From assembly GCA_026398785.1 (NCBI GenBank), contig JAPLSF010000133.1:1-36866 (forward strand): DNA of 36,866 bases. Direction: 5' to 3'. The translations under genes and the position numbers were made by a program. The DNA comes from Pseudomonadota bacterium. GTDB taxonomy: Bacteria; Pseudomonadota; Gammaproteobacteria; Steroidobacterales; Steroidobacteraceae. Position 1 is the first letter of the stretch. Every line of letters starts with the position of its first letter. Below the pieces are notes generated by a model that worked only from the letters and a program-made list of their open reading frames with translations, was not told the origin of the DNA and ran no database searches. Of this stretch, positions 1-36,866 are shown one piece after another.

Positions 1-1
1 C

Positions 2-352
2 ACCACGAACCCGTACGAAGTGCGCCTGGGCAAATACGTGGAATTGCAGGTGCCGGACGAGGTGATCGGCATACAGGCGTTGCGCCGCATCCATGCCGCA
101 GGTCCCCGGCGGCATCAGCTCGGGTTGGTGCTGCAGGGCGACGAGCCGATCGTGCTGCGCTCAAGCTGGCATACGATCCGCAAGGGCAACGAGAACGTGG
201 GCAGCCTTACCAACTGCATGTGGTCCTACCGTCTCAGGCAGAACATCGGCTATGCATTGATCTCGACGGCCTGCAACCCGGGCGACACTGTTGAGGTCAT
301 TCACGACGGGCAGCCAATGGCCGGCACCCTGACCGGGTTGCCGTTCCTCTAG
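2..352 (+). CDS. Aminomethyltransferase (GcvT/DmdA-like) family protein, C-terminal part
   Basis: This is the 3' end of a gene that begins before the window; 116 codons remain, ending at a TAG. The translated part looks like the end of the folate-binding domain and the C-terminal barrel of the GcvT family: an 'EVIGIQALRRIHAAGP' stretch (the family has 'FIGKEAL.RI..EGP'), then a GSLTN...LRQNIGYALI segment and a final LPF, which is the usual GcvT barrel ending. Members transfer one-carbon units to tetrahydrofolate (glycine cleavage T protein, dimethylglycine oxidase, DMSP demethylase DmdA, aryl O-demethylases). The substrate cannot be told from this fragment, and the conserved N-terminal catalytic part is not visible. 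It converges with the next gene with only 17 bp between stop codons and no obvious terminator. Confidence 0.75.
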   Translation, partial: TTNPYEVRLGKYVELQVPDEVIGIQALRRIHAAGPRRHQLGLVLQGDEPIVLRSSWHTIRKGNENVGSLTNCMWSYRLRQNIGYALISTACNPGDTVEVIHDGQPMAGTLTGLPFL

Positions 353-369
353 CCTCCGGGTCAAGGCTC

Positions 370-1680
370 TTACGGCCGGCGGGTTGGCGGCTCCATCGCG
401 TCTGCCGGCACCGGCACCGGGATCGGGTGCTTGCGGAAGATCGCAATCGTGCCGAACATCGTGACGGCGATGGCGCCCATCAGCGCGTAGTTCTGCACGA
501 AGCTCGTGTACTCGGACAGGCTGCCGAATATCTTCGAGCCCGCGGAATGGCCGAGGTTGGCCATCGACATGTAGACCGCGAACTGCGTGGCCGAGATGCG
601 AGTGGAGCAGATGCTCATGGCGAGAGCGATGACGCAAACCATCGTGACGGGCTGCATCAGGACGTACGCCGACAGCATGAACAGCACGTAGGTGCTGTTG
701 GTCCAGAGTTGCTGGGTTCCGGCCAGCAGGAATGCGTGGGCACAGACCACGCCGACTGTCAGCAGCAGCATGGTCCTGGCGCCGAAGCGATCGATCAGCG
801 GCCCGAGCGCAAGTGCGGCGAAGGCGCCGGTGAGTCCCATCATGGCCACGAGTTGCGACCACTGGGCCGTCGTGAATGAAAACAGCTTCACGGCCGCGAT
901 CGGCATCAGAGCCTCGCCGTAGCCCGTGACCACTCCGTCGAAGAACATGATCAGCGAGACGACGAGGCTGGTGCGCGCCCAGAGCACCCCGTTCAGATCT
1001 TGCACGACACTTTTAAACGAGCTCGCGACGCTGCGTTGACCCACGGCCTCGCCCTGGGTCCAGGGCAGCAGACGCTCACCCTCACGTTCCCGCACGAAGA
1101 AAAAGGCAATCAGGACCAGGCCTGCACCGGCCGCGGCGACCACTCCGGTGACGGCCAGGCCGTACTTGACGAGCAGCGTTCCCGAGAGGGCGGCCGTCAC
1201 CGCCCACCCGACGGCCTTGCCACAGCTCATGAACGCATTGATCCGGCCGTGCTCGGACTCGGGCACGAGGTCGATCGCCATGCCGTCCACGGCTACGTCC
1301 TGGGTGGCAGTGAACGAATTGATGATGACGCCGAGCGTTGTCAGCAGCCCGATCTGCGCCATGGGATCGTCGATCACAGCCAGACCCAAGAGGCTCAGTA
1401 CGAGCCCGAACTGGGCGCCGAGCACCCATGGGCGGCGACTGCCCATCGGTCGGTAGGCGAATCGATCCATGAGCGGGCCGGTGACCAGCTTGAAAGCCCA
1501 TGGCAGCACGATGATGGCAAGGTAGGAGGCGATGGCGCCGGTGCTGACCCCCTGGCTCGCCAGCCAGGCCGGCATGGCGATGTGCAGGAGGCCCTTTGGA
1601 ATGCCCTGTGCGAAGTAGAGTCCCGCGCCACTTGCGTAGCGCACGGCCGCACTCCGCGACATGTAGAGCGTCGACACCAT
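370..1680 (-). CDS. MFS transporter of the PAT/AmpG-like family
   Basis: Inner-membrane major facilitator protein of 436 aa with about 12 hydrophobic segments. N-terminal 'LYFAQGIPKGLL' and the later 'TATQDVAVDGMA' motif are typical of the peptide/acetyl-CoA/drug transporter group that includes AmpG (anhydromuropeptide uptake) and acetyl-CoA transporters; the same two motifs recur in the transporter at 19685-20923, so the two are distant paralogues. The substrate is not predictable. I chose the ATG at 1678-1680 because it follows a GGGGGAGAGG ribosome-binding site and precedes the first membrane helix; an upstream in-frame start would add 53 hydrophilic, atypical residues. It is transcribed away from the small secreted gene at 1875, and the shared upstream region has a perfect 20-bp palindrome. 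Confidence 0.85.
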   Translation of the reverse strand: MVSTLYMSRSAAVRYASGAGLYFAQGIPKGLLHIAMPAWLASQGVSTGAIASYLAIIVLPWAFKLVTGPLMDRFAYRPMGSRRPWVLGAQFGLVLSLLGLAVIDDPMAQIGLLTTLGVIINSFTATQDVAVDGMAIDLVPESEHGRINAFMSCGKAVGWAVTAALSGTLLVKYGLAVTGVVAAAGAGLVLIAFFFVREREGERLLPWTQGEAVGQRSVASSFKSVVQDLNGVLWARTSLVVSLIMFFDGVVTGYGEALMPIAAVKLFSFTTAQWSQLVAMMGLTGAFAALALGPLIDRFGARTMLLLTVGVVCAHAFLLAGTQQLWTNSTYVLFMLSAYVLMQPVTMVCVIALAMSICSTRISATQFAVYMSMANLGHSAGSKIFGSLSEYTSFVQNYALMGAIAVTMFGTIAIFRKHPIPVPVPADAMEPPTRRP

Positions 1681-1773
1681 GGTCCTCTCCCCCTGCCCGG
1701 CGACCGCTGCGCCGGCTTTTATTCTGTTTGCATTCAGACTCGAGCGCGGCGGAATCATGCCAGAAAATGAGTG

Positions 1774-1793
1774 TGCAGCCAGATCTGGCTGCA
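1774..1793. promoter_or_regulatory. Perfect 20-bp palindrome, likely operator
   Basis: TGCAGCCAGATCTGGCTGCA reads the same on both strands. It lies between the divergent starts at 1680 (minus) and 1875 (plus). A TTGACG resembling a -35 box for the plus-strand gene begins 11 bp further on, at 1804, so a bound dimeric repressor or activator could affect either promoter. No regulator gene is adjacent and I do not recognise the sequence as a known operator. Confidence 0.5.
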
Positions 1794-1874
1794 TGCAGAC
1801 GGCTTGACGGTGTCCGGAACGCGCGCGCACGCTAGCCACGCTCGGTCGATACCAACAACAGAGGGGGAGATCCT

Positions 1875-2243
1875 ATGAAGCGGCTTACGGTGATGCTGAC
1901 GGCCCTGGTGGGGTTGTTCGTGCTGGCGAACGCCGCAGAAGCGAATGTCCTGCGGGTCGTCGTGGTTGAAACGAACGACGTGACCGCTTACATGGGCCAA
2001 TTGAACACTCTCAGGGCGAGCCTGCAGCGCCTCGGCAGCAAGTCAACGGTGCGGGCATGGCGCGCGCGCTTTGCCGGCCCGAACGCGGGTTCTATCGTCG
2101 TTGCGGTCGAGTATGCCGACATGGCGTCTTTCGCAGCGGAAGACGCCATGATCGCGAAGGACCCGGAATATCAGGCGACGCTCAAGAGCATGAGCCAGGT
2201 ACGCAAGATCGTCTCGGACAGCCTGTACGAAGAGCTGAAATAG
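1875..2243 (+). CDS. Small secreted protein, possible ferredoxin-like (Dabb/NIPSNAP-type) fold
   Basis: 122 aa with a clear Sec signal peptide (Lys-Arg, then a hydrophobic core, with an AxA-type cleavage site near residues 20-24), so the mature protein of about 98 aa should be periplasmic. A GAGGGGGAG ribosome-binding site precedes the ATG. The mature part begins with a strand (VLRVVVVETND), then a helix, an 'RAWRARFAGPNAGSIVVAVEYADMASFAAED' type region and a C-terminal helix. This resembles small alpha/beta ferredoxin-like domains in which one half reports 'error in measured intensity'-like VAVEY strands. That fold guess is weak and I recognise no catalytic motif. It is the only plus-strand gene between the MFS gene and katG and is followed by a strong hairpin. 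Confidence 0.8.
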   Translation: MKRLTVMLTALVGLFVLANAAEANVLRVVVVETNDVTAYMGQLNTLRASLQRLGSKSTVRAWRARFAGPNAGSIVVAVEYADMASFAAEDAMIAKDPEYQATLKSMSQVRKIVSDSLYEELK

Positions 2244-2251
2244 CCGGACAG

Positions 2252-2282
2252 GGGCCGCGTTTCAGGCTTTGAAACGCGGCCC
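2252..2282. terminator. Strong hairpin between convergent genes
   Basis: A perfect 13-bp stem (GGGCCGCGTTTCA / TGAAACGCGGCCC) closes a 5-nt loop, 8 bp after the stop of the small secreted gene and 9 bp before the katG stop on the other strand. There is no T-run on either side, so it may act as a bidirectional stop or mRNA 3'-end protector rather than as a classical intrinsic terminator. Confidence 0.6.
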
Positions 2283-2291
2283 GTTCCACAC

Positions 2292-4532
<2,241 letters not shown>

Positions 4533-4690
4533 CTAACGGGACGGTCGGTTGTGCGCTGATCATATGCCGACGTCGCAATCCAACTGGCATTTTGATTCGA
4601 TCGACTCGATAGATATCGGCAATCGCAAACAAGGCCCGGGGGGACCCGCAGGCCGCGCATTACCCAGAGCATCCGGTTAGTCTCATCTTC

Positions 4691-6469
4691 ATGAACCGTA
4701 CCAACCCATCCTGGCTGTTTGTCGGCCTGCTTCTCGTCCTCACAGCCGTGCCTTTGTCGGCCTCATCCGCGGAGAGTCCGGGTGACCTTACGACCATCGC
4801 CGAGCGGTCTCAATTCACTCGCACCGGTCGCTACGATGAAGTGGAAAAGTTGTGCGCAGCTTTTGCCGCGCGCTGGCCAGACAAGGCGCGATGCTTCGAG
4901 TTCGGGCGTTCACCCGAGAACCGCCCGCTGCTCGCCATCGCCGTGTCGGACGACGGCGTCCTCGATCCGGAGTCCGTTCGTGCGCACCAGCGACCGGTGG
5001 TGCTGTTCCAGGGCGGCATCCATGCCGGCGAGATCGACGGCAAGGACGCGGGTTTCGTCGCGTTGCGTGAACTGCTCGAAGGCCACGAAAATCGTGGCGC
5101 ACTGGCGCGGACGACGGTGCTGTTCGTGCCGGTATTCAACGTCGATGGCCACGAGCGGTTTGGTGCATGGAACCGGCCCAACCAGCGCGGTCCGGAGGCC
5201 ATGGGCTGGCGTGTGACGGCGCAGAACCTGAATCTCAATCGCGATTACACCAAGGCCGATGCGCCGGAGATGCGCGCCCTGCTCGGGCTCCTGAACGCCT
5301 GGGATCCGATCCTGTACGCGGACCTGCACGTCACGGACGGTGCGGAGCTGCGCGAGGACCTGTCGGTCGAAGTCGAGCCCGGCGACGGCTGGGATCTCGA
5401 ACTGGGCCTCACGGGACACGCGCTGCGCGACGAGGTGCTCGCCCGACTGCAGCGCAAGGGCTTTCACGCACTGCCGTTCTATCCCGAGTTCGTCCGTGCC
5501 GACGAGCCGGAGTCCGGTCTGGCCGCGGAAGTGCGCTCACCTCGCTTCAGTCTCAGCTATTGGGCCACCCGTAACCGCTTCGGCGCCCTGGTCGAGACGC
5601 ACTCGTGGCAGGAGTATCCGCGACGCGTCGCCGCCACGCGCGAGACCATTCATGCAATGGTCGAGCTCGCTGCGCGCGATGGAGTGAAGTGGCTCGGGGC
5701 GGCGCGCGCAGCCGATGAGCGTGCGCGCCTGCTCGGCGGCAAGCCGGTGGCGTTGAGCTTCAAGAATACGGACGCCGTGCGGACCGTCGAGCTGCGCGGG
5801 TATGAGTACACGCGAGAGCCTTCCTCGGTTTCGGGTCAGCCATGGATACGCTACGACTCCACCAGGCCCACGGTCTGGCGGCTGCCTTTCAAGCATGAGG
5901 TGCAGCCCGCGCTGACCGTTACGGCGCCAGCCAGCGGCTATATCGTGCCGAGCGCGCACGCCGAGTGGATGTCGGAAAAGCTGGCTCTGCATGGAATCGA
6001 GTTTCAGCGTGTCATCACGCCACAACCGGCGAGTGCCGTGCAGACGTTTCGCGCCGAAAAGGCCACGACGGCAGCGGAAACCTTCGAGGGGCGATCGCTC
6101 ATGACGGTCGACGGTGCCTGGCGAGATGAAAAGCGCGACATCGGCGCCGGAGCCCTGTTCGTGCCGATCGCGCAGCCGAAGGCGCGGCTGGTGATGTCGC
6201 TGCTGGAGCCGCAGGCGCCCGATTCGTTCGTGTCGTGGGGCTATTTCAATACGGCCTTCGAGCGCAAGGAGTACATGGAAAACTACGTCACCGAGGCAGT
6301 GGCGCGCCAGATGCTGTCGCAGGACGCGGTGCTGAAGGAGGAGTTCGAGGCGCGGTTGCGCGAGGACGCTGCGTTCGCGGGCAGCCCTGATGCACGCCTC
6401 GAATTCTTTTACCGTCGCCATCCGTCCTGGGATGAGCGCTACGGTCTCTACCCTGTCTATCGGAAGTGA
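4691..6469 (+). CDS. Secreted M14-family zinc carboxypeptidase
   Basis: 592 aa with an N-terminal signal peptide (cleavage near residue 27). Zinc ligands His111 and Glu114 lie in 'GGIHAGEIDG' and His213 in 'YADLHVTD'; the catalytic Glu is probably Glu302 in 'GALVETHSW'. 'NLNLNRDYTKAD' supplies the Asn-Arg pair that holds the substrate carboxylate in M14 enzymes. These peptidases trim C-terminal residues from peptides, here presumably in the periplasm or outside the cell. About 250 residues follow the catalytic domain, with no family I recognise. The ATG has only a weak ribosome-binding site; no better start exists near the signal peptide. It diverges from katG and converges with the next gene (22 bp apart). 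A second, differently built M14 protein sits at 20953-23700. Confidence 0.9.
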   Translation: MNRTNPSWLFVGLLLVLTAVPLSASSAESPGDLTTIAERSQFTRTGRYDEVEKLCAAFAARWPDKARCFEFGRSPENRPLLAIAVSDDGVLDPESVRAHQRPVVLFQGGIHAGEIDGKDAGFVALRELLEGHENRGALARTTVLFVPVFNVDGHERFGAWNRPNQRGPEAMGWRVTAQNLNLNRDYTKADAPEMRALLGLLNAWDPILYADLHVTDGAELREDLSVEVEPGDGWDLELGLTGHALRDEVLARLQRKGFHALPFYPEFVRADEPESGLAAEVRSPRFSLSYWATRNRFGALVETHSWQEYPRRVAATRETIHAMVELAARDGVKWLGAARAADERARLLGGKPVALSFKNTDAVRTVELRGYEYTREPSSVSGQPWIRYDSTRPTVWRLPFKHEVQPALTVTAPASGYIVPSAHAEWMSEKLALHGIEFQRVITPQPASAVQTFRAEKATTAAETFEGRSLMTVDGAWRDEKRDIGAGALFVPIAQPKARLVMSLLEPQAPDSFVSWGYFNTAFERKEYMENYVTEAVARQMLSQDAVLKEEFEARLREDAAFAGSPDARLEFFYRRHPSWDERYGLYPVYRK

Positions 6470-6491
6470 GGAGCGACCGTGCGAGCAGGCA

Positions 6492-7292
6492 CTACTGTCC
6501 GTCCGTGGCCACCACTGCCGGCACATACGTGTAGTGCCATGGCGCCGCTGGAATTGTCTGTGGACCCACGAATCGGGTGCTCGCCGCACGCACGGCAGCG
6601 TCGAGTCGCTGCGCCCAGCCCGCCGCCAGCCAATCCGTGGCGATGGTAGTGGTGCTTGGGCCGGCGACGATGCGTCCTCGCTGGTGTACCTGGAAGTCGA
6701 CCGCGCGCATCTGGCCGTGCAATGACAATCCCGGGGCCGCGATCGTCGGCGTCGGCACGGGCCTGTAGCGGGACAAGAAGGTCCTGAGTGCCTCCCGCGC
6801 CTGGTCGGGGCGATCCGCGGGAAAGTTGGGAGAGGAGACCAGCGTCTGAGCGTCTGCGAAGATCTGCTGCGCCGCCGCCGCCACCGAGTTGTTGCTGTTC
6901 CAGTGCTCGATCTGCGCGTCGAGGCTGCGGACCTGGGGATTCACGTGCAGTTCGAAGCCGGGGTTGGCAGCCACGAACGCCGTCCGCACGCGGTCGATCT
7001 CCTGTTGCAACTCTCGTTGTTCGGTTGAGCCCTCGTAGGCCTCGATCTGTTCCCGAGTCCAGCTCCAGCGCTCGGCAAGATGAGAGGCGCTGCGCACGTA
7101 TGAACGCAGGGCCAGCAACTGCCGGCCGGTGCCGCCGAGCTGGGACAGGGTCTGTCCCACCCGTGGATCGAGTTGTGCGCTGATGGACGTGATGTACGAC
7201 GGCAACCGATCTGCGTCCGGGGCAACCGCCGACGCAAGGTTGGCAGCGGTGGCCCCCAGCAGAAGCCCTGCAATCATGGCTGCCCTGAGCAT
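6492..7292 (-). CDS. Secreted M15 (VanY-type)-like protein with altered active site
   Basis: 266 aa with a signal peptide (residues 1-22). The last 80 residues resemble zinc D,D-carboxypeptidases of family M15: 'SLHGQMRAVDF' gives the S-x-H-x6-D zinc motif (His192, Asp199) and 'PWHYTY' gives the third ligand His253. The residue three before His253, Glu in active VanY/VanX-type enzymes, is Ala250. The protein is therefore either a non-catalytic binder or uses another base. The middle part (75-150) is helical and hydrophilic. It lies 22 bp downstream of the Gln-rich secreted protein gene and probably shares its transcript. The start could also be the Met at residue 6 (position 7277), which has an AGGG site upstream. 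The family assignment is my reading of the motifs, not a search result. Confidence 0.7.
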   Translation of the reverse strand: MLRAAMIAGLLLGATAANLASAVAPDADRLPSYITSISAQLDPRVGQTLSQLGGTGRQLLALRSYVRSASHLAERWSWTREQIEAYEGSTEQRELQQEIDRVRTAFVAANPGFELHVNPQVRSLDAQIEHWNSNNSVAAAAQQIFADAQTLVSSPNFPADRPDQAREALRTFLSRYRPVPTPTIAAPGLSLHGQMRAVDFQVHQRGRIVAGPSTTTIATDWLAAGWAQRLDAAVRAASTRFVGPQTIPAAPWHYTYVPAVVATDGQ

Positions 7293-7314
7293 CGACCGGC
7301 CAGCCGGAGAGTTC

Positions 7315-8115
7315 CTACTGCTGCAGCGGCTGCAGGTTGAGGATCAAGTTCAGCACCGTGCCGAGCAGCGAATCCGAACCGTTGGCATTGGTGCCATAGG
7401 TGCGACGCCCGTAGTAGCCATCCTCATAGCCCCGCTGGAATCCTTCGCGGAAGTAGTAGTTGTAGTCGTCCTGCCGCACGTAGCGGCCTTCGAAGCCATA
7501 GTTGGCGTCCTGGTAGGCGAAGGATCCCCGGTAGTCGAAGCGCCAGTGGTCCTGCTTGTCCGCGCGCCCTGCCTGGTAACCTTTCTGGTACCCGGTGTTC
7601 GAGGCCTGCCGGAGCTGGTCGGCGCCGTACTGATTGGTCTGGTAGTAGGCGTCGCCCCGGCGGTACTGGTAGGTCGGAGGCGTGTAGTAGAACGGGTCGT
7701 TATCGTAGTCGTAGCGGTCATTCGCGAGGCGCGCCTGCTGCTGGCGCAGTTGCTCGTAGTACGCCTGCTGGTAGCGGTAATGAGCCAGTCGCTTCTGCTG
7801 TTCCAGCTGCTGCGCGTTGCGCAGCGCAATCGCCTGCTGTTGCGCGATACGCTGGTTGTACTCGGCCAGGAGTCGCTTCTGCTCTCGAATGCGCTCCTGT
7901 TGCTGCTGCTGCGAGAGGCGATGCTGCTGCTGTTCCTTCGCCTCCTTCTTATCGTCCTTCTGCTCTTGTTTGTCTTGTTTGTCCTGCTGCGCCTCGGCCT
8001 TTTGCGGGGCCGACACGTCCTGTCCGTGCTGGGCGTGGCTGGTCAAACTCATCGTCGCAAGCGCTGCGCTCAGCGCAACTGTCAATCCAAGGCGAGTCAG
8101 GGTGCTGGTATTCAT
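7315..8115 (-). CDS. Secreted Gln/Lys/Tyr-rich low-complexity protein
   Basis: 266 aa, not a family I can name. It has a Sec signal peptide (residues 1-29, ending SHA-Q), then a charged Lys/Asp/Gln/Glu-rich stretch, a long Gln-rich helical or coiled-coil-prone region, a Tyr-rich segment (Asp/Tyr repeats around 'YDYDNDPFYYTPP') and a series of 'GYQKGYQAGRADKQDHW' and 'GFQRGYEDGY' repeats, where Gly-Tyr recurs about every 4 residues. Such Tyr/Gly repeats occur in surface or cell-wall-associated proteins. I chose ATG at 8115, which has a GGAG site 7 nt upstream; an in-frame TTG 15 nt earlier lacks one. A TetR-like palindrome sits 21 bp upstream of the start. It forms a likely operon with the M15-like gene. 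Confidence 0.8.
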   Translation of the reverse strand: MNTSTLTRLGLTVALSAALATMSLTSHAQHGQDVSAPQKAEAQQDKQDKQEQKDDKKEAKEQQQHRLSQQQQQERIREQKRLLAEYNQRIAQQQAIALRNAQQLEQQKRLAHYRYQQAYYEQLRQQQARLANDRYDYDNDPFYYTPPTYQYRRGDAYYQTNQYGADQLRQASNTGYQKGYQAGRADKQDHWRFDYRGSFAYQDANYGFEGRYVRQDDYNYYFREGFQRGYEDGYYGRRTYGTNANGSDSLLGTVLNLILNLQPLQQ

Positions 8116-8136
8116 CTCATGTCTCCGCAACTGGAC

Positions 8137-8154
8137 CGACCGATCTATCGGTCG
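8137..8154. promoter_or_regulatory. Inverted repeat resembling a TetR-family operator
   Basis: CGACCGAT-CT-ATCGGTCG: two perfect 8-bp arms with a 2-bp spacer, beginning 21 bp upstream of the ATG of the Gln-rich secreted protein. 'GACCG...CGGTC' arms with a short spacer are common for TetR-type repressors (NemR-like, AcrR-like). The position, inside the 5' leader or promoter of the minus-strand operon, fits repression. No tetR gene is in the window. Confidence 0.5.
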
Positions 8155-8277
8155 TGATGGCGGGTTGTATTGAGCCCGTGCAATCAGGGTAAGCCCCGGA
8201 GTCCGGATTCATCTGTACGGTAAGACACAGTCGGGACTGCGCTACGGCGCCGATTCGAGGTCGACACGGGGCAAGGC

Positions 8278-8293
8278 TGTGCACCTGTTCACA
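8278..8293. promoter_or_regulatory. CRP/Vfr/Clp-like site (9 of 10 conserved bases)
   Basis: TGTGC-ACCTGT-TCACA matches the cAMP-receptor-protein consensus TGTGA-N6-TCACA except for one base. It lies in the 292-bp divergent region between the genes starting at 8115 (minus) and 8408 (plus), 114 bp before the latter. The rest of this region shows nothing else I can assign apart from the palindrome at 8137. Confidence 0.35.
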
Positions 8294-8407
8294 GTCCGGC
8301 AACGATTCTGCGGACCTGCCGCGAGCCATCGCTAGCATGCGATGGACACGAGAGTCCGGGCGTCGGGCCGTCCTGGCTTCGAACGACCACATCAGGAGTG
8401 AACAACC

Positions 8408-8848
8408 GTGAAACGCTTGCTTGTCGCCCTCATCGCATCAGGTGCCGCTGTTCCGGCCTTCGGCACCGACGTCAGCGCCTCGATTGGAATCAGCCAACCC
8501 GGCTTTTACGGGCAGATCAACATTGGCGATTTCCCGCGACCGATGGTGATCTATGCCCAGCCGGTCTGGGTCCAGCGTCCGTCGCGCGTAGTCCAGGTGC
8601 AGCCGATCTACCTGCGCGTGCCACCGGGCCACGAGAAGCACTGGAGCAAGCACTGCGGCAAGTATGGCGCGTGCGGCCAGCCGGTCTATTTCGTGCGTGA
8701 GGACTGGTACCAGACACAGTACGTGCCGCGTTACGAGCATCACGATTATTACGCTCACGACGAGAGCGATGAGCACGATTCGGAACACGGTCATGGCAAG
8801 GGCAAGAGCGAGAGCAAGGGCCACGGCCATGAGGGCGGCGATCATTGA
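8408..8848 (+). CDS. Secreted protein with His/Asp/Glu-rich tail
   Basis: 146 aa. The start is GTG with an AGGAG site 9 nt upstream, which decides it. A signal peptide (residues 1-19) is followed by a Pro/Val/Tyr/Gln-rich segment ('VIYAQPVWVQRPSRVVQVQPIYLRVPPGH') containing two cysteines (KHCGKYGACG) and then a 40-residue tail very rich in His, Asp, Glu, Gly and Lys. Proteins of this layout are widespread unnamed periplasmic proteins of beta- and gammaproteobacteria. The tail could bind divalent metal ions, but this is inference from composition only. It converges with the TIR-TPR gene, 37 bp apart. Confidence 0.85.
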   Translation: MKRLLVALIASGAAVPAFGTDVSASIGISQPGFYGQINIGDFPRPMVIYAQPVWVQRPSRVVQVQPIYLRVPPGHEKHWSKHCGKYGACGQPVYFVREDWYQTQYVPRYEHHDYYAHDESDEHDSEHGHGKGKSESKGHGHEGGDH

Positions 8849-8885
8849 TCGCCACTTCCCGGCTGCGTGAGTCTTCCCGGGTGGG

Positions 8886-10544
8886 CTAGCTGGCCGACGG
8901 CGAAGTCGGGCGACTGCTCAAGTCGCGCAGCATTTCGATGAAGGCGGGGTCGTCGCGCAGGGAGACCAGGTCCGGGTCGTTCTGCATCCAGCCGAAATTC
9001 GTGTAACCCGCCTCGACGGCCTGGCGCAGCGCGTCGATGGCTCGAGTCGACTCGCCAAGACCGACGTACATGCATGCAGCGTTGTAGAGCATGACCGGAT
9101 CGCCGGGGCTGAGCACCAGCGCCTTGGTGCCCTCACGGATCGCTTCTTCCTTGCGACCGGCCCAGCCGAGCTTGCTCGCGTAGATCAAGCGTGCACGCGC
9201 ATCGTCGGGATTCTGCAGCAGGTAATTCGGCATGATCTCCAGCAGGCGACGATAGACCGTTGCCGCTTCCTCGTCCCGCCCGAGGCCGGTGCATGTTTGT
9301 GCCACGTCGAGGTGGCCCGCATAGAAGCTCGGCTTGATCTCAGCGACGCGCCGGAAGAGTTCGAGCGCCTGTGCGAGCTTGCCCTCGGTGAAGTAGATGC
9401 GCCCGAGCGTCCAGTGCGCGATGAAGTCGTCGGGATCGATTTCGATCGCCTTGGTGCAAGAAGCGGTGGCCTCGTTCAGCTTGCCCCAGAGGAAATAAGA
9501 CAGGCCCATCGCCCGGTACGCTTCCGACAGGTTGTTGTCGTACATCAGCGCCTTGAAGCTGAGCTCCTGTGCCAGTTCGCGATAGCGCTCCTCGCGCGCG
9601 ATCAGCTGGTACATCTGGCCATAAGCGCTCGAGCAACCGGCATACGCGGACGCGCAACGCGAGTCGAGTTCGATGGCCTTCTCGAACAGCTGGATCGCAT
9701 ATTCGACGCTGCGCTTGGTCAGCCGGTAGAGCTGGTCCTGGCCACGCAGGTAAAGGTCGTACGCTTCCGCATTGAGGGTCTGCCGCTTGGTGAGCGACAG
9801 TCGTTCCGAGAAAGTGAGCTTGAGCTTCAGCGCCTCGACGATCTGCTGGGCGACCTGCTCCTGGATGTCGAAGATGTCGTCGAGCTTGCCCTTGTAGGTG
9901 TTGCCCCAGAGCTGCACGTTGGTCACGACGTCGACGAGCTGCACCGTGATGCGCACTGAATCCTGGAACCGGCGGACGCCGCCGCCGACAATATAGCGTG
10001 CGCCTAGCGCATTGCCGATCGCGAGCACGTCCTGGCCACGCCCCTTGTGCTGCATCGAGGCCCAGCGCGAAATCAGGTTGATCTCGCTCACGAGCGACAG
10101 CCTCGCGATCAGTTCCTCGGTCAGCCCGTCGCTGAAGTAGTCGGTCCCGGGATCGGGGCTGATGTTGTCGAACGGCAGCACGGCCACCGCCCCGCGCTCC
10201 GGGAGGGATTCGGCTGCATGCGCTGCAGCAGCAGTGGCAGGTCGTGTTTCCACTGCAGGGCTGGCAGCAGGCTGCGGGCGCGTGATGGTGACGCCAAGGC
10301 CAGCCAGCGAGCGCAGGATCGCCTGCAGGTTTTCATCTGGATCGCCGTGGTAGAACTCGATGTGCTGGATGCCGGCGAGCGGGTACTTGAGGCTGAGTGG
10401 AATCGTGGTCGGCTCGAGGTGCACGGGCAGGATGTTTCCCTTGCGCTCGCTCGTCAGCATCACTTCTTTCGCCACGTTGTGGGAGCTGACGGCCGACGGC
10501 GAGACCATCAGCAGCAGCACCTTGGCGCCCTCGAGCGCGCGCAC
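8886..10544 (-). CDS. TIR-like/TolB-like/TPR protein, surviving reading frame
   Basis: 552 aa if translation restarts at the GTG at 10542-10544. Order: C-terminal half of a TIR domain (residues 1-80, with 'LLLMVSPSAVSSHNVAKEVML', whose Glu would correspond to the NADase Glu of active TIRs), a Pro/Ala linker, a TolB/FlgO-like domain ('AVLPFDNISPDPGTDYFSDGLTEEL', 'ARYIVGGGVRRFQDSVRITVQLVD'), then at least five TPR-type helical repeats to the end. This architecture is usual for proteobacterial 'TIR plus adenylate-cyclase-associated TPR' proteins, which lie in the cytoplasm and act as signalling or stress sensors; no role is proven. The beta-A strand and helix A of the TIR fold are encoded just upstream but cut off by a TAA (see the pseudogene entry). 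GTG 10544 has no good ribosome-binding site. Confidence 0.7.
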   Translation of the reverse strand: MRALEGAKVLLLMVSPSAVSSHNVAKEVMLTSERKGNILPVHLEPTTIPLSLKYPLAGIQHIEFYHGDPDENLQAILRSLAGLGVTITRPQPAASPAVETRPATAAAAHAAESLPERGAVAVLPFDNISPDPGTDYFSDGLTEELIARLSLVSEINLISRWASMQHKGRGQDVLAIGNALGARYIVGGGVRRFQDSVRITVQLVDVVTNVQLWGNTYKGKLDDIFDIQEQVAQQIVEALKLKLTFSERLSLTKRQTLNAEAYDLYLRGQDQLYRLTKRSVEYAIQLFEKAIELDSRCASAYAGCSSAYGQMYQLIAREERYRELAQELSFKALMYDNNLSEAYRAMGLSYFLWGKLNEATASCTKAIEIDPDDFIAHWTLGRIYFTEGKLAQALELFRRVAEIKPSFYAGHLDVAQTCTGLGRDEEAATVYRRLLEIMPNYLLQNPDDARARLIYASKLGWAGRKEEAIREGTKALVLSPGDPVMLYNAACMYVGLGESTRAIDALRQAVEAGYTNFGWMQNDPDLVSLRDDPAFIEMLRDLSSRPTSPSAS

Positions 10545-10694
10545 AATGGATTAGCCCCAGAGCGCTGCGCCGTCGATCCCGCCCTGGTCGATCCAGACGT
10601 TCACGCCGGCAGCCCGCAGCTTGCCGGCGAACTCGAGTACCCGCGCTTTGTCTTCGCGCGAATAGCTCAGGAAAACATCTGCGGTTTGAGCCAA
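8886..10694 (-). pseudogene. Full-length TIR-TPR gene interrupted by in-frame TAA
   Basis: Reading back from 10544 in the same frame, after two codons there is a TAA at 10551-10553, and beyond it the missing N-terminal half of a TIR domain: 'ADVFLSYSREDKARVLEFAG...AGVNVWID...GAALWG', which joins seamlessly to 'SIVRALEGAKVLLLMVSPSAV'. In this family the stop position is usually Glu ('WGESIV'), so one G-to-T change (GAA to TAA) would explain it. The likely original start is TTG at 10692-10694, 8 nt after CAGGG; no ATG or GTG lies between it and the GGDEF-EAL stop at 10784. It is either a recent nonsense mutation, a sequencing error or a programmed readthrough. Confidence 0.75.
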
Positions 10695-10781
10695 GTTCTT
10701 GCCCTGGTGCGTCCAATGTCCTGTGGAGCGGGCAGGTCGGCGTCGGACGGCCGCCCGTTGCTGCCGGGCTGGCCGATTAGG

Positions 10782-13595
10782 TCACCCTGCCGCCGACCGC
10801 GACCAGAGTTCTGCCACGCGATAGCGGCCGGTCGCGGTGAGGCCGGTCTGTGCAGCGCTCTCTGCCGCCCGCAGGTCGGCGCGGCGTGCCATGAATGGTG
10901 TCTGCGCCACGACATCGAGCGAACTCGAACTCGCAAACAGGAAACCCTGACCCGCGACGCAGCCGAGGTCCAGCAGGGTCGCCACCTGGCTTTCGTTCTC
11001 GATGCCTTCGGCAACAGTCTCGAGGCCGAGCGTCGTCGCGAGCATCACGACTGCGCGGGCCAGTTCCGGACCGCCGTCCTGCTCAGTCAGCCGGCTCACG
11101 AACGCGCGATCGATCTTCAGGATGTCGATCGGAAACCGGTGCAGGTACGAGAGCGACGAGTACCCCATGCCAAAGTCGTCGATCGCGAGGCGCACGCCGA
11201 GCGCCTTCAACTCGCGGAAGCGTTCCAGGTTGACCTCGGTGTTCTGCATGATCGTGCCCTCGGTCAGCTCGATCACGAGGTTGCCGGGGTCGAGACCCGA
11301 AACCTCAAGTGCGTGGCGCACGTCCCCGACCAGGTCGCCCTGCTGCAGGTGGCGGCCGGAAATGTTGACCGCCACGCGCAAGCCGGTGCCCGCCTCGACG
11401 GAATCGCTCCACGCGCGAATCTGCGTGCACGCGTCGACGAGGACGCGACGACCGAGTTCGACGATCCGGCCGGATTCCTCGGCAATCGAAATGAACGAGC
11501 CCGGCATGACGATGCCCCGCTGCGGGTGATTCCACCGCACCAGGGCCTCCACGCCGAGCAACTCGCGGCTCGTCAGGTCGACGACGGGCTGGAACTCGAC
11601 GAAGAACTCGTTGCGTGCGAAAGCAAAGTCGATGTCCTGCTCCAGTTGCAGGCGGTCGTGCAGCTGTTCCTGCATGTGCGGCTGGAACAGCACGCAGCGT
11701 GCCTTGCCGGCCGCCTTCGCGTTGTACATGGCGATGTCGGCTTTGCGCAGCAACTGCTCGGCATCGTCACCCGGCTGCGAGCACGCGGCACCGATGCTCG
11801 CCGTGGCGTCGGTTTCCCTGCCGTCGACCAGCAGGGGCCGGTTGAACGCCGCGGTGATCGGTACCGCAATGCGCTCCACGTCTGTCTCGCTGCGGATGCC
11901 TTCCAGCAGGATTGCGAATTCGTCGCCGCCCAGGCGTGCCACGGTGTCGGACGGCCGGGTCGACTTGACCAACCGTTGCGCCGCCGCCTGCAACAGGCGG
12001 TCGCCGGCATCGTGTCCGAGCGAGTCGTTGACGTTCTTGAAGTTGTCGAGGTCGAGGAACATGACGGCGACTCGCTGCTGCGACCGTTGCGCCAGCGTCA
12101 GCGCGTGCTCGACCCGGTTCCAGAAGAGGCTGCGATTGGCAAGCAATGTCAGCGGGTCGTGGAACGCCAGCTTGCGCAGCTGCTCTTCCAGGGCCTTGCG
12201 CTCGCTGACATCGCGGAAGTTCAGCGCCAGCCCGGCAATGGCCGGGTCGTCCATCAGGTTGCTGCCGACGCACTCGAGGGTGCTGCGCCGTTCGCCCGTC
12301 TCGACGATCAGCTCGATCGGTCCAACGACCCGGCCGTGCGTTACCGATACTTCGGCGAGGAACGCGGCCAGCCGCTCATTGTCGCCATCGACCCAACGCT
12401 CGAGGAGATTGTGGCCCACCATGTCGTCCGGGTGTGTCGCAAAAGTACGTTCGGCCGCCGGCGAGGCGAATTGCAGCATCCCCTCGGCATTGGTGATCAT
12501 GATCACGTCGGAGGCGTTCTTGATCAGGGACGCGTAACGGGCCTCGACGATGTCGGCCGCACGTCGCTCGCGCAGCAGGGCGTCATCGCGTGAGAGCACG
12601 CCCTGGCGCACCATGACCAGCGAAGTCAGCACGAAGATGATGACGGTCATCGTGTTCACGGGGCTGGCGGCCGTGCTGCTCTCGACGTACACCAGCACCA
12701 GGAACGACACCATCATGGCGATGTACGGCATCCCCTCGATGAGTGCGACGCCGAATCCACTTGGGGCGCGGCGCACGCCGGGCCTGCCACGCACCTGCTC
12801 GCGCGCAGCGGCCGCAAGCCAGATGTAGCAGGACAGGTAAATGACGTCCGAGACGCCGCCCGGAATGTAGCTGCCGTTCACCTTGGACATGGCCCAGACG
12901 ATGTCGGCCAGGGACATCGACGAGAACCCGAGCGTGAGCAGCATCAGGGAGCGGCGCCGGATGGGCGTGGCGCCCGAGTGCATCAGCAGCACGCCGCAGG
13001 CCAGCAGCATGAGGCAGTTGAGAGCGATGTAGCTCTGCGCCAGCACGTACTTCAGCACGTTCGGGTCGCGCTGGGCGTCTGCCGTCGGCGAGATCACGAA
13101 AAACCAGAAGAATGCGCCGAACCCCAGCATCAGGATCGCGGTGTCGAGCCCCAGCCGGGCCCATTGCACGCGAACGGCGGCAGTGCGGATCACCGTCAGC
13201 ACCGCGGCGAAGACCAGCGGGTAGAAGCCCAGGAAGAAAACGTCGCCGATCGACGGGAACGGGTCGATCCCGTACAGCCAGTACGTTGAATGCAGCAGGT
13301 TGCCTGTGCTGTAGGTGGCCAGCGCGGCCGTGAGGAGCCACCAGGTGCGGCGCGAGGCCGGATCGGCGGAGCCTCGCGCGGCAGCTCCGGTCAGGATCGC
13401 CACGCAGATGCTCGCCGCCGAATCGGAATACAGGTTGAAGACTTCGAGCCAGGGCCATGCACGACCGTCGATCAGGATCAACGCGATGGCGATCGCGATG
13501 TAGACGAACAGGCCGACGGATACGGCGCCGGTCCAGCCGGAACTGAACCGCTCACGCTTCGTCATGCCATCGCTCGTTGGCCACTGTGGGGACAT
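10782..13595 (-). CDS. Membrane GGDEF-EAL protein with PAS domain
   Basis: 937 aa. About nine to ten hydrophobic segments (residues 20-335, including a 'DPFPSIGDVFFLGFYPL' motif common to a poorly characterised sensory membrane domain), a PAS domain (about 350-465), GGDEF (about 475-635) and EAL (about 650-905). The diguanylate cyclase site GGDEF (556-560) and the product-inhibition site RPSD (547-550, five residues before) are intact; the phosphodiesterase side has EALVRW (683-688) and DDFGMGYSS, so both activities are possible. It makes and/or breaks cyclic di-GMP at the inner membrane. A short C-terminal tail of about 25 residues follows the EAL domain. The start could instead be the Met at residue 11 (13565); neither has a strong ribosome-binding site. 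The TIR-TPR gene follows directly and may be co-transcribed. A perfect CRP-type site lies about 110 bp upstream. Confidence 0.93.
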   Translation of the reverse strand: MSPQWPTSDGMTKRERFSSGWTGAVSVGLFVYIAIAIALILIDGRAWPWLEVFNLYSDSAASICVAILTGAAARGSADPASRRTWWLLTAALATYSTGNLLHSTYWLYGIDPFPSIGDVFFLGFYPLVFAAVLTVIRTAAVRVQWARLGLDTAILMLGFGAFFWFFVISPTADAQRDPNVLKYVLAQSYIALNCLMLLACGVLLMHSGATPIRRRSLMLLTLGFSSMSLADIVWAMSKVNGSYIPGGVSDVIYLSCYIWLAAAAREQVRGRPGVRRAPSGFGVALIEGMPYIAMMVSFLVLVYVESSTAASPVNTMTVIIFVLTSLVMVRQGVLSRDDALLRERRAADIVEARYASLIKNASDVIMITNAEGMLQFASPAAERTFATHPDDMVGHNLLERWVDGDNERLAAFLAEVSVTHGRVVGPIELIVETGERRSTLECVGSNLMDDPAIAGLALNFRDVSERKALEEQLRKLAFHDPLTLLANRSLFWNRVEHALTLAQRSQQRVAVMFLDLDNFKNVNDSLGHDAGDRLLQAAAQRLVKSTRPSDTVARLGGDEFAILLEGIRSETDVERIAVPITAAFNRPLLVDGRETDATASIGAACSQPGDDAEQLLRKADIAMYNAKAAGKARCVLFQPHMQEQLHDRLQLEQDIDFAFARNEFFVEFQPVVDLTSRELLGVEALVRWNHPQRGIVMPGSFISIAEESGRIVELGRRVLVDACTQIRAWSDSVEAGTGLRVAVNISGRHLQQGDLVGDVRHALEVSGLDPGNLVIELTEGTIMQNTEVNLERFRELKALGVRLAIDDFGMGYSSLSYLHRFPIDILKIDRAFVSRLTEQDGGPELARAVVMLATTLGLETVAEGIENESQVATLLDLGCVAGQGFLFASSSSLDVVAQTPFMARRADLRAAESAAQTGLTATGRYRVAELWSRSAAG

Positions 13596-13704
13596 ATTGT
13601 TCGGCTCGCGTCTCCCATACGCGACAGCCCTCTGGATTCGCTGTATCTAGCCTCAGGGGTTCAGCAGTGGTCTGTGACCGCCGTACGAAAACATCAGCCC
13701 CTCG

Positions 13705-13720
13705 TGTGACGCAGTTCACA
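13705..13720. promoter_or_regulatory. Perfect CRP/Vfr/Clp-type half-sites
   Basis: TGTGA-CGCAGT-TCACA matches all ten conserved bases of the cAMP-receptor-protein consensus with the correct 6-bp spacer. It is 110 bp upstream of the GGDEF-EAL start (13595) and about 268 bp upstream of pbpG, so the GGDEF-EAL gene is the likelier target. In Xanthomonas the family member Clp itself responds to cyclic di-GMP. Confidence 0.55.
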
Positions 13721-13760
13721 GGTCGGGCTGTCCCGGAGCAGCGTCGGTCTTCGTCAATGA

Positions 13761-13805
13761 TTGCAGGGTCGGTGGTTGCAGGGTCGCTGTTTGCAGGAGT
13801 GACGC
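13761..13805. repeat. Three tandem 15-bp units
   Basis: TTGCAGGGTCGGTGG, TTGCAGGGTCGCTGT and a diverged TTGCAGGAGTGACGC follow each other without gaps. The first two differ at two positions. It lies within the divergent intergenic region; the period of 15 bp is not a whole number of helical turns, so side-by-side operators on one DNA face are not obvious. It may simply be replication slippage. Confidence 0.6.
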
Positions 13806-13987
13806 GGCGGTGAGTTCCGCAGACTGTCATCACGTCGGTCCGAAATGTGAAACCGACGCGATTCTTCTGGCTGCTGATATGTCACATTGCCTGCGGATTG
13901 TGGCAGGCTACCGGCCGCCTCGGCACAGGCTCGCGCGATTCGCGAGCGGCGCGGGGCTGCGAGACTCGCGAAGGAGCGATTGACGAC

Positions 13988-14854
13988 ATGCAGCATTGGC
14001 GCAGGAAGATCGGTTCGATGACGTTGGCGGGCTTGCTGCTGACATGGTTTGCGCCCATGGCCACCCTGGCAGCAACGCAAGGCACCGCGCTGCCCAGGGC
14101 GATCCCGGACGTGCGCTCCCACGCATACTACGTCCTCGACGAGTCAGCCTCCTCGGTGCTCGCTGCGCGCAATGAGCGCGTTGCCGTTCCAATCGCCTCC
14201 ATCACCAAGTTGATGACTGCCCTGGTCGTGCTCGAGGCCGGACAGCCGATGGACCAGGTGCTGACCATCAATGCCGATGACGTGCGTGGCACCGCCGGCA
14301 ACGCCTCACGCCTCGCGTCCGGTTACAAGCTGAGCCGGCAAGACCTGCTGCACCTGGCGCTGATGTCGTCCGAGAATCGCGCTGCGTATGCGCTGTGCCG
14401 GTCCTATCCGCGAGGTCTGCGTGCCTGCGTCCAGGCCATGAACAAGAAGGCCGTTGCACTGGGCATGACCACGGCTCACTTCGTCGAGCCCACGGGCTTG
14501 TCGAGCAGCAACGTGGCAAGCCCGGTAGACCTGGCCAAGCTGGTGCTGGCGGCCGCGGGCAACCGGACGATCCGTGACTACTCCACCTCTGCCCACCACA
14601 CGGTTACCCTCAACCGACGGCAACTCGAGTTCCGCAATACCAACCTGCTGGTTGCAAATCCGGCCTGGCAAGTCGACGTGCAGAAGACCGGCTACATCCC
14701 TGAAGCGGGCCGCTGTCTCGTGATGCAGGCTGTCATCGACGGCCGCCCGGTCGTGATGGTGTTGCTCAACTCCTATGGCAAGTACACGCGGATCGCGGAC
14801 GCCAAGCGGGTCCGGACCTGGATTGAGTCGCAGAGCCGGGTCGCCGCGCTCTAG
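13988..14854 (+). CDS. pbpG: D-alanyl-D-alanine endopeptidase (PBP7-like), family S11
   Basis: 288 aa, periplasmic, penicillin-binding. All three active-site motifs are present: Ser71-Ile-Thr-Lys74 (SITKLMTALV), Ser128-Glu-Asn130 and Lys233-Thr-Gly235 (VQKTGYIPEAG). The length and lack of a long C-terminal anchoring domain fit PbpG rather than DacA/DacC; it should cut D,D cross-links in peptidoglycan. A signal peptide occupies residues 1-29 (TLA-AT). I chose ATG 13988 with AAGGAG 11 nt upstream, not the longer frame from 13847. Cys137 and Cys147, around the loop after the SEN motif, could form a disulfide. It converges with pcm, 122 bp apart; that gap holds nothing recognisable. Confidence 0.9.
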   Translation: MQHWRRKIGSMTLAGLLLTWFAPMATLAATQGTALPRAIPDVRSHAYYVLDESASSVLAARNERVAVPIASITKLMTALVVLEAGQPMDQVLTINADDVRGTAGNASRLASGYKLSRQDLLHLALMSSENRAAYALCRSYPRGLRACVQAMNKKAVALGMTTAHFVEPTGLSSSNVASPVDLAKLVLAAAGNRTIRDYSTSAHHTVTLNRRQLEFRNTNLLVANPAWQVDVQKTGYIPEAGRCLVMQAVIDGRPVVMVLLNSYGKYTRIADAKRVRTWIESQSRVAAL

Positions 14855-14976
14855 TCGTAGCCCCGCAGCAGGTAACCGGGAAAGTGCGAGCCGCACGCCA
14901 TCAGGTGCGTGATGGCCTCGCAGTTGAGCGCGATCGAACTCGCGCTCCGGGCGTCGTCGACTGGAGCGGGCCGGGC

Positions 14977-15729
14977 TCAGTTCGAATCCAGGGGCTGGTC
15001 GTCCGGGCGGTCCGGCGTCCAGCCTTCCTCGCCGACGAGCGGGACGAAGCGCACGTCCAGCAGCTCTTCGGTCTGGAATTCGTCTTGTGCAACGCGGGTG
15101 ATGCGCAGCAGTTCCTGCGTTCGCCGATCTGCCGCGCCCACGGGGATCACCAGTCGTCCACCGATCTTGAGCTGCTGCTTGAGCGTCTCCGGCACCCTGG
15201 GGCCGCCGGCCGCGACGACGATGGCATCGAACGGCGCGTGCTCGGGCCAGCCGAGCGTGCCGTCGCCATGCAGCACGTGCACGTTGTCGAAGCCTTCGGC
15301 CGCGAGTGTCTCCGCGGCCTTGACCGCCAGCTGGCCGTAGCGCTCGATGGTGTAGACGTGCTTCGCGATCTTTGCGACCACTGCCGCCGCGTAACCCGAT
15401 CCAGTGCCGATCTCGAGGACCGTCTCTCCGCCTTCCAGCAACAGCGCCTCGACCATCAGCGCGACGATGTAAGGCTGCGATATCGTCTGGCCTTCCTCGA
15501 TCGGCAAAGGCTTGTCTTCGTAGGCGAATTCGCGCAGGTCCGGCGGCAGGAACGCCTCGCGCGGTACGTTGCGCATTGCGTCGAGGACGAGTGGCGCATG
15601 AACGCCGCGATGCGCAATCTGCCTGTCCACCATTGACCGGCGGAGTGTGCGGTAATCCGGATGTTGGTCTCTAAGCACATCCATGGCTTGGTACATACGC
15701 CGCGGCGCCGGACTTGAAAATCCGTGCAT
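14977..15729 (-). CDS. pcm: Protein-L-isoaspartate O-methyltransferase
   Basis: 250 aa. It uses S-adenosylmethionine to methylate isoaspartyl residues in damaged proteins and so starts their repair. The S-adenosylmethionine-binding motif 'VLEIGTGSGYAAAV', the preceding 'GQTISQPYIVALM' and post-motif 'DAIVVAAGGPRVPETL' are characteristic. The frame is about 40 residues longer than E. coli Pcm: an N-terminal extension (30 residues, with 'YRTLRRSMVDRQI' entering the conserved region) and a C-terminal acidic tail. The start ATG at 15729 has an AGGA site 7 nt upstream; the internal Met codons 12 and 16 do not. A 7-bp stem (CAGCGAC/GTCGCTG, 15742-15765) lies just upstream of that site in the leader. 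It lies 84 bp downstream of the YbhB-like gene on the same strand. Confidence 0.93.
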   Translation of the reverse strand: MHGFSSPAPRRMYQAMDVLRDQHPDYRTLRRSMVDRQIAHRGVHAPLVLDAMRNVPREAFLPPDLREFAYEDKPLPIEEGQTISQPYIVALMVEALLLEGGETVLEIGTGSGYAAAVVAKIAKHVYTIERYGQLAVKAAETLAAEGFDNVHVLHGDGTLGWPEHAPFDAIVVAAGGPRVPETLKQQLKIGGRLVIPVGAADRRTQELLRITRVAQDEFQTEELLDVRFVPLVGEEGWTPDRPDDQPLDSN

Positions 15730-15813
15730 TCATCGATCCTGCAGCGACGCTGTAACCCGTCGCTGAACTCATTCCAGGTCAGTTGGCCACGCGGCGTATG
15801 CTGATCTGCGTCT

Positions 15814-16350
15814 TCACCTCCCCGCCTTCTCGTACGTACCTACCAGTTCCGCGTGTGCCAGTACGTGACCTTTCATTGCTGCCTCCACCTGAGCCTTGGT
15901 CGGGTGCTTGAGTCCGTCGAGCACGGTGTCGAGTGCGTAGAGCTTGTGGAAGTACCGGTGCCGGCCGATGGGCGGGCAGGGGCCGCCATAGCCCGTGCGT
16001 TTCCAATCGTTGAGGCCCTCGACCGTTCCCGTGGGCAGGGCTGTCGGTGAAATGCCCTCCTGCAGGCCCGCTGCATCCACGGGCAGGTTCGCAAGCACCC
16101 AGTGGACCCACGTCATTTTGGGCGCGCTCGGATCAGGCGCGTCCGGATCGTCGACGATCAGCACCAGCGATCTTGCGCCCGCTGGTACGCCTTGCCAGTG
16201 CAGCGGCGGTGAATCATCGCCGCCTTCGCAGGTGTAGCGCCGCGGTATCGCCGCGTCGGGATCGAATGCGGTCGACGAGAGTTCCATTGCCATGGCCAAG
16301 CCTCCTGTCAGCAGTGCGATCAGCAAGAAGACTGTGTTCTTCATCGCCAT
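15814..16350 (-). CDS. YbhB/YbcL (PEBP) family protein, exported
   Basis: 178 aa phosphatidylethanolamine-binding-protein fold. Signature features: 'FDPDAAIPRRYTCEGGDDSPPL', 'SLVLIVDDPDAPDP', 'WVHWVLANLP' and 'YGGPCPPIGRHRYFHKLYALD'. Bacterial members are small soluble ligand-binding proteins of uncertain role (E. coli YbcL blocks neutrophil migration in uropathogens; others are kinase-inhibitor-like). A signal peptide (residues 1-20) makes it periplasmic. ATG 16350 is preferred because of a GGGAG site 7 nt upstream; an ATG two codons later is also possible. An upstream extension to 16386 has no ribosome-binding site. Confidence 0.9.
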   Translation of the reverse strand: MAMKNTVFLLIALLTGGLAMAMELSSTAFDPDAAIPRRYTCEGGDDSPPLHWQGVPAGARSLVLIVDDPDAPDPSAPKMTWVHWVLANLPVDAAGLQEGISPTALPTGTVEGLNDWKRTGYGGPCPPIGRHRYFHKLYALDTVLDGLKHPTKAQVEAAMKGHVLAHAELVGTYEKAGR

Positions 16351-16392
16351 TCTACGACTCCCGTGGAGAGCGGTCGCTGCGTGCACGCCGGC

Positions 16393-16626
16393 TCAACGTC
16401 GCAGGTGCCTGAAAGTCCATGAACGTAAGGCTCGGATCTCGCCGGTGCGATACAGCGGCACCAGTGCCGGATCGACGTGGGCGGTCGGGCTTTGCCGCTG
16501 GAAGCCGGACTGCAGGATCTTCAGTGTGTCTCCGTGCGACACCAGCAGGCACATGAGGCCGCCTCGAGCCCGGGCTGATGCCTCCAGCTCAACTGGCGAG
16601 TGGTACACCGCCCGGTCACTGGCCGT
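16393..16626 (-). pseudogene. C-terminal remnant of a histidine phosphatase (phosphoglycerate-mutase-like)
   Basis: An open frame of about 77 codons whose middle reads 'LLVSHGDTLKILQSGFQ' and then 'TGEIRAL'. This matches the last 65 residues of GpmB-like histidine phosphatases ('LLVSHGDTLQILQTAF ... LETAEIR'), including the second catalytic His. The N-terminal two thirds, with the RHG motif, are missing: the frame is closed by a TGA at 16627-16629, inside the end of the PQQ dehydrogenase gene. A GTG at 16608 has no clear ribosome-binding site. The remnant looks like the stump left when a rearrangement brought the dehydrogenase gene next to it. Confidence 0.6.
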
Positions 16627-18547
16627 TCACGGAGAACGCCGCGAGCGCGTTGCCCGGCATGTGGAAGTACGCCCCGTAGCCGGAGTTTACGTACACCATG
16701 CCGTCGTGCACGACCGGGCCGCCGCCACCGATGGAGCCGCCCTGTCCAGCCTTGCCGGAAAGCGTCGGCAGCGGCTGCGAGGTGTCGAAGCTCCATAGCA
16801 CCTTGCCGTCTTCCGTGTCGTACGCGCGCACGCGGCCGTCCATGTGGCCTGCGAAGATCACGCCGGGAATGCCGACAATCGAAGCGAGGATGCCCGGGTC
16901 GCAGTACTGTCGGCCATAGCAGACGTCGTCGGGCGTGCTTTTCCAGAGCAGTTTGCCCGTCACCGGGTCGAGCGCGTACAGGCCCGGTCGCAAGGGACCG
17001 GCCTCTTTCTCGCGCTCCGCGGAAGACTTGTCCATCGAGAACTTCATGTCGGCGATCGGCACGTAGAGTCGCTTGCCGTCGTACGCCATGCCGAACTGGA
17101 TACCACCCTGGATCGAGCCGCGGCCCACGCGGTTCGTCCACAGCATTCCTTTCTTCGGGTCGTCCGGATCGAGCGCGAGCGCCTGGCCGCTTTTGAGACC
17201 GACGAAGATGCGATCCGAGCCGTCCGGCAGCTTGCCGAGCATCGTACCGGAGCCGATGTCGAAGTCCGGACCGGCCGGCTCCGGACACGTATCGAGCCCG
17301 ATCATGCAGCCGACGTTCCACGCGTCACCCGGCACCACCTGCCATGACCAGCGAACCTGGCCGGTCTTCAGGTCGAAGGCGATCACGGCATTGCTGCGAT
17401 CGTTTGCGGGGCCCGTGTAGTTGTTGCCCGTGCCCGCGTAAAGCACGCCGCGCTTCGGATCGAGCGTAGGCGTGTTCCAGATCGCGGCGCCGGACGGCGA
17501 CCACACCGGCGTGCCGATCTTCGACTGGCCGACCTTTTTCGGCTTCTCGTCGATCGTGTACGTCTTCCACAACTGCTTGCCCGTGCGCGCATCGAGCGCG
17601 AGCATGCTGCCGCGGAACGTGCAGCAGGCGTACTTCGGGTCGGCCATCGCTTCTTCGAGCGACGACACCGGCGCGTACAGCGCGCCATCGTGATAGACGG
17701 GTGAACCCGTGATGGTTGCACTCGGGTGCTCGTCCGCCTTCACGCGCCAGATTTCCTTGCCCGTGAACGCATCGACGGCATATACGCGACCGATCAGGTC
17801 GCCGAAGAAGGCGAGGGGAGCGGCACTGCCCGAGTCGGCAGTCGACTGCACCATCACCGGTGTGCGCACCTCCGCCGTCGTCTTGAACGTCCAGCGGATG
17901 CAGCCGGTCCTGGCGTCCAGCGCGTAGACCGTGCCGTCCTGCGAGCCCGTGTAGAGCGCGCCGTAGGCAAACGTCGGGCGCGAACGCATGCGCACCGTGT
18001 TCGGGAAGGCAACCGCCCACTTGAGCTTGAGCTTCGGCACGTCCGCTGCGGCGAGTTTCGCGATGTCCGCGGCGACGAAATGATCGTTGTCCGGCGTCTG
18101 GCCCCAGCCCTGGATCGTCGGCACTTTCGCGCGATCGAAGTTCGCGGCGTCGCCGCTGCACGTCGCTGCGACCGGCGTCCTCGGCATGCCGACCGGGCTG
18201 CCCGACAGGTACTCGGCCACGTGATGCATCTGCTCGTCACTCAGTTTGACCGCCATAGGCCGCATGATTCCGAGCGACAGCGCGTCGTAGATCGCCTCCG
18301 GCGACATCATGTTGAGAAAGACCTTGACCGGAGCCTTTGGCGCCTGGCCCTCGTGGCACTGTGCGCAGTGCTCGCGATAGACCATCGCGCCGGGCTTCTG
18401 CTCGGGATCGCCGGTCTGTGAAGCGTTCATCTTCGACTTGATGTCGCTGAGGTCTGCCGGGGGCGGCGAGGACACCGCGGCGTGTGCGACCTGCAGTGCG
18501 CCGAGCGAGCACAGGGCGAAGGCGACGAACGTCCGGAAGTAATTCAT
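16616..18547 (-). CDS. PQQ-dependent quinohaemoprotein, polyvinyl-alcohol-dehydrogenase-like
   Basis: 643 aa. A signal peptide (1-23) is followed by a cytochrome c domain with haem motif CAQCH (61-65) and candidate axial Met95 or Met98, then a beta-propeller of PQQ/BamB-like repeats ('GTVYALDARTG', 'GRVYAVDAFTGKEIW', 'MLALDARTGKQLW'). Vicinal cysteines 308-309 ('YACCTFRG') recall the disulfide ring over PQQ in alcohol dehydrogenases. The order haem first, propeller second, is that of Sphingomonas polyvinyl alcohol dehydrogenase (PvaA), and differs from methanol and ethanol quinohaemoproteins, where the cytochrome is C-terminal. It should oxidise a secondary alcohol in the periplasm and pass electrons to cytochrome c; the substrate is unknown. 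ATG 18547 precedes the signal peptide directly; the longer frame to 18577 is less likely. Confidence 0.85.
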   Translation of the reverse strand: MNYFRTFVAFALCSLGALQVAHAAVSSPPPADLSDIKSKMNASQTGDPEQKPGAMVYREHCAQCHEGQAPKAPVKVFLNMMSPEAIYDALSLGIMRPMAVKLSDEQMHHVAEYLSGSPVGMPRTPVAATCSGDAANFDRAKVPTIQGWGQTPDNDHFVAADIAKLAAADVPKLKLKWAVAFPNTVRMRSRPTFAYGALYTGSQDGTVYALDARTGCIRWTFKTTAEVRTPVMVQSTADSGSAAPLAFFGDLIGRVYAVDAFTGKEIWRVKADEHPSATITGSPVYHDGALYAPVSSLEEAMADPKYACCTFRGSMLALDARTGKQLWKTYTIDEKPKKVGQSKIGTPVWSPSGAAIWNTPTLDPKRGVLYAGTGNNYTGPANDRSNAVIAFDLKTGQVRWSWQVVPGDAWNVGCMIGLDTCPEPAGPDFDIGSGTMLGKLPDGSDRIFVGLKSGQALALDPDDPKKGMLWTNRVGRGSIQGGIQFGMAYDGKRLYVPIADMKFSMDKSSAEREKEAGPLRPGLYALDPVTGKLLWKSTPDDVCYGRQYCDPGILASIVGIPGVIFAGHMDGRVRAYDTEDGKVLWSFDTSQPLPTLSGKAGQGGSIGGGGPVVHDGMVYVNSGYGAYFHMPGNALAAFSVNGQ

Positions 18548-18634
18548 GCGGGGTTTCTCGGGGCAGGGACGGTGCACGCTGCAGGCCCGATCACGCAGTT
18601 GTGGCCGGGATTTTGCCCGATCCTAGAGAGGGGC

Positions 18635-18671
18635 CCTGTAAAAAACAAGCAGGTCATCCTGTTTTTTCAGG
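18635..18671. terminator. Bidirectional hairpin with A6/T6 flanks
   Basis: Core CAGG-TCAT-CCTG (18650-18661) with AAAAAA on the left and TTTTTT directly on the right, and outer CCTG/CAGG arms that extend the stem. On the minus strand it lies 90 bp after the AGMO-like gene and before the PQQ gene, so it probably ends the long operon. The surrounding 213 bp hold no gene. Confidence 0.55.
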
Positions 18672-18760
18672 CCGGGCCTCGAGTGGCGGCACCCTGCTAT
18701 TCATTCGCCGTGCATGAGCCTCGCAGACTCACCTGATCGCGGCCTACAGCGGGTCCAGGT

Positions 18761-19657
18761 TCACGAGCTTGCGGCGCCGCGCAGCCACGCCGCTCGAATG
18801 TTCGCAGCCGTCGGCCCCGAGCCATCCGGTCGCCAACCCGGTGGCCCGAAAACATAGCCCACGAACTCACGCAGGCGACGCGCGCGGCCAACGTCACGGA
18901 ACATCGCCGCCCATTCGTGGAACGCGATCTTGATCGGGTTGTACGTGCTGATGTTGTTGATCAGCCCGTACTTCGGCGGATCGTCGTCCCGCTCGGCCAC
19001 GAACGTGCCGAACATCCGGTCCCACACCATGAACACACCGGCGTAGTTGCGATCCACGTACCGCGGGTTCGACGCGTGATGCACGCGATGGTGCGACGGC
19101 GTGTTGAACAGGTACTCGAACCATGCGGGCATCCGGCGGATGGCTTCGGTGTGAATCCAGAACTGGTAGAGCAGGTTGAGCCCGCTCTGCAGGAAGATCA
19201 TCTCCGGCGGGAAGCCGATCAGCAGCAGCACGAACCAAGGCGCCCAGGTGCCGACCAGTACGCCGGTCCAGGGCTGCCGGATCGCCGTGGAGAGGTTGTA
19301 TTCCTGCGACGAGTGATGGTTGACGTGCGCAGCCCACCAGAAGCGGCATTCGTGGCTGATGCGGTGGAACCAGTAATAGGCTAGGTCGTCGAGCACGACG
19401 ATCGCCGCCCAGGCGTAGGGCGAGCTCATGGAGATGTCGAACAGCCGGAACTGGTAGATCCACGCAAACACCACGACCGTTGCGCCGGCCAGCGCCACGT
19501 TGGTGGCGTAGTTGCCTGCGCGCATGCCGATCGACGCGAGCGTGTCCTGCAGCGTGTAGCGGCCGCGGACGAGGTGGGCCCGCACCAGCGCCATCTCGAG
19601 CAACATCAGCGCGAAACGCGCCAGCACCAGCACTTGCGCAGTGGTCAGGGCTTTCAT
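18761..19657 (-). CDS. Membrane di-iron oxidase, alkylglycerol-monooxygenase (TMEM195)-like
   Basis: 298 aa, fatty acid hydroxylase superfamily. The three histidine boxes are HRISH (98-102), HVNHH (111-115) and HRVHH (190-194). Besides these, 'HHSSQEYNLSTAIRQ', 'LLYQFWIHTEAI', 'NTPSHHRVHH' and 'DRNYAGVFMVWDRMFGTF' are the pattern of animal alkylglycerol monooxygenase and its bacterial relatives rather than of ERG3 or ceramide hydroxylases. Animal enzymes cleave ether lipids with tetrahydrobiopterin and oxygen. About four transmembrane segments are visible, two before the first box. The start ATG at 19657 lies 10 nt after GGGGGAG; a GTG three codons upstream sits too close to that site. It is the last gene of the long minus-strand run, 27 bp after the transporter. 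Confidence 0.88.
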   Translation of the reverse strand: MKALTTAQVLVLARFALMLLEMALVRAHLVRGRYTLQDTLASIGMRAGNYATNVALAGATVVVFAWIYQFRLFDISMSSPYAWAAIVVLDDLAYYWFHRISHECRFWWAAHVNHHSSQEYNLSTAIRQPWTGVLVGTWAPWFVLLLIGFPPEMIFLQSGLNLLYQFWIHTEAIRRMPAWFEYLFNTPSHHRVHHASNPRYVDRNYAGVFMVWDRMFGTFVAERDDDPPKYGLINNISTYNPIKIAFHEWAAMFRDVGRARRLREFVGYVFGPPGWRPDGSGPTAANIRAAWLRGAASS

Positions 19658-19684
19658 GTCGTGCACGCTCCCCCCGAGCGCGGT

Positions 19685-20923
19685 TCAGGCTCGCGAACGT
19701 ATACCACGTGTCGTCGACGCGCGCCGGTAACCGGATTTGCGGAAGAACAGGATCGCGGGCACCAGCGCAAGCAGGGTCAGGATCGCGGCCGTGGCGAAGA
19801 CGGCGCCGTAGCCGAACCGGTCGGTGAACAAGCCGCCGCTCGTCGCGGCCACGCCCGTGACCATCACCATGAGTGAAGCCTGCAGCGAGTAATCGGTGCC
19901 CGGCGAATGCGCCCGGCAGCGGTCCATCATCAGCGTGAACAGGGCGACGGTCGAAAGGCCATCGGCGAACTGCTCGAAGTACACGACGGCACCGACCGTA
20001 TAGAGGTCGTGCGCGCCGGCGACGACCAGCAGGTAGCCCGCGAGTCCGAGCGCCTGCATTACACCAAACCCCAGCAGGGCCTCACGGCGACCGATGCGCA
20101 GCAGCGTCGTGCCGCCGACGAAAGCGCCGATGACTCCCGCCGTGGCGCCAGCAACCCCCGTGATGACGCCGATCTGTGCCAGTGAGAAACCGCTGTCGGT
20201 GAGCAAAGGTCCCGTCATGCGCGAGGCGAGGGAGTCGCCGAATTTGTACAGCGCGATGGTTGCAAGCCACCAGCCCAGTCCCGGCTGCGCGACGAAGTCG
20301 CGGAACAGTCCGGCATAACCGTGCAGACCTTGCCACTCCGTGTGCGTCGCAGCCAGCTGCACTGGCGTGCGGGCGTCCTCCATGAACAGAACAGGTACGA
20401 TCACCAGCAGCATCAGGCACGCGAGACCGCCATAGCTCGCCTGCCAGCCGTGATGTGACACCAGCCACAGCAAGCCGCCGCTGCCCATCACCATGCCGAG
20501 CTTGTAACCGACCACCTGGATGCTGTTGCCGAGGCCGCGCCATTCCGGCTTCAGCCTGGTGATCGCATAACCGTCGGTGGCGATGTCCTGCGTCGCCGAG
20601 ACGACGTTGGCGCAGAACAGCACCGCGAGCAGCCAGGGCAGCCGGTCGACCCAGGCTTCGAAGTCGCGAGAAGCGACCAGCAGCATCAGCGCCATCGTCA
20701 GGCCGTTCAGGCCGAGCAGCCACTGCTTGCGTGTGCCGTAGCGATCGATCAGCGGGGCCCAGAGGAACTTGAGCGCCCACGGCAGCGCGAGCGCGCTGGT
20801 GAAACCGATCAGCGAAAGCGAGACGCCCTGGTCACGCAGCAGTGCCGGCAGCGCCTTCGCAATCAGGCCGGAAGGCAGGCCCTGCGCGAAGTAGAGCAGG
20901 GCGAGGAGCAGGAACAGGCGCAT
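19685..20923 (-). CDS. MFS transporter, AmpG/RhtX-FptX-like
   Basis: 412 aa, about 12 membrane segments. 'LLYFAQGLPSGLIAKALPALLRDQGVS', 'LPWALKFLWAPLIDRYG' and 'SATQDIATDGYAI' are shared with AmpG (muropeptide import) and with the RhtX/FptX siderophore importers. I cannot choose between them; its place after two peptidase domains would suit peptide or muropeptide uptake. It starts 29 bp after the M14-DUF885 stop, with GGGAG somewhat far (12 nt) from the ATG. The C-terminus is a short basic tail. It is a distant paralogue of the transporter at 370-1680. Confidence 0.85.
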   Translation of the reverse strand: MRLFLLLALLYFAQGLPSGLIAKALPALLRDQGVSLSLIGFTSALALPWALKFLWAPLIDRYGTRKQWLLGLNGLTMALMLLVASRDFEAWVDRLPWLLAVLFCANVVSATQDIATDGYAITRLKPEWRGLGNSIQVVGYKLGMVMGSGGLLWLVSHHGWQASYGGLACLMLLVIVPVLFMEDARTPVQLAATHTEWQGLHGYAGLFRDFVAQPGLGWWLATIALYKFGDSLASRMTGPLLTDSGFSLAQIGVITGVAGATAGVIGAFVGGTTLLRIGRREALLGFGVMQALGLAGYLLVVAGAHDLYTVGAVVYFEQFADGLSTVALFTLMMDRCRAHSPGTDYSLQASLMVMVTGVAATSGGLFTDRFGYGAVFATAAILTLLALVPAILFFRKSGYRRASTTRGIRSRA

Positions 20924-20952
20924 CGCGAACTACGACTCCCGGCCCGACATGC

Positions 20953-23700
20953 TCAGTGCGCGGGCGGTGTCGGGGAAGGAGCGTTCGAGATCCATTCCTG
21001 CAGCAATTCGCGCAGCAGCGGCAGCGTCACCGATCCGCGGCCGAGCACCTGGTCGTGAAACGCCCGCAGGTCGAACTGCGCGCCGAGTTTTGCCTTCGCC
21101 GCATCGCGCAGGCGCAGGATTTCGAGATTGCCGATCATGTAGGAGGGCGCCTGTCCCGGCCACGAGATGTAGCGGTTCACCTCGCCGCGCACCTGTTCGG
21201 GAGAGAGCGTCGCCTGTTCCGTGAGGAGCTTGATTGCTTCGTCGTAACTCATCCCGCGAGTGTGGATGCCGGAGTCGATCACCATGCGGGCCGAGCGGAA
21301 CTTGGCGCTGCTCAAGTAGCCGAAGCGATCGAGGTCGCCCGAATAGAGTCCCAGTTCGTCGGCGACGCGCTCTGCGTACAGCGCCCAGCCTTCGCCGAAG
21401 CCCGAGTTGTAGAGCGCGCGGACCAGTCTGTGCTGCGCCTTGGCTTCACGCGCCACCATGAGTTGCTGGTGATGCCCGGGCCATGTTTCGTGGAATGTCG
21501 TGCTCTCGATACTGGCGCGACTCTTGTGCGTCGGGTCCCAGGTGTTCAGCAGGTGTATCGGCGGCCGGCTGCCGTCTTCGGGCGGCGACTGGTATTGCCC
21601 AGGCGCGCCGGCACGTGCGCGGAATTCCGGGTACGGCTGGATCTGCACGGGCAGCGACGTGTACAGACCAAAGGCGCGCGGCATGGCGGCGCTGGCACGA
21701 TCCTGTGCGGCCTGCGCGTAGGCGATGACATCGGCTGCGGTCTTGAAGGCAAAGCGCGGCTCGGTCTTGACCATGTGCATGGCCCGGGCGAGATCGTCCG
21801 TTCCGGTCAGACGCACGGCGAGAGGACGCATCTCCTGGTCCAGCGCGTGGATCTGCTGCCAGCCCGTCTCGTAAACCTGGTTGGCTGGCATCGATACCGT
21901 GCTGAACTGGCGCACGACGGCGTCGTAACAGGCACGCCCGTTCGGGTTGGCGGACACGCCGAGCGCTTCCCGCGCGGCGGGCAAGTACGTCTGGCTCAGG
22001 AAATCACGGTAACGCCGCACGGCCGGATTGATCTCGTCGCGAACGACGGCCCGGTACGCGGCGACGAACTGCGGATCGTTGTCGCGCTCCGTCGGCGCAC
22101 TGAAAGGCGATTGCTCAGGCTTGGTCGACAGCAGTTCGTCGAGCTGCTTGATCACTTCGCGCACGATGATCTTCGGCGACGAATAGCCATCGTGCAGTCC
22201 CTGCCGCAGCAGCACGATCTCGTTGTCGATATAGCGTGGGATGGCCTTGGCGCGCCGAAGTGCGGCGGCACGCAGCGCATCGGTGCCGACCGGCTGTACG
22301 CGTGCGAGGTCGGTCAGGCTGGCCTGCCAGCCGTTCACGTAGGAGGCGACGCCCCACGATTCGAGGCGACACACTCGCGCACCCACGTTGCGTTCGATTT
22401 CGTCGCGCAACACGCCGGCGAGCACCCGGTCGGATTCGTCGTGCAATGATTCGGCCGGAATCGCCTTGAGTTGCGCGAGCACCTTGTCTTCGTAGGCGCG
22501 CCACCTGGCGACACCGGCTGCGGTATTGTCCGTGAGTGCGCCGTGGTCGGTGCCGGGCAGGTCTTCCGACGTGCCGAATTCGGGCTGCATCCGCGTCAGC
22601 GTCGCGAGGTACTCGTCGGCAATGACGTAGACAGGCGAGCGTGAAGCGGGAACCGTTGCAGCGGCGCCAGTCGGTGCCGGCGCGATCGCGCGCCAGAAAT
22701 CCCCGACCTGCTGCACCACGGCGCCTTGCGCGGCGACGCGCAGGTCAAACCTGGACCCGGCGAATGCAGGCGTCTCGACGACGATCACGGTGTGGGCTGA
22801 AGGGCCGGGGACTTTCCTGCCGTCGACGAACACCGCGGTCGCTGCCAGCAACTCGTCGATCGAGCCGTCGCGGATCGGTCCGCCCTGGTCGTCCCGGCTG
22901 ATCACGCCCTGCACGATCGACTCGCCGAACCGTGTCTTGCCCGACTGCCGCAATGGGATGCCCGTGGTTTGCAGCAGGCGGATGATTTCCGCGCCCACCG
23001 GGTTACCGTCGGCCTGGCGCCCCTGTGAATAGATGTAGCCGCCTTCCTGCGACAGTTCGTCCTCGTGCAGGTCCAGCACGAGACGAGGCGGGTACTGCTC
23101 CGCCAGGCGCAGGACGTACTGCGTCAGTGCGGCGGTTTCCGGCCCCGGCGCTTTGACAGCGCGTGGTTTGCTGCCAGCATCGAGGTCCGGCAACAAGTGC
23201 TCGGCGTCGCCCACGCTGTAGCCGCCGCCTTTTTTCCAGTCGCGCTCGGGCGTGTTGGGGTAGCGCCAGTTGTGGCGATACGCGTTGGGGTTGGCGAGCG
23301 GGATGACGACGATGGGCACGCCAGCGTCGGCGAGTTGCGTGAGGCTCGCGAGATTGGCGGCAATGGCGTTCGGCCCGGCGGGCTCCTCGCCGTGAATGCC
23401 CGACAGGATCCATAAGGCCTCGCCTCGATGCGGCGTGCGCCAGGACTTGATTGCGATTCCCTGGGTGTCGGGATAGCCATAGATCGTCTCGGAGATCCAG
23501 CCATGTTCAGTCGACAATGCGTCGAAGCGGCCCATGATCGTGCCAAGCGGAATACGCCCGTCGGTCGTGTAGTCGCTGCTGGCAGGAGTCGCTGTCGATT
23601 CGACCGGTTCGGCTGCTTGCACGACCGGTGACACCAGCAAGCCGAGCGACCAGGTGAGCGCTATGACCAGCCGTCCTGCGAGTCCGTTGGGGTGCGTCAT
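20953..23700 (-). CDS. Double peptidase: M14-like domain fused to a DUF885 metallopeptidase domain
   Basis: 915 aa, exported (signal peptide 1-29, VQA-AE). Residues about 45-335: M14-like, with zinc ligands His103, Glu106 ('SGIHGEEPAG') and His212 ('LDLHEDE') and catalytic Glu309 ('VIVVETPA'). A Pro/Ala-rich linker (about 340-355) leads to residues about 355-905: DUF885, with zinc motif HETWPGHH (737-744) and 'GFGEGWALYAE' (third ligand Glu770). The two domains normally occur as separate proteins; here there is one signal peptide and a natural linker, so it is not a lost stop codon. Both sites look intact, so it could both trim C-termini and cleave inside or at the N-terminus of peptides. ATG 23700 overlaps the permease stop (ATGA). 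An open frame extends further upstream but only by overlapping the permease gene. Confidence 0.88.
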   Translation of the reverse strand: MTHPNGLAGRLVIALTWSLGLLVSPVVQAAEPVESTATPASSDYTTDGRIPLGTIMGRFDALSTEHGWISETIYGYPDTQGIAIKSWRTPHRGEALWILSGIHGEEPAGPNAIAANLASLTQLADAGVPIVVIPLANPNAYRHNWRYPNTPERDWKKGGGYSVGDAEHLLPDLDAGSKPRAVKAPGPETAALTQYVLRLAEQYPPRLVLDLHEDELSQEGGYIYSQGRQADGNPVGAEIIRLLQTTGIPLRQSGKTRFGESIVQGVISRDDQGGPIRDGSIDELLAATAVFVDGRKVPGPSAHTVIVVETPAFAGSRFDLRVAAQGAVVQQVGDFWRAIAPAPTGAAATVPASRSPVYVIADEYLATLTRMQPEFGTSEDLPGTDHGALTDNTAAGVARWRAYEDKVLAQLKAIPAESLHDESDRVLAGVLRDEIERNVGARVCRLESWGVASYVNGWQASLTDLARVQPVGTDALRAAALRRAKAIPRYIDNEIVLLRQGLHDGYSSPKIIVREVIKQLDELLSTKPEQSPFSAPTERDNDPQFVAAYRAVVRDEINPAVRRYRDFLSQTYLPAAREALGVSANPNGRACYDAVVRQFSTVSMPANQVYETGWQQIHALDQEMRPLAVRLTGTDDLARAMHMVKTEPRFAFKTAADVIAYAQAAQDRASAAMPRAFGLYTSLPVQIQPYPEFRARAGAPGQYQSPPEDGSRPPIHLLNTWDPTHKSRASIESTTFHETWPGHHQQLMVAREAKAQHRLVRALYNSGFGEGWALYAERVADELGLYSGDLDRFGYLSSAKFRSARMVIDSGIHTRGMSYDEAIKLLTEQATLSPEQVRGEVNRYISWPGQAPSYMIGNLEILRLRDAAKAKLGAQFDLRAFHDQVLGRGSVTLPLLRELLQEWISNAPSPTPPAH

Positions 23701-24995
23701 CGTGTGATGCCCTGCCGTTTGCGCATAAGCCAGTAGAGCGGCAGGCCGGCAGCGCCCAGCACGAGTGACCAGATGAACGGTTCGCGACCGAGCCCGATGA
23801 AAGCGAAAACGACATAGGCGGTGCCTAGAACGCCGAGTACGAACAGGCTGCCCGGCAGCTTGCGCCTGCCGCGGCGTGTCAGCACCACGAGTGCAATCGC
23901 GCACAGCAGGTACAGCGGCAGGTTGGCGGCCGTCACCACCTGTGACAGGAACGTGAAGCCATCCACCATCGACTTGCTGTAGTTCATCAGGACCATCACG
24001 GTGGCGAGCACTGCGGTCAATGCCAGGGCGATCCACGGCGCCCCGCGCGAATTGAGCCCGCGGACGGCTTGCGGCAGGAAGCCATGGCGTCCCATCGAGG
24101 CAGTGAGCTCGCTGACCAACAGCGTCCAGCCGTTCAGCGCGCCGAGGCCGCTGATCACCACGAAGACCGACAGCAGGCGGCCATTGCCTGCACCGACGAA
24201 CTGGTCGAGCAGGTCGGCGAACGGCGCCGAGGACTGCGCCAGTTGCTCCTGCTCCAGCAGCAGCATCGCCATCGCCGACACACCGATGTAAATGACGGCC
24301 ATCAGCATCGTGCCGAAGAGCGTCGAACGCGGGATGTTTTTCTCCGGGTCGCGCACGCGGCCGGCCGGTACTGCCGCAGACTCGATACCGAGCATGGCGA
24401 ACAACGCGATCGTGGACGCTGCCATCAGGGCTTCCAGCGTGATCGGAGTCGTGGGCGTATGGCGCGTGTACACGGACGGTTCCGTGAACAGCAGCCAGGC
24501 ACCGAGGCCCAGGATGAAGAGCATCGGCAACAGCTTCAGCACGGTCGTGACGATCTGCACGCCGCCGCCGGTGCGCACCCCGAGAAGGTTGACGCCGACG
24601 AACAGCCAGATCAGCGCAGTGGCGAGCAAGACCGGCGACACGGCATCGAGCCCCGGCAGCACCTTGCCCAGGTAGCCGACGAGGCCGATCGCGAGCGCAG
24701 CGTTCGTGATCCAGCAGGAGACCCAGTAGCACCAGATCGCGATGTAGGCGGGCAGCTTGCCGGTGGTCTGCTCGATGTAGGTGTAAGGGCCGTCGGCCGC
24801 AGGAAACTCACGGGCGAGTTGCGCGAACACGCGCGCCAGCATAGTCATGCCCAGCACCGTGATGCCCCAGCCCAGCATCGCATTGAAGCCGTAGGGCGCC
24901 AGCGATGCCGGCAGCACGAAGATACCCATGCCGATCGTGTTGCCGACCACGAGGGCCGTGCACATCCAGAATCCGAGTTCCTTCGGCTGCTGCAT
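23697..24995 (-). CDS. APC-family amino acid permease
   Basis: 432 aa inner-membrane amino acid/polyamine transporter with 12 predicted helices. 'VVGNTIGMGIFVLPASL' is the TM1 unwound GxG segment of the APA subgroup that includes AdiC, CadB and PotE; TM6 'IALFAMLGIESAAVPAGRVRDPEKNIPRS' carries the usual glutamate and 'P.RNIPR' end. It may be an exchanger or a proton symporter. It starts 6 bp after the aminotransferase stop, with its GAGG site overlapping that stop, and ends by an ATGA overlap with the double peptidase. It therefore probably imports the amino acid, or its deaminated relative, handled by the neighbouring catabolic enzymes. Confidence 0.9.
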   Translation of the reverse strand: MQQPKELGFWMCTALVVGNTIGMGIFVLPASLAPYGFNAMLGWGITVLGMTMLARVFAQLAREFPAADGPYTYIEQTTGKLPAYIAIWCYWVSCWITNAALAIGLVGYLGKVLPGLDAVSPVLLATALIWLFVGVNLLGVRTGGGVQIVTTVLKLLPMLFILGLGAWLLFTEPSVYTRHTPTTPITLEALMAASTIALFAMLGIESAAVPAGRVRDPEKNIPRSTLFGTMLMAVIYIGVSAMAMLLLEQEQLAQSSAPFADLLDQFVGAGNGRLLSVFVVISGLGALNGWTLLVSELTASMGRHGFLPQAVRGLNSRGAPWIALALTAVLATVMVLMNYSKSMVDGFTFLSQVVTAANLPLYLLCAIALVVLTRRGRRKLPGSLFVLGVLGTAYVVFAFIGLGREPFIWSLVLGAAGLPLYWLMRKRQGITR

Positions 24996-25001
24996 TTCGC
25001 C

Positions 25002-26330
25002 TCACGCGCCCTTGCCCTGCAGGGCCTCGTCGAGCGCAGTGCGCAGCATGCCGATGGCTTCGTCGATTTGGGCGATCGTCGTCGAGAGCGGCGGCATGAA
25101 CCGCAACGTGCTGACGCCGCACGACAGCAGCAGCAGTCCGTTGTGGTAGCCGCGGGTCACCAGCCGGTCGCACAACGCCCGCGCGGGTGTCCGCTCCGCG
25201 TCGTTCTCGATCAGCTCCATGCCGATCATGAGGCCCCTGCCGCGGACTTCGCCGATGCACGGGTAGTCGCGTTGCATCTCGCGCAGGCGCCCCATGAAAT
25301 GTTCGCCGACGCGCGCCGCGTTGGCTGCGTACTCGTGCTGCACGAGGTCGAGCGTGGCGATGGCGGCCGCGCAACTCAGCGGATTACCGCCGAAGGTGTT
25401 GCCGTGGGCGCCACGCTTCCATTGCTCCATGATCGCCTTCTTCGCGATGATCGCGCCGATCGGCATGCCGGACCCGAGCCCCTTGGCGCTGGTCATGATG
25501 TCGGGCCTGACGCCCGAGTGCTCGGACGCCCACATCTTGCCGGTGCGGCCGACGCCCGACTGCACCTCGTCGAAGATCAGCAGGATGCCGTGCTCGTCGC
25601 AGAGCGCGCGCAGGCCGGCCAGGAAGCCCTCGGGCGGCCAGAGGTACCCGCCCTCACCCTGCAGGGGCTCGATGAGGATCGCGGCGACTTCGGACGCCGG
25701 CACGTTGCGTTCGAACAGCATGCGGATGTAATCGAGCACTGCCTTGCCCTGGTCCGCGCCCGCAAACAGGGGCCGGTACGGATTGGGGTACGGCACGTGC
25801 GTCACGCCGGGCATCGTCGGCGCGAAGCCCTTCTGCTGCGTGTACTTGCTCGAAGTAAACGCGAGCGACCCCATCGTGCGCCCGTGGAAGCTGCCGAGGA
25901 AGCCGATGAACCGTGGCCGGCCGGTCACGTAGCGTGCGAGCTTGATCGCGCCTTCGACCGATTCCGTGCCGGACTGGCAGAGGAAGCTCATCACTGGTTC
26001 ACCCATCGGCGCGACTTCGGCCAGGCGCTCAGTCAGGCGCGTCATGTTCTCATGCCAGTAGTCGCTCGAGACATGCAGGAACTTGTCGGCCGCCGCCTTT
26101 ATTGCCGCAACCACTTTCGGATGGGCATGTCCCGTGGAGCACACGGCAATGCCGGCGACGAAGTCGAGGAAGCGATTGCCATCGACGTCCCAGACCTCGG
26201 TGCCGCGCCCGTGCGACATCACGAACGGATAGTCGCGCGGATAGGAAGGCGAAGCGACCGACACGTCGCGCGCGAGCATGGCCCGGGCGTTCGGGCCGGG
26301 CAGGGCGGTCTTGAGATGCGGGTTCGTCAC
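25002..26330 (-). CDS. Class III PLP aminotransferase (GABA/ornithine type)
   Basis: 442 aa. PLP is bound to Lys283 ('TSAKGLGSG'), with Asp254 in 'LIFDEVQSGVGRTG' holding the pyridine nitrogen. 'SGTESVEGAIKLARY', 'GSFHGRTMGSLAFTSSK' and 'PTMPGVTHVPYPNPYR' resemble the archaeal-type ornithine/4-aminobutyrate aminotransferases and related amino acid racemases, more than E. coli GabT. It likely moves the terminal amino group of an omega-amino acid to 2-oxoglutarate, giving a semialdehyde that the aldehyde dehydrogenase in the same operon can oxidise. The start is GTG with a CCAGGAG site 6-7 nt upstream. Racemase activity is an alternative. Confidence 0.88.
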   Translation of the reverse strand: MTNPHLKTALPGPNARAMLARDVSVASPSYPRDYPFVMSHGRGTEVWDVDGNRFLDFVAGIAVCSTGHAHPKVVAAIKAAADKFLHVSSDYWHENMTRLTERLAEVAPMGEPVMSFLCQSGTESVEGAIKLARYVTGRPRFIGFLGSFHGRTMGSLAFTSSKYTQQKGFAPTMPGVTHVPYPNPYRPLFAGADQGKAVLDYIRMLFERNVPASEVAAILIEPLQGEGGYLWPPEGFLAGLRALCDEHGILLIFDEVQSGVGRTGKMWASEHSGVRPDIMTSAKGLGSGMPIGAIIAKKAIMEQWKRGAHGNTFGGNPLSCAAAIATLDLVQHEYAANAARVGEHFMGRLREMQRDYPCIGEVRGRGLMIGMELIENDAERTPARALCDRLVTRGYHNGLLLLSCGVSTLRFMPPLSTTIAQIDEAIGMLRTALDEALQGKGA

Positions 26331-26356
26331 GGCAGGCTCCTGGATGGAATCCCGCC

Positions 26357-27142
26357 TCAGGCGGGAAGTCGCACGGGGCGACGGTGCGCCTCGCGGGTGC
26401 GCGCGTGCAAGGCGCGCAGGGTCTCGAGTTCAACTTTCGTCGGCGGCGCAATCGTCCCGACGGTTGCAGCGACCTTGAGTGGCCAGCCGGTTGCGGCGCA
26501 GGCCTCGTCGACGGTCATGCCGTCGAACAGGGCCGACAGGTGCAGTTCGTCGCTTTCCGCGTGCGGCTTGAGCACGCCGAAGTCGGTGATCACGGACTGC
26601 GGACCCGTGCCGCGCATCGACGTCCTGGCGCGCGCACCATTGCCTTCGAGAAAGCCGCCACTGGTGCGGAAGTCCAGCTTCGCGACGAGGCTGCGCGGCG
26701 TCGCCTTCAGCATCACGAACGTCTGTTTGGCATGAGCTGCGATCTCCGTCGCGCCCCCGGCGCCGGGCAGCCGTGTCTTCGGCGCGTCGTACGGGCCTAT
26801 CACGGTGCTGTTCAGGTTGCCGTATCGGTCCACCTGTGCGGCGCCGAGAAAGCCGACGTCCACCCGTCCTGCCTGCAGCAGGTAACTGAAGACTTCCGGC
26901 AGCGGAATGACGCAGGCCGCCGTATCGGCGAGTTCGCCGTCGCCGATCGAGAGTGGCAGCACGTCCGGACGCGTCCCGACCGTGCCGGATTCGTAGATCA
27001 GTACGACATCGGGCGAGTGGGTGAGTCGCGCCAGATTGCACGCAGCACTCGGCAGGCCGATGCCGACGAAGCACACACAACCGTCCCACAGCAGGCGCGC
27101 CGCGGCGACGGTCATCATTTCGTCGCGAGTCCAGGCGCTCAT
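26357..27142 (-). CDS. CoA transferase, beta subunit (CatJ/PcaJ-like)
   Basis: 261 aa, family I CoA transferase small subunit. The catalytic Glu51 sits in 'VLIYESGTVG'; 'FVGIGLPSAACNLARLTHSPD', 'PLSIGDGELADTA' and 'VDVGFLGAAQVDRYGNLNSTVIG' match CatJ, the beta subunit of 3-oxoadipate CoA-transferase, and are close to GctB of glutaconate CoA-transferase. With the alpha subunit it moves CoA from a donor such as succinyl-CoA to a dicarboxylic acid. ATG 27142 overlaps the alpha-subunit stop (ATGA) and has GGGAGG upstream, so equal synthesis of the two subunits by translational coupling is expected. No other aromatic-degradation gene (cat, pca) is in the window, so the acceptor may not be 3-oxoadipate. 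Confidence 0.9.
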   Translation of the reverse strand: MSAWTRDEMMTVAAARLLWDGCVCFVGIGLPSAACNLARLTHSPDVVLIYESGTVGTRPDVLPLSIGDGELADTAACVIPLPEVFSYLLQAGRVDVGFLGAAQVDRYGNLNSTVIGPYDAPKTRLPGAGGATEIAAHAKQTFVMLKATPRSLVAKLDFRTSGGFLEGNGARARTSMRGTGPQSVITDFGVLKPHAESDELHLSALFDGMTVDEACAATGWPLKVAATVGTIAPPTKVELETLRALHARTREAHRRPVRLPA

Positions 27143-27990
27143 GCGACCTCCCGCAGGCTGGCCAGGAACGTCGCGTGGTCGCGGCTCGCCAGCACGTGCC
27201 TGTCCATCCAGGCGAGGAAGACATCGCGCTCGCGCGCGATCGCATCCCAGCGCTGGTAGAAGCCGTTGTCGCGCGCGTAATGATCGTGCACGTACGACGG
27301 ATACGCGCCGCCCGGACACTGCGCTACTGCGCTCACGATCCAGTGCGGCAGCACGACACCATTCATGGCGGGCGGCAATTCCTCGACGATATCCTCGACT
27401 GTGACGATCAAGGCGCGGGCGGCAAACGCGGCCTCGCGCTGGGCGCCGATGATGCCATGCATCGTCACGTTACCGTGCCGGTCTGCACGCTGCGCATGCA
27501 GGATCGTGACGTCTGGGTTGAGTGCGGGCACCGCTGCCAGTCGTTCGCCCGTGAACGGGCAATCGACGCTGCGGATGCGCGGATTGAAGGACGGCAGGTC
27601 GGTGCCGAGATAGCCGCGCAGCGTGGCGAACGGCAGGCCTGCGGCGCCTGCGCTGTAGGCTGCGGCCACGCCGGCATGGGTGTGCTCGTCGATCACGAGC
27701 GGCGCGGGCCACTGGTTTTCGACGGCATCGCGCAGTCGATGCAGCGAGCCAACGCCCGGATTGCCGCCCCATGAGAAAGTGAGCTTGCTCGCGCACCCCA
27801 TGCCGATCATCTGGTCGTAGATCAGATCCGGCGTCATGCGCACGAGATGCAGGTTGCGACGGCCTTGCCGGATGATCTCGTGACCCGCGGCGAACGGGAT
27901 CAGGTGCGTGAAGCCTTCGAGCGCAATGCAGGCGCCGTCGCGAACATACGCCGCGATCGCCTCAGTCAGCGTGGTGATCTTCGATGTCAA
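27139..27990 (-). CDS. CoA transferase, alpha subunit (CatI/GctA-like)
   Basis: 283 aa, partner of the preceding beta subunit. 'GACIALEGFTHLIPFAAGHEIIRQG', 'LHLVRMTPDLIYDQMIG', 'KLTFSWGGNPGVGSLHR' and 'VVLPHWIVSAVAQCPGGAYPSY' are the CatI pattern. The start appears to be TTG at 27988-27990, overlapping the aldehyde dehydrogenase stop (TTGA): the conserved N-terminus 'ITTLTEAIAAYVRDG' begins right after it and the next Met is at residue 52. There is no clear ribosome-binding site, so translation probably depends on ribosomes finishing the upstream gene. Confidence 0.9.
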   Translation of the reverse strand: MTSKITTLTEAIAAYVRDGACIALEGFTHLIPFAAGHEIIRQGRRNLHLVRMTPDLIYDQMIGMGCASKLTFSWGGNPGVGSLHRLRDAVENQWPAPLVIDEHTHAGVAAAYSAGAAGLPFATLRGYLGTDLPSFNPRIRSVDCPFTGERLAAVPALNPDVTILHAQRADRHGNVTMHGIIGAQREAAFAARALIVTVEDIVEELPPAMNGVVLPHWIVSAVAQCPGGAYPSYVHDHYARDNGFYQRWDAIARERDVFLAWMDRHVLASRDHATFLASLREVA

Positions 27991-29558
27991 GATTCAACCA
28001 CCGTGCGCGACTGTTCGCGCTGGTACTGCGCCAGGTAGTAGAACGACGCAATCGCCTTGCCGGTGGAACCCGAGCCTTTCCAGCCGCCGAACGGCTGGTA
28101 GCCAGGCCAGGCGCCGGTCGTCGCACCCTGGCGTCGATTCGCATAGGTGACGCCGGCTTCGATGTGCTCGTGGAACCACGGCACTTCGTCGGCGTTGCCG
28201 TAGAATCCTGCCGTCAGTCCGAGGCTCGTATCGTTCGCGAGCTGCATCGCCTCGTCGCGATCCTTGACCCGATGCAGCATCAGGATAGGCAGGAACATCT
28301 CCTGTCGCCACAGCGGATGCGAGAGCGGCGCTTCCGCGAGCACGGGTCGCACGTAATGCCCGCGCGCGAACTCCGCCGAATCAAGCTCGCGCCCGCCCGT
28401 GATCAGCGTGGCGCCGCCCGCCGGGAGTTCGCGCAGGTACCGTGCGTGATTCGCCGCGGCGTTCGCGTTGATGACCGGGCCCAGCCAGTTCTCGCGCCGG
28501 CAGGGATCGCCGATGCGAATCGCTTCGATCTGCACGCGCATGCGTTCGAGCAATTCGTCGGCGACCGCACGGTCGACATACAGGCGCGAGAGGGCGGAGC
28601 ACTTCTGGCCACCCATGCCATAGGCCGAGCGCACGATGCCAGCAGCGGCATCGTCGAGATTGGCCCGCGCCGTGACGATGCATGGATTCTTGCCGCCCAT
28701 CTCGGCAATGCACGGACGTGGCCAGGGTCCCGACGCCATGCGCTGCAGCAGCTGCGTGCCGACGGCAACGGAACCTGTGAACGTGATGCCGGCCGTTGCC
28801 ATATGCGACGACAGGGCTTCGCCGACCTCGCGGCCCGATCCCGACAGGTACTGAAACACGCCGGGCGGCAGCCCAGCATCGCGAATGCAGTCTGCGAGCA
28901 GGCGTCCTGCCCAGGGCGTGTCGGTGGCGCCTTTGACCACGACGGTGTTGCCGGTGACGAGCGCAGCGGCCGTCGGTCCGCCGGCGAGCGCGAGCGGAAA
29001 ATTGAAGGGCGCAATGACTGCCCACGCGCCATACGGGCGCATGACGCTGCGGTTGTGCGAGACGACGTTCGGCAACGGGTCGTCCGGCAATTCGTGCTCG
29101 TAGCTGCCGTGCTGCTCGAAGTCGTCGGCGTAGTGGCGGAAGAAGTCGACCGTCTCCTGCGCCTCGCCTAGCGCCTCCATCCGGTTCTTGCCGACTTCGA
29201 GGGCCAGCGCCGCTGCGATTTCGTAGACACGCGCTTCCATGACGTCCGCGACACGGCGCATCAGGCGCACCCGTTCGCTGGCGGGCGTGGTGCGCCACGC
29301 GGGGAACGCCTTATGCGCGGCGTCCATGGCGGCGTACGCGTCCTGCTCAGTTGCCAACGCGAACTCGCCGAGCTGGATGTCGCTGTCGATCGGGCTGCCG
29401 CGGGATACGTAGTGTTCGGCGGGCGTGTCCCCGCCATGCAGGAACAACGCGTGACGACCGCCAAGCCGCGAGCGCACCGTGGCCAGCGCTGCATCGAAGC
29501 GCTCGTGCATTGCAGGTGGCGGATCGAACATCGTGGCGTAGGTGAGGCGAAAGCTCAT
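27987..29558 (-). CDS. NAD(P)-dependent aldehyde dehydrogenase, P5C-dehydrogenase-like
   Basis: 523 aa. Catalytic Cys320 ('GGQKCSALSR'), general base Glu286 ('IAEMGGKNP') and Asn186 ('APFNFPLAL') are all present. The long N-terminus with 'DFFRHYADDFEQH' and the 'GMGGQKCSALSRLY' active site are those of the 1-pyrroline-5-carboxylate dehydrogenase (RocA-like) branch, which oxidises glutamate semialdehyde; in this operon glutarate-, succinate- or similar semialdehydes made by the flanking aminotransferases are as likely. It lies 22 bp after the upstream aminotransferase and overlaps the CoA-transferase alpha gene by 4 nt. No strong ribosome-binding site is seen before the ATG. Confidence 0.9.
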   Translation of the reverse strand: MSFRLTYATMFDPPPAMHERFDAALATVRSRLGGRHALFLHGGDTPAEHYVSRGSPIDSDIQLGEFALATEQDAYAAMDAAHKAFPAWRTTPASERVRLMRRVADVMEARVYEIAAALALEVGKNRMEALGEAQETVDFFRHYADDFEQHGSYEHELPDDPLPNVVSHNRSVMRPYGAWAVIAPFNFPLALAGGPTAAALVTGNTVVVKGATDTPWAGRLLADCIRDAGLPPGVFQYLSGSGREVGEALSSHMATAGITFTGSVAVGTQLLQRMASGPWPRPCIAEMGGKNPCIVTARANLDDAAAGIVRSAYGMGGQKCSALSRLYVDRAVADELLERMRVQIEAIRIGDPCRRENWLGPVINANAAANHARYLRELPAGGATLITGGRELDSAEFARGHYVRPVLAEAPLSHPLWRQEMFLPILMLHRVKDRDEAMQLANDTSLGLTAGFYGNADEVPWFHEHIEAGVTYANRRQGATTGAWPGYQPFGGWKGSGSTGKAIASFYYLAQYQREQSRTVVES

Positions 29559-29580
29559 GGCAGGCTCGATTCGATTGGGT

Positions 29581-30894
29581 TCAGGCAGGGAAGAAGCGCG
29601 TCAGCAGGCGATCCAGCAACGCGAGCGCGTTGGCGAGGTCGTGCTCGTCGATGACGAGCGGCGGGGCGACCAGGATCAGGTTGCCGCGCGCACCGAAAGA
29701 CACGCCCTCGTCGAGCGCGGCCCGCAGCAATGAAGCCAGTGGAGGCGGGATCTGCGGCCAGGGAGCCAGCGGTTCACGCGTGTCGCGAGCAGCGACGAGT
29801 TCGAGCACCGCAAACAGCCCGTGCCCACCACGCACGTCGCCGATGACTCGGTGCCGTTCGGCCAGTCTACGAAGTTCGCGCTCCAGTTCTGCGCCCAGAT
29901 GGCGCGAGCGCTCGATCAGGCCCCCGTCGCAGTACGCATCGATGGCAGCCACACCCGCTGCGCAGCACAACGGGTGTCCGCAGTACGTCAGGCCGGTGAC
30001 TAGCACCTGGTCTGCGAGCCGTGCGGCAATCTCATGCGACACGACCACGGCGCCGAGCGGCATCATCGCGCCGGTGAGGCCTTTCGCGAGCGTGATGGCG
30101 TCCGGCCGTCCGCCATCGCCGTAGCGCTGCCACGCGAACCATTCGCCACAACGACCGAAGCCACTCATGACTTCGTCGGCGATCAAGGGGATGCCGCGCT
30201 GCCGCGTGACGCGGCGCACTGCCGGCCAGTAACTGTCCGGAGCGACGATGCCGTTGGAGCCCGCGTTCGGTTCGACAATGACGGCGGCGACACGCTCGGC
30301 GCCGAAGTGATCGATGCGCTGCCCGATCGCGGCGGCGGCCAGCTCGCCGCATTCCGCAGCGTCCTTGCTGCCGAAAGGGCAGCGGTAGGCGTACGGTGGT
30401 TCGACATGGGTGACGCCCATTGCGTCGGGGTCGACCATGGCGCGCGTTCGAGTGTCGCCGGAGAGAGCCATCGCCAGGTGCGTCGAGCCGTGGTACGAAC
30501 GATCGCGCGCCACCATGACGCCCTTCGGCTTGCCGAAGGCCTGTCGCACGATCTTCACGGCGTGCTCGTTGGCATCGGCGCCGCCCAGCGTGAAGAACAC
30601 GCGGCCGCCTTCGAAGCCGCTCAGCTCGAGCAGGCGCGCTGCGAGGTCGGCACGAGGCTTTGCGCCCCACGCGTTGGTCACGAAGCACAGTTGCTCCGCC
30701 TGCGCGCGTATCGCAGCGACGACGCGCGGATGCTGGTGACCGAGATTGCTGCACTCCGCGAGGCTGCTCATGTCGAGCACGCGGCGCCCATCCTCGAGGT
30801 GCAGCCAGGCGCCGGCGCCACCCACGACGGTGGGTGCATTCCAGGCGGACTGCACGCACCAGCTGTGCAGGACGGTATCGCGCTCGGCAGTCAT
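29581..30894 (-). CDS. Class III PLP aminotransferase (omega-amino acid:pyruvate/taurine type)
   Basis: 437 aa. PLP Lys271 ('ITLAKGLTGAMMPLG') and Asp240 ('IADEVMSGFGRCGEW'). The N-terminal 'SWCVQSAWNAPTVVGGAGAWL' and 'LGGADANEHAVKIVRQAF' fit the group containing taurine:pyruvate, beta-alanine:pyruvate and omega-amino acid transaminases, and differ clearly from the other aminotransferase of this operon (25002-26330). Two transaminases of different subgroups in one operon suggest two amino substrates, or an interconversion of alanine and glutamate pools. A weak GGGG precedes the ATG. It lies 22 bp downstream of the M3-like peptidase. Confidence 0.87.
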   Translation of the reverse strand: MTAERDTVLHSWCVQSAWNAPTVVGGAGAWLHLEDGRRVLDMSSLAECSNLGHQHPRVVAAIRAQAEQLCFVTNAWGAKPRADLAARLLELSGFEGGRVFFTLGGADANEHAVKIVRQAFGKPKGVMVARDRSYHGSTHLAMALSGDTRTRAMVDPDAMGVTHVEPPYAYRCPFGSKDAAECGELAAAAIGQRIDHFGAERVAAVIVEPNAGSNGIVAPDSYWPAVRRVTRQRGIPLIADEVMSGFGRCGEWFAWQRYGDGGRPDAITLAKGLTGAMMPLGAVVVSHEIAARLADQVLVTGLTYCGHPLCCAAGVAAIDAYCDGGLIERSRHLGAELERELRRLAERHRVIGDVRGGHGLFAVLELVAARDTREPLAPWPQIPPPLASLLRAALDEGVSFGARGNLILVAPPLVIDEHDLANALALLDRLLTRFFPA

Positions 30895-30916
30895 GCGACC
30901 CCAACGGCAGTGAAGA

Positions 30917-32557
30917 TCATGGATTGTGCGCCCCGCAACGCTTGATCTGCTGGAGCAACGCGTCGGGTGACAGGCGCCGCCCGAGCAGGTCCTGCAGCAG
31001 TCGCTGTGTGTCGCGTTCCGAGCCGTACTGCAGCAGTTGTACGCTCAGCCAGTCGTACCAGCGCGGATTGCCGGTATCGAACGGCCCGATAGCCGCGGCG
31101 GTGCGCGCACGCATCTCTGCCGTGAGCAGGGCACCCAGCCCGTAATTGACCATGTAGCCCGGATTGCCCGCCAGCTGCACGCGCATCGCCCACCATGGAA
31201 CCTCCGGATGTGGGACGACGCGCAGGTACTCGTGCGTGATGTCGGTCCACACCGCATTGGGGTCCAGGGCTGGATCGCGCAGCAGGCGCAGTTCGAACAA
31301 TGACCAGGCGACGTCCAGCATCACGTTTGCAAACAAAGCGCGCATCGACGCGGCTTCCGCAACGGACGCTCCCAGGTAGCGTTGCTGCCAGGCCGGCTCG
31401 TGCACGCTCCACGAGGGGACATCTGCAAACGCTTCGGTGAACAGCGTATCGGGCCAGTCCATGTGGGCGGGCCGTGTGCGTATCGCGCTCACGTGCACGG
31501 CATGACCATTCTCGTGCACCAGTTCGTTGAGCGAGAACAGGCCCCCGACCGGGTAAGTTCCGAGCACACGCGCAACGGGGCGATGCCATTGCTCGTTCAC
31601 CCTGCGACCGCGCACCAGAAAGTCGGTGTAGGCGAGCGGCGATTTGTCCGGACGCGCTTCGAGGTCGAACACGACGCCGAGCTGCGTGAGATCCGCCCCC
31701 AGGTCGCGGTAAAAGAGCTGATTCGCAGGCAGCAGCGCCGCCGCCGGAATGCGTGCCTGCAATTCGCGGTTGGCCGCACCGTTGACGTACCGGAAATCCC
31801 ACGGCTCGATGGGATCGGCGGGGTTCGCATCGCGCCAGGCTGCGAGCACCTGTACCAGCCAGTGCTCGACATCCGTCGTTTCGACCCCGATGGCGCGGGC
31901 TGCCGCGTCGATTTCCGAGCCGTTCCTGCGCGCGTCGGCGGCGGCCAGCGCGATCATGCGTCGATACGGGCTGTCGGCTTCGTTCCGGCCATTGAGCGCC
32001 GTCCAGAGTAGCAAGAAGGCATCGAAGATGGCTTTCCGCTCGGCGCGGTCGTCGACGACGTGCAGCAATTGCAGTGCGGTGCCGCGATCGATCGTGCCGC
32101 CGTCGTAGTGCAGGCGATTGCCGTGCTCGACGTAGCAACTGACCAGTGCTGCACGCAGCGAGGAGTAGTCGAGGTCGCGGCGCTGGGCATCGGCGCACGT
32201 GCGGACCTGGACACCCGCAGTCGTTTCGTCGGTATCCAGCGCGGTAATCGATTGACGCATCGATGCGACGGCGTCCCGGTCGGCTGCGGCCAACCTGCCG
32301 GGTTCTATCCGGGACAGCGCCTCGTCCAACTGCCTGCGCTGCCTGTCCAGCCGGGCCTTCCACGCGGCCAGGTCCTTGCCGCCGTGCAACGTCGCACCAC
32401 CGGACTCGATGTAGCCGACGGCGCCGACGGCATCGAGGTAGTCGAGGAAAGCAGATTCAGCCGTCGCGACGGTTACGTTCGGGGGCGCGTCCGCTTGTGC
32501 CGCAGGCAGCGCGGCACCAAGAGCGAGCAAGATAAAGGCCATGCCGAGCATCCGCAT
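30917..32557 (-). CDS. Exported M3-like zinc metallopeptidase
   Basis: 546 aa. Signal peptide 1-22 (AQA-D), unusual for M3 peptidases, which are mostly cytosolic. The zinc motif is HENGH (348-352) in 'LNELVHENGHAVH', followed by 'LFTEAFADVPSW', whose Glu375 is the expected third ligand; the arrangement is that of the thimet/oligopeptidase-F clan (gluzincins), although the sequence is distant from both. An alpha-helical N-terminal half of about 300 residues would form the channel wall. It should cut short peptides in the periplasm. ATG 32557 is chosen because the signal peptide starts there; an open frame extends upstream to 32686 but overlaps the end of the TerB-HIRAN gene. The exact family needs a profile search. 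Confidence 0.82.
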   Translation of the reverse strand: MRMLGMAFILLALGAALPAAQADAPPNVTVATAESAFLDYLDAVGAVGYIESGGATLHGGKDLAAWKARLDRQRRQLDEALSRIEPGRLAAADRDAVASMRQSITALDTDETTAGVQVRTCADAQRRDLDYSSLRAALVSCYVEHGNRLHYDGGTIDRGTALQLLHVVDDRAERKAIFDAFLLLWTALNGRNEADSPYRRMIALAAADARRNGSEIDAAARAIGVETTDVEHWLVQVLAAWRDANPADPIEPWDFRYVNGAANRELQARIPAAALLPANQLFYRDLGADLTQLGVVFDLEARPDKSPLAYTDFLVRGRRVNEQWHRPVARVLGTYPVGGLFSLNELVHENGHAVHVSAIRTRPAHMDWPDTLFTEAFADVPSWSVHEPAWQQRYLGASVAEAASMRALFANVMLDVAWSLFELRLLRDPALDPNAVWTDITHEYLRVVPHPEVPWWAMRVQLAGNPGYMVNYGLGALLTAEMRARTAAAIGPFDTGNPRWYDWLSVQLLQYGSERDTQRLLQDLLGRRLSPDALLQQIKRCGAHNP

Positions 32558-32624
32558 GGCCGAATCATAGCCATGCGACCCGCGAAGAGCGATCCCGGGT
32601 CGTCCTTGACGCGGGCACCCCGAT

Positions 32625-33485
32625 TCAGTGCGACAACACTGCGAGCACGAGCAGTGCGGCGGCGGCGATGCCGACGAGCACCGCAAGCGCCCGGCCCCAG
32701 CGACCTGCCGTTGCCGGCGATCGCGCGGAAGCCACGCCTGAAGGGTCGATGGCCTCGATCCCGGCGGGGAAGAAACGCACCTGCACGACCGGGATCGGGC
32801 TGCGCCCCGAGCTGCGAATGTGAACGATATGCGCGCTGCAGTGATGTCCTTGCCGCAGCAGCGGAAGGAACTGCCGGGACTCGGCGGCCGGCACGAAACC
32901 GATCTGGGCGCCGTCAGGCAGCTTCACTGCGATTGCTGCGTCACCGCGCGAGCCGGCCACAGTGAGATCGAGCGTCACAGCCAGTCCAGCAAACGCGTGC
33001 TGCTCGATCAACGCGGGCCGACCTTCCTGTCGCACGCCGGCCACCATGAACGTGACGTCGACGGTGGGCGCGGGCCTGGCCTGAGCCGGCCCAGCAACAG
33101 CGGCCGGCACTGCGGATACCTGCACACCTGCCGACGGAGCGGATCTTTCCGCTTGCTCGCGCGCCGCGTGCGCCTGCTGCCGGGCCTCGAAAGGCAGCAC
33201 CGTTTCGACCGCGCGATAGACTTCGCTGTATTCCTCCGCCGTGATCTTGCCGTCGGCGAGTACGCGTTCGATCACGCCACGCAGGAATCGAGCGGCCTGC
33301 ATTTCGGCCGCGTCGGCATCGCCCAGCCATTGCCGCAGCCCCGCGATCTCTTCCGGGGCCAGTCGACCGTCGGCCGTCACGGTCTGGCACAACGACAGCA
33401 GCTCGGCACCGAGTTCGGTTGCGAGCTGCGGCCTGGTCAGCGCGAACTGGCGGGTGAGGTACGTCGGCAGCCCGGTCGCGGTCAT
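32625..33485 (-). CDS. TerB-like / HIRAN-like protein with C-terminal membrane anchor
   Basis: 286 aa, not a named family. Residues 20-100: a TerB-like all-helical domain with two acidic loops ('TADGRLAPEE', 'LADGKITAEE') that may bind metal ions, as in tellurite-resistance TerB. Residues 105-140: Ala/Pro-rich linker. Residues about 142-240: HIRAN-like domain ('DVTFMVAGVRQEGRPALIEQ', 'AIAVKLPDGAQIGFVPAAES', 'LPLLRQGHHCSAHIVHI'), a module that in eukaryotes and bacteria binds DNA ends or damaged DNA. Residues 263-284: one transmembrane helix with only a dipeptide after it, so the protein is probably tail-anchored with its domains in the cytoplasm. ATG 33485 overlaps the SMP-30 stop (ATGA). A longer upstream frame exists only within the SMP-30 gene. 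Confidence 0.75.
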   Translation of the reverse strand: MTATGLPTYLTRQFALTRPQLATELGAELLSLCQTVTADGRLAPEEIAGLRQWLGDADAAEMQAARFLRGVIERVLADGKITAEEYSEVYRAVETVLPFEARQQAHAAREQAERSAPSAGVQVSAVPAAVAGPAQARPAPTVDVTFMVAGVRQEGRPALIEQHAFAGLAVTLDLTVAGSRGDAAIAVKLPDGAQIGFVPAAESRQFLPLLRQGHHCSAHIVHIRSSGRSPIPVVQVRFFPAGIEAIDPSGVASARSPATAGRWGRALAVLVGIAAAALLVLAVLSH

Positions 33486-34366
33486 GCACGCACCTCGCCC
33501 GGTGTTGCGCCCCCAGTTTCGACTTTCGCGCCGAGCACATGGCCTTGCCGCGACGCGCGCGCAATGTCGCTCACGGAGGAAGGTGCGGTGAGCATGTACA
33601 GCGTCTTGCCATCGGAGCCGCCGAGCGCGCACGCGAAACAGGGCTGGTCCGTCTCGACGGTGGCGACGATCTTGCCTCCCGGTGCGAACAGCACGCATTC
33701 GGGGCCGATCGCGTTCGCGATCCAGACGTGGCCGTTGCGGTCGAGGCAGATGCCATCCGGCGCGCGCATGCCGACCGGTGCCCAGACGCGTCGGTTCGAC
33801 AGGTCGCCATCCGCTGCGATGTCGAACGCGGTCAATCGCAGCGCGAGCGTCTCGGCGACGACCAGCGTCTTGCCGTCCGGCGTGATCACGCTGCCGTTCG
33901 GGAAATGCATTTCCGTGCTCGCGGCGTGCACGCTGCCGTCCGGATCGACCCGTGCGAGCACTGCCGTCGGGTGGTCCGCAAGCACACCTTCGACGCCGCG
34001 CGCGTGCAGCGCGTGGTCGAGATCGAAGCCGAAGTTGCCGACGTAGGCCCGACCCAGCCGATCGACGACCATGTCGTTGCAGTGGAACGTCGCGAGGGCC
34101 GAGAGGTCGGCGTGGACCTTGACGCCATCGGCATCGACCCGCAGCACCTGTCTGCGGTGCATCGACACCACGAGCAGTCGGCCGTCCGGCAGCCACCCCA
34201 GTCCGCTGGGTTGGTCGTCGATTTCGAGTTCGGTGCGTACGTCGCCGCTCGCGTCCATCGACTTGACCGCGTGATCGTAGAAGTCGCTGAACCACAGCCG
34301 GCCATCGTGCCAGCGGGGGCCCTCGCCGAAATAGAGTCCGTCGGCGATCGCCGTTGCTCGTGTCAT
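33482..34366 (-). CDS. SMP-30/gluconolactonase-family protein
   Basis: 294 aa six-bladed propeller lactonase. Metal-site residues expected for the family are visible: Glu in 'YFGEGPRWHDGRLWFSD', Asn in 'HFPNGSVITPDGKTLVVAE' and Asp in 'APDGICLDRNGHVWIANA'. Members hydrolyse sugar or other lactones; no signal peptide, so cytoplasmic. In this operon a lactone or lactam formed from an amino acid chain is conceivable but unproven. I chose ATG 34366, 7 nt after AGGAG; a GTG two codons upstream is too close to that site. The gene is 14 bp after the retropepsin-like gene and overlaps the TerB-HIRAN gene by 4 nt. Confidence 0.9.
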   Translation of the reverse strand: MTRATAIADGLYFGEGPRWHDGRLWFSDFYDHAVKSMDASGDVRTELEIDDQPSGLGWLPDGRLLVVSMHRRQVLRVDADGVKVHADLSALATFHCNDMVVDRLGRAYVGNFGFDLDHALHARGVEGVLADHPTAVLARVDPDGSVHAASTEMHFPNGSVITPDGKTLVVAETLALRLTAFDIAADGDLSNRRVWAPVGMRAPDGICLDRNGHVWIANAIGPECVLFAPGGKIVATVETDQPCFACALGGSDGKTLYMLTAPSSVSDIARASRQGHVLGAKVETGGATPGEVRA

Positions 34367-34380
34367 GCCCACTCTCCTGG

Positions 34381-35355
34381 TCAGCGCCGAACCTTGATCT
34401 GTAATTCGTTACGACGGTAGTCGATCACCAGTGTATCGAGTACGCCAAGGACGTCCATGCCGATGATCAGCGCCGGCTTCGATACCAGCTGCCAGTGCTC
34501 GAAGATGTGCAGGTCGCTGAACAGGATCTCCGCGTTCTTCACGAGCAGGTCGCCCGCGACGATGCTCGGAATCCGCACCCGGGCCGCCGGCTGGACATCC
34601 TCGGTGACGCCGATGATCGCGTCGTCGTACTGGCCGTGCTCGCCGCGCCGGCGGGCAAGGGCTGCGCGCAATGCGAGGTTGCCGACGGTCGCCTGCGCGC
34701 CCGAGTCGATCAGGGCCGTGGTGCGAACGGTGCCGACCATGATCTCGATGCGCATGCCGCGGCTCACGCTGTACTTGAACGGCACCGTCGAGAATCCGGC
34801 AGGAGCAGCCGCACCGTGTGAGCGAACGATGCTGATCCGGTCCTTGCGGAACTCGATGTGGATGCGCTTGTCCTTCATGCCTTCGCCGCCGAGCACGCCG
34901 TCCGCACCGCCGAAGGCGTCGGCGACGATGGGCAAAGTCGCGTTCTCGATCACCAGTTCGCCGAACTCGAGCGTGTCGGCGTGGACGGCCGGCACGATGG
35001 CGGAGCCAGTAACGCCGCGTAGTCTCACCGGCTTGGCGCGCAGCGGCAGGCCGGCATCGTCGACCACACGCTGGATGATCGCCGAGCGGGTGGCACCGGT
35101 GTCCAGCACCAGCCGGTACGGCCCCTTGCCGTTGATCAGGACGGGTGCCCAGATGCGGCCGATCCGGTCGCGCGTCGTCGGGGCGACGTAACGCGGTTCC
35201 GGTGCGCTGACGACGACTTCTTCGATGTGCTGGGGCTCTGGCGCCTCGGCCTGGGCCAGCGCATGGGACGCGGACAGGGGAGCGACAACGACCCACAAGG
35301 CGAGGGCAAGTGTGGGCGCCGAAGACTGTCGGCAGGTGCGGAATCGCACGACCAT
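34381..35355 (-). CDS. Exported tandem retropepsin-like aspartic protease
   Basis: 324 aa. Signal peptide 1-34 (ALA-QA). Two retropepsin-like halves follow: the first with 'LVLDTGATRSAI' (Asp85), the second with 'ALIDSGAQATVGN' (Asp217). Each half also has a downstream hydrophobic 'ADGVLGGEG' / 'ALIIGMDVLG' element expected to be the psi-loop. Two Asp-Thr/Ser-Gly sites in one chain could fold into a single active site like a pepsin, whereas retroviral proteases need two chains. The first mature residues contain 'HIEEVVVSA', strikingly like the plug entry of TonB-dependent receptors ('EEVVVTA'). It is the first gene of the long minus-strand run and probably carries its promoter. No ribosome-binding site is visible before the ATG. 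Confidence 0.82.
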   Translation of the reverse strand: MVVRFRTCRQSSAPTLALALWVVVAPLSASHALAQAEAPEPQHIEEVVVSAPEPRYVAPTTRDRIGRIWAPVLINGKGPYRLVLDTGATRSAIIQRVVDDAGLPLRAKPVRLRGVTGSAIVPAVHADTLEFGELVIENATLPIVADAFGGADGVLGGEGMKDKRIHIEFRKDRISIVRSHGAAAPAGFSTVPFKYSVSRGMRIEIMVGTVRTTALIDSGAQATVGNLALRAALARRRGEHGQYDDAIIGVTEDVQPAARVRIPSIVAGDLLVKNAEILFSDLHIFEHWQLVSKPALIIGMDVLGVLDTLVIDYRRNELQIKVRR

Positions 35356-35364
35356 ACTTAGGCT

Positions 35365-35393
35365 ATATCACGTCCCGGGGGCACAGCGGGCAA
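35365..35393 (-). promoter_or_regulatory. Possible promoter of the 13-gene operon
   Basis: On the minus strand TTGCCC (35393-35388), a 17-bp spacer and TGATAT (35370-35365) resemble sigma-70 boxes (4/6 and 3/6). The expected transcript would start only a few bases before the ATG at 35355, which agrees with the lack of a ribosome-binding site there (near-leaderless mRNA). Weak evidence. Confidence 0.22.
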
Positions 35394-35444
35394 GGCCGAT
35401 CGCTTTCCGCTAGTATCTCCGGTCTTGGCAAGGAGTGCGTCGTC

Positions 35445-35756
35445 CTGAGTCCGTCCCGTCGCCACTGGCTGACTGCCTTCGCGCTGATTGCGTTCCTCTT
35501 TGCGCAATCGGCGGCGTTGCTGCATGAACTGAGTCATGCCGCCAGCGGGCCCGACCAGCAGCTCCCGGCCGGGGAACGCACCAGCCTTTGCAAGGAATGC
35601 GTCTCGCACGCGCCGCTGCTGGCCATGGCCGGCGGTGCCGCGGTCGTGTTATTCCTGGCGCTCCAGGTCTCCGGCACGCTGCGACCCTGTCGCTTCGACG
35701 CCCCGGTGCTGCGCGCTGCGCGCCGCGCCTTTCTCGCCCGCGCTCCTCCTCGCTGA
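35445..35756 (+). CDS. Small DUF2946-like membrane or exported protein, probable CTG start
   Basis: 103 aa. The sequence starts like a signal or anchor segment ('SPSRRHWLTAFALIAFLFAQSAALLHELSH'), has a His pair (HELSH), a CKEC motif, a second hydrophobic helix ('LLAMAGGAAVVLFLALQV') and a basic tail. His pairs plus CxxC are found in DUF2946-like proteins near metal-transport genes. No ATG, GTG or TTG lies at the right place: AGGAG at 35431-35435 is followed 9 nt later by CTG (35445), exactly at the natural N-terminus. A GTG far upstream (35310) is in frame but would add 45 unlikely residues and overlap the divergent gene. A hairpin and the porin gene follow. Confidence 0.65.
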   Translation: MSPSRRHWLTAFALIAFLFAQSAALLHELSHAASGPDQQLPAGERTSLCKECVSHAPLLAMAGGAAVVLFLALQVSGTLRPCRFDAPVLRAARRAFLARAPPR

Positions 35757-35778
35757 ACGATCGATCCGCTCGATCACG

Positions 35779-35797
35779 CCGGCCGCTTCGCGGCCGG
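35779..35797 (+). terminator. Hairpin after the DUF2946-like gene
   Basis: CCGGCCGC-TTC-GCGGCCGG: a perfect 8-bp GC stem with a 3-nt loop, 22 bp after the stop codon, followed by TCAGTCTTTATT, a weak T-rich tract. It could terminate or attenuate transcription before the porin gene, whose GAGG site begins 17 bp further on. Confidence 0.5.
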
Positions 35798-35825
35798 TCA
35801 GTCTTTATTCAACGAGGATCATCCG

Positions 35826-36866
35826 ATGGGATATTTTTCCCGAATCATCGGGCCCGTGGCCATTGCGGCCATGGTGGCCCCCGCCAACGGTCAGGCGGCC
35901 GACGATGTCGAAGCACTGCGTGCCGAGATCGCCGCGATCAGGACCGAGTACGCGCAGCGCGTGACCGCGCTCGAAGCCCGCATCGATCAATTGGAAACGA
36001 CGGCAACGGTGGCGGCCGCCGCACCGGTCGAACCGCCGCCCCCGGCGCCGTCGGCACCTGCGCGTAATTCCTCTGCGTTCAATCCGTCCATCTCAGTGAT
36101 CCTGGCCGGCAACTACGCCGACCTGTCGCAGGATCCGGGCGATTTCAACTTTGCCGGCTTCATGCCGAGCGGCGGCGAAATCGGCCCGGGCGAACGCAGT
36201 TTCAACCTTGGTGAATCCGAGGTCACGTTCGCTGCCAGCGTCGATCCGTATTTCACCGCCGCGCTGACCCTGGCCCTGTCAGCCGCAGGCGAACTTGGCG
36301 TCGAAGAGGCGTTCGCTCGCACCACGTCGCTGCCCGCTGGACTGTCGTTGAAGGGTGGGCGTTTCTTCTCGGGCTTCGGCTACCTGAACGAAATCCATGC
36401 ACACGCGTGGGACTTCGTCGACCAGCCGCTCGTGTACCAGGCCTTCTATGGCGGCCAGTATGCCCAGGACGGCGTGCAGGTGAAGTGGCTCGCGCCGACG
36501 GAAGTGTTCCTTGAATTCGGAGCCGAAACGGGCAATGGTGGTGAATTCCCGGGCACGCGCCTGGGTCGCAACGGGCTTAATGGCGCGACGCTGTTCACGC
36601 ATGTCGGCGGTGATCTCGGCGACTCGATCGGGTGGCGTGCGGGATTGTCGTGGGTGGACATGGACGGCGAAGACCGTGCCTACGAGGACATCGACAGCGC
36701 CGGCAATGCGGTCGTGAATTCGTTTACCGGCAGTTCCGAGACGTGGATCGTCGACGCGACGTTCAAGTGGACGCCGGCGTCCAGCACCCGTCGCCAGGCC
36801 TTCAAGCTGCAGGCGGAGTTCATGCGTCGCACCGAAGACGGGTCGCTTGCCTACGACGTCGAAGAC
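35826..36866 (+). CDS. Outer-membrane porin-like protein, N-terminal part
   Basis: 347 codons are present and the gene runs off the window. GAGG site 8 nt before the ATG. A signal peptide (1-24, GQA-AD) is followed by a short coiled coil ('VEALRAEIAAIRTEYAQRVTALEARIDQLE' region, with Leu/Ile/Val at heptad spacing), a Pro/Ala linker and a beta-rich barrel with alternating hydrophobic residues and many Gly/Tyr/Phe ('ISVILAGNYADL', 'GGRFFSGFGYLNEIHAH', 'VKWLAPTEVFLEFGAETGNGGEFPG'). N-terminal coiled coil plus barrel is common in OprP-like porins and in unnamed outer-membrane proteins of gammaproteobacteria linked to metal uptake genes. Ligand unknown. Confidence 0.8.
   Translation, partial: MGYFSRIIGPVAIAAMVAPANGQAADDVEALRAEIAAIRTEYAQRVTALEARIDQLETTATVAAAAPVEPPPPAPSAPARNSSAFNPSISVILAGNYADLSQDPGDFNFAGFMPSGGEIGPGERSFNLGESEVTFAASVDPYFTAALTLALSAAGELGVEEAFARTTSLPAGLSLKGGRFFSGFGYLNEIHAHAWDFVDQPLVYQAFYGGQYAQDGVQVKWLAPTEVFLEFGAETGNGGEFPGTRLGRNGLNGATLFTHVGGDLGDSIGWRAGLSWVDMDGEDRAYEDIDSAGNAVVNSFTGSSETWIVDATFKWTPASSTRRQAFKLQAEFMRRTEDGSLAYDVED

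Follow-up and report, generated by a model that had tools for sequence, protein, structure and literature searches.

The window, a 36,866-nucleotide stretch of the draft assembly GCA_026398785.1 (contig JAPLSF010000133.1, family Steroidobacteraceae), carries a reverse-strand gene whose 915 codons stay open in one frame (open reading frame listing) and whose product joins an M14-like domain to a DUF885 domain, in line with the original prediction of one polypeptide with two unrelated zinc peptidase domains. The gene sits in a cluster with genes for an APC-family amino-acid permease, two class III aminotransferases, an aldehyde dehydrogenase and two CoA-transferase subunits on one side, and an MFS permease and a fatty-acid-hydroxylase family protein on the other (Table 1). 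The MFS permease scores 245.9 bits against the AmpG muropeptide permease model, below the cut-off of 350. At the head of the cluster stands a peptidase with a HENGH motif (30917-32686, reverse strand), weakly M3/M32-like below the cut-offs, of which the closest relative (G007, below) has a copy 87% identical. A single signal-peptide-like N-terminus serves both domains, as had been proposed, with none on the DUF885 part, and the fused product is predicted to be exported.

Table 1 Features of the fused gene, its operon and related loci in other genomes. Positions refer to the window unless a locus handle is given.
Feature	Position	Strand	Basis or remark
Fused gene, 915 aa	20953..23700	(-)	Signal peptide, M14/AstE-AspA-like domain, linker, DUF885 domain
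Signal-peptide-like N-terminus, residues 1-30 (MTHPNGLAGRLVIALTWSLGLLVSPVVQAA)	23611..23700	(-)	Judged by eye
M14/AstE-AspA-like zinc hydrolase domain, residues about 40-338	22687..23583	(-)	Alignment of relatives, Pfam, solved relatives
HGEE, predicted zinc ligands H103 and E106	23383..23394	(-)	Alignment
H212, predicted third zinc ligand (LDLHEDEL)	23065..23067	(-)	Alignment, solved relatives
E309, predicted catalytic Glu (VVETPAF)	22774..22776	(-)	Alignment, solved relatives
Ala/Pro linker, residues about 339-356	22633..22686	(-)	Matches C-terminal tail of unfused G007 protein
DUF885 domain, full length, without own signal peptide, residues about 357-907	20980..22632	(-)	Pfam, alignment
HETWPGHH, residues 737-744, DUF885 active-site motif	21469..21492	(-)	Alignment
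E770 in GEGW, invariant, predicted third ligand	21391..21393	(-)	Alignment
APC-family amino-acid permease	23697..24995	(-)	Stop overlaps fused-gene start by 4 bases (ATGA)
Class III aminotransferase	25002..26330	(-)	NCBIfam NF004426, acetylornithine aminotransferase family protein, 559 bits vs cut-off 552
CoA-transferase subunit	26357..27319	(-)	ORF bounds; true start may be internal
CoA-transferase subunit	27139..27990	(-)	
Aldehyde dehydrogenase	27987..29558	(-)	
Class III aminotransferase	29581..30894	(-)	
MFS permease, AmpG/RhtX-like below cut-offs	19685..20923	(-)	Directly after M14 in G007
Fatty-acid-hydroxylase family protein	18761..19666	(-)	Syntenic with G007
M14 N-terminal to S15 X-Pro dipeptidyl-peptidase-type domain	L126:3690-6695, L109:4052-5449	(+), (+)	Two genomes
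EEP (Exo_endo_phos) domain, middle region, M14	L106:4446-6866, L107:5834-8263	(+), (-)	Two genomes; L107 is G149
APC amino-acid permease-M14 single open frame, G032	L053:6689-9010	(-)	M14 signal peptide would serve as extra transmembrane segment

Judged by profiles and alignment, the N-terminal half is a divergent M14/AstE-AspA-type domain, for which "M14-like" was correct and the label of carboxypeptidase is unearned. Its top Pfam match is the succinylglutamate desuccinylase/aspartoacylase catalytic domain (AstE_AspA_cat, PF24827; 23.3 bits, below the cut-off of 25), Peptidase_M14 (PF00246) scores 16.7 bits against a cut-off of 21.6, and the best NCBIfam match, a weak one, is N-acetylornithine deacetylase (NF052223; 24.3 bits, cut-off 400). 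Among curated models, those closest to it describe amide deacylases no less than carboxypeptidases, and the half may equally be a deacylase. Two relatives, both in M14-S15 fusions, do pass the PF24827 cut-off. The four residues originally assigned to the active site, H103, E106, H212 and E309, are placed correctly and invariant in all nine aligned M14 sequences, and they follow the order of HxxE, second His and catalytic Glu of M14/AstE-AspA hydrolases. The nearest solved structures (3ieh, 2qvp and 3b2y, named metallopeptidases or uncharacterized protein) align in part across the HGEE, HED and ETP motifs and have the HED and ETP motifs in common with the window domain. Unlike M14/AstE-AspA hydrolases at large, the window domain falls below both Pfam cut-offs, and its subfamily is predicted to be exported, is narrow and has an invariant NWRYxN motif; among the genomes searched, the subfamily proper is restricted to the order of the window genome. 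The dN/dS ratio, calculated for the M14 half only, is 0.07-0.15, and this half is under purifying selection.

The C-terminal half matches Pfam DUF885 (PF05960) with 468.5 bits against a cut-off of 32.4, residues 383-899 covering positions 11-531 of the 532 in the profile. DUF885 proteins are predicted zinc peptidases of the Peptidase_MA clan, and a catalytic zinc site has been predicted for one of them (PMC12572635). Like other members, the window half is full length and has HExxPGHH and a downstream Glu; HETWPGHH at 737 and Glu770 lie where they had been placed, and the motif and the Glu are kept in 10 of 10 DUF885 proteins (the window included), with variation at the two x positions. Solved relatives are 3o0y, 3iuk and 3u24. 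We found no DUF885 enzyme with a known substrate in the open-licence literature. The closest relatives of the fused half are stand-alone proteins of other genomes (up to 45% identical), which start with their own signal or lipoprotein-like peptide, whereas the window domain is C-terminal in a fusion. Some ten DUF885 genes besides this one are present in the 3.1 Mb draft genome, and relatives show the expansion too. A recent duplication of one of these copies was rejected as the source of the fused half, the matched paralogues being about 28-34% identical to it against the 45% found elsewhere. For the fused protein as a whole we infer zinc binding, both activities, an order of cleavage and a shared substrate. 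An AlphaFold2 model of the full protein, built from an alignment of two sequences, reached a pLDDT of 36, too low for use.

The history of the join can be read from the closest relative, the Gammaproteobacteria MAG S06.Bin044 (G007; GenBank JAABQQ010000187.1). Its operon has the gene order of the window (aminotransferase, aldehyde dehydrogenase, two CoA-transferase subunits, aminotransferase, APC permease, M14, MFS permease, fatty-acid hydroxylase) at 80-97% protein identity gene by gene, with flanking genes on both sides at 87-97% and an M14 protein 79-88% identical to the window half, but its M14 and MFS genes are neighbors, with no DUF885 separating them: the M14 gene ends ...ALASAPAPAGVAMGAPAARAQ at its stop codon, and no more than about 60 bases further on comes the MFS gene. 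The window linker (IAPAPTGAAATVPASRSP) can be aligned with this M14 tail nearly to the tail end, which places the join at the old stop codon or close to it. We also considered that DUF885 had been inserted inside the M14 gene, with the C-terminal tail PSPTPPAH of the window protein as the old M14 tail, and rejected this because, in a local alignment, the regions preceding the MFS gene matched no better than shuffled sequence (P 0.19). In the M14 tree the window and G007 domains are sisters (support 98/93), the outgroups G002 and G003 are unfused, and both domains are equidistant from the outgroups, the window M14 having evolved no faster. On this comparison of sequences, the simplest and most likely history is that DUF885 was gained on the window lineage and the fusion is recent, although DUF885 may instead have been lost in G007. 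The original prediction had taken consistently split homologues as a sign against the fusion. M14 is indeed unfused to DUF885 in every other genome, yet the unfused state looks ancestral rather than a sign of sequencing error, because G007 has the same operon without DUF885. The window and G007 thus offer a before-and-after pair for the study of a young enzyme fusion.

No second M14-DUF885 fusion was found, either in full-protein searches of about 975 genomes (overlapping samples of relatives, order, class and phylum, with scoring in the larger samples confined to the first few candidates of each genome) or in profile searches with the M14 half over about 1,000 genomes (order, phylum and two families), so the proposed search for other proteins with this domain order came back empty; a plasmid collection held no fused copy covering 80% of the query. 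The two domains occurred as separate proteins in all other genomes searched, as had been stated, and we found no earlier report of the fusion in the open-licence literature. Long DUF885 open frames of this and other genomes (L003, L131 and L132) were discarded as spurious fusions, their coding signal beginning at their own signal peptides. The novelty lies in the domain architecture, the families themselves being already known.

The M14 subfamily does have other partners. In two genomes it is N-terminal to an S15 domain: G1129 encodes a 1002-residue open frame with a full X-Pro dipeptidyl-peptidase-type domain and PepX_C, and G306 the beginning of such a fusion at a contig end. As in the window, an M14 domain of the same subfamily is followed by a short Ala/Pro linker and a C-terminal domain of another peptidase family; these fusions differ in having a serine X-Pro dipeptidyl-peptidase-type domain in place of DUF885 and in that their M14 domains form a separate branch of the tree. 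Two further genomes, G189 and G149, join an endonuclease/exonuclease/phosphatase-family (EEP) domain and an unassigned middle region to M14 in one protein, and in G149 the gene for this protein has as its neighbor a separate S15 gene, whose product is 73% identical to the S15 domain of the fusion. In G032 a single frame encodes an APC permease and M14, and the coding signal continues through the junction. Unfused peptidase genes also lie near M14: a DUF885-family gene directly after it in G1132 (L128:2347-4146, reverse strand, 72.9 bits, apparently without HExxPGHH), M16 in G181 and G299, M20 in G149 and M3 in G189; in G106 M14 is immediately preceded by a TonB receptor gene, and genes for an amino-acid permease and an aminotransferase lie in the vicinity. 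On the M14 tree the fused state takes about five changes, at least three of them forced by well-supported branches. An association of the subfamily with other peptidases is suggestive only, these being peptidase-rich genomes, while the fusions to other exported enzymes in distant relatives suggest a helper in exported peptide breakdown. That the subfamily is an accessory "uncapping" module, with at least four independent partners (DUF885, S15, EEP and amino-acid permease) because it removes a blocking modification or terminal residue, is an unlikely generalization in our judgment. The repeated fusions flag an uncharacterised M14 subfamily enzyme tied to peptide degradation in several lineages.

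The operon gives a context for the fused enzyme. An APC permease gene directly precedes M14 in G007, G002, G032 and G004, and aminotransferase, CoA-transferase and dehydrogenase genes are kept with M14 in G007, G032 and G004; judging by family annotations, the cluster probably takes up and degrades an omega- or basic amino acid. Our best explanation, in which we place about as much belief as doubt, is a lineage-specific fusion within a catabolic operon, serving exported breakdown of peptides or N-acyl amino acids that feeds the cluster. A DUF885 metallopeptidase without a signal peptide would have been joined in frame to the 3′ end of the operonic M14/AstE-AspA-type hydrolase gene, giving one exported protein in which a short Ala/Pro tether connects two predicted zinc active sites. 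DUF885 would cut peptide bonds outside the cytoplasm and the M14-type domain would take off a terminal residue or an acyl cap; the freed amino acid would be imported by the coupled APC permease and degraded by the aminotransferases, the aldehyde dehydrogenase and the CoA-transferase. The fused DUF885 would bring specificity for a second kind of bond to this location. The original suggestion that both domains handle the same peptide draws indirect support from the recurrent fusion to and adjacency with peptidases and from the amino-acid catabolic operon; the carboxypeptidase activity and the "unusual C-terminus" that it proposed gained none. DUF885 is widespread, and its tether to an M14-type hydrolase in an amino-acid catabolic operon narrows the substrates to test.

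Three other readings were weighed. The fusion could be incidental, a DUF885 gene having landed in frame after M14, with unrelated substrates, a shared signal peptide and no joint function. Such an accident, possible though not what we favor, fits an architecture seen in one genome among those searched, the abundance of DUF885 genes in that genome and a junction almost at the old stop codon. The neighboring peptidases vary among genomes and are possibly gene-neighborhood noise, which counts against the best explanation, as do the occurrence of the fusion in a single genome and the Pfam scores of the M14 half below both cut-offs. Against an accident, fusion and adjacency of the subfamily with other peptidases in other lineages look more frequent than chance insertion would give, a suggestive point. 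A somewhat doubtful variant of the best explanation, with which its confidence overlaps, has the M14-type domain as an amide deacylase that uncaps N-acyl amino acids or peptides, after which DUF885 releases or degrades them. The desuccinylase/aspartoacylase and N-acetylornithine deacetylase matches and the acetylornithine-aminotransferase-family enzyme in the operon speak for it; that every match lies below its curated cut-off, and the names given to the nearest solved structures, speak against it.

An assembly or sequencing artefact (a lost stop codon or a chimeric join) is very improbable. The genome is a draft of 409 contigs, the fusion is a singleton, and third-position GC dips in the linker. 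Both flanks, however, are syntenic with G007, so that a chimeric assembly would require two false joins, one on each side of a single gene. Between V329 and M371 the frame lacks ATG, GTG and TTG codons, and the DUF885 part is therefore not separately translatable from the junction; it has no start codon or signal peptide of its own, and the mere loss of a boundary between two complete genes does not account for it. GC at the three codon positions is near-equal in the two halves (0.67/0.51/0.81 and 0.68/0.48/0.81), and GC3 exceeds GC2 along the whole protein with the exception of 20 linker codons (GC3 0.55, GC2 0.75), a pattern that is gone upstream of the chosen start, M1. We conclude that the M14-DUF885 fusion is real and no chimera of its flanks.

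Elsewhere in the window, a second and typical M14 zinc carboxypeptidase of 592 aa (PF00246, 77.8 bits) is encoded at 4691-6469 on the forward strand. On the reverse strand lie a protein whose TPR repeats come after a weak TIR-like N-terminus that scores below the cut-off (8886-10544), a CBB3-type cytochrome c joined to a PQQ-type beta-propeller (16616-18577) and a retropepsin-like aspartyl protease family protein with two matched stretches (34381-35355).
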